From Monoplex corrugatus (lineage: Eukaryota > Mollusca > Gastropoda > Littorinimorpha > Ranellidae), in assembly GCA_030674185.1 (NCBI GenBank), contig CM060312.1, positions 237,669 through 301,668 of the forward strand: DNA of 64,000 nt, written 5' to 3'. Of this stretch, positions 1 through 64,000 are shown piece after piece. The notes beneath the pieces were generated by a model. That model saw nothing but the letters and a program-made list of their open reading frames with translations, was not told where the DNA came from and made no database searches. Positions within the stretch are counted from its first letter, which is position 1. The number at the start of each line of letters is the position of its first letter. Both the position numbers and the translations under genes were made by a program.

Positions 1-342
1 CAAGAATACTGTAAACAGGTGGGATAGACAAGAATACTGTAAACAGATGGATCAGACAATACTGTAAACAGATTGATCAGACAAGAATACTGTAAACAGA
101 TGGATCAGACAAGAATACTGTAAACAGATGGGTCAGACATGAATACTGTAAACAGATGGATCAGACAATAATACTGTAAACAGATGGATCAGACAAGAAT
201 ACTGTAAACAGATGGTTCAGAGAAGAATACTGTAAACAGATGGATCAGACAAGAATACTGTAAACAGATGGATCAGAAAAGAATACTGTAAACAGATGGG
301 TCAGACAAGAATACTGTAAACAGATGGATCAGACAAGAATAA
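1..342. repeat. 28-bp satellite, segment 1
   Basis: Tandem copies of a unit of about 28 bp with the core ATACTGTAAACAGATGGATC followed by AGACAAGA. A common shorter variant lacks AAG and is 25 bp long. Copies differ by single substitutions such as GGGTC for GGATC. This is the left edge of an array that continues to about 12.6 kb and is interrupted by transposon insertions. Confidence 0.95.
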
Positions 343-634
343 TAATAATAATAATAATAATGTTTATTTATATAGCGCATATTCCATGCAAACATGCTCA
401 CCAGCGCTTTACATTTCGAAAAAAAAAAAATGTTCACAACTACGTATACAATGAGAAAACAACCACCATCAAAGCTACACAAGTAAGAAGATACATCAAA
501 AACCACAGAATATTCAAGTTCAAACACTGACTTACGCAATGAAACAACAACAGACCTTTCGTAATAATAATAATATAAATAATAATGAGCATTTATATAG
601 CGCACAGTCCAAAAAATTGCTTCTGGCGCTTTAC

Positions 635-698
<64 letters not shown>

Positions 699-809
699 GC
701 ACGCGCGCGCGCACGCACACACACACACAAACACACACACACACAACATACACGATCGCAGGTTGTCAATATCATAAGCATAAAGAAGAAGCACCACGAA
801 GAGGAGAAG
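343..809 (-). other. LINE 3' untranslated region with two tail-like copies and a CA microsatellite
   Basis: This segment follows the reverse transcriptase ORF on the minus strand. It holds a CA/GT microsatellite (about 640-752). It also has two copies of a tail motif which, read on the plus strand, is TTTATATAGCGCA preceded by AAT repeats (near 343-380 and 563-605), each followed within about 35 bp by GGCGCTTTACA or AGCGCTTTACA. Two tails in a row suggest one tail-bearing insert landed beside another. No ORF here looks real; the open frames are shadows of the CA tract. Confidence 0.7.
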
Positions 810-2240
810 TCAGCACGAGAACAGATGTGTTTTGAGTGAGGTTTTGAAAGAGGTAATAGACTCTGCGTGCCTGAGAGGAGTTGGTAGGGTATTCCACGTA
901 GTGGGAGCCTGGTAAGAGAAAGATCGTTGGCCATAAGTTTTTGTCCTCACAGAGGGAATGCGGAGAAGTCTAGTGTCAGATGAAGAGCGGAGAGAGCGAG
1001 AAGGAGTGTAAATGTGAACAAGTTCAGAGAGGTATTCAGGGCCAGTGCCAGGGACAGCATGGTAGGTCAGTGAAGAAATTTTGTAATCTATCCTGTCTGA
1101 GATGGGAAGCCAGTGAAGTGAGTGAAGCAAAGGAGAGACATGTTCAAATTTAGAGGACCTACAAACCAGACGGGCGGCATTATTCTGTATTCGTTGAAGT
1201 CTATGTAAGAGATGTTTAGGAAGTCCAACCAAAAGAGAGTTGTAATAGTCAAGTTTAGAGAAGATGAAAGCACAGACTAGAGTTTTAGTAGCGTCAGCAG
1301 ACAGGAGGTGGCGGACAGAGCTAATCTTCCGAAGTTCAAAGTAAGCACTTCTACAAACGTTTGAGATGTGTTGCTGAAAAGAGAGGGTTTGGTCAAGAGT
1401 GACCCCAAGACTGCGAACAGCGGAAGAAAAGGGAACTGTGATATTGCCCATTTCAAGAGAAGTGGGCAAAGATGGTTGGCTGAGAAATTTCTTGGGGCAA
1501 GCTAGGAGGAGTTCCGTTTTGTCATCATTTAGCTGAAGTTTATTTTGTGTCATCCATACCTTCAGGTCTGAAATGCACCCCTGCGTCCGAGCCATCAGCC
1601 CATCAATTTCATTAATGGAAGCCGACTGATGAACCTGAGTATCATCAGCGAAGCTCTCATGTGACATGGCGTGACGACTGATGACATCGGACACAGGTGA
1701 CGCATACAGCACAAAAAGCATGGGTCCCAGAACAGACCCTTGTGGGACGCCGGAAGACAGAACAGATGGTTCAGAAGAAACACCCTTCACACAGACAGTT
1801 TGAGTGCGATCGACTAGATAGGATTGGAACCAACTCAGAACAGAACCACAGATGCCAAAAGAAGTTTGAAGTCTGGACAGAAGGATAGAATGATCAATAG
1901 TGTCAAAGGCAGCGGAGAGATCTAAGAGAGCAAGAATGGAAACTCGGTCATTGTCAAGACCGAGAAGAATGTCGTTGACTATCCTCAGGAGAGCTGTTTC
2001 AGTGCTGTGTGACTGCCTGTATGCTGACTGGTGTGGATTCAGGAGGTGGTTGTGAGTGAGGTGGTCTAACAGTTGGGAAAGAACGATTTTCTCAAGAACT
2101 TTAGAAAGGAATGACAGATTAGAAACGGGTCTATAATTCTTTAAACAGTTCCGATCTAATGATGCCTTCTTTAAAAGTGGCCGAACAATTGCTAACTTAA
2201 AGATGGGTGGAAAACAACCAGAGGAGAGAGAAGTATTCAT
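810..2240 (-). CDS. LINE reverse transcriptase (partial, 476 codons, uninterrupted)
   Basis: An RNA-dependent DNA polymerase of the L2/CR1 group, which copies LINE RNA into DNA at the target site. Visible blocks in order are an [19 protein letters not shown] finger motif, [24 protein letters not shown] (motif A), [14 protein letters not shown] (motif B) and SFADDTQ (motif C, the catalytic YADD variant FADD, about 1641-1652). After these come the LDYYNSLL and NNAARLV thumb region and a C-terminal block ending in KTHLFSC. The first Met sits exactly at the junction with satellite, so it is not a native start. The frame is open over all 476 codons, unlike most other copies here, which suggests a fairly young insertion. 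No endonuclease is present, so it cannot be autonomous. Confidence 0.85.
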
Positions 2241-5200
2241 GGATCAGACAATACTATAAACAGATGGATCAGACAAGAATACTGTAAACATATGGATCAG
2301 ACAATAATGTAAACAGATGGATCAGACAGAATACTGTAAACAGATGGATCAGACAATACTGTAAATAGATGGATCAGACTATACTGTAAACAGATGAATC
2401 AGACAAGAATACTATAAACAGATGGATCAGACAAGAATACTGTAAACAGATTTGTCAGACAAGAAAACTGTAAACAGGTGGATCAGACAAGAATACTGTA
2501 AACAGACGGGTCAGACAAGAATACTGTAAACAGATGGATCAGACAATAGTGTAAACAGATTGGTCAGACAATACTGTAAACAGAGGGATCAGACAATACT
2601 GTAAACAGATGGATCAGACAATACCGTAAACAGATGGATCAGACAAGAATACTGTAAACAGATAGATCAGACAAGAATACTGTAAACAGATGGATCAGAC
2701 AAGAATACTGGAAACATATGGATCAGACAATACTGTAAACAGATGGATCAGACAATAATACTGTAAACAGATGGCAGACAAGAATACTGTAAACAGATGG
2801 TCAGAAATACTTATAACAGATGGAAGCAAGAATACTGTAAACAGAGGATCAGACAAAATTAAACGATGGGAACAGAATCAGAAATCGATGATCAGACAGA
2901 AACGTAAGAGATGGATAGACAAGAATACGTAAACAGATGACAGACAATACTGTAAACAGATGGACAATAGAATACTGTAAACAGATGGGTCAGAAAATAC
3001 TGTAAACAGATGGACAGACAATGACTGTAAACAGATGGGTCAGACAAGAATACTGAAAACATGGATCAGACAAAATACTGAAAAGATGGATCAGAAATAC
3101 TGTAAACAGATGGGTCAGACAAGAATACAGTAAAAGTGACAGACAAGAATACTGTAAACAGTGGATCAGACAAGAATACTGTAAACAGATGAAATGTCAA
3201 AAGATACCGATAAACAGATGGGTCAGACAAAATAGTAAACAATGGTCAGACAAGAATACTGTAAACAATGGATCAACAGAATACGTAAACAGATGGATCA
3301 GACAAAATATGTAAACAGATGGTCAGAAAAATACTGTAAACAGATGGATCAGACAAGAAACTGTAAACAGATGGACAGAAAGAATACTGTAAACAGATGG
3401 TAGACAAGAATACTTAACAGATAGGAACAGTAATACTGAAACAGATGGGCAGACAAAAACTGTAAACAGATGACAGACAAAATACTGTAAACAGATGGGC
3501 AACAAAAACTGTAAACAGATGGTCAACAAATACTGTAAACAGATGGAACAAATACTGTAAACTAGATGACAACAATATTGTAACGAGACAATACTGTAAA
3601 CAGATGGATCAGAAAGAATATGTAAAAGATGGACAGACAAGAATACTGTAAAAGCGAAGAAATTGTAACAGACAGAAATACTGTAAACAGATGGATCAGA
3701 CAAGAATACTGAAACAGATGGATAGACAGAATACTGTAAACAGATGGGATCAGACAGAATGATAACATAACAGATGGTCAGAAAGAATACTGTAACAGAT
3801 GGTCAGACAAGAAACTGTAAACAGATGGATCAGACAATATGTAACATGTCGAAATACTGTACAAGAAAAAACGAAACGATGGATCAGACAATATAAAATT
3901 GCGGGTCAAATTGTCGAATACTGTAACATGAGACAATAACGGGTCAACATAGTAAGGTCAAAACTAAATGTACAATACTAATGATCAGAAACTGTAACGT
4001 GTAATACTAACATGGACACAATATAAGAGTAAAAGTAAGTGATAAATACGTAATGTCATACGAACAATGGTAAATACAAAGTGCAGAATCGAAAGGTCCA
4101 AACAAATGGCAAAATCGAATGGTAACAAGTAAGGTACAAACGAAAGTGTGAAAAATATAAAGTGGTCGACAATACGTAACGAGATCAAGAATACGTAAGA
4201 TGTAGACAGTAGAACGAGGCGAAGATACGTAATGTGAAGATGAACAGATGTCAGACAGATACGTAACAGTGAAAAATACTAACAATGGTCAAAGTACATG
4301 CACAAATACGTACAGTCACAATACGTAGATGTAGAACTAAATGTCATAACATGTCAATCGTAAATGGTAGAATATGTAAAGAAATTACTGCAACAAGACA
4401 ATTTAACATTCCAATGTAACAGTCGAAAAAGTAACGTGCAGAAAATGTAACGTGATAGCAAACTGTAAAATGGTCACACTTAAAGAGTCAACAATACGTA
4501 CGTCAGAAGTAAATCACAATAAATACGCAATATGTAAGTGTCAAATCTGTAATGACACAATATGAAAGTAAAAACGAAGTGTAGAATAGTACATGTCGAA
4601 TTACAGGATAGCAATACTGTAGGTGCTACTAACATGTAGAGATACTGACGGTAAACGTAAATTACAACTAAAGTCTCTGAAATGGTCAAATGTAACGATC
4701 TCGTAAACGATGTCGCAATCTTAATTAAGTAACGGTGAATTGTAAATGGCAATTTACAGGTCGAGGTCAGACAATATAAAATGGTCGACAATACTTAAAC
4801 AGATGGTCAGACAAAATACTGTAAACAGATGGTCAGACAAAATACTGTAAACAGATGGTCAGAAAGAATACGAACAGATGGATCAGACAAATACTGTAAA
4901 CAGATGGGTCAGACAAAATACTGTAAACAGATGGATCAGACAAGAATACTGTAAACAGATGGATCAGACAAGAATACTGTTAAATAATGGATCAGACAAG
5001 AATACTGTAAACAGATGGATCAGACAAAAGATACTGTAAACAGATGGATCAGACAGAATACTGTAAACAGATGGTCAACAAGAATACTGTAAACAGGTGG
5101 GTCAGACAAGAATACTGTAAACAGATGGTCAGAAAGATACTGTAAACAGATGGATCAGACAAGAATACTGTAAACAGATGGATCAGACAAGAATACTGTA

Positions 5201-7279
5201 AACAGATGGATCAGACAAGAATACTGTAAACAGATGGATCAGACAAGAATACTGTAAACAGATGGTCAGACAAGAATACTGTAAACAGATGGATCAGACA
5301 GAATACTTTTAAACAGATGGATCAGACAAGAATACTGTAAACAGATGGATCAGACAAGAATACTGTAAACAGATGGATCAGACAATACTGTAAAAAGATG
5401 GATCAGACAGATACTGTAAACAGATGGATCAGACAATACTGTAAACAGATGGATCAGACAAGAATACTGTAAACAGATGGATCAGACAATACTGTAAACA
5501 GATGGGTCAGACAAGAATACTGTAAACAGATGGTCAGAAGAATACTGTAAACAGATGGATCAGACAAGAATACTGTAAACAGATGGATCAGACAATACTG
5601 TAAACAGATGGGTCAGACAAGAATACTGTAAACAGATGGATCAGACAAGAATACTGTAAACAGATGGATCAGACAAGATACTGTAAACAGATGGATCAGA
5701 CAAGAATACTGTAAACAGATGGATCAGACAAATACGTAAACAGATGGTCAGACAAGAATACTGTAAACAGATGGATCAGACAATACTGTAAACAGATGGT
5801 CAGACAAGAATACTGTAAACAGATGGGATCGACAGAAATACTGTAAACAGATGGTCAGACAAGAATACTGTAAACAGATGGATCAGACAAGAATACTGTA
5901 AACAGATGGATCAGACAATACTGTAAACAGATGGATCAGACAAGAATATTGTAACAGATGGATCAGACAAAATACTGTAAACAGATGGATCAGACAAGAA
6001 TACTGTAAACAGATGGTGATCAGACAATACTGTAAACAGATGGGTCAGACAAGAATACTGTAAACAGATGGATCAGACAGTACTGTAACAGATGGTCAGA
6101 CAAGAATACTGTTAAACAGATGGATCAGACAGATACTGTAAACAGATGATCAGACAATACTGTAAACAGATGGATCAGACAAGAATACCGTAAACAGATG
6201 GGTCAGACAAGAATACTGTAACAGATGGTCAGACAAGATACGTAAACAGATGGATCAGACAAGAATCGTAAACAGATGGATCAGACAAGAATATTGTAAA
6301 GATGGGATCAGACAAGAATACTGTTAACAGATGGATCAGACAAGAATACTGTAAACAGATTGATCAGACAATACTGTAAACAGATGGGTCATACAAGAAT
6401 ACTGTAAACAGATGGTCAGACAAGAATACTGTAAACAGATGTGTCAGAAAGAATACGTAAACAGATGGATCAGACAAGAATACGTAAACAGATGGTTCAG
6501 ACAAGAATACTGTAAACAGATGGGTCAGACAAGAATACTGTAAACAGAGGGATCAGACAATAATACTGTAAACAGATGGTTAGACAAGAATACTGTAAAC
6601 AGATGGGTAGACAAGAATACTGTAAACAGATGGATCAGACAAGAATACTGTAAACAGTGGGTCAGACAAGAATACTGTAAACAGATGGATCAGACAAGAA
6701 TACTGTAAACAGATGGTCATCAAGATACTGTAAACAGATGGATCAGACAAGATACTGTAAACAGATGGTTCAGACAAGAATACTGTAAACAATGGTCAGA
6801 CAAATACCCCCCCCCCCCCCCCCCCCCCTGGTCAGACAGGATACCGTAAACAGGTGGGGTCAGACAAGAATACTGACAACAGATGGTCAGACAAGAATAC
6901 TGTAAACATTGTCAGACAAGAATACTGTAAACAGATGGGTCAGTCAAGAATACTGTAAACAGATGGGTCAGACAGGAATACTGTAAAAAGATGGGTCAGA
7001 CAAGAATACTGTAAACAGATGGGCAGACAACAATACTGTAAACAGATGGGTCAGACAAAAATACTGTAAACAGATGGGTCAGACAAGAATACTGTAAACA
7101 GATGGATCAGACAATACCGTAAACAGATGGGTCAGACAAGAATACTGTAAACAGATGGGTCAGACAAGAATATGGTAAACAGATGGATCAGACAATACTG
7201 TAAACAGATGGGTCAGACAATACTGTAAACAGATGGGTCAGACAAGAATACTGTATACAGATGGATCAGACAAGAATAC
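2241..7279. repeat. 28-bp satellite, segment 2
   Basis: Continuation of the 28-bp satellite. Units are well preserved at 2241-2800 and 4800-7279. Between about 2800 and 4800 the copies lose many single bases and short pieces, worst around 3840-4790, where only fragments such as AATACTGTAAC and GGTCAGAC remain recognisable. A 22-base C run at 6807-6828 interrupts one unit. The short ORFs on the minus strand in this stretch are repeat translations, not genes. Confidence 0.9.
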
Positions 7280-7453
7280 TATCTCTGTGACAAGATCAAA
7301 ATTCGTACATCAGCTCGCACCTTGCGCTCTTCCTCTGATACTCTTACCCTACAAATTCCCAATGGTTAGACTCTTAACCGTTGGTCAGCGCTCTTTTTCT
7401 GTCTCAGGACCAGCTGCGTGGAACAATCTTCCCCTATCGCTCCGGACCACAAC
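7280..7453 (+). mobile_element. LINE A, left part (C-terminal reverse transcriptase fragment)
   Basis: This fragment encodes the C-terminal block typical of L2-like elements: RTLRSSSDTLTLQIP, then GQRSFSVSGPAAWNNLPLSLR. It stops mid-codon at 7453, where LINE B begins. The missing last codons, TLSAFKSGLKTHLF and a stop, resume at 9549. The left edge abuts the 28-bp satellite at about 7280, so LINE A is 5'-truncated. Confidence 0.8.
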
Positions 7454-9140
7454 ATAATACGAAGGGAACTGCCATCACAGTTTTCAAATTTCTTTTCCAA
7501 CAAGATCAAACGTATCTGCGATGACCTTGACTTGCTATCATCTGAGCCACCCACATTTTCTGTTTATGATGGCCCGTTTTTCACAGATTTTAGCCCCGTA
7601 TCAGAGAAAGAAATTGAAGAGACAATCTTAGCCATGCCTAGCAAAAGTTGCTCCCTTGACCCAATTCCAACTACCCTATTAAAACAATGTCTGCCATATC
7701 TTGTGCCGTGATTACTACCATCATCAATAGCTCTCTCTCTGCAGGTGTTGTTCCATATTCATTCAGGCAGGCCATTGTCAATCCACTCTTGAAGAAACCT
7801 GGTCTTGATCCAAATGAACTCAAGCACTATAGGCCTGTATCTAATCTTCCTTTTGTTTCAAAGGTGCTTGAGAGGGTAGTGCTAAAGCAGCTACAGGAAC
7901 ACCTGTACAAAAATTCCTTGCTTGAAGTCCATCAATCAGCTTACAGGAAGGGTCACAGCACAGAGACTGCTGTACTGAGTGTCCTCAACGAACTACTAGT
8001 CAATGCGGATAACAGACTGGTATCATTGGTCGCATTGTTGGACCTCAGTGCAGCATTCGATACGCTGGACCATTCCATACTGCTCAAAAGATTGGAAGTA
8101 ACTTACGGTATCAAAGGCGCTGTTCTTGACTGGTTCACCTCAATGTTTATGATCGTTTTCATTCAGTCATTGTTGATGGTATTCTATCTAATCCATCCCC
8201 CCTTGTCTGTGGAGTACCTCAAGGCTCTGTCCTTGGGCCTGTTTTGTTTACACTGTACACTCAACCACTATCTGATGTTATTTCTTCTCATTCATGTCAA
8301 TTTCATAAATATGCTGACGACATCCAGCTGTCCAAATGCTCAGACCCAGATTCTTTTGTTGATGTTCAATCATGTGTTCAGGCGTGTGTAACTGACATCT
8401 TATCATGGATGACCAGTAATCGCCTCAAACTTAACACCGACAAAACCGAATTTATGCCTGTTGGTGCGCTCTCCCGTCTTCGTTTGATCGGCAGTAATTC
8501 TGCACACATTGATGGAAGTGACATCCCTTTTCAGCCCACAGTCAAATATCTTGGCATCAAGATCGATCAGGCACTTTCAATGCATGATCACATTAGCAGT
8601 ATATGCCGCATTTCCTTCCTTGAGCTTCGACGTATTGCATCAATCCGTCGCTATCTTTCTAACGAAGCTGCTACCAAACTTGTTCTGGCCTTGGTCACCT
8701 CTCGGTTAGATTACTGCAACTCCATACTGGCAGGTCTACCTAAAGATGAAATGAAACGCCTCGATAGAGTTCAGGCAAGTGCTGCACGCCTTATTATGAA
8801 GAAGAAGAAGCGTGACCACATCACTCCAATACTTCAAAAGCTACACTGGCTTCCTGTCAGCTATCGCTGCCAGTATAAAATTTACACTATGGCATACCGC
8901 CACTTTGAAGGCACTCTGCCATCATACCTGTCTAATGCATTATGCTCATATACACCATCTCGGGCCCTCAGGTCATCGAATGAAAAGCTGCTTAAAATTC
9001 CAAAGTGTAATCTTAGAACTGCTGGTGAGCGCTCCTTTCATTATCTTGCACCTCGCCTCTGGAATTCACTGCCGGTCGACCTTAAAGGGAAAGCGCACTT
9101 GCTTCTTTTAAAGCAAAACTCAAAACCCACCTGTTTGTGA
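7454..9140 (+). pseudogene. LINE B reverse transcriptase, frameshifted
   Basis: An L2/CR1-group reverse transcriptase broken by at least two frameshifts. The first frame ends near 7711 after [12 protein letters not shown] second frame carries [33 protein letters not shown] and [16 protein letters not shown] up to about 8140. A third frame carries [16 protein letters not shown], the catalytic YADD (8310-8321), SRLDYCNSILAGLP and the conserved C-terminal RSFHYLAPRLWNSLP block, with a stop at about 9140. The catalytic residues are intact but the frames do not connect, so this copy is dead. Some frame breaks could be sequencing errors. Confidence 0.85.
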
Positions 9141-9548
9141 AAGCATTTGAAATTCCCACTGTCTAAATGATTGTATTCTTTGCGCTAATGCTGTTGATTA
9201 TTGTATGATTTCTAAGGTATATGATATGTACTGTTTAAGTCATGTTGTTGTAAGATAGTATAATTTATGAGTGGGTGTGATGTATGTGTGTGTATGTGTG
9301 TGTATGTATGTATCTATATATGTATGTGTATATATGTGTATATATGTGTGTGTGTATATGTATGTATATATATATATATTAACATATTTTTAATTTGTGT
9401 AAGAGAGTATGCTTATGTGATAGTAAGGTATTATGTACACTATTGTGTTGCTGTAGGATAGTATGTTTTATGATTGGTATGATAGCGCAGTGAGTCTGTA
9501 TACAGAGAATAGCGCTATATAAAAGCAATTTATTATTATTATTATTAC
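7454..9548 (+). mobile_element. LINE B, L2-like, inserted inside LINE A
   Basis: A 5'-truncated plus-strand LINE consisting of reverse transcriptase coding sequence (7454-9140) and a 3' untranslated region with TG/TA-rich tracts (9280-9380). The tail AGCGCTATATAAAAGCAATT is followed by (TTA)n and ends at about 9548. Removing 7454-9548 rejoins the two parts of LINE A in frame. Only a dinucleotide AC could be a target-site duplication. Confidence 0.8.
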
Positions 9549-9822
9549 TCTTTCCGCATTTAAGTCAGGTTTGAAAACTCACCTCTTTCCACGTCAATGA
9601 ATTTCTGAGGCCTTTTTCGCCGTTTTTTACTGCTATTTTTCCATTGTTCATAATTTCAGCATTGTATGGACATTTATGCCTATTTTTGACTTAATTGATT
9701 GTTTTACAAATGTTCATCTTTGAGTGCGATCCTGCGTGTGATTGGTGAGTGAGCGCGCTTTGATTTGATTTACCAAGATTTAGCGCGATATAAATATTGT
9801 AATTATTATTATTATTATCAGA
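9549..9822 (+). mobile_element. LINE A, right part (last codons, 3' UTR and tail)
   Basis: This segment continues LINE A after the nested insertion. The last codons read TLSAFKSGLKTHLF before a TGA at about 9598. A 3' untranslated region follows with TTTAGCGCGATATAAATATT and an (ATT)n end at about 9800-9822. The 28-bp satellite resumes immediately after. Confidence 0.75.
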
Positions 9823-10403
9823 CAATACTGTAAACAGATGGATCAGACAAGAATACTGTAAACAGATGGATCAGACAATAATACTGTAAACAGATGGATC
9901 AGACAATAATACTGTAAACAGATGGATCAGACAATACTGTAAACAGATGGTCAGACAAGAATACTGTAAACAGATGGATCAGACAAGAATACTGTAAATG
10001 GATGGATCAGACAATACTGTAACAGATGGGTCAGACAAGAATACTGTAAACAGATGGATCAGACAAGAATACTGTAAATGGATGGATCAGACAATACTGT
10101 AAACAGATGGTCAGACAAGAATACTGTAACAGATGGATCAGACAAAAATACCGTAAACAGATGGATCAGACAAGAATACTGTAAACAGATAGGTCAGACA
10201 AGAATACTGTAAACAGATAAATCAAACAATACTGTAAACAGATGGATCAGACAAGAATACTGTAAACAGGTGGGTCAGACAACAATACTGTAAACAGATG
10301 GATCAGACAATAATACTGTATTCAGATGGATCAGACAAGGATACTGTAAACAGATGGATCAGACAAGAATACTGTAAACAGATGGGTCAGACAATAATAC
10401 TGT
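9823..10403. repeat. 28-bp satellite, segment 3
   Basis: Well-preserved 25- and 28-bp units between LINE A and the next insertion. The segment ends mid-unit after AATACTGT at 10403. Confidence 0.93.
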
Positions 10404-11370
10404 TGGGTCAAGGTCGCACGCCTCACAGGCTGAGTGACTGATCTCTGGTGTTGTTTTGTGTTTTTCGTTGGATTTCCTTCAGTTTGGTGCTTGGTTTTTG
10501 TCTATTGTGTTCGTCATGGAGCCGTCGACGTGGTGGTTTTTGTTTGAATCGTCCCCATTATTCAGATTCGTTGTGCTGTGTTTTTTGTTTTCGTCAAGGC
10601 TGTGTATTCCATTTCTTCACTGTCAGCCATTTTTCGTTCCAACGTGTACAACAGGTCACAGTGACATTTCTGTTCTGAACTGTGCCAGTCAGCCATTTCC
10701 TCCAACCTACTTCACCGCTTACGTGCAAAACGCAGCATGCAACCATCGCCAGCATGTCGGCAGCTGTTGTCCGGGTGAGCGCACTGCCTCGCCTTCTGTT
10801 TACTATTCTCGCGATGAACTGGTTGCGTTTCCTGCTGCTCCATTGACCTCTGACCTTGTCTCTCGGCTGCGTGAATTGGAGATTGGGTTCTGTTTGCCAA
10901 GGAAACGAACGCGCCGAGGAGGAAGAAGAAAACAGAGGCACATTCAAACTGTTACATCTGTGCGCCCTGCTAGTTTGAAAACTGTTCAAAAATGCTTTTG
11001 AGACAACACTCCATATTCACTCTTGATTCTATCATTCCTCCTTATCCCATTGTTGAAGAGGTTGCATGCTGTGTGTGTGTGTGTGTGTGTGGGGGGGGGG
11101 GGGTGTTTGTTGTCATGTATAGTTCTGTTTTCCTTTCCATATTTGTGTGTAGTGATGTGGTATGAGATGTGTTATTATGTTATTATGTGGTATTATGTGG
11201 TATGATGTGTTTTGTAGTTGAAGTGTGACATATCTGTCCATATGTCTTATGTTATATGTGTACACTATTTGTGGCTGTTCTGTGCGTCTATTATGTGAAG
11301 CGCCTTGTGCTCCCTCCTTGTGAGGGAGGAAGGCGCTCAACAAATGTCCAATATTATTTTTATTATTATT
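10404..11370 (+). mobile_element. Internally deleted or non-autonomous non-LTR element
   Basis: A 967-bp insert that splits a satellite unit exactly between ACTGT and AAACAG. It has a 181-codon ORF near its start and a GT/G-rich tract (11075-11103). It ends with a short inverted pair, GGAGGGA pairing with TCCCTCC around 11310-11330, then AGGCGCTCAACAAATGTCCAA and (TTATT)n. The ORF has no reverse transcriptase domain, and its 5' position resembles a LINE leader region. The element may be an internally deleted LINE, or a non-autonomous element carrying a 5' ORF and a borrowed 3' tail. Confidence 0.55.
10456..11001 (+). CDS. Hypothetical protein of the 10.4-kb element, 181 codons
   Basis: I do not recognise a domain in this ORF. 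Its first 60 residues are hydrophobic and rich in Phe and Cys, and may be untranslated leader rather than protein. Residues 135-165 read LTSDLVSRLRELEIGFCLPR, followed by a basic stretch RTRRGGRRKQRHIQ. That is the style of sequence I would expect near the N-terminus of an invertebrate LINE protein, where a basic region precedes the endonuclease. The ORF stops at 11001 and the element's 3' tail follows, so the catalytic part is absent. The start at 10456 is uncertain; a later ATG at 10516 (MEPSTWW) is an alternative. Confidence 0.35.
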   Translation: MCFSLDFLQFGAWFLSIVFVMEPSTWWFLFESSPLFRFVVLCFLFSSRLCIPFLHCQPFFVPTCTTGHSDISVLNCASQPFPPTYFTAYVQNAACNHRQHVGSCCPGERTASPSVYYSRDELVAFPAAPLTSDLVSRLRELEIGFCLPRKRTRRGGRRKQRHIQTVTSVRPASLKTVQKCF

Positions 11371-12625
11371 AAACAGATGGATCAGACAAGGATACTGTAA
11401 ACAGATGGATCAGACAATAATACTGTAAATAGATTGATCAGACAATAATACTGTAAACAGATGGATCAGACAATACTGTAAACAGATGGATCAGACAATA
11501 CTGTAAACAGATGGATCAGACAAGAATACTGTAAGCAGTTGGGTCAGACAATAATACCGTAAACAGATTGATCAGACAATACTGTAAACAGATGGATCAG
11601 ACAATACTGTAAACAGATGGATCAGACAATACTGTAAACAGATGGATCAGACAATACTGTAAACAGATGGATCAGACAATACTGTAAACAGATGGATCAG
11701 ACAATACTGTAAACAGATGGATCAGACAATACTGTAAACATATGGATCAGACAATACTGTAAACAGATGGATCAGACAATACTCTAAACAGATGGGTCAG
11801 ACAAAAATACTGTAAACAGATGGATCAGACAAGAATACTGTATACAGGTGGGTCAGACAAGAATACTGTAAACAGATGGATCAGACAAGAATACTCTAAA
11901 TAGGTGGGTCAGACAAGAATACTGTAAACAGGTCGGTCAGACAAGAATACTGTAAACAGGTGGGTCAGACAAGAATACTGTAAACAGGTGGGTCAGACAA
12001 GAATACTGTAAACAGATGGGTCAGACAATAATACCGTAAACAGATGGGTCTGACAAGAATACTGTAAACAGATGGATCAGACAAGAATTCTGTAAACAGA
12101 TGGATCAGACAAGAATACTGTAAACAGATGGATCAGACAAGAATTCTGCAAACTGGTGGGTCAGACAAGAATACTGTAAACAGATGGGTCACACAAGAAT
12201 ACTGTAAACAGGTGGGTCACACAAGAATACTGTAAACAGGTGGGTCACACAAGAATACTGTAAACAGGTGGGTCAGACAAGAATACTGTAAACAGATGGA
12301 TCAGACAAGAATACTGTAAACAGATGGGTCAGACAATAATACCGTAAACAGATGGGTCTGACAAGAATACTGTAAACAGATGGATCAGACAAGAATACTG
12401 TAAACAGATGGATCAGACAAGAATACTGTAAACAGATGGATCAGACAAGAATTCTGCAAACTGGTGGGTCAGACAAGAATACTGTAAACAGATGGGTCAG
12501 ACAAGAATACTGTAAACAGATGGATCAGACAAGAATACTGTAAATAAATGGGTCAGACAAGAATACTGTAAATAAATGGGTCAAACAAGAATTCTGCAAA
12601 CAGGTGGATCAGACAAGAATACCGT
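11371..12625. repeat. 28-bp satellite, segment 4
   Basis: Units of 25 and 28 bp. A regular block of nearly identical 25-bp units lies at 11575-11775. A local duplication of several units is visible, because the run with AATTCTGCAAACTGGTGGGTC occurs near 12145 and again near 12450. Confidence 0.93.
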
Positions 12626-12877
12626 ATACAGATATTTACATTTACATCACCATGTTTTATATTCAGGCAAGAACTGGGTACAGAGATGTTTTTACTTCAG
12701 ACAAGAATCTGTACACATATGTTTACATTTACACATCAATGTATGTTATATCTTCAGACAAGAACAGCGCATAAAGATGTTTATATCTAAACATCAGCAT
12801 ATGCTACATCTTCAAACAAGAACAGCATACAAAGATTTTTGCATTTGCATCACCATGTTTTAACTTCTGACAAGGGG
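12626..12877. repeat. Diverged ~57-bp repeat at the edge of the 28-bp array
   Basis: The motif CAGACAAGAA, or a close variant, recurs at about 12608, 12664, 12755, 12813 and 12867, giving steps of 54-58 bp except for an extra copy at 12698. Each unit begins like the 28-bp monomer and continues with an AT-rich part containing ACATTTACATCACCATGTTT. The step is close to two monomer lengths, so this looks like a diverged dimeric form of the satellite. No gene is seen here. Confidence 0.6.
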
Positions 12878-12883
12878 CATGAC

Positions 12884-14118
12884 TTATCTCACAAAACAGT
12901 GATGGAAGTGTCGTCTGTTCCCTTCTATACCTGGCATCCACCTGCATGGTGACTCTTTTGTCCGGGTCGTAGATAGCCGGTACAGGCTGGCTGGCGAGTG
13001 TAGACTTGATTTTGTCCCAGGCTGCCTGCTGTTGTGCCTCCCATTTTCTGATTTCAGCATGTCGCGCAGTGGTTTCGTGGTCTCTGCCAGGTGAAGAGCG
13101 AATTTGGACAGGTAAGTTACCATGCCCAGAATGGTTTCGAACTCCTTTCTCTCAGCTAGCGGCTTTAAGTTTTTGATGGCCTTGACTTTCTGTGGGTCAG
13201 GCTTGATTCCTTCAGATAAAATGATGTGGCCGAAGTAATCCATTTCCTGCACGCCGATCCCCAGTTTCTCAGGGTTGAGCTTCAGTCCCTTCTCCGTGGC
13301 CCTGTCGAGGGCAGCTTTGAGGTTTTTGTCATGCTCTTCCTTAGATGTCCCTGTAACCAGCACGTCATCCACCAGCGTCACCAGACCCGGCGGGCCCTTA
13401 AAATATCTCGTCCATCTTTCTTTGGAATTCGTCCTGGGCGCTTATCAGGCCAAAGGGCATGAGCAAGAACGGATACCTCTTAAAGGGCGTGTTGAATGTG
13501 GTCAGGTAAGATGCCTTGGTAGACAGTTTCATTTGCCAATAGCCACTCTTGGCATCTTATTTGCTGAAGTACTTGGCACCTGAGATCTTGGCCAGTGCAT
13601 CCTCCAGTGTTGGCATAGTGTAGTGGGGCCTCTTCACTGCCTGGTTCAAATTCTTTGGGTCCAAGCAGATGCGCAGTTTCCCGTTGGGTTTTTCTACCAC
13701 CACTAGCGAGTTGACCCAGTCTGTGGGCCGTGTAACTTTGGTGATGACTCCAGCTTTCTGCATGGCGTCCAGCTCCGCTTTCAGGCGATCCCTCAGTGCA
13801 TGTGGGACACGTCTTAGTGGGTGGACCACCAGCACAGCATCTTCTTGAAGGTGGATGTTCACTTCCTCTTCTACGTTGCCCAATCTGTCGTCAAATATGT
13901 GTTTGTATTCGTGGAGAATGGTTTCTTTGGTCACATGAAGGCTGGTGATGGCGAGGACCATCTGGATGAAATGCAGATGTAGGGAGGCCTGAAGCCCGAG
14001 GACAGGCTGGGAGTGACCCAATGTCTCAGCCACGTAGAACATGCCTTTGTAGTGCTGGTCCTTGTATGAGCATTTCAGTTCCATTATACCCTTGACGTTA
14101 ATGCGTTGACCTGCATAC
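12884..14118 (-). pseudogene. Gypsy reverse transcriptase, with stops
   Basis: The polymerase part of the Gypsy element. It shows a leader ending in ISGAKYFSK, the N-terminal RT block PTDWVNSLVVVEKPNGKLRI with LDPKNLN, and a motif C of LVDD (within LVTLVDDVLVTG, near 13370) where YVDD or FVDD is usual. It also has the LNPEKLGIGVQEMDYFGHII and GIKPDPQKVKAI blocks that follow motif C in Gypsy elements. In-frame TAA stops lie after YFSK (about 13557-13559) and just before the LVDD block (about 13400). Downstream of about 13000 the frame degenerates and no RNase H can be seen. It is a non-functional remnant. Confidence 0.85.
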
Positions 14119-14347
14119 CCGTATAGATTCGTCTTAGTGGGTTTGAGGGGGGTCGTTTGAACATCTTTCTGAAGACTTGGTATGGAATCACGTTGCCCTG
14201 CGCGCCTGTGTCGATTTTGAAGCGTAGGACATCGCCTGTTTCCATGCTGATGTTGGCGTATGCAGTGTTAGGTTGGTCCTTGCCGTCGGCAATGATGTCA
14301 ACAGTGAAAGATGTGTCTGATTCGTCCTGTTGCTCTGGAACGTCCAC
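14084..14347 (-). pseudogene. Gypsy aspartic protease region
   Basis: A retropepsin-like segment with the active-site motif FKIDTGAQGNVIP (Asp-Thr-Gly), preceded by VDIIADG and followed by FRKMFKRPPSNP. The family cuts the Gag-Pol polyprotein during particle maturation. The protease frame is lost near 14115, where a one-base shift separates it from the reverse transcriptase frame starting around MELKCSYKD. Only one of the two dimer halves is encoded per chain, as usual for these proteases. Confidence 0.8.
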
Positions 14348-14394
14348 CTGGTGGACTGTTCTTGTCTTCCTTCTTGATCGGCAAACTTTGGAGA

Positions 14395-14525
14395 AGTGGT
14401 TCAGTTTGCCGCATTGCAGACATTGTTTGCCGTAGGCTGGGCATGCTCTTTTGCCGTGTCTGTGTCCACAGTTGCTTCACTTGTGGTTGTGGTTTGTAGT
14501 TCTTATTTGCCTGATTTTGGTAGGA
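14395..14525 (-). pseudogene. Gypsy nucleocapsid zinc-knuckle region
   Basis: On the minus strand, in the same frame as gag and protease, a perfect CCHC knuckle CLQCGKLNHFSKVC (C-X2-C-X4-H-X4-C) is visible. It is preceded by a partial first knuckle of the C-X2-C-X3-H-X4-C type reading SNCGHRHGKRAC. The codon where its first Cys should be is TGA (14477-14479). Nucleocapsid knuckles bind the element's RNA. The segment is bounded at 14525 by the LINE insertion. Confidence 0.75.
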
Positions 14526-16786
14526 CACAAATCTCCAAATGGGAGCAAAGCACAACTCGACTATATCATCATCAATAAGAAATGGAAAAATAGTGCAAAA
14601 AATTGTAGAGCATTCAACTCGTTTGTCAGTGTTGCATAAGACCACTGCATCGTTTCTGCTCGACTTCGATTGAGCCTTTGAGCAAATAAAAAGAAATCTT
14701 GCAATACTCCCCATATGACTGGTCAAATCTAAACGACAACCCTGAAATTTGTAACATCTTCATTACAAGGGTGAGAAATAGATTTGCTGCCCTACAAGAT
14801 ACAGTCTCAGCAACGACTGCTGACATGACACACAACCACTTTGAAATGGTCTGTAAAGAAACAGCTGCAGACACTATCCCGCTGAAACCCAAAGTAAAAA
14901 AAACAAACTCCATGGGTGAATGAGGAAATCTGTCAAAAACGCAAGCAACTAAAAGAAGCTGCACAACTAAAAGACTCTCAACCATCCCCTGAGAACATCA
15001 TTTACTTCAATAATGCTCGTGCTGCTCTCATAGAGGCCTATGAAGCAGAGCAAACGAACTGCCTACAAAGCAAGATCGACCTGATCACAAATGCTGTCAA
15101 CAACAAAAAGTCTGCTGTTGCATGGAAAACCGTGAACGAAATTAGCGGTAGAAAAAGCTGTAAGAGAGCTAAGCTAAAAGCATCTAGCCAAGAAGAGCGA
15201 GTAAAACTGTGGCAACAACATTTCCAAGACCTACTCGGGAAACCTCCAGACATCTCTGAAGAAGAAATAACTCCAGTCTTCACGGAGGAACTGAATATCA
15301 AGAAAGGGCCGTTTACGTTGGACGAACTACTGATAGCAGTGAAAAGCATTTAGTGTGGAAAAGCTTGCGGACTCGATGAGATACCAGCAGAAGTATGGAA
15401 AATAGAGGAATTTCACCAGATACTGCTGGAATGCTGCAACAACGTTTATAACCAAGATCCAATAAACAAATGGACTAAAGGATGCCTGCTTCCTTTCTCC
15501 AAGAAAGGTGACCTCGGAATCACAAAGAACTACCGCTGAATCACATTAACTGCAATTTCTGCAAAGATCTACAACCTAATGCTCCTAAATAGGATAAGGC
15601 CGGAGATAGATCCAGTTCTGAGGAAAAACCAAAATGGGTTTCGCCAAAACAGATCGACATCAGGACAAATACTCACCATCAGACGTATATTGGAAGGCAT
15701 AAAAACCAAAAACCTCCAAGTTGTTCTCCTATTTATCGACTTTTCCAAAGCTTTTGATTCGATCCACCGAGGAAAGATGAAGGAGGTTCTAACTGCATAT
15801 GGACTACCCAAGGAAACAGTAGACGCTATCATGATGCTGTATCAGAATACTCGCTGTATGGTTCGCTCCCCCGACGGAGACAGACTTCTTCAACATCAAT
15901 GCTGGAGTCCTTCAAGGAGATACGCTTGCCCCCTACATTTTCATCATCTGTCTCGACTGTGCTGAGGAAAGCAGTGGATAAGAAAAACAAACTCGGCTTT
16001 ACCCTCACAAAACAGAAGAGCAGACGCTACCCTGCGGTAAAGATAACAGATGCAGATTACGCTGATGACCTGGCTGTTCTCGCAGACCTCCTAAAGGATG
16101 CAACATCTCTCCTTCACAGTGTCAAAAGAACAGCAATGGAGATCGGGCTCCACCTCAATGCGAACAAAACAGAGTTCATCTGTCTGAACCAAGATGCATC
16201 AGAAGGCATGAGAAGTCTCAATGGAGATACAATCAAACAAGTTCAAGACTTTAAAATACCTGGGCTCTACATTGACTCCACAGAACAAGACGTCAACAAC
16301 AGACTCGGAAATGCCTGGGGCGTTCTATATCAACTGGACAAAATCTGGAAATCCAATCTACCAGACAACCTGAAAAGGAACTTCTTCCGAGCAGCAGTAG
16401 AGTCCGTTCTTACATATGGCTCAATCTCTTGGACCCTAACAACGACATTGGAAAAGAAGATTGATGGAGCATATACACGAATGCTGCGTGCAGCCCTGAA
16501 CAAATCCTGGAGAGAACATCCAACTATCAAAGAGGTATATGGTAAGATCCCACCAATCAGTAAATCAATACGTCAACAAAGACTGTGCTTCGCAGAAGAA
16601 CTGGTGGGGGATGTTCTACTATGGAGACCCAGCCATGGCAAACAAAGACCAGGACGTCCAAAAAAGACCTTCATCGACCAACTGATGGATGATACGGGCT
16701 GTCAGTATGATGAACTACCTACTGCAATGTCTGACAGAGAAGGGTGGAAGAAACGTGTCATGGATAGCCGAGCAAGCTCGACATGA
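14526..16786 (+). pseudogene. LINE endonuclease end and reverse transcriptase, broken
   Basis: Order along the strand: the end of an apurinic-type endonuclease (QLDYIIINKKW, then a decayed SVA-DH block), a linker with QKRKQLKEAA, then reverse transcriptase. The latter shows KNQNGFRQNRSTSGQIL, LLFIDFSKAFDSI (motif A), an AGVLQGDTLAPYIF block (motif B), and YADD at 16057-16068 with GLHLNANKTEFICL after it. The C-terminal domain reads [18 protein letters not shown] and RPGRPKKTFIDQL, then a stop at 16786. Stops interrupt the frame at about 15351 and 15538, and frameshifts occur near 15885 and 15955. The last 295 codons are open. Confidence 0.85.
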
Positions 16787-16795
16787 TGACGATGA
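14526..16795 (+). mobile_element. 5'-truncated LINE inserted into the Gypsy element
   Basis: A plus-strand non-LTR element flanked by the direct repeat TGGTAGGA at 14518-14525 and 16796-16803, a convincing 8-bp target-site duplication. It starts inside the endonuclease domain (QLDYIIINKKW). It ends with a short GATGATG-type tail directly after the ORF, a tail style shared with RTE-type elements. The clade is uncertain. Confidence 0.88.
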
Positions 16796-16803
16796 TGGTA
16801 GGA

Positions 16804-17396
16804 TTGTTTTCTTCTCTATTCTCCAAGCGTCTTTACTTGATTGTCTCTACAGCTTCATCTTTCTGCATTGTTTTCAGCTGCTGATTTGTTGCTTGATGAG
16901 TAACGACCATTTCTATTGCTTTGTCCATAGTCAACTGGTCGCCGACTTGCAACAGCTTCTCTGTGGCATCATGATAAATGATTCCACAGACTATTCTGTC
17001 TCGTACCATTTCATCAGGTTCAGAGTTAGCGCAGTCTTTGACGAGAGTACGAATACTGGATATGAAGTTTTCGAATGTTTCAACATCTTGCTGGATTCTG
17101 TTCAGGAACAGGTATCTTGCAAACAGCGTATTCTTCTTGGGAGTAGTGTGCTTCTGAAGGTTTTTGTATAACACCTCTAGCTTCTGACTGTCTTCAGGAG
17201 ACAAGCACCACGTGTTGTATATTTCTCTCCCCCTCTCACCTGACCATACGAGCAGATATGCGCACTTCTCTGCTGCTGTAGTTTTGCGCAGAGGTCCAGC
17301 AAACGTCAGGTCAGGATGCTGTTTGAATTTTCGCCATTCTTCTTGAAGGTTTCTTGAGTCCCAATCTAAACTTGGATTCTGTAAAGACGATGACAT
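16804..17396 (-). pseudogene. Gypsy gag (capsid-like) region
   Basis: A 187-codon minus-strand frame starting MSSSLQNPSLDWDSRNLQEE at 17396. It matches the style of invertebrate Gypsy gag: SLDWDS near the start, then a helical capsid-like stretch with AAEKCAYLLVWSG, and an RIQQDVETFENFISSIRTLV segment followed by MVRDRIVCGI. The frame hits TAA after ETIK at 16833. It continues in the same register to the LINE junction at 16804 and resumes in the zinc-knuckle region on the other side. Gag forms the particle shell. This copy is non-functional. Confidence 0.8.
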
Positions 17397-17480
17397 TCTT
17401 TATTGTGTGCTAAGGTTCGTTTCTTCTCTGACGCATTGTAGAAATACAAGGCACAATGAGGCTATTTGATCAGGCTTCGA

Positions 17481-17564
17481 CCAACTTTTCTCAGTGAACT
17501 CCTCTCAGGCATCCGAGAATGCACCATCCGTTCAGAATATGAGTTCACAAATTATTACAGAGAC
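17481..17564. other. Junction between Gypsy remnant and 33-bp array
   Basis: Unique sequence. A plus-strand frame that starts MNSSQASENAPSVQNMSS at 17494 runs directly into the 33-bp array in the array's hendecad frame. I see no promoter or splice acceptor that would make it a certain exon. Confidence 0.4.
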
Positions 17565-20500
17565 CACAGACACTGAGGACAGCCTGAGACAGGAGATGAC
17601 AGACACTGAGGACAGCCTGAGACAGGAGATGACAGACACTGAGGACAGCCTGAGACAGGAGATGACAGACACTGAGGACAGCCTGAGACAGGAGATGACA
17701 GACACTGAGGAAAGCCTGAGACAGGAGATGACAGACACTGAGGACAGCCTGAGACAGGAGATGACAGACACTGAGGACAGCTTGAGACAGGAGATGACAG
17801 ACATTGAGGACAGCTTGAGACAGGAGATGACAGACACTGAGGACAGCCTGAGACAGGAGATGACAGACATTGAGGACAGCTTGAGACAGGAGATGAGAGA
17901 CATTGATGACAGCTTGAGACAGGAGATGACAGACATTGAGGACAGCTTGAGACAGGAGATGACAGAGACCGAGGACAGCTTGAGACAGGAGATGACAGAC
18001 ATTGAGGACAGCTTGAGACAGGAGATGACAGACATTGAGGACAGCTTGTGACAGGAGATGACAGACATTGAGGACAGCTTGAGACAGGAGATGACAGACA
18101 TTGATGACAGCTTGAGACAGGAGATGACAGACATTGAGGACAGCTTGAGACAGGAGATGAGAGACATTGATGACAGCTTGAGACAGGAGATGAGAGACAT
18201 TGATGACAGCTTGAGACAGGAGATGACAGACATTGATGACAGCTTGAGACAGGAGATGAGAGACATTGATGACAGCTTGAGTCAGGAGATGACAGACATT
18301 GAGGAAAGCTTGAGACAGGAGATGACAGACATTGAGGAAAGCTTGAGACAGGAGATGACAGACATTGAGTACAGCTTGAGACAGGAGATGAGAGACATTG
18401 ATGACAGCTTGAGACAGGAGATGACAGACATTGAGGAAAGCTTGAGACAGGAGATGACAGACATTGAGGACAGCTTAAGACAGGAGATGACAGACATTAA
18501 GGACAGCTTAAGACATGAGATGACAGACATTGAGGACAGCTTAAGACAGGAGATGACAGACATTAAGGACAGCTTGAGACAGGAGATGACAGACATTGAG
18601 GACAGAATGAGACAGGAGATGACAGACATTGATGACAGCTTAAGACATGAGATGACAGACATTGAGGACAGCATGAGACAGGAGATGACAGACGTTGAGG
18701 ACAGCTTAAGACATGAGATGAAAGACACTGGGGACAGCTTAAGACAGGAGATGACAGACATTGAGGACAGCTTAAGACAGGAGATGAAAGACATTAAGGA
18801 CAGCTTAAGACATGAGATGACAGACACTGGGACAGCTTAAGACAGGAGATGACAGACATTAAGGACAGCTTAAGACAGGAGATGACAGACATTGAGGACA
18901 GCTTAAGACAGGAGATGACAGACATTGAGGACAGCTTGAGATAGGAGATGACAGACATTGACGACAGTTTAAGACAGGAGATGACAGACATTGAGGACAG
19001 CTTAAGACAGGAGATGACAGACATTGAGGACAGCTTAAGACAGGAGAAGACAGACATTAAGGACAGCTTAAGACATGAGATGACAGACACTGGGGACAGC
19101 TTAAGACAGGAGATGACAGACATTGATGACAGCTTAAGACAGGAGATGACAGACATTGAGGACAGCTTGAGACAGGAGATGACAGACATTGAGGACAGAA
19201 TGAGACATGAGATGACAGACATTGAGGACAGCTTAAGACAGGAGATGACAGACATTGAGGACAGCATGAGACAGGAGATGACAGACATTGAGGACAGCTT
19301 AAGACATGAGATGACAGACACTGGGGACAGCTTAAGACAGGAGATGACAGACATTGATGACAGCTTAAGACAGGAGATGACAGACATTGAGACAACTTGA
19401 GACAGGAGATGACAGACATTAAGGACAGCTGGAGACAGGAGATGACAGACACTGAGGACAGCTTGAGACAAGAGATGACAGACACTAAGGACAGCTTGAG
19501 ACAGGAGATGACAGACACTTAGGACAGCTTGAGACAGGAGATGACAGACACTGGAGACAGCTGGAGACAGGAGATGACAGACACTGAGGACAGCTTGAGA
19601 CAGGAGATGACAGACACTGAGGACAGCTGGAGACAGGATAGACAGACACTGAGGCCAGCCTGAGACAGGAGATGACAGACACTGAGGACAGCTTAAGACA
19701 GGAGATGACAGACACTGAGGACATCTTACAACAGGAGATGACAGACATTGAGGACAGCTTAAAACAGGAGATGACAGACACTGAGGACAGTTTGAGTCAG
19801 GAGATGACAGACACTGAGGACAGCTTGAGACAGGAGATGACAGACACTGAGGACAGCTTGAGTCAGGAGATGACAGACATTGAGGACAGCTTGAGACAGG
19901 AGATGACAGACACTGAGGACAGCTTGAGACAGGAGATGACAGACACTGAGGACAGTTTGAGTCAGGAGATGACAGACACTGAGGACAGCTTGAGACAGGA
20001 GATGACAGACACTGAGGACAGTTTGAGTCAGGAGATGACAGACACTGAGGACAGCCTGAGACAGGAGATGACGACAAGGACAACTTGAGACAGGAGATGA
20101 CAGACACAGAGAACAGCTTGAGACAAGAGATGACAGACTTTGAACACAAGGACAGCTTGAGACAGGAGATGACAAACATTGAGCACAAGGACAGCTTGAG
20201 ACAGGAAATGACATACATTGAGCGCGAGGAGAGCTTGAGACAGGAAATGACAGACATTGAGCACAAGGACAGCTTGCGACAAGAAATGACAGACATTGAG
20301 CACGAGGACAGCTTGAGACAGGAGATGACAGACATTGAGCACGAGGACAGCTTGAGACAGGAGATGACAGACATTGAGGACAACTTGAGACAGGAGATGA
20401 CAGACAGACACTTAGAGGAACAGCTAAGGACAGGAGATGAGACAGAACGAGCAGAGTGACAGACATGAGGGCAGTAGCAGGAGATGACAGACACTGAGGA

Positions 20501-23500
20501 CACTTAAGACAGGAGATGACAGACACTGAGGACAGCTTAAGACAGGAGATGACAGACACATGAGGACAGCTAGAGACAGGAGATGACAGACACTGAGGAC
20601 AGTTTAAGACAGGAGATGACAGACATTGAGGACAGCTTAAACAGGAGATGACAGACATTGAGGACAGCTTAAGACAGGAGATGACAGACATTGAGGACAG
20701 CTATAACAGGAGATGACAGACATTGAGGACAGCTTAAGACAGGAGATGACAGACATTGAGGACAGCTTAAGACAGGAGATGACAGACATTGAGCACAAGG
20801 ACAGCTTAAGACAGGAGATGACAGACATTGAGGACAGCTTAAGACAGGAGATGACAAGACATTGAGACAGAGTGACAATGAAAGCTTAAGACAGGAGATG
20901 ACAGACATTGAGGACAGCTTAAGACAGGAGATGACAGACACTGAGGACAGCTTAAGACAGGAGATGACAGACATTGAGGACAGCTTAAGACAGGAGATGA
21001 CAGACATTGAGGACAGCTTAAGACAGGAGATGACAGACACTGAGGACACTTAAGACAGGAGATGACAGACATGAGGACAGCTTAAGACAGGAGATGACAG
21101 ACACTGAGGACAGCTTGAGACAGGAGATGACAGACACTGAGGACAGCTTAAGACAGGAGATGACAGACACTGAGGACAGCTTGAGACAGGAGATGACAGA
21201 CATTGAGGACAGCTTGAGACAGGAGATGACAGACATGACAAGCTAGAGGACACAGAGATGACAGACTAGGACAGCTTAAGACGAGATGACAGACACTGAG
21301 GACAGCTTGAGACAGGAGATGACAGACACTTAGGACAGCTTGAGACAGGAGATGACAGACACTGAGGACATTGAGACAGGAGATGACAGACACTGAGGAC
21401 AGCTTGAGACAGGAGATGACAGACATGAGGACAGCTTAAGACAGGAGATGACAGACACTGAGGACAGCTTGAGACAGGAGATGACAGACACTAGGGACAG
21501 CTTGAGACAGGAGATGACAGACACTGAGGACAGCTGAGACAGGAGATGACAGACACTGAGGACAGCTTGAGACAGGAGATGACAGACACTGAGGACAGCT
21601 GGAAGACTAGGAGATGAAGACACTGAGGACAGCTGTGAAGACAGGAGATGACAGACACTGAGGACAGCTTAAGACAGGAGATGACAGACACTGAGGACAG
21701 CTTGAGACAGGAGATGACAGACACTTGAGGACAGCTTGAGACAGGAATGACAGACACTGAGACAGCTTAAGACAGGAGATGACAGACATTGAGGACAGCT
21801 TAAGACAGAAGATGACAGACACTGAGGACAGCTTGAGACAGGGATGACAGACACTGAGGACAGCTGAGACAGGAGATGACAGCATGAGGACAGCTAGACA
21901 GGAGATGACAGACATGAGGACAGTGACAGGAGATGACAGACATGAGACAGCTTGAGACAGGAGATGACAGACACTGAGGACAGCTTGAGACAGGAGATGA
22001 CAGACACTGAGGACAGCTTAAGACAGGAATGACAGACATTGAGGACAGCTTGAGACAGGAGATGACAGACATGAGGACAGCTTGAGACAGGAGATGACAG
22101 ACACTGAGGACAGCTTGAGACAGGAGAATGACAGACTGAATCGCATGGACAGCTTAGACAGAGATGACAGACATGAGGACAGCTTAAGACAGGAGATGAC
22201 AGACATTGAGGACAGCTTGAGACAGGAGATGACAGACACTGAGGACAGCCTGAGACAAATGAAGACATGAGACAGCTTGACAGACATTGAGGACAGCTTA
22301 GACAGGAGATGACAGACATTGAGGACAGCTTGAGACAGGAGATGACAGACACTGAGGACAGCTTGAGACAGGAGATGACAGACACTGAGGACAGCTTAAG
22401 ACAGGAGATGACAGACAAGGACAGCTTAAGACAGGAGATGACAGACATTGAGGACAGCTTAGACAGAAGATGACAGACACTGAGGACAGCTTGAGACAGG
22501 AGATGACAGACATTGAGGACAGCTTGAGACAGGAGATGACAGACACTGAGGACAGCTGAGACAGGAGATGACAGACATTGGAAGGACAGCTTGAAGACAG
22601 GAGATGGCAGAGACATGAGGGACAGCTTGAGACAGGAGATGACAGACACTGAGGACAGCTTGAGACAGGAGATGACAGACACTGAGGACAGCTTAAGACA
22701 GGAGATGAACAGACATTGAAGGAAGAGAGGACAGCTTAGACAGGAGATGACGACATAAGGACAGCTTGAGACAGGAGATGACAGACATTGAGGACAGCTT
22801 GAGACAGGAGATGACATACATTGAGGACAGCTTGAGACAGGAGATGACAGACATGAGGACAGCTTGAGTCAGGAGATGACAGACACTGAGGACAGCTTGA
22901 GTCAGGAGATGACAAGCACTGAGGACAGCTTGATCAGGAGATGACAGACATGAGGACAGCTTGAGTCAGAGATGACAGACACGAGGGACAGCTTGAGTCA
23001 GGAGATGACAGACATGAGGACAGCTTGAGTCAGGAGATGACAGACACTGAGGACAGCTTTGAGTCAGGAGATGACAGACATTGAGGACAGCTAAGATGAC
23101 AGAACACGGAGACAGTTTGAGTCAGGAGATGACAGACATGAGGACAGCTGAGACAGGAGATGACGACAAGGACAAACTTGAGACAGGAGATGACAGACAC
23201 AGAGAACAGCTTGAGACAAGGAGATGACAGACATTGAACACAAGGACAGCTTGAGACAGGAGATGACAAACATTGAGCACAAGGACAGCTTGAGACAGGA
23301 AATGACATACATTGAGCGACGAGTAGACTTGAGACAGGAAATGACAGACATTGAGCACAAGGACAGCTTGCGACAAGAAATGACAGACATTGAGCACGAG
23401 GACAGTTTTGACAGACATTGAGCACGAGGACAGCTTGAGACAGGAGATGACAGACATTGAGCACGAGGACAGCTTGAGACAGGAGATGACAGACATTGAG

Positions 23501-24055
23501 CACGATGACCAGCTTGAGACAGGAGATGAACAGACACTGAAGACAGCTTGAGACAGGAGATGACGCACAAGGACAGCTTGAGACAGGAGATGACAGACAT
23601 TGAGCACGAGGACAGCTTCAGACAGATGATAGACATTGAGCACGAGGACAGCTTGAGACAGGAGATAACAGACATTGAGAACAAGGACAGCTTGAGACAG
23701 GAGATAACTGAAACTCAGCACAAGGACAAGTTGAGACAGGAGATGACAGACATTGAGAACAAGGACAGCTTGAGACAGGAGATGACGCACAATGACAGCT
23801 TGAGACATGAGATGACGCACAAGGACAGCTTGAGACAGGAGATGACGCACAAGGACAGCTTGAGACAAATAACAGACATTGAGAACAAGGACAGCTTGTG
23901 ACAGGAGATGACGCACAAAGACAGCTTGAGACAGGAGATGACGCACAAAGACAGCTTGAGACAGGAGATGACGCACAAAGACAGCTTGAGACAGGAGATG
24001 ACGCACAAGGGACAGCTTGAGACAGGAGATGACGCACAAGGACAGCGAAACAAGG
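17565..24055 (+). repeat. 33-bp coding-like array (11-residue hendecad units)
   Basis: About 190 tandem units with the core GACAGCTTGAGACAGGAGAT. The usual unit is 33 bp. In the plus frame it reads MTDIEDSLRQE or MTDTEDSLRQE, placing Met1, Ile/Thr4 and Leu8 in the 3-4-4 spacing of hendecad coiled coils. Variant units are 39 bp (MTDIEHKDSLRQE, about 20150-20380 and 23225-23700) and 30 bp (MTHKDSLRQE, about 23780-24030). The longest plus frames are 17494-18051 and 18058-18840, separated by a single AGA-to-TGA change. Reverse frames are also open because the period is a multiple of three. From about 20450 onward, single-base deletions become frequent. Whether any of it is translated is unknown. 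Confidence 0.9.
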
Positions 24056-24204
24056 GAGCACGTAGCAGGAAGACTATGCATTCATCGCAGAAAAAAGCTA
24101 TGATCTTGATTACGATTTTTTGTAATGACCTGACCTATGACCTTACAAGACGTGATATTGTCGCCTTGTGGTGCGTGGTGATAATGACCTCGTGAACTCG
24201 TGCA
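24056..24204. other. Spacer between the 33-bp and 29-bp arrays
   Basis: Unique sequence that contains no convincing gene. TGACCTGACCTATGACCTTA near 24130 looks like a first, diverged unit of the following 29-bp array. Confidence 0.5.
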
Positions 24205-25375
24205 GTGAGGCTGGCCTGCTATGACCTTGTGAGACAAGTCTGGCCTATTATAACCCTGTGAGACAAGTCTGATCTGTTATGACCCCGTGAGACAAGGTTG
24301 ATTTTTTATGACCTTGTGAGACAAGGTTGAGTTTTTATGATCTTGTGAGACAAGGTTGAGTTTTTATGACCTTGTGAGACAAGGTTGATTTTTTATGACC
24401 TTTTGAGACAAGGTTGATCTGTTATGACCTTGTGAGACAAGACTGACCTATCACCTATCATAACCCTGTGAGACAAGACTGACCTATCACCTATCATAAC
24501 CCTGTGAAACAAGACTGACCTATCACCTATCATAACCCTGTGAGACAAGACTGACCTATCACCTATCATAACCCTGTGAGACAAAGCTGGCATGTTATAA
24601 CCCTGTGAGACAAGGCTGACCTATTTGACCCTGTTGGAGACAAGTCTGACTGTTATGACCTTGTGAGACATAGGCGACTTGTTATAACCCTGTGAGACAA
24701 GCTGACCTATTATGACCCTGTGAGACAAGTCTGACCTGTTATGACCTTGTGAGACAAGCCTGACTTGTTATAACCCTGTGAGACAAAGGTGACCTATTAT
24801 AATTAACTGCTTATGAACCCTGTGAGACAAGGCTGACCTGTTATAACCCTGTGAGACAAGGCTGACCTTGTTATAACCCTGTGAGACAAGGCTGACTCTG
24901 TATAACCTGTGAGACAAGGCTGACCTGTTATAAACCCTGTGAACAAGGCTGACCTGTTATAACCCTGTGAGACAAGGCTGACCTATTTAACCCTGTGAGA
25001 CAAGACTGACCTGTTATAACCCTGTGAGACAAGGCTGACCTTTATAACCCTGTGAGACAAGGCTGACCTATTATAACCCTGTGAGACAAGGCTGATGACC
25101 TTGTATAACCCTGTGAGACAAGGCTGCTTGTTATACCTGTGAGACAAGGCTGACCTTTATAACCCTGTGAGACAAGGCTGACCTGTTATAACCCTGTGAG
25201 ACAAGGGTGACCTATTATAACCCTGTGAGACAAGGCTGACCTGTTATGACCCAAGGCTAACCTGTTATGACCCTGTGATACAAGGCTGACCTGTTATGAC
25301 CTTGTGATACAAGGTTAACCTGTTATAACCCTGTGAGACAAGGCTGACCTGTTATGACCCTGTGAGGCAGAGCTT
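24205..25375. repeat. 29-bp minisatellite
   Basis: About 40 tandem units with the core ACCCTGTGAGACAAGGCTGA followed by CCTGTTATA. Sub-types differ at ATAACCC versus ATGACCT. A 37-bp variant with a duplicated CTATCACCTATCATAACC block occupies about 24440-24590. Confidence 0.93.
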
Positions 25376-25618
25376 AGGATAGCCTTGTGAACATAACACA
25401 TGACAATGTGGGTGTGGTATGCAGCCTGTGCCAGATCCTGATTGTTGCGTGGAAACAGAAATAGCTGTTCACATAGTACGTACATCTTATCAGTCACAAG
25501 ACTTGTTATCCCAACCCAGTGCTTCTCATCTCTTGCACAGTGGCCAGGTTTTACAACATACGAGTAGCAAGTACTTGTACTTCATAGCAGCACCATACAA
25601 TGGAAAGCTTCACCCATT

Positions 25619-25624
<6 letters not shown>
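25376..25624. other. Unique spacer left of the isolated kinase half-exon
   Basis: About 250 bp of non-repetitive sequence. It ends in a CT microsatellite (25625-25666) and then GT tracts. I see no coding homology. It could be intron sequence that accompanied the kinase half-exon copy. Confidence 0.4.
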
Positions 25625-25669
<45 letters not shown>

Positions 25670-25729
25670 GTGTGTGTGTGTGTGTGTGTGGTGTGTGTGT
25701 GTGTGTGTGGTGTGTGTATGAAGGGGGAG
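25625..25729. repeat. CT and GT microsatellites
   Basis: (CT)n at 25625-25666, then interrupted (GT)n at 25671-25718, then TATGAAGGGGGAG just before the half-exon copy. The same GT tract plus TATGAAGGGGGAG precedes the minus-strand half-exon copy ending at 58807. Confidence 0.9.
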
Positions 25730-25804
25730 GGTGTGTTGAGGGGCATCATTTACCTGCACAAAGAGGGTCTGGTTCATATGGAACTGTCCCTGGACACTAT
25801 CATG
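25730..25804 (+). pseudogene. Isolated 75-bp copy of a pseudokinase exon end with splice donor
   Basis: The 25 codons read GVLRGIIYLHKEGLVHMELS then LDTIM, identical in protein to the end of the minus-strand exon at 58889-59117. They are followed immediately by GTAAGT, a consensus 5' splice site. The upstream part of the exon is missing; in its place stand a GT tract and TATGAAGGGGGAG. This is a dispersed copy on the opposite strand to the gene, about 33 kb away. No other kinase sequence lies near it, so I call it a non-functional copy, although an AG directly before the first codon leaves open that it could be spliced. Confidence 0.8.
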
Positions 25805-26580
<776 letters not shown>

Positions 26581-26914
26581 CTCAGAGCCTAGAATTCTCA
26601 GAATTTGGAACACATTAATTTTATTCGCCATAAGACTCAAGAAAGGGCTATAGTGCACAGACTGGTTGTAATGAGTTGACAGTCAATGATTTCAACAGTT
26701 ACTGATGTCACATTTCACGTCATCATATTCACCATCATCATTATCATTATCATCATCATCATCATCGTCATTCATCACCATGATAATCAACATCATCATC
26801 ATCACCGTCATCATCATCATCAACTGGAATGTCAATGGATAAATGACTAAGAATATTTTAGTTTTCCCAAATGCAGGCAATTATATATACATTTTTCTCC
26901 AACAAGTATTTGCA
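26581..26914. repeat. Unique spacer with imperfect ATC microsatellite
   Basis: The imperfect (ATC/CAT)n runs from about 26712 to 26822. I see nothing else in this stretch. Confidence 0.7.
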
Positions 26915-27325
26915 AAGAGTCTTCACTGATTTCATCTTTATGCTGAGGACTCACATCTGTACAACAGTACATCACCTGAAAATCTTTCAACTCTTCTTTC
27001 CAAAGCTATTGACTGTTAGGTTGAAATCTAGAATTCAATGATACGAAATAAGCTACAATTGAATGGAGATAAGACTGAAGCAATGCTCACTGGCACCAGG
27101 CACAAGCTTTCCACTGTAATAGTTTGTTCTATTCAACTAGGTGACAACACAATGGTATTCTCTAACTCGGTCAAGAGTGCTGGCATTGTTCTTTATCCTC
27201 AGCTCTCTATGCAGGAGTTTATCAGTGAAACCTATCGTCTTGTTACTGTCAACTGCAATATTTCAGCTCTAGTCGCTGTTATCTTTCTACTTTTGCATCA
27301 GTCAGTATCAGAACTTCATTTTTAG
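26915..27325 (+). pseudogene. Decayed L2-like reverse transcriptase fragment
   Basis: A short ancient relic. One frame reads FHLYAEDSHLYN near 26932-26966, a decayed YADD (YAED). It continues after a stop into MIRNKLQLNGDKTEAMLTGT (from 27038), the block that follows motif C in L2-like elements, then VKSAGIVLYPQLSM. Sequence identity to the other LINEs here is clearly lower, which suggests an older insertion. The ends are unclear. Confidence 0.65.
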
Positions 27326-27489
27326 TGGACATGAGTAAAGTGATATGGCTGTGTTAAGTAGATGGAAATATTCTTAGCTGTTTGAGAAAAATGGACTTTA
27401 AAATAGAGCAGCTATGCCTCTGTTAATGTTTACAAATATTGTGACTTGTTTATGAACAACTGGCAAATGTTTTTTATTTTTATACATTT
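27326..27489. other. Unique AT-rich spacer
   Basis: No repeat or coding signal is visible between the LINE relic and the RTE-like element. Confidence 0.4.
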
Positions 27490-27518
27490 CAAACAGAAAA
27501 GAAAATGAAGATAACGAC

Positions 27519-28735
27519 GTGAATAGGTGCTCCGATGGAGCACCTTCGTCCGGTAGGGACCGTCATGCGGCGCAGGTGACACCAGACCGTCAGCCAGATA
27601 CTGAGACCAAACTCAAACTCAAAAATAATAAAACAGCAACATGGAATGTAAGAACTTTGTTCCAAAAAGGCAAATTAGACAATGTCCAAATGGAGATGGA
27701 AAGGCTTAACATTAGTATTTTAGGACTAGGGGAAGTGAGATGGAAGGGGCAGGCATGATAACATCCAGAGAGTATAGAGTGATACATGTATACTCTGGTG
27801 GAAACTCACATGAAAGAGGAGTAGGCATTGTAATGGACAGGGACAAATCAGAAGCAGTTAAGGGATACTGGGCTGTGTCCGACAGTCTTGCTGGTCAAAT
27901 TGGGAGGCAGACCATTTGATATCAACATCATTCAGGTGTAAGCACCAACATCCACCAGTACTCAGGAAGACATCGACAACTTCTACGAAGTATTAGAGAT
28001 GGCCAAGGCCCAATGTAAATCACAAGAAGTTACCATAATAATGGGAGATTTTAATGCTAAAGTGGGAAAGGATAGGGTAGAGGATATAGTTGAACCTCAT
28101 GGCCTTGGTACACAAAATGAAAGGGGAGGGAAACTTGAAGAATGGGCACAGATGAATGAGTTCATAGTAGGAAACACCTGGTTTGAGCAGCCTAATAGAA
28201 GAAAATGGACTTGGATGAGTCCAGGAGATAATACCAAAAATCAGATTGACTACATCCTGATTAATAAAAGATTTAGGAATTCTTTACTGTCAGCAAAAAC
28301 ACTACCAGGCGCAGACTGCAACAGTGACCACAATCCTGTAGTGGGAAGATTTAGGTTGAAATTACGGAAAAGGAAACAGACCAAAAGCAACATCAAACTA
28401 GATCTTGGACTCTTAAAGACAGATGAAGTGATACGTCAAAAATTAAATGTACATGTTCAAAACAAATTCAGTGCTCTTGAAGACGTTGGTGACAGTGAGG
28501 AACAATGGACAAAGTTGAGAATTTCGATAAATGAAGCTTGTGAAGAAATCCCTGTAGTAGAAAAGAACTGGATGACAAAAGAAATTTTAGGTTTGATGGA
28601 GGAACGGAGGAAGGCAAAGAGAAACGAGGAAATATACAGGAAGATAAACAAAGAAATCAGGAATAGGTGCAATGAAGCTAAGGAAGCGTGGCTGAAAACA
28701 AAATGCAAAGAAATAGAAGACCAGCACAGAATAAT
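27519..28735 (+). pseudogene. RTE endonuclease domain (broken)
   Basis: An apurinic/apyrimidinic-type endonuclease that would nick the target DNA. Visible motifs: TATWNVRTLFQKGKLDNV near the start, LGLGEVRWKG (catalytic Glu), IIMGDFNAKVGKD near 28032, NQIDYILINKRFRNS, and SDHNPVVGRF near 28325. The frame is interrupted between about 27758 and 27999, where at least one stop and frame changes occur. After the endonuclease comes a helical linker with EILGLMEERRKAKRNEEI up to the insertion at 28731. Confidence 0.85.
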
Positions 28736-28797
28736 AATTAATAATTACAATATTTATATAGCGCAAAATCTTGATAAAATCAAATCTAAGCGCTGAA
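28731..28797 (-). mobile_element. Tail-only retroelement fragment inside the RTE ORF
   Basis: This 67-bp piece is the reverse complement of the 3' tail seen at the end of the L2-like LINEs here: AGCGCTTAGATTTGATTTTA, then TCAAGATTTTGCGCTATATA, then AATATTGTAATTAT. It carries no coding sequence. It interrupts the RTE frame between codons for EDQHR and a resumed frame starting near 28800, adding a stop at 28794-28796. It could be a SINE-like element consisting mostly of the tail, or a severely 5'-truncated LINE copy. Confidence 0.7.
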
Positions 28798-30500
28798 TGG
28801 ATCCTCAGGGTATGTACAAACGAATCGAACAAAATTGTCCACAGGAAAAATACATGCACAACTAGTTGCTTAAAATCGAAAGATGGTACGATTCTCATGG
28901 AAAAAGACAAAATATTAGACAGATGGGGAGAGTACATTAAAGACCTTTTTGAGGATGACAGAAACGCAGAACACATTATAAGAAAGAACTTTGAAGGACC
29001 ACCCATAATGAAAGGTGAAGTTAGAGCAGCATTGAAAAAGATGAAACCAGGAAAAATCCCAGTACCAGACAACATTACCACAGAGATGATTGAAGCCCTG
29101 GAGGAATTCGGTATAGAAAAAATAACAGTCCTCCTAAATGAAATTTACGACACTGGAAAAATCCCCAAAGATATGTCAAAATCAATTTTCATTGCACTTC
29201 CAAAGAAGACAGCAGATACAGAATGAGAACTCCATCGCACAATCAGTTTGATGAGTCATGTAACCAAGATCCTATTAAGAATAATCATGATGAGGACAAG
29301 GAATAAAATCAAATGAAAAATAGCAGATGAACAGTGTGGATTTGTGGAAGGGAAAGGAACTATTAATGCCATATACATCCTAAGAACTATCATAGAGAGG
29401 TCAATCGAGGTGAACAAGGATTTATATTTATGCTTTGTTGACTATACCAAGACTTTCGATCAGGTAAGACATGAAGAACTGATCAACTAACTAAAAAGAC
29501 TCAATATTGATGAAAATGATCTACGAATAATCAGAGATATGTATTGGGAACAAACAGCTGCAATGAGAATAAAAAACGATATAAGCTCTTTCCAAAACAT
29601 CAAAAGAGGAGTAAGACAGGGTTGTGTTTTGTCACCAGATCTGTTTTCACTTTACAGCGAAAACATCACGAAAAACCTAGAGGAATACCCTGGATTAAAG
29701 GTTGGAGGAAAAATGATAAACAACATTCGATACGCAGATGACACCGTGCTAATAGCAGAAAGTGAAAGGAACCTACAAAACCTTGTGAATATACTTGAAA
29801 TAGAAAGCAAAGGCAAGGGGTTGGAACTAAACAGCAGGAAGACTGAAGTCATGGTGATCAGTTAAAAACATGAAATCCCCTCATGCAAAATAACAGCAAA
29901 CGGCACAACCTTCAGACAGGTTGATAAGTTTAAATACCTGGGAACGATCATTTCACCATACGGCAGATGCACATCAGAAATAGCCAGCAGAATCGGCCAA
30001 GCCAAAACAACATTCAAGAAGATGGAAAGCATTCTTCCAACAAACGCCTATCAATTTACATCACGAAGAGAGTTCTTGAATGATATATAGAACCAATACT
30101 GTTGTATGGTTGCGAGGCGTGGACAGTCAACAAGCAAAGCCATAACAAGATTGAGGCAGCCGAGATGTGGTTTCTAAGAAGGATGTTGAGAGTTCCATGG
30201 ACAGCAAAGAAAACAAACGAGACAGTCTTGATGGAGGCAGACACAAGTAGATCATTCATAAGGAAGATTAGGAAAAGATAGGCAACATTCATAGGCCATT
30301 TTATGAGGAAAGGTGAATTGGAACACCTGGTCACAACGAGAAAGCTGGAGGGTAGAGATCACCGGGTAGACCCAGGGAGAAGATACTAGACGGACTAGAG
30401 TGGTTGAAGACAAGGAGGGTGGAAGAGATGCTTGAGGCAACAAGAGATAGAGACAGGTGGAAGTCCATAATCGCCAATGCCATGCGGCAAGGCACTTGAT
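28798..30500 (+). pseudogene. RTE reverse transcriptase and C-terminal domain (broken)
   Basis: Blocks in order: ALKKMKPGKIPVPDNITTEM, IPKDMSKSIFIALPKK (stop at about 29224), an FVDYTKTFDQV motif A near 29437, GVRQGCVLSPDLFSLY (motif B), YADDTVLIAESE with YADD at 29731-29742, and LELNSRKTEVMVIS (stop at about 29864). The C-terminal part FKYLGTIISPYG, then a degraded version of the domain that is better kept at 59348-59752. Stops and frame changes make it inactive, though the catalytic aspartates survive. Cys and basic residues in the C-terminal domain are typical of RTE proteins. Confidence 0.85.
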
Positions 30501-30507
30501 GATGGTG

Positions 30508-31744
30508 ATGATATTTCAAACATCATAATAGTTAACATTAATACTCTTCATATACACCTTAAATCATTTGACGCCCAAATTCAACGAATTGTTCAATATG
30601 ATGCAGTGATATGAGATTTCATGATGCAGCTTTCTTGTGTAAAATAATATACTTACTTGCAATGAAAAGAAATTATGTGTCGAGATGCAAATACCAACTA
30701 TGCCTTTGTATTTGGAAAAATAAACAGGTATCCAGTTCACATCAATTATGTTAAAGGGTGTAAGTGTGTGGTTGAAGTTAACGAAGATGGATCAGTTAAG
30801 AGTACCAAGAAAGACAATTAGAAAAACATTTTTTATGTTTTTTTAAAATTTATTAATCAATTCATTTCAGTAACTGAATGTGTTATGTGGTGATGGTGAT
30901 GCGGGTGGTGGAGTGTGGGCATGGAAAGGCTGTGCACACTTGCTTTTATATCAAGATCATGTCATAAGAGAAATGGGGTTTTACTGGTATGATGTCGTAT
31001 TAGAATTATAGTTATGATAAAAGAAATGGGGCTTCAAACGTATGATGTCGTATTAAGATAACATGATACAAGAAAGGGGGTTCAAATGTCTGATGTCTTA
31101 TTAAGATTATGTGATAAAAGAAATGGCTTCAAACGTATGATGTCTTATTAAGATAATATGATTTAGAAAATGGGGCTTCCAATGTATCAAGGAAACTGTA
31201 TCAATATGGCTTTGGGTCTTGTTGGTTTTGGTGCTAATATAAAGAAAGTTTCATTGTATGCAGATGGCTAAAGCAGGATAACCATTTCAAAAATAATAAC
31301 ACATTTAATGTATATAGAATATTTTACATAATACTTGCGTCTTCTTGTTCTTGTTCTTGTTTTTGTTCTTCTTCGTCTTTTTCTTCTTCTTCTTCTTCTT
31401 CTTCTTCTGCTTCTATTTCTTCTACAAGCTACATTTCTGTCAGCACTCTCCACCTAAGTTTACAATTCATACAAACCTACCTGCCAAGCAGAGGCAGCGG
31501 GTATTTGCGTGTATGATCGTTCCTTATCTCTCTTTAAATTATAGGCAGTCATACTCCGTCTTTGTGGACCAAAGGATGGAATTTGGAAGACATTCAACTA
31601 AATGATCTGGAAGACAAATGAAAAGTCTTGCGATGAAAAGAATCATGACAGGAAATCAAACCCCCCTAATGAACTAAAAGCAAAATAGATAACTCCTGTG
31701 GTTCTAAAGCAGGACAAAGCCTAATCTCTGTATCTGCAGTATCC
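30508..31744. other. AT-rich spacer with a ~60-bp repeat and a TTC microsatellite
   Basis: About 30960-31200 holds four diverged units of about 60 bp with the core AAACGTATGATGTCGTATTA and AAGAAATGGGGCTTC. A (TTC)n-type microsatellite lies at about 31338-31425. I see no gene in the rest. Confidence 0.6.
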
Positions 31745-33618
31745 ACTGCAGGTGTACGATACTTGTTTATTTTTATATGTCATGTGTCTGTTGTCCTATT
31801 TGTCATATGTCAAGTGTCTGTTGTCCTATTTGTTATATACTATGTGTTTCTTGTCGTGCTTGTTGCATATCAGGTATTTGTCGAAAGTTTTGACATGTCA
31901 GGCGTTTGTTGTCCTTTTTGTTACATTTCATATGTCTGTTGTCCTGTTTGTTATCTGTCATATATCTGTTGTCCTATTTGTTATATTTCATATGTCTATG
32001 TTTTATTTTTTATATTTCTTATGTCTGTTGTCCTATTTGGTATCTATCATATATCTGTTGTTCTATTTGTTATCTGTCATATGTCTGTTGTCCTATTTAT
32101 TACATGTCAAGTGTCTGTTGTCCTATTCATCATATGTCAATTGTCTGTTGTCCTATTTATTACATATCATGTGTATGTTGTCCTATTTGTCATATGTCAA
32201 GTGTCCATTGTCCTATTAGTTATATGTCAAGTTTATGTTGTCCTATTTGTTATATGTCAAACGTCTGTTGTCCTATTCATGTCAAGTGTCCGTTGTCCTA
32301 TTTGTTATATCTCAAGTGCCTGTTGTCCTATTTATTACATGTCAGGTGTCTGTTGTCCTATTTATTATATGTCAAGTGCCTGTTGTCTTATTTGCTATAC
32401 GTCAAGTGTCTGTTGTCCTGTTCATCATTTGCTAAGTGCCTGTTGTCCTATTTATTACATGTCATGTGTCTGTTGTCCTATTTATTATATGTCAAGTGCC
32501 TGTTGTCCTATTTGCTATATGTCAAGTGCCTGTTGTCCTATTTATTATATGTCAAGTGCCTGTTGTCCTATTTGCTATATGTCAAGTGTCTGTTGTCCTG
32601 TTCATCATTTGCCAAGTGTCTGTTGTCCTATTTATTACATGTCAAATGTCTGTTGTCCTTTTTTTATATTTAATATCAAGTGTCTGTTGTGCTATTTGTT
32701 ATTTGTCAAGTGTCCACTGTAAAATTTATTATATGTCTAGTTTCTGTTGTCCTATTCATTATGTCATGTTTCTGTTGTCCTATTTGTTACATGTCAAGTG
32801 TCTGTTTTCCTATTTCTTATATGGCAAGTGTCTGTTGTCCTATTTCTTACATGTCAAGTGTCTGTTGTCCTATTTCTTATATGGCAAGTGTCTGTTGTCC
32901 TATTTCTTATATGGCAAGTGTCTGTTGTCCTATTTCTTATATGGCAAGTGTCTGTTGTCCTATTTCTTATATGGCAAGTGTCTGTTGTCCTATTTCTTAT
33001 ATTTCTTATATGGCAAGTGTCTGTTGTCCTATTTCTTATATGGCAAGTGTCTGTTGTCCTATTTCTTATATGGCAAGTGTCTGTTGTCCTATTTCTTATA
33101 TGGCAAGTGTCTGTTGTCCTATTTCTTATATGGCAAGTGTCTGTTGTCCTATTTCTTATATGGCAAGTGTCTGTTGTCCTATTTCTTATATGGCAAGTGT
33201 CTGTTGTCCTATTCGTTACATGTCAAGTGTCTGTTGTCCTATTTACTGTATATCAAGTGCCCATTGTCCTACTTGTTATATGTGAAGTGTCCATTGTCCT
33301 ATTTATTACATGTCACCTGTTGTCCTATTTACTGTATATCAAGTGCCCATTGTCCTATTTATTACATGTCAAGTGTCTGTTGTCATGTTCATTGTGTGAA
33401 GTGTCTGTTGTGATATTTGTTATTTGCCAAGTGTTCACTGTCCAATTTATTATATGTCCAATTATTGTTCTCCTATTTATTGTGTCATGTATCTGTTGTC
33501 CTATTTGTTATATGTCAAGTGTCTGTTGTCCTATTTATGATATGTCAAGTGTCTGTTGTCCTATTTATTATCAGTCATGTGCCTGTTGTCCTATTTATTA
33601 TATGTCAAATTTCTGTTG
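31745..33618. repeat. 30-bp satellite, segment 1
   Basis: Units of 30 bp with the core AAGTGTCTGTTGTCCTATTT followed by GTTATATGTC. A highly homogeneous block of about a dozen units carrying the private variant TTCTTATATGGCAAG occupies 32810-33200. Because 30 is divisible by three and the unit lacks stops in the plus strand, all three plus frames stay open; these are not genes. Confidence 0.95.
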
Positions 33619-34391
33619 TAAGTAAGTAAGTAAGTATGGAGATTTTTATAGCGCTTTCTATGGACTCAAAGCGCTTCACAAATTTGAAAAGGAGGAGTAA
33701 AGTGGTGAAATGGGAGGGGAGAACACATTTTCAACAAAATACATAATACAAGAAATACACATAAACACATACATGCAGGCATGCACGCGTGTGCAGCAAC
33801 GAATGCAGACACACACACGCACACACAAACACACCCACACACAAACACCCACGCGCGCACCCACACGCACACACACCCACGCACACATACAATAGAACAA
33901 GAAAATTCAAGTTTCAAAAGTACTGGCGGAATAAGTGAGTTTTCAGGTTGGATTTAAAGGAAGAGAGAGAGGGGCTGTGGCGGAGAGAGTGAGGCAGGGA
34001 ATTCCACTCAACAGCAGCAGAGTATGAGAAGGAACGACCACCATGTTGCTTTCTATTGAATCCGGGGACACGGAATATTCTGTCGTCAGAAGCGGAACGT
34101 AAAGAACGAGAAGGAACATAGACTTGAAATAGATCAGATATATACGCTGGAGCAGTGCCTGAGATGACATGAAAAGAAATACAAGCAGATTTGTACTTAA
34201 TTCTTTGTTCGATCGGAAGCCAGTGGAGTTGTTTAAAGAGAGGTGTGCAATGGTGTGATTTGCGAGCTTTGAAAATTAATTTGGCTGCAGAGTTTTGAAC
34301 CTGTTGAAGGGGTTTGAGAAGAGTCTTGGGACAGCCGAGAAGTAAGGAGTTGCAATAATCTAATCTGGACAGAATACAAGCAGTTACAAGT
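33619..34391 (-). mobile_element. 5'-truncated L2-like LINE in the 30-bp satellite
   Basis: A minus-strand LINE 3' part. The tail on the plus strand begins (AAGT)n, then TTTATAGCGCTTTCTATGGA and AAGCGCTTCACAAAT (33619-33682). A CA/GT-rich 3' UTR follows (about 33760-33895), then the coding fragment. Satellite flanks both sides. The tail ends in a tetranucleotide repeat rather than the ATT repeat of the other LINEs, so it is a different subfamily. Confidence 0.8.
33914..34391 (-). pseudogene. L2-like reverse transcriptase C-terminal fragment
   Basis: An open minus-strand frame of about 159 codons without its own start, truncated by the satellite at 34391. Key blocks are LSRLDYCNSLLLG at the start, VQNSAAKLIFKARKSHHCTP, LHWLPIEQRIKYK, VYVPSRSLRSASDDRIFRVP, RSFSYSAAVEWNSLPHSLR and FKSNLKTHLFRQYF before TGA at 33914. 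This matches the thumb and C-terminal regions of the other LINEs in the window. The catalytic domain is absent, so the fragment is inert. Confidence 0.8.
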
Positions 34392-37300
34392 CCTATTTAT
34401 TCATTAAATGTCCTATTTATTCATTAAATGTCAAGTGTCTGTTATGCTATTTGTTATATATCATGTGTCCATTGTACTCTCTATTATATGTCAGTGTCTG
34501 TTGTCCTGTTTGTTATATGTCAAGTGTCTGTTGTCCTATTTATTATATATCACGTGTCTGTTGTCCTATTTCTTATATGTCAAGTTCTGTTGTCATATTT
34601 CTTCTATGTCAAGTGTCAGTTGTCCTATTTATTATATGTGAAGTGTCTGTTGTCCTGTTTATTATGTCATGTGTCTGTTGTCCTATTTCTTATAGTTCAA
34701 ATGTCTGTTGTCCCATTTATTATATGTCATGTGTCAGTGTCCTATTTATTATATGTCAAGTGACTGTTGTCCCATTTATTATAAGTCACTTGTCTGTTGT
34801 CGTATTTATTACATGTCAAATGTCTGTTGTCCTATTCGTTTATTAAATGCCACGTGTCTGTATTGCTATTTGTGATATGTCAAGTGTCCATTGTCATATT
34901 TGTTACATGTGAAGTGTCTGTTGTCAAATTTATCATATGTCAAGTGTCTGTTGTCCTATTTACTGTATATCCATTGCCTCTTGTCCTATTTGTTTTATGT
35001 CAATGGTCCATTGTCCTATTTCTTATGTGTAAAGTGTCTGTTGTCATATTTATTATAGGTCGTGTGTCTGTTGTCCTATTTGTTATATGTCAATGTCTGT
35101 TGTCCTATGTATTATATGTCAATGTCTGTTGTCCTATTCATTTGATGTCAAATGTCTGTTGTCCTATTTACTGTATCTAAACTGCCTGTATGTCAGGAGT
35201 CTGTTGTTCTATTTATCATATGTCATGTGTTTGTGTCCTATTCATGATAATTCAAGTGTCTGTTGTTCTATTTGGTATATTTCACGTGTCTGTTGTCCTA
35301 TTTGTAAAATGTCAAGTGTCTGTTCTCTTTATTTATCATATGTCAAGTGTCTGTTGTGCTATTTGTTATATGTCAAGTGTCTGTTGTCCTATTTATTATA
35401 TGTCAAGTGTCTGTTATCCTATTTATTATATGTCAAGTGTCTGTTGTCTTATTTCTTATATGTCCAGTGTCTGTTGTCCTATTTCTTATATGTCAATTGT
35501 CTGTTGTCCTATTTCTTATGTCAAGTGTCTGTTGTCCTATTTATTATATGTCAAGTGTCTGTTGTCCTATTTGTTATATGTCAAGTGTGTGTTGTCCTAA
35601 TTAGTGTATGTCAAGTGTCTGTTGTGCTGTTTATTGTGTCAAGTGTCTGGTGACCTATTTATTATATGTCAAGTGTCTGTTGTCTTAATTATTACATGTC
35701 AAATGTCTTTTGTCCTATTTATTCATTAAATGTCAAGTGTCTGTTGTGCTATTTGTTATGTCAAGTGTCCACTGTCCTATTTTATTTATGTCAAGTTTCT
35801 GTTGTCCTATTTATTATATGTAAAGTGTCTGTTGTCCTATTTATCATATGTCATGTGTCTGTTGTCCTATTTGTTATATGTAAAGTGTCTGTTGTCCTAT
35901 TTATTATATGTAAAGTGTCTGTTGCCTTATTTATTATATGTCATGTGTCTGTTGTCCTATTTGTTATATGTAAAGTGTCTGTTGTCCTATTTATTATATG
36001 TCATGTGTCTGTTGTCCTATTTGTTATATGTAAAGTGTCTGTTGTCCTATTTCTTATATGGCAAATGTCTGTTGTCCTATTTCTTATATGTAAAGTGTCT
36101 GTTGTCCTATTTATTATATGTCATGTGTCTGTTGTCCTATTTGTTATATGTAAAGTGTCTGTTGTCCTATTTTTTATGTGTCAAGTGTCTGTTTTCCTAG
36201 TTATAATATGTCATGTGTCTAATGTCCTATTTATTATATGTCACATGTCTGTCGACCTATTTATTATGTGTTAAGTGCCTGTTTTCCTATTTATAATATG
36301 TCAAGTGTCTGTTGTGCTGTTTATTGTGTCAAGTGTCTGTTGTAATATTATATGTCAAGTGTCTGTTGTCCTAATTATTACATGTCAAATGTCTGTTGTT
36401 CTATTTCTTATATGACAAGTGTCTGTTGTCTTATCTATTATATGCTACATGTCGGTTGTCCAATTTCTTATATGTAAAGTGTATGTTGTCATATTTTTAT
36501 ATTTCATATGTCTGTTGTCCTATTTGTAAACTGTTAAGTGTCTGTTCTCTGTATTTATTAAATGTCAAGTGCTGTTGTCCTATTTGTTATATGTCAAGTG
36601 TCTGTTGTCCTATTTGTTATATGTCAAGTGTCTGTTGTCCTATTTGTTATATGTGAAGTGTCTTTTGTCCTATTTGTTATAAGTGTCTTTTGTCCTATTT
36701 CTTGTATGTCAAGTGTCTGTTGTCCTATTTCTTATAAATGAAGTGTCTGTTGTCCTATTATTATATGTCGAGTGTCTGTTGTCCTATTTGTTATATGTCA
36801 AGTGTCTGTTGTCCTATTTGTAATATGTCAGAGTCGGTTCTCCTGTCTGTTGTGTCAAATGTCTGTTGTCCTATTTATCACATGTCAAATGTTTGCTGTC
36901 CTATTCATTTATTAAATGTCAAGTGTCTGTTTTCCTATTTATCATATGTCAAGTGTCTGTTGTCCTATTTATTATATGTCAAGTGTCTGTTGTCCTATTT
37001 ATCATATGTCAAGTGTCTGTTGTCCTATTTATTATATGTCAGGTGTCCGTTGTCCTATTTGTTATATGTCACGTGTCAGTTGTTCTATTTATTATATGTC
37101 ATGTGTATGTTGTCCTATTTGTTATATGTTAAGTGTTTGTTGTCGTATTTATCATACGTCAAGTAACTGTTGTCCTATCTATTATATGTCAAGTGTCTGT
37201 TGTCGTATTGATTATGTGTCAAATGTCTGTTGAACTATTTATTTATTAAATGTCAGGTATCTGTTGTGCTATTTGTTATATGTCAAGTGTCCACTGTCCT

Positions 37301-40300
37301 ATTTGATATATGTCAAGTGTCTCTTGTCCTATTAACTATATGTCAAGTGACTGTTGTCCTATTTCTTATATGTCAAGTGTCCACTGTCCTATTTGATATA
37401 TGTCAAGTGACTGTTGTCCTATTTCTTATATGTCAAGTGTCTGTTGTCCTATTTCTTATATGTGAGGTGTGTTGTTCTGTTTATTATATGTCAAGTGTCT
37501 GTTGTCCTATTTATTATATGTCAAGTGTTTGTTGTCCTATTCCTCATATGTCAAATGTCTGTTGTCCTATTTGTTATATGTCAAGTGTCTGTTGCCCTAT
37601 TATTATATGTCAAGAGTCTGTTGTCCTATTCCTCATATGTCAAATGTCTGTTGTCCTATTTATTATATGTCAAGTGTCTGTTGTCCTATTTGTTATATGT
37701 CGAATGTCTATTGTCCTATTTATTATATGTCAAGTGTCTGTTGTCCTATTATTATATGTCAATTGTCTGTTGTCCTATTTATTATATGTCAAGTGTCTGT
37801 TGTCCTATTTATTATATGGCAAGTATCTGTTGTCCTATTTGTTATATGTCATGTGTCTGTTGACCTATTTATTATATGTCATGTGACCGTTGTCCTATTT
37901 CTTACATTCATATGACTGTTGTCCTATTTATTATATGTCATGTGTCTGTTGTCCTATTTTTATATATGTCAATATATGTCTGTGTGTCCTATTTTTAATT
38001 AATATTGTCCTAATGTTGTCAGTGTCCTATTTATTATATGTCAATTGTCTGTTGTCCCATTTATTATTAGTTGTCCATTGTTGTCAGGTGTCCTTTTATT
38101 ATTATGTTTTATCATGTCTGTGTCCCTATTTATTATGTCAATGTCTGTTGTCCATTTTATTAAATGTCTTTTATTATATGTCTGTTGTGTCCTATTTGTT
38201 ATCTGTCATATGTCTGTTGTCCTATTTTTTCATTCAAATGTCTGTTGTCCTATTTATTGCATGTCAAGTGTCCTGTTGTCCTATATTTGTTATCTGTCAC
38301 ATGTCTGTTGTCCTATTTATTAATGTCAAGTGTCTGTTGTCCTATTTATTTAGTCAAGTGTCTGTTGTCCTATTTATTAATGTCAAATGTCTGTTGTCCT
38401 ATTTATTACATGTCAAATGCCTGTTGTCCTATTTATTACATGTCAAATGTCTGTTGTCCTATTTATTACATGTCAAATGTCTGTTGTCCTATTTATTATA
38501 TGTCAATGTGTCTGTTGTCCTATTTTATATTTGTCAAGTGTCTGTTGTCCTATTTATTATATGTCAAGTGTCTGTTGTCCTATTTATTATATGTCAAGTA
38601 TCTGTTGTCCTATTTTTATATGTCATGTGTCTGTTGACCTATTTATTATATGTCATGTGACCGTTGTCCTATTTCTATACATTCATATGTCTGTTGTCCT
38701 ATTTATTATATGTCATGTGTCTGTTGTCCTATTTATTATATGTCAATTGTCTGTTGTCCTATTTATTTATATGTCATGTGTCAGTGTCCTATTTATTATA
38801 TTGTCAATTGTCTGTTGTCCTATTTATTATATGTCATGTGTCAGTGTCCTATTTATTATTATCATGTGTCTGTTGTCCCATTTATTATATGTCATATGTC
38901 TGTTGTCCCATTTATTATATGTCAATGTCTGTTGTCCCTTATTTGTTTTACTGTCAATGTCTGTTGTCCTATTTGTTTTCTCAAATGTTCTGTTGTCCTA
39001 TTTATTGCATGTCAAATGTCTGTTGTCCTATTTATTATCTGTCACATGTCTGTTGTCCTATTTATTATGTCATTGTCTGTTGTCCTATTTATGTTACGTC
39101 AATGTCTGTTGTCCTATTTATTACATGTCAAATGTTTGTTGTCCTATTTATTACATGTCAAATGTCTGTTGTCCTATTTATTACTTGTCAAATGTCTGTT
39201 GTCCTATTTATTACATGTCAAATGCTGTTGTCCTATTTATTACATGTCAAATGCCTGTTGTCCTATTTATTACGTGTCAAATGTCTGTTGTCCTATTTAT
39301 TACATGTCAAATGTCTGTTGTCCTATTTATTAATGTCAATGTCTGTTGTCCTATTTATTATGTCAATGCCTGTTGTCCTATTTATTACTGTAAATGCCAT
39401 GTTGTCCTATTTTTTACATGTCAATTGTCTGTTGTCCTATTTTATACATGTCAAATGTCTGTTGTCCTATTTATTACATGTCAAATGTCTGTTGTCTATT
39501 CATTTATTAAATGTCGTGTCATGTATTGCGTTTTGTTATATGTCATGTGTCTGTTTTCTTATTTATCATATGTCATGTGTCTGTTGTCCTATTCATTATG
39601 TCACGTGTGTGTTGTCCTATTTGTTTATGTCAAGTATCTGTTGTTCTATATTTGTTATATGTCAAGTGTGTGTTGTCCTATTTGTTATATGCACGTGTGT
39701 TTTTTCTATTTGTTATATGTCACGTGTGTTGTTGTTCTATTTGTTATATGCCCCGTGTGTGTTGTTCTATTTGTTATATGTCACGTGTGTGTTGTCCTAT
39801 TTGTCATATGTCACGTGTGTGTTGTTCTATTTGTTATATGTCACGTGTTGTTGTCCTATTTGTTTTATGTTATATGTCTGTTGTTCTATTTGTTATATGT
39901 CATGTGTCTGTTGTTCTATTTGTTATATGTCATGTGTCTGTTGTTCTATTTGTTATATGTCAGTGTCTGTTGTTCTATTTGTTATATGACAAGTGTCTGT
40001 TGTTCTATTTGTTATATGTCATGTGTCTGTTGTTCTATTTGTTATATGTCATGTGTCTGTTGTTCTATTTGTTATATGTCAAGTGTTTGTTGTTCTATTT
40101 GTTATATGTCATGTGTACTGTTGTTCTATTTTTTATATGTTATGTGTCTGTTGTTCTATTTGTTATGTCACGTGTGTTGTCCTATTTGTTATATGTCATG
40201 TGTCTGTTGTTCTATTTGTTATATGTCATGTGTCTGTTGTTCTATTTGTTATATGTCATGTGTTTGTTGTTCTATTTGTTATATGTCATGTGTCTGTTGT

Positions 40301-43300
40301 TCTATTTGTGATATGTCATGTGTCTGTTGTCCTATTCATTATATCACGTGTCTGTTGTCCTATTTGTTATGTCACGTGTGTGTTGTCCTATTTGTTATGC
40401 CACGTGTGTGTTGTCCTATTTGTTATATGTCAAGTGTCTGTTGTCCTATTTGTTATATGTCAAGTGTCTGTTGTCCTATTTGTTATATGTCAAGTGTCTG
40501 TTGTCCTATTTGTTATATGTCACGTGTGTGTTGTTCTATTTGTTATATGTCACGTGTGTGTTGTTCTATTTGTTTTATGTCACGTGTGTGTTATCCTATT
40601 TGTTATATGCACGTGTGTGTTGTTCTATTTGTTATATGTCACGTGTGTGTTCTACTATTTGTTTTATGTCATGTGTCTGTTGTTCTATTTGTTATATGTC
40701 ATGTGTCTGTTGTTCTATTTGTTATATGTCAAGTGTCTGTTGTTCTATTTGTTATATTTCATGTGTACTTTTGTTCCATTTGTTATATGTTATGTGTCTG
40801 TTGTTCATTTGTTATATCAGTTGTTGTCTATTTGTTTATGTCAGTGTCTGTTTTCTATTTGTTATGCATTTGTGTCATTGTATTGTCATGTTGTTCCATT
40901 TGTTGTATGTCAGTGTCTGTTGTCTATGTATGTCAGTGTCTGTCTATTTGTTATATGTCAGTGTCTGTTGTCCTATTTGTTATGTATGCTGTGTCAGTAT
41001 GTCTGTGTCTGTTGTCCTATTTGTTATATGTCATGTGTCTGTTGTCCTATTTGTTATATGTCATGTGTCTGTTTTCTATTTGTTATATGTCATGTGTCTG
41101 TTGTCTATTTGTATATGTCATGTGTCTGTTGTTCTATTTGTTATATGTCATGTGTCTGTGTCTATTGTTATTGTCATGTGTCGTTGTCTATTGTTATATG
41201 TCACTGTCTGTTGTCCTATTTGTTATATGTCAATGTCTGTTGTTCTATTTGTTATATGTCATGTGTCTGTTGTTATTTGTTATATGTCAGTGTCTGTTTT
41301 CCTATTTGTTATATGTCATAGTGTCTGTTGTCCTATTTGTTATTCATGTGTTCTATTGTTAGTCTGTTGTTCTATTTGTTATATGTCATGTGTCTGTTGT
41401 TCTATTTGTTATATGTCACGTGTCTGTTGTCCTATTCATGTTATATGTCAGTGTCTGTTGTCTATTTGTTATATGTCCATGTGTGTTGTCCTATTTGTTA
41501 TATGTCAAGTGTCTGTTGTTCCTATTTGTTATATGTCAAAGTGTCTGTTGTCCTATTTGTTATATGTAAGTGCTGTGTCTATTTGTATGTCATGCTGTGT
41601 CCTATTTGTTATATGTCAAGTGTCTGTTGCTATTTGTTAGTCAGTGTTGTTGTCTATTTGTATAGTCAAGTGTCTGTTCTATTTGTTATATGTCACGTGT
41701 CTGTTGTCCTATTGTTATATGTCACGTGTCTGTTGTCCTATTTGTTTATGTCAGTGTCTGTTGTCCTATTTGTTATATGTCAAGTGTCTGTTGTCCTATT
41801 TGTTATATGTCAAGTGTCTGTTGTTCTATTTGTTATATGTCATGTGTCTGTTGTTCTATTTGTTATATGTCACGTGTCTGTTGTCCTATTCATTATGTCA
41901 CGTGTCTGTTGTCCTATTTGTTATGTCACGTGTGTGTTGTCCTATTTGTTATATGTCAAGTGTCTGTTGTCCTATTTGTTATATGTCAAGTGTCTGTTGT
42001 CCTATTTGTTATATGTCAAGTGTCTGTTGTCCTATTTGTTATATGTCATGTGTCTGTTGTCCTATTCATTATGTCACGTGTCTGTTGCCTATTTGTTACG
42101 TCACGTGTGTGTTGTCCTATTTGTTATATGTCAAGTGTCTGTTGTCCTATTTGTTATATGTCAAGTGTCTGTTGTCCTATTTGTTATATGTCAAGTGTCT
42201 GTTGTTCTATTTGTTATATGTCAAGTGTCTGTTGTTTCTATTTGTTATATGTCAAGTGTCTTTTGTTCTATTTGTTATATGTCATGTGTCTGTTGTTCTA
42301 TTTGTTATATGTCATGTGTCTGTTGTTCTATTTGTTATATGTCAAGTGTCTGTTGTTCTATTTGTTATATGTCATGTGTACTGTTCTTCCATTTGTTATA
42401 TGTTATGTGTCTGTTGTTCTATTTGTTATGTCACGTGTGTTGTCCTATTTGTTATATGTCATGTGTCTGTTGTTTTTATTTGTTATATGTCATGTGTCTG
42501 TTGTTCTATTTGTTATATGTCATGTGTTTGTTGTTCTATTTGTTATATGTCATGTGTCTGTTGTTCTATTTGTGATATGTCATGTGTCTGTTGTCCTATT
42601 CATTATATCACGTGTCTGTTGTCCTATTTGTTATGTCACGTGTGTGTTGTCCTATTTGTTATGCCACGTGTGTGTTGTCCTATTTGTTATATGTCAAGTG
42701 TCTGTTGTCCTATTTGTTATATGTCAAGTGTCTGTTGTCCTATTTGTTATATGTCAAGTGTCTGTTGTCCTATTTGTTATATGTCACGTGTGTGTTGTTC
42801 TATTTGTTATATGTCACGTGTGTGTTTGTTCTATTTGTTATATGTCACGTGTGTGTTATCCTATTTGTTATATGTCACGTGTGTGTTGTTCTATTTGTTA
42901 TATGTCACGTGTGTGTTCTCCTATTTGTTTTATGTCATGTGTCTGTTGTTCTATTTGTTATATGTCATGTGTCTGTTGTTCTATTTGTTATATGTCAAGT
43001 GTCTGTTGTTCTATTTGTTATATGTCAAGTGTCTGTTGTTCTATTTGTTATATGTCATGTGTCTGTTGTTCTATTTGTTATATGTCATGTGTCTGTTGTT
43101 CTATTTGTTATATGTCAAGTGTCTGTTGTTCTATTTGATATATGTCATGTGTACTGTTGTTCCATTGTTATATGTTATGTGTCTGTTTTTATTTGTTATG
43201 TCACGTGTGTTGTCCTATTTGTTATATGTCATGTGTCTGTTGTCCTATTTGTTATATGTCATGTGTCTGTTCCTATTTGTTATATGTCATGGTTGTTGTC

Positions 43301-46300
43301 CTATTTGTTATATGTCATGTGTCTGTTGTTCTATTTGTTATATGTCATGTGTCTGTTGTCCTATTTGTTATATGTCAAGTGTCTGTTTTCCTATTTGTTA
43401 TATGTCAAATGTCTGTTGTCCTATTTGTTATATGTCAAATGTCTGTTGTCCTATTTGTTACATGTCAAATGTCTGTTGTTCTATTTGTTATATGTCATGT
43501 GTCTGTTGTTCTATTTGTTATATGTCACGTGTCTGTTGTCCTATTCATTATGTCACGTGTCTGTTGTCCTATTTGTTATGTCACGTGTGTGTTGTCCTAT
43601 TTGTTATATGTCAAGTGTCTGTTGTCCTATTTGTTATATGTCAAGTGTCTGTTGTCCTATTTGTTATATGTAAGTGTCTGTTGTCCTATTTGTTATATGT
43701 GAAGTGTCTGTTGTCCCATTTGTTATATGTCAAGTGTCTGTTGTCCTATTTGTTATATGTCAAGTGTCTGTTGTTCTATTGTTATATGCAAGTGTCTTTT
43801 GTTCTATTTGTTATATGTCATGTGTCTGTTTGTCTATTTGTTATATGTCATGTGTCTGTTGTTCTATTTGTTATATGTCAAGTGTCTGTTGTTCTATTTG
43901 TTATATGTCATGTGCTGTTGTTCCTATTTGTTATATGTCATGTGTCTGTTGTTCCTATTTGTTATGTCACGTGTGTGTCCTATTGTTATGTCATGTGTTG
44001 TTTCTATTGTATATTCATGTGTTGTTGTTCTATTTGTTATATGTCATGTGTCTGTTGTTCTATTTGTTATATGTCATGTGTCTGTTGTCCTATTCATTAT
44101 GTCACGTGTGTGTTGTCCTATTTGTTATGTCATGTGTGTGTTGTCCTATTTGTTATGTCACGTGTATGTTGTCCTATTTGTTATATGTCAAGTGTCTGTT
44201 GTCCTATTTGTTATATGTCAAGTGTCTGTTGTCCTATTTGTTATATGTCAATTGTCTGTTGTCCTATTTGTTATATGTCAAGTGTCTGTTGTCCTATTTG
44301 TTATTGTCAAGTGTCTGTTGTCTATTTGTTTATGTCATGTGTCTGTTGTTCTATTTGTTATGTATTGTCTGTTGTTCTATTGTTATGTCTGTTGTTGTTA
44401 TTTGTTATATGTCATGTGTCTGTTGTTCTATTTGTTATATGTCAAGTGTCTGTTGTCCTAATGTTGTTCATGTTAGTCAGTGTCTGTTGTCCATTTGTTA
44501 TGTCATGTGTCTGTTGTCTATTTGTTAATGTCATGTGTCTGTTGTTCCTATTTGTTATATGTCATGTGTCTGTTGTCCTATTTGTTATGTGTCAGTGTCT
44601 GTTGTTCTATTTGTTATATGTCAATGTCTGTTGTTCTATTGTTATATGTCATGTGTCTGTTGTCCTATTTGTTATATGTCAGTGTCTGTTGTCCTATTTG
44701 TTATATGTCAGTGTCTGTTGTCCTATTTGTTATAGTCAAGTCTGTTGTCCTATTTGTTATATGTCAAGTGTCTGTTGTCTATTTGTTATATGTCATGTGT
44801 CTGTTGTCCTATTTGTTATATGTCAGTGTCTGTTGTCCTATTTGTTAATGTCAAGTGTCTGTTGTCCTATTGTTATTGTCAGTGTCTGTTGTCCTATTTG
44901 TTAATGTCAAGTGTCTGTTGTCCTATTTGTTATATGTCAGTGTCTGTTGTCTATTGTTATATGTCAAGTGTCTGTTGTCCTATTGTTATATGTCAGTGTC
45001 TGTTGTTCTATTTGTTATATGTCAGTGTCTGTTGTCCTATTTGTTATATGTCAAGTGTCTGTTGTCTATTTGTTATATGTCAGTGTCTGTTGTTCCTATT
45101 TGTTATATGTATGTGTCTGTTGTTCTATTTGTTATATGTTGACAGTGTCTGTTGTCTATTTGTTATATGTCAAGTGTCTGTTGTCCTATTTGTTATATGT
45201 CAAGTGTCTGTTGTTCTATTTGTTATATGTCAGTGTCTGTTGTTCTATTTGTTATATGTCATGTGTCTGTTGTTCTATTTGTTATATGTCATGTGTCTGT
45301 TGTTCTATTTGTTATATGTCAAGTGTCTGTTGTTCTATTTGTTATATGTCAGTGTCTGTTGTTCCATTTGTTATATGTCATGTGTCTGTTGTTCTATTTG
45401 TTATGTCATGTGTTGTTGTCCTATTTGTTAATGTCATGTGTCTGTTGTCCTATTGTTATGTCATGTGTCTGTTGTCCTATTTGTTATATGTCATGTGTCT
45501 GTTGTTCTATTTGTTATATGTCATGTGTCTGTTGTCCTATTGTTATAGTCAGTGTCTGTTGTCCTATTTGTATATGTCATGTTGTTGTCCTATTTGTTAT
45601 ATGTCCACGTGTTGTTGTTCTATTTGTTATATGTCAGTGTCTGTTGTCTATTTTTATATGTCCACGTGTTGTTGTCCTATTGTTATATGTCAGTGTTGTT
45701 GTCCTATTTGTTATATGTCAGTTGTCGTGTTGTTCCTATTTGTTATATGTCAAGTGTCTGTTGTCCTATTTGTTATATGTCAAGTGTCTGTTGTTCTATT
45801 TGTTATATGTCAAGTGTCTGTTGTTCTATTTGTTATATGTCAAGTGTCTGTTGTCTATTTGTTATATGTCATGTGTCTGTTGTTCTATGTTATATGTCAA
45901 GTGTCTGTTGTCCTATTTTATATGTCATGTGTCTGTTGTCCTATTTGTTATAGTCATGTGTCTGTTGTCTATTTGTTAATGTCAGTGTCTGTTTTCCTAT
46001 TTGTTATATGTCATGTGTCTGTTGTCTATTTGTTATATGTCATGTGCTGTTGTTCTATTTGTTATATGTCAGTGTCTGTTGTTCTATTTGTTATATGTCA
46101 AGTGTCTGTTGTTCTATTTTATATGTCATGTGTCTGTTGTTCCTATTTGTTATATGTCATGTGTCTGTTGTTCTTATTTGTTTAGTGTCATGATGTCTGT
46201 TGTTCCTATTTGTTATATGTCAAGTGTCTGTTGTCCTATTTGTTATATGTCAAATGTGTCTGTTGTTCTATTTGTTATATGTCAGTGTCTGTTGTTCTAT

Positions 46301-49300
46301 TTGTTATATGTCAGTGTCTGTTGTCCTATTTTTTATATGTCAGTGTCTGTTGTCCTATTTGTTATATGTCATGTGTCTGTTGTTCTATTTGTTATATGTC
46401 ATGTGTCTGTTGTCCTATTTGTTTATATGTCAGTGTCTGTTGTTCTATTTGTTATATGTCATGTGTCTGTTGTTCTATTTTTTATATGTCAAGTGTCTGT
46501 TTTCCTATTTGTTATATGTCAGTGTCTGTTGTCTATTTGTTATATGTCAAGTGTCTGTTGTCTATTTGTTAATGTCAATGTTCTGTTGTTCTATTTGTTA
46601 TATGTCATGTGTCTGTTGTTCTATTTGTTATATGTCACGTGTCTGTTGTCCTATTTGTTATATGTCATGTGTCTGTTGTTCTATTTGTTATATGTCAGTG
46701 TCCCGTTGTCCTATTTGTTATATGTCAAGTGTCTGTTGTCCTATTTGTTATATGTCATGTGTCTGTTGTTCTATTTGTTATATGTCAGTGTCTGTTGTCC
46801 TATTTGTTATATGTCAAGTGTCTGTTGTCCTATTTGTTATATGTCAAGTGTCTGTTGTTCCTATTTGTTATATGTCAAGTGTCTGTTGTTCTATTTGTTA
46901 TATGTCAAGTGTCTTTGTTTCTATTTGTTATATGTCATGTGTTCTGTTGTTCTATTTGTTATATGTCATGTGTCTGTTGTTCTATTTGTTATATGTCAAG
47001 TGTCTGTTGTTCTATTTGTTATATGTCATGTGTCTTGTTGTGTCCTATTTGTTATATGTCATGTGTCTGTTGTTCTATTTGTTATATGTCAAGTGTTGTT
47101 GTCCTATTTGTTATATGTCATGTGTCTGTTGTTCTATTTGTTATATGTCATGTGTCTGTTGTTCTATTTGTTATATGTCATGTGTCTGTTGTTCTATTTG
47201 TTATATGTCATGTGTCTGTTGTCCTATTTGTTATGTCACGTGTTGTTGTCCTATTTTTTTATGTCATGTGTGTGTTGTCTATTTGTTATATGTCAAGTGT
47301 TGTTGTCCTATTTGTTATATGTCAAGTGTCTGTTGTCCTATTTGTTATATGTCATTGATGTCTGTTGTTCTATTTGTTATATGTCAATGTGTCTGTTGTT
47401 CCTATTTGTTATATGTCAGTGTCTGTTGTCCTATTTGTTATATGTCATGGTCTGTTGTCTATTTGTTTATGTCATGTGTCTGTTGTTCTATTTGTTATAT
47501 GTCATGTGTCTGTTGTTCTATTTGTTATATGTCAGTGTCTGTTGTCTATTTGTTATTGTCATGTGTCTGTTTTCTATTTGTTATATGTCAAGTGTCTGTT
47601 GTCCTATTTGTTATATGTCATGTGTCTGTTGTCCTATTTGTTATATGTCATGTGTCTGTTGTCCTATTTGTTTATGTCATGTGTCTGTTGTCCTATTTGT
47701 TATATGTCATGTGTCTGTTGTCCTATTTGTTATATGTCATGTGTCTGTTGTCTATTGTTATATGTCAGTGTCTGTTGTCTATTTGTTATAGTTCGTGTCT
47801 GTTGTTCTATTTTTTATATGTCATGTGTCTGTTGTCCTATTTGTTATATGTCAGTGTCTGTTGTTCTATTTGTTATATGTCAATGTCTGTTGTCCTATTT
47901 GTTATATGTCAAATGTCTGTTGTTCCTATTTGTTATATGTCATGTGTCTGTTGTTCTATTTGTTATATGTCATGTGTCTGTTGTTCTATTTGTTATATGT
48001 CAGTGTCTGTTGTCCTATTTGTTATTATGTCAGTGTCTGTGTTTCCTATTTGTTATATGTCACGTGTCTGTTGTCCTATTTGTTATATGTCAAATGTCTG
48101 TTGTCCTATTTGTTATATGTCAAGTGTCTGTTGTCTATTTGTTATATGTCAAGTGTCTGTTTTTCTATTTGTTATATGTCATGTGTCTGTTGTTCCTATT
48201 GTTATATGTCACTGTGTCTGTTGTTCCTATTTGTTATATGTCAATGTGTCTGTTGTTCTATTTGTTATATGTCAGTGTGTTGTCCTATGTTATTCATGTC
48301 TGTCCTATTTGTTATGTCACGTGTGTGTTGTTCTATTTGTTATATGTCATGTGTCTGTTGTCTATTTGTTATGTCATGTGTCTGTTGTCTATTTGTTATG
48401 TCACGTGTGTGTTGTTCTATTTGTTATATGTATAGTGTCTGTTTTCTATTTGTTATATGTCATTGTGTCTGTTGTTCTATTTGTTATATGTCATGTGTCT
48501 GTTGTCGTATTTGTTATGTCACGTGTTGTTGTTCTATTTGTTATATGTCACGTGTCTTTGTTCTATTTGTTTATGTCATGTGTCTGTTGTTCTATTTGTT
48601 ATATGTCATGTGTATTTGTCATTTGTTATGTCATGTTGTTGTTCTATTTGTTATATGTCATTTGTTGTTCTTGTATATGTATGTCTGTTGTCTATTTGTT
48701 ATGTCACTGTGTGTTGTCCTATTTGTTATATGTCAGTGTCTGTTGTTCTATTTGTTATATGTCAAGTGTGTCTATTTGTTATCATTGTTGTTTTTGTTAT
48801 GTCAGTGTCTGTTGTTCTATTTGTTATATGTCAAGTGTCTGTTGTCTATTTGTTAATATCGTCAGATGTCGTCTGTTGTTCTATTTGTTATATGTCATGT
48901 GTCTGTTGTTCTATTTGTTATGTCACGTGTGTGTTGTCCTATTTGTTATATGTCAAGTGTCTGTTGTTCTATTTGTTATATGTCAAGTGTCTGTTGTTCT
49001 ATTTGTTATATGTCAAGTGTCTGTTGTTCTATTTGTTTTATGTCGTGTGTCTGTTGTTCTATTTGTTATATGTCATGTGTCTGTTGTTCTGTTTGTTATA
49101 TGTCAATTGTCTGTTGTTCTATTTATTATATGTTATGTGTCTGTTGTTCTATTTGTTATGTCACGTGTGTGTTGTTCTATTTGTTATATGTCAATTGTCT
49201 GTTGTTCTATTTGTTATTTGTCATATGACTGTTGTCCTATTTATTATATGTCATGTGTCTGTTGTCCTATTTATTATATGTCACGTGTGTGTTGTCCTAT

Positions 49301-50404
49301 TTGTTATATGTCATGTGTCTGTTGTCCTATTCATTATATGTCACGTGTCTGTTGTCCTATTTGTTATATGTCAAGTGTCTGTTGTCCTATTCATTATATG
49401 TCACGTGTGTGTTGTCCTATTTGTTATATGTCAAGTGTCTGTTGTTCTATTTGTTATATGTCATGTGTCTGTTGTTCTATTTGTTATATGTCATGTGTCT
49501 GTTGTTATGTTTGTTATCTGTCAAGTGTCTGTTGTTCTATTTGTTATATGTCAAGTGTCTGTTGTTCTATTTGTTATATGTCATGTGTCTGTTGTTCTAT
49601 TTGTTATATGTCATGTGTCTGTTGTTCTGTTTGTTATCTGTCAAGTGTCTGTTGTTCTATTTGTTATATGTCATGTGTCTGTTGTTCTTTTTGTTATATG
49701 TCATGTGTCTGTTGTTCTTTTTGTTATATGTCATGTGTCTGTTGTTCTTTTTGTTATATGTCATGTGTCTGTTGTTCTTTTTGTTATATATTATGTATTT
49801 CTTGTCATGTTTGTTACATGTCAGGTATTTGTCGTATTTCTGACGTGTCAGGCGCTTATTGTCCTGTTAGTTATCTGTCATTTATCTGTTGTCCTGTTTT
49901 TTATATTTCATATGTCTGTTGTCTTATTTGTTATCTGTCACATGTCTGTTGTCCTATTTATTATGTCACATGTCTGTTGTCCTATTTATTATGCCATATG
50001 TCTGTTGTCCTATTCATTCTGTGTCAAGTGGCTGTTGTCCTATTTGTTATCTCTCATATCATGTTTTCCTGTTTGTTACATTTCATGTGTCTCTTGTTCT
50101 GTTTGTTATATTCATGAATTTGTTGTCTCAGTTGCTATATGTCAAGTGTCTGTTGTCCTATTTGTTACAGTTTATGTGTTTGCTGTCCTACTTGTGATAT
50201 TTCATGTGTATGTTGTCTTATTTGTTATATGTCAAGTGTCTGTTGTCCTATTTGTTGTATATTATATGTCTGTTGTCCTATTATATTTCATGTGCCTGTT
50301 GTCCTATTTGTTTTATTTCATATGCCTGTTGTCACAGTTGTTATATTTCATGTGTTTTTTGTCTGTCTTACTACATTTCATGTGTCTGTTGTCCAAATGC
50401 CTGT
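34392..50404. repeat. 30-bp satellite, segment 2 (16 kb)
   Basis: More than 500 tandem units of the same 30-bp family. Variant classes occur in patches, for example TCAAGTGTCTGTTG, TCATGTGTCTGTTG, TCACGTGTGTGTTG and TAAAGTGTCTGTTG (35815-36160). A long-range internal duplication with an offset of 2264 bp joins about 40110-40730 to 42370-42990. Stretches around 37960-38170, 40800-41690 and 43960-48860 contain many units with one to a few bases missing. Towards 49790-50400 units diverge strongly. The long plus-strand ORFs, up to 1305 codons at 46200-50117, follow from the three-base-compatible period and are not supported as genes. Confidence 0.95.
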
Positions 50405-50427
50405 TGTTCCATGTACAGTCGCGTCAA

Positions 50428-50941
50428 GGCTGATCAGGAAGTATCTCTCTGTCGAAACAACTGCAAAACTCGTTCTCTCCTTCATAATGTCTCGCATTGA
50501 CTATTGCAATTCACTCCTGTCTGGTCTTCCTGCCTCCACCATTCACATCCTACAGCGCATTCAAAACAATGCTGCACGCCTTGTACTCAAAAGAAAAAAG
50601 CTGACCACATATCTCCTCTCCTGGCACAACTTCACTGGCTCCCTGTATCAAAGCGCATACAATACAAACTAGACACCATGTGCTACAAAAGCCTCAATAA
50701 CGCAGCCCCCGATTACCTGTCAAGCCTACTTGAGATCTATGTTCCCTCACGTACCCTCCGCTCTGCCTCCTATCCTCTGACTTTTCGCTTTCCACGCACT
50801 AAGCTCAATACCTATGGTCCACGAGCCTTCTCTGTTTCTGGTCCACTCTCCTGGAACAAACTTCCTCTCTCAGTCCGTCAGCAACCTACTTTTGTCTCCT
50901 TCAAGTCCGCTCTCAAAACCCACCTTTTCTCCTCTGCATAA
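50428..50941 (+). pseudogene. LINE reverse transcriptase C-terminal fragment, frameshifted
   Basis: The first frame reads [31 protein letters not shown] and IQRIQ-type thumb sequence up to an A-rich tract at about 50587-50597. A one-base length change there moves the reading into a second frame: [55 protein letters not shown], ending KTHLFSSA with a stop at 50939-50941. The catalytic part is missing. It is a dead 3' fragment, apart from possible sequencing error in the A tract. Confidence 0.85.
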
Positions 50942-51247
50942 AATCCTAACCTCACTCAACCCCCCCCCCCTCTGCAGCCTGTCTCCGCTCGGAGGGGAAT
51001 CACATGGTTATAATATATAATTGTATATGCTATGCTCTCTATAATTTTCCATTGCTTTTATTCTTGCTTTTATTGCTTTTATTGCTTTTATTCTTTCTCC
51101 CCATTTATAGCCATGCGTGTGTGTGTGTGTGTGTGCGTGCGTGTGTGTGCGTGCGTGCGTGCGTGTGTGTCTGCTTCAGCGCTTAGATTTGATTTTATCA
51201 AGATTTTGCGCTATATAAATATTGTAATTATTAATTATTATTATTAT
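50428..51247 (+). mobile_element. 5'-truncated L2-like LINE, copy 1 of the 52-kb family
   Basis: A plus-strand 3' fragment nearly identical to the end of the full element at 52041-56195, starting at the [18 protein letters not shown] block. It ends with a GT microsatellite (51117-51170), the AGCGCTTAGATTTGATTTTA tail and TTGCGCTATATAAATATTGT with (ATT)n. It separates the main 30-bp array from a diverged remainder at 51248-51478. Confidence 0.88.
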
Positions 51248-51478
51248 AAGTGCCTATTGTGCTGTTCATTGTCACGTTAAGTGTTTCTTTCGCCGTGTGT
51301 TGTCACCTCAAGCGCATGTTGTGCTCTGTTTTATTATGTCAAGTGCCTATTGTGCGATACGTTATCATATCAAGTGCGTATTGTGCTATGTCTGTTGTTA
51401 CGTCCAGCGCCTATTGTGCTGTGTGTGTTGTCACGTCACGTGCCTGTTGTGCTCTCATCACTAGAGCCTCGTTTTAAG
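51248..51478. repeat. Diverged 30-33-bp units next to the last kinase exon
   Basis: About seven units with the core AAGTGCCTATTGTGCTGT and a GTCACGTC-like end. Sequence and phase (AAGTGCCT-TTGTGCT versus AAGTGTCTGTTGTCCT) show these are diverged members of the 30-bp satellite, cut off from the main array by the LINE at 50428-51247. Confidence 0.7.
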
Positions 51479-51498
51479 TGCTTATTGTGCTGAGCACG

Positions 51499-51936
51499 TT
51501 AGCAGAGGTGCGTGCTGGAGAGAGCCAACACCAGGGGGTCAGATCTCAAGGCCGTCACGTGATCACGCAGATCCTCCAGTTTGATACGTAGGCCACGTTC
51601 AGGCAGCAGGCAGCCCCTCAGGATGGCGGACAGTGTGCTGCCCACGTGATCGCAGGCGTCCATACCCAGCATGGAAGACGGGTGCACCTTGGTTCGGAAC
51701 TGCTCCAGACTGAGGGTGGTACGGAAGTCACGGTAGGGTTTGTCGTGGAGACAGGTCTCCCACACGATCAACCCGAAGCTGTAGTAGTCGTCTTCGGCCG
51801 TGTACAGCTCGTCCCTGAGCACTTCAGGCGACAGACACACGAAGGGCTCGGCAATGATCAGATGGGCGTCAGGCGGGAAGCGTGGTTTGCGTGGTAAGCA
51901 AGCTCCACACAGCCGGGGGTCTCCCTCTGCGTCCAC
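51499..51936 (-). CDS. Pseudokinase gene, last coding exon (kinase C-lobe)
   Basis: Encodes 145 residues and a TAA stop (51499-51501). The acceptor is TTGCAG ending at 51937, and the phase-0 exon start GTGGAC continues the previous exon's LDTIM. The sequence VDAEGDPRLCGACLPRK aligns with kinase strands 7-8 and the DFG motif, where DFG reads LCG. CLSPEVL corresponds to the APE motif. DDYYSFGLIVWE is the conserved helix-F block (DVYSFG in active kinases). GCLLPERGLRIKLEDL resembles the C-lobe arginine region, and the chain ends LALSSTHLC. Loss of the metal-binding Asp predicts no phosphotransfer. I do not recognise the gene family, so no symbol is given. The exon lies just beyond a satellite and is separated from the previous exon by about 7 kb of repeats. 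Confidence 0.85.
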   Translation of the reverse strand: MDAEGDPRLCGACLPRKPRFPPDAHLIIAEPFVCLSPEVLRDELYTAEDDYYSFGLIVWETCLHDKPYRDFRTTLSLEQFRTKVHPSSMLGMDACDHVGSTLSAILRGCLLPERGLRIKLEDLRDHVTALRSDPLVLALSSTHLC

Positions 51937-52040
51937 CTGCAATACACACACTGCATGTTACTGTGCGTGGGGAGACACGTCATAGGCCATGTGACAGGAA
52001 GGAGGGGGAATATGTTACAGGGTATGTTACAGGGTGACAA
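51937..52040 (-). other. Intron edge with a fragment of the 37-bp minisatellite
   Basis: Intron sequence upstream (minus strand) of the last exon. On the plus strand, 51975-52040 carries CATAGGCCATGTGACAGG and GTATGTTACAGGGTGACA, the same units as the array at 56196-56735. The LINE at 52041-56195 therefore landed inside this minisatellite. Confidence 0.75.
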
Positions 52041-52608
52041 ATGTGAGTAGATGTCGCGCCAGCAAGCAGCAAAAGTGTGTGTGGTGTTTTACAGTGATTT
52101 TATCGTGGTTCTATTTGATTTTATGCATTGAATTTTGTATCAGTTTGTTGCTTTTAAATCCCGACACACAGTGATGTAAATATTTTTTTTAAATTTTCAA
52201 TATTTTACCAGATAATCTGATTTTAAAGTTTTTATACCTACTTTTCATCATTTTAATTCAGCCGCTCAAGTCGGACATTTTATCTGTGAACTGTGTTTAC
52301 ATTTTAGCCTAATGTGTTCGCCCAACGCTACAGCTTTCCCAAACCTTTGTGTTCTCTGGTTTTAAGTGTTGTGAACTGACCAACCCACACACCAACCTGC
52401 AAGTATCTTCCTCTCCTGACTGGCTCGCAATTATGGACCCGTCTTTTATAAAACAAATTGGACTGACACTTTTTAAACACAGCAAGTGCTACCTCGGTGG
52501 AGACGTCTACCAGCGCATACGAACACTGGGGCTGTGTCCTAAGCCCCGCACTGCGCGATCCTGTCGTGTGGACGTCTCCACCGACTTTGGCACAATCTGC
52601 CTCCTGCT

Positions 52609-54010
52609 GTGCCAGTCCGGCACCACTTTTCGTCTTCTGCTTCTTCGTCTCCTCCACTGCCCCTGCACTCGACCTTGCTGCTGCAAACTTCGTCTCCTCC
52701 TCTGCCGTCTTCGCCTTCACCTTCTGTCCCACCGGTGCTGCCTTCGCCTTCTGTCCTGCCGGTGCCGCTTTCGTCTTCTGTCCTGCCAGCGCTGCCCTCA
52801 TCTTCTGTCCCACTGGCGCTGCCTTTGTCTTCTGTCCCACTGGTGCCGCCTTCGTCTTCTGTCCTGCGGGTGCCTTCTTCGTCTTCTGTCCCGTCGTTGC
52901 TGCCTTCATCTTCTGCCCGACTGGTGTCGCCTTCGTCTTCTGTCCCGTCGGTGCTGCCTTCGTCTCCACCTCGGCCGCCACATTGTGATAAACTAAAACT
53001 ATGCCTTTTTAACGCTCAGTCAACATGCACTGATGGCAAAGCCGATGTCATTGCTGACTTTATCGCAGATGAGCATGTTGACATTGCTTTTATCACCGAA
53101 ACATGGCTTAACCCCCTTGGTCATGAACCTATACATGCGAGTCTCACTCCGAGTGGTTACAGGCTTGCTTCTTTCCATCGCTCATCCCGAGGTGGTGGTA
53201 TCGCCATCCTCTACAACGACTCACTCCATTCCCGCCTATCTTTCTCGCAGTCTCTGCTTTTCTCCCATCCTTCTTTCGAGCACGTTGAAGTATCCTTCCA
53301 ATCCACCCCTCACCCCAACACCTTCTCCTGTGTCTATCGACCTCCACCTAGCTCTGCCAACAAGCTCACCACATCCATGTTTCTGTCTGACTTTGACCAA
53401 CTACTTGACTACTACTGCCTCTTTCCTGGAAATCTCATCATTCTAGGTGACATCAATGTCCACTATGACAACACTCACCGTTATGACACAAGACATATCA
53501 TCAACTCTCTGTCCAATCACAATATGACTCAACACATTTCTGAACCAACCCATCAAAAAGGTCACATTCTTGACTGGGTCATTTCTCGTGATCACCACAA
53601 TTCAGCTACTGACAACTGCTTAGTTCTTTCTACCAGTCTAACTTCAACCCTTCCATCTGACCACTCTGCAATTCTCTGTTCTCTTGACATTCCTCCTCCT
53701 TCCCGTACCATGCGCACAGTGACTCGACGCAATCTCAAATCTATCGACCTCTGCACATTTTCATCTGATGCCTTCCGTCTCCTTTCTGAAAAGTCACATA
53801 AACTTGCCGATGAATTCTATACTACTCTCCACCATCTTCTGGACACTCATGCTCCAGACACAACCTGTCTTTTACCTGACCGCCCCCCTACCCCCTGGCT
53901 CACTCATGAGATTGCCTGTGCAAAACGTGCCCGCCGCAGAGCAGAGCGCCGCTGGTGCAAATCCAAACTCACTGTACATAGGCAACTTTTCCAAGCCTCT
54001 AAAAACAAAA
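52609..54010 (+). pseudogene. LINE N-terminal Pro/Ser repeat region and endonuclease
   Basis: The frame starts MPVRHHFSSSASSSPPLPLH at 52609. Residues about 40-125 are a 9-residue repeat of the type SSSVPLVPP encoded by a 27-bp minisatellite (about 52715-52975). The endonuclease follows with CLFNAQST, IAFITETWLNPLG (catalytic Glu), SRGGGIAILY, IILGDINVHYD (Asp/Asn) and PSDHSAIL (His). These are the motifs of LINE APE-type nickases. The frame continues through a basic segment, CAKRARRRAERRW, and then shifts near 54000 before the reverse transcriptase. All endonuclease catalytic positions appear intact. The true start is uncertain, and earlier non-ATG frame is open. Confidence 0.8.
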
Positions 54011-55839
54011 GTATCCACCCTCATTGCATCTGCAAACACAAAATTGTTCCAAACCCAAATCCTGAATGCATCTTCTTCACAAGAACTTTTTACAACCATG
54101 AATCATCTCCTTGGCACACGAAAAGATTTACCTCTCCCAACAAAACATACAAATGAAGAAGTCCCATCTGTATTCTCCAAGTATTTCACCACCAAAATAC
54201 AAAAACTCTTCGTGACAGGCTTGACAGGACACCCGGTCAACCATGCCCACCTGACCCTTCCTTCTCTGGCACACCTCTTACTACTTTTACCCCAGTCTCA
54301 CAAGAAGAAATTCTCAAACATCAATCCATGTCGTCAAACCTGCGAACTGATCCTCTTCGGTTCTCTCTACTCTGACTGTCTTCCTACGCTCCTCCCATTC
54401 ATCACTGACATCATCAACACTTCTCTCCAAACTGGAACTGTCCCAGATTCTTTCAAGTCTGCTATTGTTCACCCTCTCCTCAAGAAATACAATTTAGACC
54501 CAAATGAACTGAAAAATTACCGGCCTATCTCTAATCTCTCTTTCTTGTCAAAACTCCTTGAAAAAGTTGTCCTCAACCAACTGAACTCTCACCTGTCTGC
54601 CAATAATCTCCTCAATCCTTTCCAGTCAGCCTACCGCCAGTGCCATAGCACTGAAACTGCCTTGCTACACATTCTCAACAATCTCCTCCTGGCAACTGAT
54701 ACTGGCAAAGTCTCTCTCCTCACACTCCTTGATCTGTCTGCAGCCTTTGATACCATTGATCATGGTATTCTCCTTTCTAGACTTCATCATACTTTTGGCA
54801 TCTCTGACATTGCTCTCTCCTGGTTCACTTCATATCTATCAAACAGAAAACAAACTGTTCTCATCAATGGCACTTACTCTCAACCTGCATACCTGACCTA
54901 TGGTGTTCCACAAGGATCTGTCCTTGGCCCTGTTCTTTTCACTCTTTACACCCCCCTGTCCACCATCATCAACTCCCACTCTATAAAACACCACTTCTAT
55001 GCTGATGACACCCAACTTCAAGACAGTGACTCACCTGACAATATACAGCGCCTCCTGACTCGCACCACTGAGTGTTACTCGGACATTAAAAATTGGATGA
55101 CATACAACAAACTTCAGCTAAATGATGACAAGACAGAAGCTATCCTCATTGGCACCCATCAGAAACTTTCTCAGCTGCCTCCTCTTTCTCTCCCATTATG
55201 TAACACATCAGTCCCAATTTCTGATTCAGCTAAAAACCTTGGTGTCTGCATTGACTCTACCCTCTCCATGAACAACTTTGTTTCTCAAACTGCCAGATCT
55301 TGCTACTATCACCTCCATCATATAAGCCTGATCAGGAAGTATCTCTCCGTGGAAACAACTGCAAAACTCGTTCTCTCCTTCATAATGTCTCGCATTGACT
55401 ATTGCAATTCACTCCTATCCGGTCTTCCTGCCTCCACCATTCATAGCCTACAGCGCATTCAAAACAATGCTGCACGCCTTGTACTCAAAAAAGAAAAAAG
55501 CTGACCACATATCTCCTCTCCTGGCACAACTTCACTGGCTCCCTGTATCAAAGCACATACAGTACAAACTAGACACCATGTGCTAAAAGCCTCAATAACG
55601 CAGCCCCCAATTACCTGTCAAGCCTACTTGAGATCTATGTTCCCTCACCTAACCTCCGCTCTGCCTCCGATCCTCTGACTTTTTGCTTTCCACGCACTAA
55701 GCTCAATACCTATGGTCCACGAGCCTTCTCTGTTTCTGGTCCGCTCTCCTGGAACAAACTTCCTCTCTCAGTCCGTCAGCAACCTACTTTTGTCTCCTTC
55801 AAGTCCGCTCTCAAAACTCACCTTTTCTCCTCTGCATAA
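54000..55839 (+). pseudogene. LINE reverse transcriptase, three frame breaks
   Basis: After a one-base shift near 54000 the frame carries [80 protein letters not shown] (motif A), [16 protein letters not shown] (motif B) and YADD at 54998-55009 (motif C). It continues with [19 protein letters not shown] and [16 protein letters not shown] to an A tract at about 55488-55500, where a +1 change stops it at 55504. The C-terminal block resumes in another frame. It breaks again near 55584, where two bases of a TGCTACAAAAG block are missing, and ends with the stop TAA at 55837-55839. Only single-base events separate it from an intact ORF, so it may be young. Confidence 0.85.
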
Positions 55840-55972
55840 AATCCTGACCTTACTCAATCCCCTCTGCAGCCTGTCTCCACTCGGAGGGGAATCACATTGT
55901 AATATATAATTGTATATAATATGCTCTCTAGAATTTTCCATTTCTTTTATTCTTTCTCCCCATTTATAGCCA

Positions 55973-56072
<100 letters not shown>

Positions 56073-56195
56073 CGTGCGTGCGTGTGTGTGCGTGCGTGTG
56101 CGTGCGTGTGTGTCTGTTTCAGCGCTTAGATTTGATTTTATCAAGATGTTGCGCTATATAAATATTGTAATTATTATATTAATTATATTATTATT

Positions 56196-56735
56196 ATGAC
56201 ATCATAGGCCATGTCACGAGGGTATTTACAGGGTGACGGACATAGGGCATGTTACAGGGTGACAACATAAGACATGTTACAGGGTACGTTACAGGGCGAC
56301 ATCATAGGCCATGTCACGAGGGTATTTACAAGGTGACGACATAGGCCATGTGACAGGGAGGAGAGGGAATATGTTACAGGGTGTGTTACAGGGTTACATC
56401 ATAGGTCATGTCACGAAGGTATTTACAGGGTGACGACATAGGGCATGTTACAGGGTGACATCATAGGGCATGTTACAAGGGTATGTTACAGGGTGACATC
56501 ATAGAGCACGCTAGGAGCGTATTTACAGGTTGATGACATAGAACATGTTACAGAGTATGTTGCCTGCCTTTTCCTAATCTTCCTTAATGAATGATCTACT
56601 TGTTACGAGGGTATTTATAGGGTGACGACATAGGACATGTTACAGGGTATGTTACAGGGTGACGACATAGGGTATGTTTCAGGGTATGTTACAAGGTGAC
56701 ATCATAGGACATGTTACAAGGGTAATGTCATAATG
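56196..56735. repeat. 37-bp minisatellite, left block
   Basis: Tandem units with the core GGGTATGTTACAGGGTGACG followed by ACATAGGGCATGTTACA. Some units have a CACGAGGGTATTTACAGG variant. The block continues at 57791-58640 after a LINE insertion. Confidence 0.85.
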
Positions 56736-57385
56736 TCATAATGTCTCGCATTGACTATTGCAATTCACTCCTGTCTGGTCTTCCTGCCTCCACCATTCAC
56801 ATCCTACAGCGCATTCAAAACAATGCTGTACGCCTTGTACTCAAAAAGAAAAAAGCTGACCACATATCTCCTCTCCTGGCACAACTTCACTGGCTCCCTG
56901 TATCAAAGCGCATACAGTACAAACTAGACACCATGTGCTACAAAAGCCTCAATAACGCAGCCCCCGATTACCTGTCAAGCCTACTTGAGATCTATGTTCC
57001 CTCACGTACCCTCCGCTCTGCCTCCGATCCTCTGACTTTTCGCTTTCCACGCACTAAGCTCAATACCTATGGTCCACGAGCCTTCTCTGTTTCTGGTCCA
57101 CTCTCCTGGAACAAACTTCCTCTCTCAGTCCGTCAGCAACCTACTTTTGCCTCCTTCAAGTCCGCTCTCAAAACTCACCTTTTCTCCTCTGCATAAAATC
57201 CTAACCTCACTCAACCCCCCTCTGCAGCCTGTCTCCGCTCGGAGGGGAATCACTTTGTTTTAATATATAATTGTATATGATGTGCTCTCTGTGGTTTTCC
57301 ATTGGTTTTATTCTTGCTTTTATTGCTTTTATTCTTTTCTCCCCATTTGTGGCCATGCATGGGTGGATGTGTGTGTGTGTGTGTG

Positions 57386-57423
<38 letters not shown>

Positions 57424-57512
57424 CGTGCGTGCGTGTGTGCGTGTGGTCTTTTCGGCGCTTGGATTTGATTTTGTCGAGATTTGCGCTATATAAATATTGT
57501 AATTATTATGTA
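56736..57512 (+). mobile_element. 5'-truncated L2-like LINE, copy 3
   Basis: A plus-strand 3' fragment starting at the [11 protein letters not shown] block. It has a GT tract (57368-57425), the tail GCGCTTGGATTTGATTTTGT and TTGCGCTATATAAATATTGT, and it ends in ATTATT. It is inserted in the 37-bp minisatellite and is very similar to the ends of the elements at 50428 and 52041. Confidence 0.88.
56741..57196 (+). CDS. LINE reverse transcriptase C-terminal fragment (open, 151 codons)
   Basis: This fragment keeps an open frame from [15 protein letters not shown] through the A tract (CTCAAAAAGAAAAAAGCTGA, in frame here), [34 protein letters not shown] and [17 protein letters not shown] to KTHLFSSA and TAA. 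The ATG is an internal Met, not a native start. Without motifs A to C it has no polymerase activity. It serves as the reference frame for the two frameshifted sister copies. Confidence 0.8.
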
Positions 57513-57790
57513 GCATGTGGTAGTATGTATGTATGTATGTATGTATGTATGTATGTATGTATGTATGTATGTATGTATGTATGTATGTATGGTATACGCT
57601 TAGATTTATGTATGTATGTATGCATGTATACGCTCAGCTTAGATTTATGTATGTAAGTATGTAAGCATGTATGTATGCATGTATACGCTCATATGTATGT
57701 AGGTATGTATGCATGTATACGCTCAGCGCTTAGATTTGATTTTGTCAAGATTTTGCGCTATATAAATAAAATATATTATTATTATTATTA
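57513..57790 (+). repeat. GTAT microsatellite and stacked LINE tail fragments
   Basis: (GTAT)n at 57517-57590. Three partial copies of the tail context, TACGCTCAGCTTAGATTTATG or similar, follow at about 57595-57720. A complete tail unit CTCAGCGCTTAGATTTGATT then TTGTCAAGATTTTGCGCTAT with (ATT)n closes the block at 57718-57790. This looks like slippage between GTAT repeats and LINE tail sequence. Confidence 0.7.
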
Positions 57791-58640
57791 TTTACAGGGT
57801 GATGACATAGGGCATGTTACAGAATATGTTACAGGGTGACATCATAGGGCATATTACAAGGGTATTTAAGGGGATAACGACAAAGGATATGTTACAGGGT
57901 ATGTTACAGGGTGACGACATAGGCCATGTTACGAGGGTATTTACAGGGTGATGACATAGGACATGTTACAGGGTATGTCACAGGGTGACATCATAGGGCA
58001 TGTTACAAGGGTATTTAAGGGGGTAACGACAAAGGACATGTTACAGGGTATGTTACAGGGTGATGACATAGGGCATGTTACGAGGGTATTTACAGGGTGA
58101 CGACATAGGACATGTTATAGGGTATGTTACAGGGCGACATCATAGGGCATGTTACAAGGGTATTTATGGGGTGACAACATAGGATGTTACAGGGTATGTT
58201 ACAGGGTGACGACATAGAGCATGTTACAGTGTACGTTACAGGGTAACATCGTAGGGCATGTTATGAGGGTATTTATCAGGTGACGACATACGACATGTCA
58301 CAGGGTATGTTACAGGGTGACGTCATGGAGCATGTTACGAGGGTATTTACAGGGTGACAACAAAGGGCATGTTACAGGGTATGTTACAGGGTGACGTCAT
58401 AGGGCTTGTTACAGGGTATGTTACAGGGTGACGTTATGGGACAAGTTATATACTACGTTACAGAGTGACGTCACAGGACTGCTTATGGGATGTATGGTGA
58501 CGTTATAGGGAATGTTATGGGGATGTTAGGGTGACGTCACATGACATTGTGTGAGATGGTACAAGGTGGTTTCACAGAGCATGTTAGGGGGGATGTGGTA
58601 TGGTGACGTCATAGGTATATTTATGGGGAATGTTACATGA
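57791..58640. repeat. 37-bp minisatellite, right block
   Basis: The same family as 56196-56735, with units around GGGTATGTTACAGGGTGACG and CATAGGGCATGTTACAGG. The last units (58440-58640) are diverged, with GTGACGTCATAG variants. Confidence 0.85.
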
Positions 58641-58732
58641 CATCATGTGAGCTAGGCCCTCCCAGTGCCCTAAGTTCAATCCCTTTAACGCACCTTCCCT
58701 TTTCACCCCCCCCCCCCCACACACACACTTAC
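58641..58732 (-). other. Intron piece downstream of the duplicated half-exon
   Basis: Contains a C-rich run and ACACACAC directly next to the donor of the half-exon copy. I see nothing further in it. Confidence 0.5.
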
Positions 58733-58807
58733 CATGATAGTGTCCAGGGACAGTTCCATAAGAACCAGACCCTCGTTGTGTAGGTACATGATGTCCCTCA
58801 ACACACC
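58733..58807 (-). other. Duplicated 75-bp half-exon with 5' splice site
   Basis: A second copy of the end of the adjacent kinase exon, reading GVLRDIMYLHNEGLVLMELS then LDTIM. It ends in ATG followed by GTAAGT, a better consensus donor than the full exon's GTAATG. It has the same 25 codons and phase as the full exon end, with five amino-acid changes: G5D, I7M, K11N, H15L and one more conservative position to be checked. The His of the HRD-equivalent is Leu here. A GT tract and TATGAAGGGGGAG precede it, ending in AG, so it could act as a short phase-0 exon. It could equally be an unused duplicate. Confidence 0.75.
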
Positions 58808-58816
58808 CTCCCCCTT

Positions 58817-58866
<50 letters not shown>

Positions 58867-58888
58867 CACGCACACACACACACATTAC
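58808..58888 (-). repeat. CA/GT microsatellite in the intron beside the donor
   Basis: (CA)n on the plus strand from about 58820 to 58884, directly beside the donor GTAATG of the full exon. Confidence 0.9.
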
Positions 58889-59117
58889 CATGATAGTGTC
58901 CAGGGACAGTTCCATATGAACCAGACCCTCTTTGTGCAGGTAAATGATGCCCCTCAACACACCCTCCAGCAGACGAGGCACACTCTCACTGGGTTTATGG
59001 AATCCTTTAGACAGGAAGCGCCGTGCAGGCCTCAGGTCGCCCATAAACAGGAAGACAGGGGACTCTTGAAGACGACTCATACCCAGGAAGCGCGCCAGGT
59101 CGTCAGAACGTAGACAC
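58889..59117 (-). CDS. Pseudokinase gene, internal exon (kinase hinge to catalytic loop)
   Basis: A 229-nt exon between acceptor GCGACAG (ending at 59118) and donor ATG-GTAATG (58887-58888). One leading base completes a codon with the previous exon; 76 codons follow and end in phase 0. The protein starts CLRSDDLARFLGMSRLQESP, resembling the strand 4-5 region of a kinase N-lobe. VFLFMGDLRPARRFLSKG is the hinge and helix-D region. LLEGVLRGIIYLHKEGLVHM then ELSLDTIM is helix E and the catalytic loop. The loop motif HRDLxxxN reads HMELSLDT: the catalytic Asp is Glu, the Lys is Ser and the Asn is Thr, so catalysis is unlikely. The 3' end joins in frame with VDAEGDPRLCG at 51936. Confidence 0.85.
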
Positions 59118-59261
59118 CTGTCGCACACATAGCACATACATTTTATGAATCATACACATTTCATGTGATTCACACACACTTCACATGAGTCACACAGTTG
59201 ATATGAACCATATCCATTTCACATGAGTCAGTAAGTCTGGAAAAGTACTGTACTGGGCAGT
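59118..59261 (-). other. Intron sequence with short ~30-bp repeats
   Basis: Contains loosely repeated ATGTGATTCACACA, ATGAGTCACACA and ATGAGTCAG blocks. No coding signal is visible. Confidence 0.5.
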
Positions 59262-59301
59262 CTTATGTCTAGATATGTATAATTACCTCAGTCTAGTGAT
59301 C

Positions 59302-59763
59302 GATTAACATCAGGAAGAGAGTTCTTGAATGTTATATAGAACCAATATTGTTGTACGGTTGTGAGGCGTGGACAGTCAAGAAGCAAAGCCAGAACAAGAT
59401 TGAGGCAGCCAAGATGTGGTTTCTAAGAAGGATGCTGAGAGTTCCATGGACAGCAAAGAAAACAAACGAGACAGTCTTCATGGAAGCAGACACAAGTACA
59501 CCATTCATACGGAAGATTAGGAAAAGGCAGGCAATATTCACAGGCCATTTTATGAGGAAAGGGGAATTGGAACACCTGGTCACAACAGGAAAGCTGGAGG
59601 GAAGGAGAGCACCGGGAAGACCTAGGGAGAAGATACTAGACGGACATGCAGAGTGGCTGAAGACAAGGAGGGTGGAAGAGATGCTTGAGGCAACAAGAGA
59701 TAGAGACAGGTGGAAGTCCATAACCGCCAACGCCATGTGGCAAGGCACCTGATGATGATGATG
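59302..59763 (+). mobile_element. RTE-like LINE 3' fragment with target-site duplication
   Basis: Flanked by the direct repeat AGTGATC (59295-59301 and 59764-59770). It corresponds to the C-terminal end of the element at 27490-30507 and finishes with a GATGATGATGATG tail. It is inserted in one unit of the 98-bp minisatellite. Confidence 0.85.
59348..59752 (+). CDS. RTE C-terminal domain fragment (open, 134 codons)
   Basis: An open frame reading MLYGCEAWTVKKQSQNKIEA, AAKMWFLRRMLRVPWTAKKT, FIRKIRKRQAIFTGHFMRKG, LEGRRAPGRPREKILDGH and MLEATRDRDRWKSITANAMW to a stop at 59750-59752. This is the conserved domain after the polymerase in RTE elements, probably used in nucleic-acid binding (family inference). 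The endonuclease and polymerase are absent, so it is inert. It is better preserved than the same region of the 27-kb copy, which has stops near 30090. Confidence 0.8.
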   Translation: MLYGCEAWTVKKQSQNKIEAAKMWFLRRMLRVPWTAKKTNETVFMEADTSTPFIRKIRKRQAIFTGHFMRKGELEHLVTTGKLEGRRAPGRPREKILDGHAEWLKTRRVEEMLEATRDRDRWKSITANAMWQGT

Positions 59764-60424
59764 AGTGATCTCTCTCAGCAATGTATTCGGGTACGCCATG
59801 CACGTAGACCTGTACTAACATATGTCTAGATAATTACCTCAGTCTAACAATCTCTCTAGTCAACGCGTGTTCAGGTAAAGCCATTACGTAGATCTCTACT
59901 GACCTAAGGTGTTATCTATACTGTATGTATGGTGTAATTACCCGAGTCTAGTGATCTGTCTAATCAAGGCGTGTTCAGGTAAGCCCTGTATGTAGGTCTG
60001 TAGTGACCCAGTATGTCTGGGTATGTTGATGTAATTACCTTAGTCTGGCAATCTCTTAATCAAGGGTGTTCAGGTAGCCTTGTATGTAGGTCTGTAGTGA
60101 CCCAAGTTATGTCTGGGTATGTATGATGTAATTACCTTAGTCTGGCAATCTCTCTAATCAAGGCGTGTTCAGGTAAGCCTTGTATGTTGATCTGTACTGA
60201 CCTACGTTATGTCTAGGTATATATGATGTAATTTCCTGAGTCTAGTCAAGGCGTATTCAGGTAAACCCTGTACGTAGGTATGTACTGAACCAAGTTATGT
60301 CTAGGCACATGTATGTATGATGTAAAAAAAACTTAGTCTGGCGATCTCTCTAATCAAGGTGTGTTCAGGTAAGCCCTGTATGTAGGTCTTTACTGACCCA
60401 AGTTATGTCTAGGTATGCTTAATG

Positions 60425-60775
60425 TAGGCAGCTGAGATGTGGTTTCTAAGAAGGATGTTGAGAGTTCCATGGACAGCAAAGAAAACAAACGAGACAGTCT
60501 TCATGGAGGCAGACACAAGTAGATCATTCATTAAGGAAGATTAGGAAAAGGCAGGCAACATTCATAGGCCATTTTATGAGGAAAGTGGAATTGGAACACC
60601 TGGTCACAACAGGAAAGCTGGAGGGAAGGAGAGCACCCAGGGAGAAGATACTAGACGGACTTGCAGAGTGGCTGAAGACAGGGAGGGTGGAAGAGATGCT
60701 TGAGGCAACAAGAGACAGAGTACAGGTGGAAGTCCATAATCGCTAACGCCATGCGGCAAGGCACCTGATGATGAT
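60425..60775 (+). mobile_element. Second RTE 3' fragment in the same minisatellite
   Basis: Starts at GGCAGCTGAGATGTGGTTTC and ends GCACCTGATGATGATG. It is truncated further than the copy at 59302-59763 and carries frame changes near 60530 and 60720, where an extra base lies in GAGTACAGG. The clean ATGTA at both edges may be a short target-site duplication. Confidence 0.8.
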
Positions 60776-60790
60776 GCATGATGTAATTAC

Positions 60791-61020
60791 CTGAGTCTGG
60801 CGATCTCTTTAATCAAGGCGTGTTCAGGTAAGTCCTGTATGTAGGTCTTTCCTATCACGTCCCTCTTCTGAGCGCCGATGGCCACGTGACCTTTGTTGCA
60901 GTTGTTCCACAGACTGCATCCTGCCCCCACCATCCCTGCCCCACTGGAAGACCGCCTGGACTGTCCTCTCATAGACACACCAAGGCCTGAGCCCATTATA
61001 TCCCTCTTCTTCACGCTCAC
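60791..61020 (-). CDS. Pseudokinase gene, exon for the kinase N-lobe
   Basis: A 230-nt exon from acceptor TTTGCAG (ending at 61021) to donor CTCAG-GTAATT (60789-60790). It is read in phase 0 at its start and ends with two bases of an Arg codon that the next exon completes. The protein runs VSVKKRDIMGSGLGVSMRG, a Ser/Gly-rich linker RRSSSGAGMVGAG, then CSLWNNCNKGHVAIGAQKRD and IQDLPEHALIKEIARLR. GHVAIGAQK resembles the VAIK strand with Gly in place of the ATP-binding Lys. LIKEIARLR fits helix C with its Glu. The first 40 residues probably precede the kinase domain. Earlier exons lie beyond this point, in or past the minisatellite to the right. Confidence 0.8.
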
Positions 61021-61024
61021 CTGC

Positions 61025-62735
61025 AAACAGCATAGTCATCACCATCACCTGACAAAGCCTGACAACTCACAGTCATCATGTATACCTGACAACACTTGAC
61101 GACACCTGAGAACACCTAACTACCACTGACAACCCTAGCAACACCTGACAACTCACAGTCATCATGTATACCTGACAGAACTTGACAACACCCGACGACA
61201 CCTAACGACACCTGACAATACCTGACAACTCACAGCCATCATGCATACCTGACAACATTTGACTACACCTGACAACTCATAGTCACCATGTATACCTGAC
61301 AACACTTGACGACACCTGAGAACACCTAACTAACATTGACAACCCCTAGCAACACCTGACAACTCACAGTCATCATGTATACCTGACAGAACTTGACAAC
61401 ACCCGACGACACCTAATCACACCTGACAATACCTGACAACTCACAGCCATCATGCACACCTGACAACATTTGACTACACCTGACAACTCATAGTCACCAT
61501 GTATATCTGACAACACTTGACGACACCTGAAAACACCTGACAACCACTGACAACCCTCGCTACACCTAACAACCCCTGGCAACACCTGACAACAGACAAT
61601 CATCATGTATACTAGACAACTACCTAACAACACCTGACAATACCTGACAAAACCTGACAAAACCTGACAATACCTGACAATACTGATACACACTGGCAAC
61701 ACTGACAATACATGACAATACCTGACAATACCTGACAACACCTGACAATACATTACAATACATGACAATACCTGACAACACTTGACAACACACAGTCATC
61801 ATGTATTCCTCAAAGCACCTGACAACACACAGTCATCATGTATTCCTAAAAAACACCTGACAACACACAGTCATCATGTATTCCTAAAAACACCTGACTA
61901 CACAGTCATCATGTATTCCTAAAAACACCTGACTACACACAGTCATCATGTATTCCTAAAAACACCTGACAACACACAGTCATCATGTATTCCTAAAAAC
62001 ACCTGACTACACACAGTCATCATGTATTCCTAAAAACACCTGATACACACAGTCATCATGTATTCCTAAAAACACCTGACTACACACAGTCATCATGTAT
62101 TCCTAAAAACACCGACAACCACAGTCATCATGTATTCCTAAAAACACCTGACTACACACAGTCATCATGTATTCCTAAAAACACCTGACTACACACAGTC
62201 ATCATGTATTCCTAAAAACACCTGACTACACACAGTCATCATGTATTCCTAAAAACACCTGACAACACCAGTCATCATGTATTCCTAAAAATACCTGACT
62301 ACACACTGTCATCATGTATACTGACAACACTGACAATACACAATCCTATGTGTAAATGACACGATCTGACAACACCTGACATCAGACAATCATCATGTGT
62401 ACCTGACAACACCTGACAGCACCTGACAACACTTGGCAACACGCAGTCATTATGTATACCTAAAGACACCTGGCAACACACAATCATCATATATACCTGA
62501 CAACACATAACAACACTGATAACACCTGACAACATACAGTAATCATGTATACATGACATCACATGACAACACCTGACAACACACAATCATCATGCATACC
62601 TGACAACACCTGACAACGCACAATCATCATGTATATTTGGCAATATCTGACAACACGCAATCATCATGTATACCTGACAACACCTGACAATACACAATCA
62701 TCATGTATACCTGAGAACACCTAACAATATATGAG
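61025..62735. repeat. 37-bp minisatellite (CAGTCATCATGTAT family), left block
   Basis: Units with the core ACACAGTCATCATGTATTCC plus TAAAAACACCTGACTAC, and the variant CAATCATCATGTATACC plus ACCTGACAAC repeats. The middle (61790-62300) is very regular at 37 bp. At 61060-61500 a larger repeat of about 230 bp is visible: the run from AACTCACAGTCATCATGTAT to AACTCATAGTCACCATGTAT occurs twice. Confidence 0.9.
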
Positions 62736-63562
62736 AAACCAGAAGAACAAGAAAACCAGAAGAACAAGAAAACCAATGTAAGCGCGTCTCCAACAAGACA
62801 AAACAAAACAAGCGCAAATTTTCGGCCAACTAGCCTTTGTCAAGCGCGAACGCACGGTCACAGACAAATCACAGACACCAAACAATGGATAATAAAAACG
62901 GGACTAAAAACTTCCCTGCCGCCTCGTCCAGTGGGTAAGAGATGGAATGCCCATGTCATCATGAGCAGTAGTAAGAAAAGGGGAGAGGGGAGGCAACTGT
63001 GATGTCAAAAGGGAAGTGAGATGAGTTCTGCAATTTTGAGAAGTGGCCATGCCATATCGGTATAGCCCCGTTCTGAAGAAGGCACAGGGCAAGAGCCAAG
63101 AGATAAGGGAGTAGATTGTGCCCGGTGCCAAGAATCTGGTAGGCGTGGGAACAGGAAGAGACATGAAATGGCATGTCTGAATTTTGTTACTCATGGTTTG
63201 TCGTTAAGACCATGTGGTTTGCGTGTTCCAAGTTTATTTATGAGGTGGGATTCTCTGTCTTTCCTGTCTATGGTGCTGTTATTGTGTAGAAGCCACAGAC
63301 CTTTCACTCGGATGTCATTGATTGAGTGGTCTGATTGGTTGAAGTGATTGGGGATAGTTTTATCCCTTTGGTGGCGGATATCAGCCAAGTGTTCTTTGAA
63401 ACGTGTGTCAAGGGTGCGTCCAGTTTCACCAATATACAATTGGGAACATTTAGAGCAGCTGATCAAGTAGACAATGTTATAAGTTTGACAGTTGAAATGT
63501 TTTGTAATTCTCATATGAGATTTGGGGCCTTTGACTGTGGTGGCTGAGCACAAGAAAGGACA
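62736..63562 (-). mobile_element. Penelope-like retroelement 3' fragment
   Basis: A minus-strand insert in the 37-bp minisatellite. It encodes a GIY-YIG endonuclease end (63191-63562) followed by a 3' UTR of about 450 bp (down to about 62740) that ends in repeated CCAGAAGAACAAGAAAA units. The reverse transcriptase part is missing (5' truncation). Confidence 0.8.
63191..63562 (-). pseudogene. Penelope-like GIY-YIG endonuclease fragment
   Basis: The fragment reads SHMRITKHFNCQTYNIVYLI, then SCSKCSQLYIGETGRTLDTR, FKEHLADIRHQ and NHFNQSDHSINDIRVKGLWL, ending in RESHLINKLGTRKPHGLND before a stop at 63191. IVY and LYIGETGR correspond to the GIY and YIG motifs, with the catalytic Arg in RTLDTR and Glu in RESHLI. 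This domain sits at the C-terminus of Penelope-like elements and nicks target DNA. The nearest Met (63574) lies in satellite sequence, so no native start is present. The domain looks intact but the polymerase is missing. Confidence 0.82.
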
Positions 63563-64000
63563 ATACACAATCACTATGAGAAGACATAATCATCATGTAT
63601 CTGACAACACCTGACAACACAAATCATTATGTATACCTGACAATACCTGACAAAACCTGACAACACACAATCATCATGCCTAAATGGCAACACCTGACAA
63701 CACCTGACAACAAACAATCATCAGGTATACCTGACAACACCTGACAACACCTGACAACACACAATCATCAGGTATACTGACAACACATGACAACACACAA
63801 TCATCATGTATACCTGACAACACCTGACAACACCTGACAACACACGATAATCATGTATACCTGACAACACCTGTCAACACAAGATCATCATGTACACCTG
63901 ACATCACCTGACAACACACAATCACCATGTATACCTGGCAACACTTGAAAACCCACAATCATCATGTATACCTGACAATACCTCACAACACCTCACAATA
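63563..64000. repeat. 37-bp minisatellite, right block
   Basis: Continuation of the array at 61025-62735 with ACACAATCATCATGTATACC plus ACCTGACAACACCTGAC units, running off the end of the window. Confidence 0.9.

Follow-up and report, generated by a model that had tools for sequence, protein, structure and literature searches.

The Host Gene and Its Splice Boundary

The host gene lies on the minus strand of the window, by which we mean the whole stretch of 64,000 nucleotides of Monoplex corrugatus DNA that was analyzed (C8:237669-301668). Three of its exons were located in the window.

60791-61020, minus strand: exon A, identified by its open frame, its in-frame join to exon B, its Pkinase match together with exons B and C, and its presence in a second gene copy
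60791-60846, minus strand: copied tail of exon A (its last 56 bases, unit U0), with the donor GT at 60790-60789
58889-59117, minus strand: exon B, with donor GTAATG in the window and GTAAGT in the second copy
51505-51936, minus strand: exon C, the rest of the kinase-like domain, in the same gene as exons A and B

The translation of exon A ends in ...EIARLR, with AG|GTAATTAC at the exon/intron border. Splicing of A to B is in phase 2 and preserves the frame, reading EIARLR-CLRSDDLARFLGMS. Exons A, B, and C together matched the Pkinase profile (Pfam PF00069) at 55.3 bits, above the cut-off of 31.7, and exons A and B alone scored 23.2 bits, below that cut-off; against solved kinases, A and B gave weak matches (best E 0.0014). 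Deleting the repeated tail of exon A lowered the Pkinase score from 53.9 to 47.3, a loss of 6.6 bits. Because A and B join in frame, the three exons together match the Pkinase profile, and exon A ends at the same place in the second gene copy, the boundary at 60790, on which the original prediction depended, is judged on sequence evidence to be a real splice site. For the 5' end, the acceptor at 61020/61021 was taken as the first AG past a close upstream in-frame stop; later AGs are also possible, so this end is placed with less confidence than the 3' end.

Active kinases carry the VAIK lysine, HRD, and DFG motifs. The corresponding sites here, read by eye, are HVAIGAQK, LVHMELSLDTIM, and RLCGACL, so the motif set of an active kinase was not found. 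Because the usual catalytic motifs are altered, the gene product is, by motif, a putative pseudokinase. Six homologous proteins were found, five over exon C and one over exon B; searches with exon A of the window and of the second copy found no homologue of this exon outside its own genome. With repeats masked, 20 kb past the window shared no extra segment, as a further upstream exon might, with the 10.7 kb upstream of exon A in the second copy.

Structure of the Array in the A-B Intron

The intron between exons A and B (59118-60790) consists chiefly of a repeat array and LINE sequence. Seven units (U1-U7, 59245-60387, minus strand) follow exon A head to tail, where the original prediction had called for at least six; together with the exon itself they provide eight boundaries. 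The units and LINE fragments are given below, with their counterparts (P2-P4) in the second gene copy (L010).

60280-60387, minus strand: U1, donor GT lost (AAG|TTTTTT)
60192-60279, minus strand: U2, 12 bases missing from the exon part, donor GT lost (CAG|GAAATT)
60092-60191, minus strand: U3, intact donor at 60135 (AAG|GTAATT)
59998-60091, minus strand: U4, intact donor at 60038, exon part with three deletions of one base each
59894-59997, minus strand: U5, intact donor at 59941 (CGG|GTAATT), counterpart P2 with 1 difference in 103
59810-59893, minus strand: U6, intact donor at 59837, counterpart P3 with 1 difference in 84
59245-59809, minus strand: U7, split by LINE fragment 1, intact donor at 59286, counterpart P4 with 5 differences in 95, far end arbitrary
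~59303-59767, plus strand: LINE 3' fragment 1, inside U7, ends approximate, flanked by repeated GATCACT, missing from the second copy
~60425-60772, plus strand: LINE 3' fragment 2, inserted within the intron portion of U0, approximate ends, missing from the second copy, where L010 has a LINE-free site

Units are 84-108 bases long and comprise up to 56 exon-like bases, the donor position, and 28-52 intron-like bases (58 by that count in the LINE-split U7). When exon A was compared with the window by blastn, five of the seven units appeared among the best 40 of 54 matches, with E values from 1e-23 to 4e-11; U2 and U7 fell outside the best 40 and were placed by eye and by alignment. These matches are far above chance and bear out the central claim that the end of an exon, with its donor, has grown into a minisatellite at this place: each tandem unit spans a copy of the 3' end of exon A and its donor position. 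Of the span first assigned to the array (59262-60424), about 59303-59767 is the 3' end of a LINE and not a unit, as is the adjoining 60425-60772.

Alignment of the units to the exon, proposed at the outset as a check on frame and GT, showed that the donor GT was kept in five of the seven units (U3-U7), each of which retained GTAATT, and lost in U1 and U2, the two closest to exon A. Exact copies of GTAATTAC occurred four times in the window (exon A, U3, U4, and U5), so that the expectation of this boundary in each of six units held for three units and the exon and was too strong for the rest. Similarly, the final 18-20 codons had been expected in every unit; U1, U3, U5, and U6 keep all 18 codons of the tail open, but the tail is damaged in U2, which lacks 12 bases, in U4, which has three single-base deletions, and in U7, which is diverged and split by the LINE. 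An AG precedes the exon-like part in 6/7 window units and in 4/4 units of the second copy, and AGGT was found at array boundaries.

Coding selection on the units was considered and rejected. Relative to the exon, U1, U2, U3, U5, and U6 carry 7 silent and 21 amino-acid-changing codons (U4 and U7 were omitted because of indels), with no silent excess over random substitutions in the tail, which would yield 34 silent, 118 changing, and 10 stop outcomes. Codon positions 1, 2, and 3 account for 8, 5, and 6 of the variable columns in the same five units.

The two LINE fragments are 92% identical over 365 bases, and a longer copy of this LINE lies at about 27.5-30.5 kb of the window. Because the second copy has a LINE-free site and GATCACT is repeated on both sides, fragment 1 is regarded as an insertion.

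A Second Copy of the Gene

A search of the 3.02 Gb genome, in which the best candidates only were scored and copy counts are therefore lower bounds, detected at least one further full copy of exon A (C8:1149677-1149933, other strand) and at least two places in total for exon C. The second gene copy, L010, carries exons A, B, and C with the same exon A boundary and lies 0.85 Mb from the first, in the opposite orientation, on one 99.5 Mb contig. Between the two copies, the protein encoded by exon B is identical and that of exon C is 98% identical; dS is 0.036 for exon B, 0.029 for exon C, and 0.10 for exon A. We compared the window up to position 50000 with 90 kb around L010 (10 kb of which reads N) for the extent of the gene duplication; we attribute the 18 matches obtained to the tail of exon B and to interspersed repeats.

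We also observed that exon A (60791-61020 against L010:687-922) differs at 18/228 bases, compared with 9/657 in exons B and C (Fisher 6.7e-6). Exon A sits between two arrays.

The A-B intron of L010 is short, with four units (P1-P4), all of which keep GT, and neither LINE. P2, P3, and P4 pair one-to-one with U5, U6, and U7, at 1-5% difference, indicating that the distal part of the array predates the gene duplication. Unit number thus varies between two gene copies of one genome, seven in the window against four in L010, and the difference lies on the exon side only (U1-U4 against P1). In a tree of the units, U3 and U4 grouped with P1 (0.79), and U1 and U2 were not firmly placed (support 0.28 and 0.73-0.76). 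The exon tail of L010 (P0) and its first unit differ at 2 of 100 bases, with no difference in the 44 bases of the intron part.

An assembly artefact, for example an allele placed as a second locus or a collapsed repeat, would make a gene copy or some of the array spurious and might be suspected from the closeness of the units to the exon and the position of the gene amid long tandem repeats. The two copies, however, have different surroundings, LINE insertions, unit numbers, and exon A sequences, and their distance and opposite orientation within one long contig also argue against an artefact, which we consider improbable.

Direction of Copying and Turnover of the Array

Since the repeated tail is part of the kinase match, it follows that exon A seeded the minisatellite and not the reverse. 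The opposite course, in which the tail of the exon was recruited from an older minisatellite, could draw on the near identity of the L010 tail to its first unit (98% over 100 bases), but the tail falls within the stretch matched to the Pkinase profile and adds to its score, and we regard such exonization as very improbable. As for the exon as seed, the L010 tail has G and R where the window exon has D and K, and most units also have G and R, from which we conclude that the seed was the older exon sequence and that the window exon changed afterwards.

Divergence of the units from their own exon, in order of distance, was 0.02, 0.17, 0.23, and 0.27 in L010 and 0.11, 0.12, 0.11, 0.10, 0.18, 0.25, and 0.28 in the window. 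One-sided permutations gave 1/24 for L010 and 200/5040 for the window, the two not being mutually independent, and the trend in the window was weak (Spearman 0.72, two-sided p 0.07). Over U0-U6, the exon-like part was less divergent than the intron-like part (0.141 vs 0.234, permutation p 0.017; 0.199 vs 0.247 with U7 included). A purely neutral array does not alone predict this difference; conversion from the exon or uncertain gapped alignment of the intron part could explain it.

These patterns lead us to infer turnover at the exon side of the array. The exon may have given rise to new units or converted the first one, or L010 may have lost units like U1 and U2. U1 and U2 may be old units lost from L010 instead of units gained in the window, because their placement in the tree is not firm and they differ from the exon by 11-12%, more than the gene copies differ from each other. 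Likewise, the 2% difference between P0 and P1 may reflect conversion instead of a fresh duplication.

Predicted Effects on Splicing

Donors and acceptors were scored with a splice frequency matrix. With this matrix, the real donor (U0) scored 4.56, the highest of 98 GTs in the scored stretch of the window, and those of U3 and U4 scored 4.39. In L010 the real donor and the first decoy tied at 4.56 and are identical from -3 to +6; since their intron parts are identical as well, site strength cannot select the real donor there. A ladder of potential donors, as first proposed, therefore fits the sequence, with GT in 5/7 units. The potential mini-exons of that proposal fit formally, with an AG ahead of the exon-like part in 6/7 units.

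In all 11 modeled transcripts using a decoy donor (two of them, U1 and U2, without GT), a TAA followed immediately after the split codon. Mini-exons with the unit's own ends were modeled for 10 units, U7 being left out, and nine of the ten transcripts stopped within 11 codons; the exception, P4, with 54 bases, remained open. Because nearly all modeled decoy and mini-exon transcripts stop, we read the array as a source of tolerated, leaky splice noise. The most likely picture is that the exon-proximal donor is used, with some leakage to non-productive mRNA, as in human ABCA7.

Alternatively, the array could be a working switch, in which protein amount is tuned by poison splicing at decoy donors and AG-bounded mini-exons, with unit number setting the level. 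GT kept in 5/7 window and 4/4 L010 units and AG retained ahead of 6/7 and 4/4 exon-like parts are consistent with such a role, but GT is lost in exactly the two window units nearest the exon, and at 1-5% divergence the distal donors would be expected to stay unchanged in any case. The acceptors of P1 and P2 in L010 scored close to that of the real exon B (-0.40 against -0.32, all weak), that of P4 scored -1.13, and P3 was outside the best ten listed; moreover, the LINEs supply better-scoring acceptors on the sense strand. Folding of six sites, in which pairing of TTACCTG with CAGGTAA in the exon tail might mask donors in a hairpin, gave a mixed result: among the window sites, U3 and U4 were closed and the real donor showed partial opening (GT unpaired 0.38 and 0.27), as a switch would favor, but in L010 the real donor P0 was no more open than P1 or P2. 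Repeat length is reported to alter exon skipping in human ABCA7 (PMC5954066), which favors a switch; the unequal unit number of the two gene copies speaks against one. On balance, a switch appears unlikely.

We prefer an account in which a minisatellite was seeded by exon A at its boundary, turns over on the exon side, and is tolerated as leaky splice noise, and consider it probable as a whole. A tandem duplication over the border of exon A and its intron would have taken in the final 56 coding bases, the donor, and a small part of the intron. Duplication and loss would then have recurred at the exon-proximal edge, with the exon, selected for its kinase-like domain, as a lasting template, so that growth would proceed from the exon side and the oldest copies would end up deepest in the intron and decay there. 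The two LINEs would have inserted later, in one gene copy. Most splicing probably starts from the authentic donor next to the exon, and the array would be removed as part of the intron. When a decoy donor or a unit mini-exon is occasionally used, a premature stop and, with decay of the aberrant mRNA, little or no protein would result. The array may be neutral.

L010 offers a natural test of donor choice. Its two donors lie 100 bases apart, are identical from -3 to +6, and belong to units that are 98% identical; in the models, the kinase-like protein results from one of them and a stop codon from the other.

The LINE fragments, read on the gene strand (59593-59656 and 60617-60671, minus strand), contain acceptors that outscore all others in the intron (5.5 to 6.6). 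A LINE acceptor and the donor of U7 could delimit a cryptic exon.

Duplication of the Exon B End

The original prediction also held that the neighboring exon shows the same kind of duplication and that the process happened at least twice in this gene. Both statements agree with our results: each gene copy carries, behind a GT run, a duplicate of the last ~80 bases of exon B with its donor. Two such duplicates lie in the window.

58729-58811, minus strand: local duplicate of the exon B 3' end, 94% identical, donor GTAAGT, behind a (GT)n run
25718-25808, plus strand: orphan inverted copy of the exon B 3' end with GTAAGT, in a (GT)n tract 33 kb off

In the window, the end of the local duplicate lies 156 bases past the end of exon B (58733-58889, minus strand), in frame and open through the GT run (Cys-Val), and in L010 the 120-base extension to the duplicate contains stops. 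The native donor of exon B in the window, GTAATG, scored 1.19, and the GTAAGT of the duplicate and of the native L010 site scored 6.46. The orphan copy has 83 bases identical to exon B yet carries the upstream junction of the local duplicate, TATGAAGGGGGAGGG. Apart from the exon B and local duplicate of L010 itself, no such copy was seen in the 90 kb fetched around it (10 kb of which is N). We infer that copying of the exon B tail was mediated by the GT tract.

A bolder and rather doubtful reading is that an exon/intron junction under coding selection serves as a lasting seed that repeatedly buds splice-competent copies, making the intron a time-ordered fossil bed. Seeding would have occurred at the donors of exons A and B, and perhaps at the acceptor of A, and one bud would have been exported over 33 kb via a GT microsatellite. 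If this is true, the ladder would lower splicing fidelity to a degree that depends on copy number.

Comparison with Known Repeats

The minisatellite of human IFI6 (6-16, G1P3) has a unit of 12 bases, shorter than those described here. By the title of Turri et al. 1995, it contains multiple splice donors and thus resembles the present array in supplying several. The 31-bp VNTR of human CBS, c.1444_1467+7(16_21), varies between 16 and 21 copies (PMC2630376); read from its name, its unit consists of the last 24 bases of an exon and the first 7 of the intron, a tandem repeat of an exon end and donor as found here. The present array differs in its unit of 84-108 bases with 56 exon bases, its four or seven copies, its interruption by LINEs, and its gene. 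In intron 18 of human ABCA7, a VNTR of 12 to about 427 intronic units of 25 bases starts at the donor, so that every unit has a donor, as here (PMC5954066). According to the same source, the donor of the next unit is used and shifts the frame, and retention of one unit accounts for ~2% of transcripts, a reading that depends on the order of a list. The effect on splicing was measured in ABCA7, whereas for the present array it is predicted.

Other systems share single features. The human CBS 844_845ins68 duplication spans an intron-exon junction, and its effect on the protein is removed by splice-site choice, as proposed here; it is, however, a single duplication of 68 bases at the opposite end of the intron, and one of its two sites is known to be preferred (PMC2630376). 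In tandem-repeat genes such as UBC, dual-specific AGGT sites, which serve as both donor and acceptor, place AG|GT once in each unit and the spliceosome chooses among equivalent sites, a repetition of AG|GT also seen here; the UBC units are coding and in frame (PMC10809524), whereas those of the present array are intronic and nearly all of their modeled uses lead to stops. Internal tandem repeats at the exon-intron boundaries of duplicated human genes vary in number between duplicates, as in the two copies described here, and can form new introns (PMC2812944), whereas no new intron is shown here.

The kind of repeat is thus already known from CBS, ABCA7, and IFI6, and our results extend it from human genes to the genome of Monoplex corrugatus. 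What is new is that two gene copies sharing one origin can be compared, which allows changes in the array to be located, namely to the exon side. Among the titles and abstract openings searched, no report on this array was found, which is no proof of its absence from print.

Other Minisatellites in the Window

Long minisatellites occupy much of the window (1-12633, 17566-25366, and 31768-50394), including 18.6 kb of a 30-base unit. Upstream of exon A (61011-64000, minus strand; L010:1-696), the units of another minisatellite end like TGATGACTGTATGTTGTCAG|GTG, similar to the exon A acceptor (TGATGACTGTATGCTGTTTGCAG|GTG in L010). The score of this likeness was reached by 0, 1, and 5 of 200 shuffles in three comparisons.
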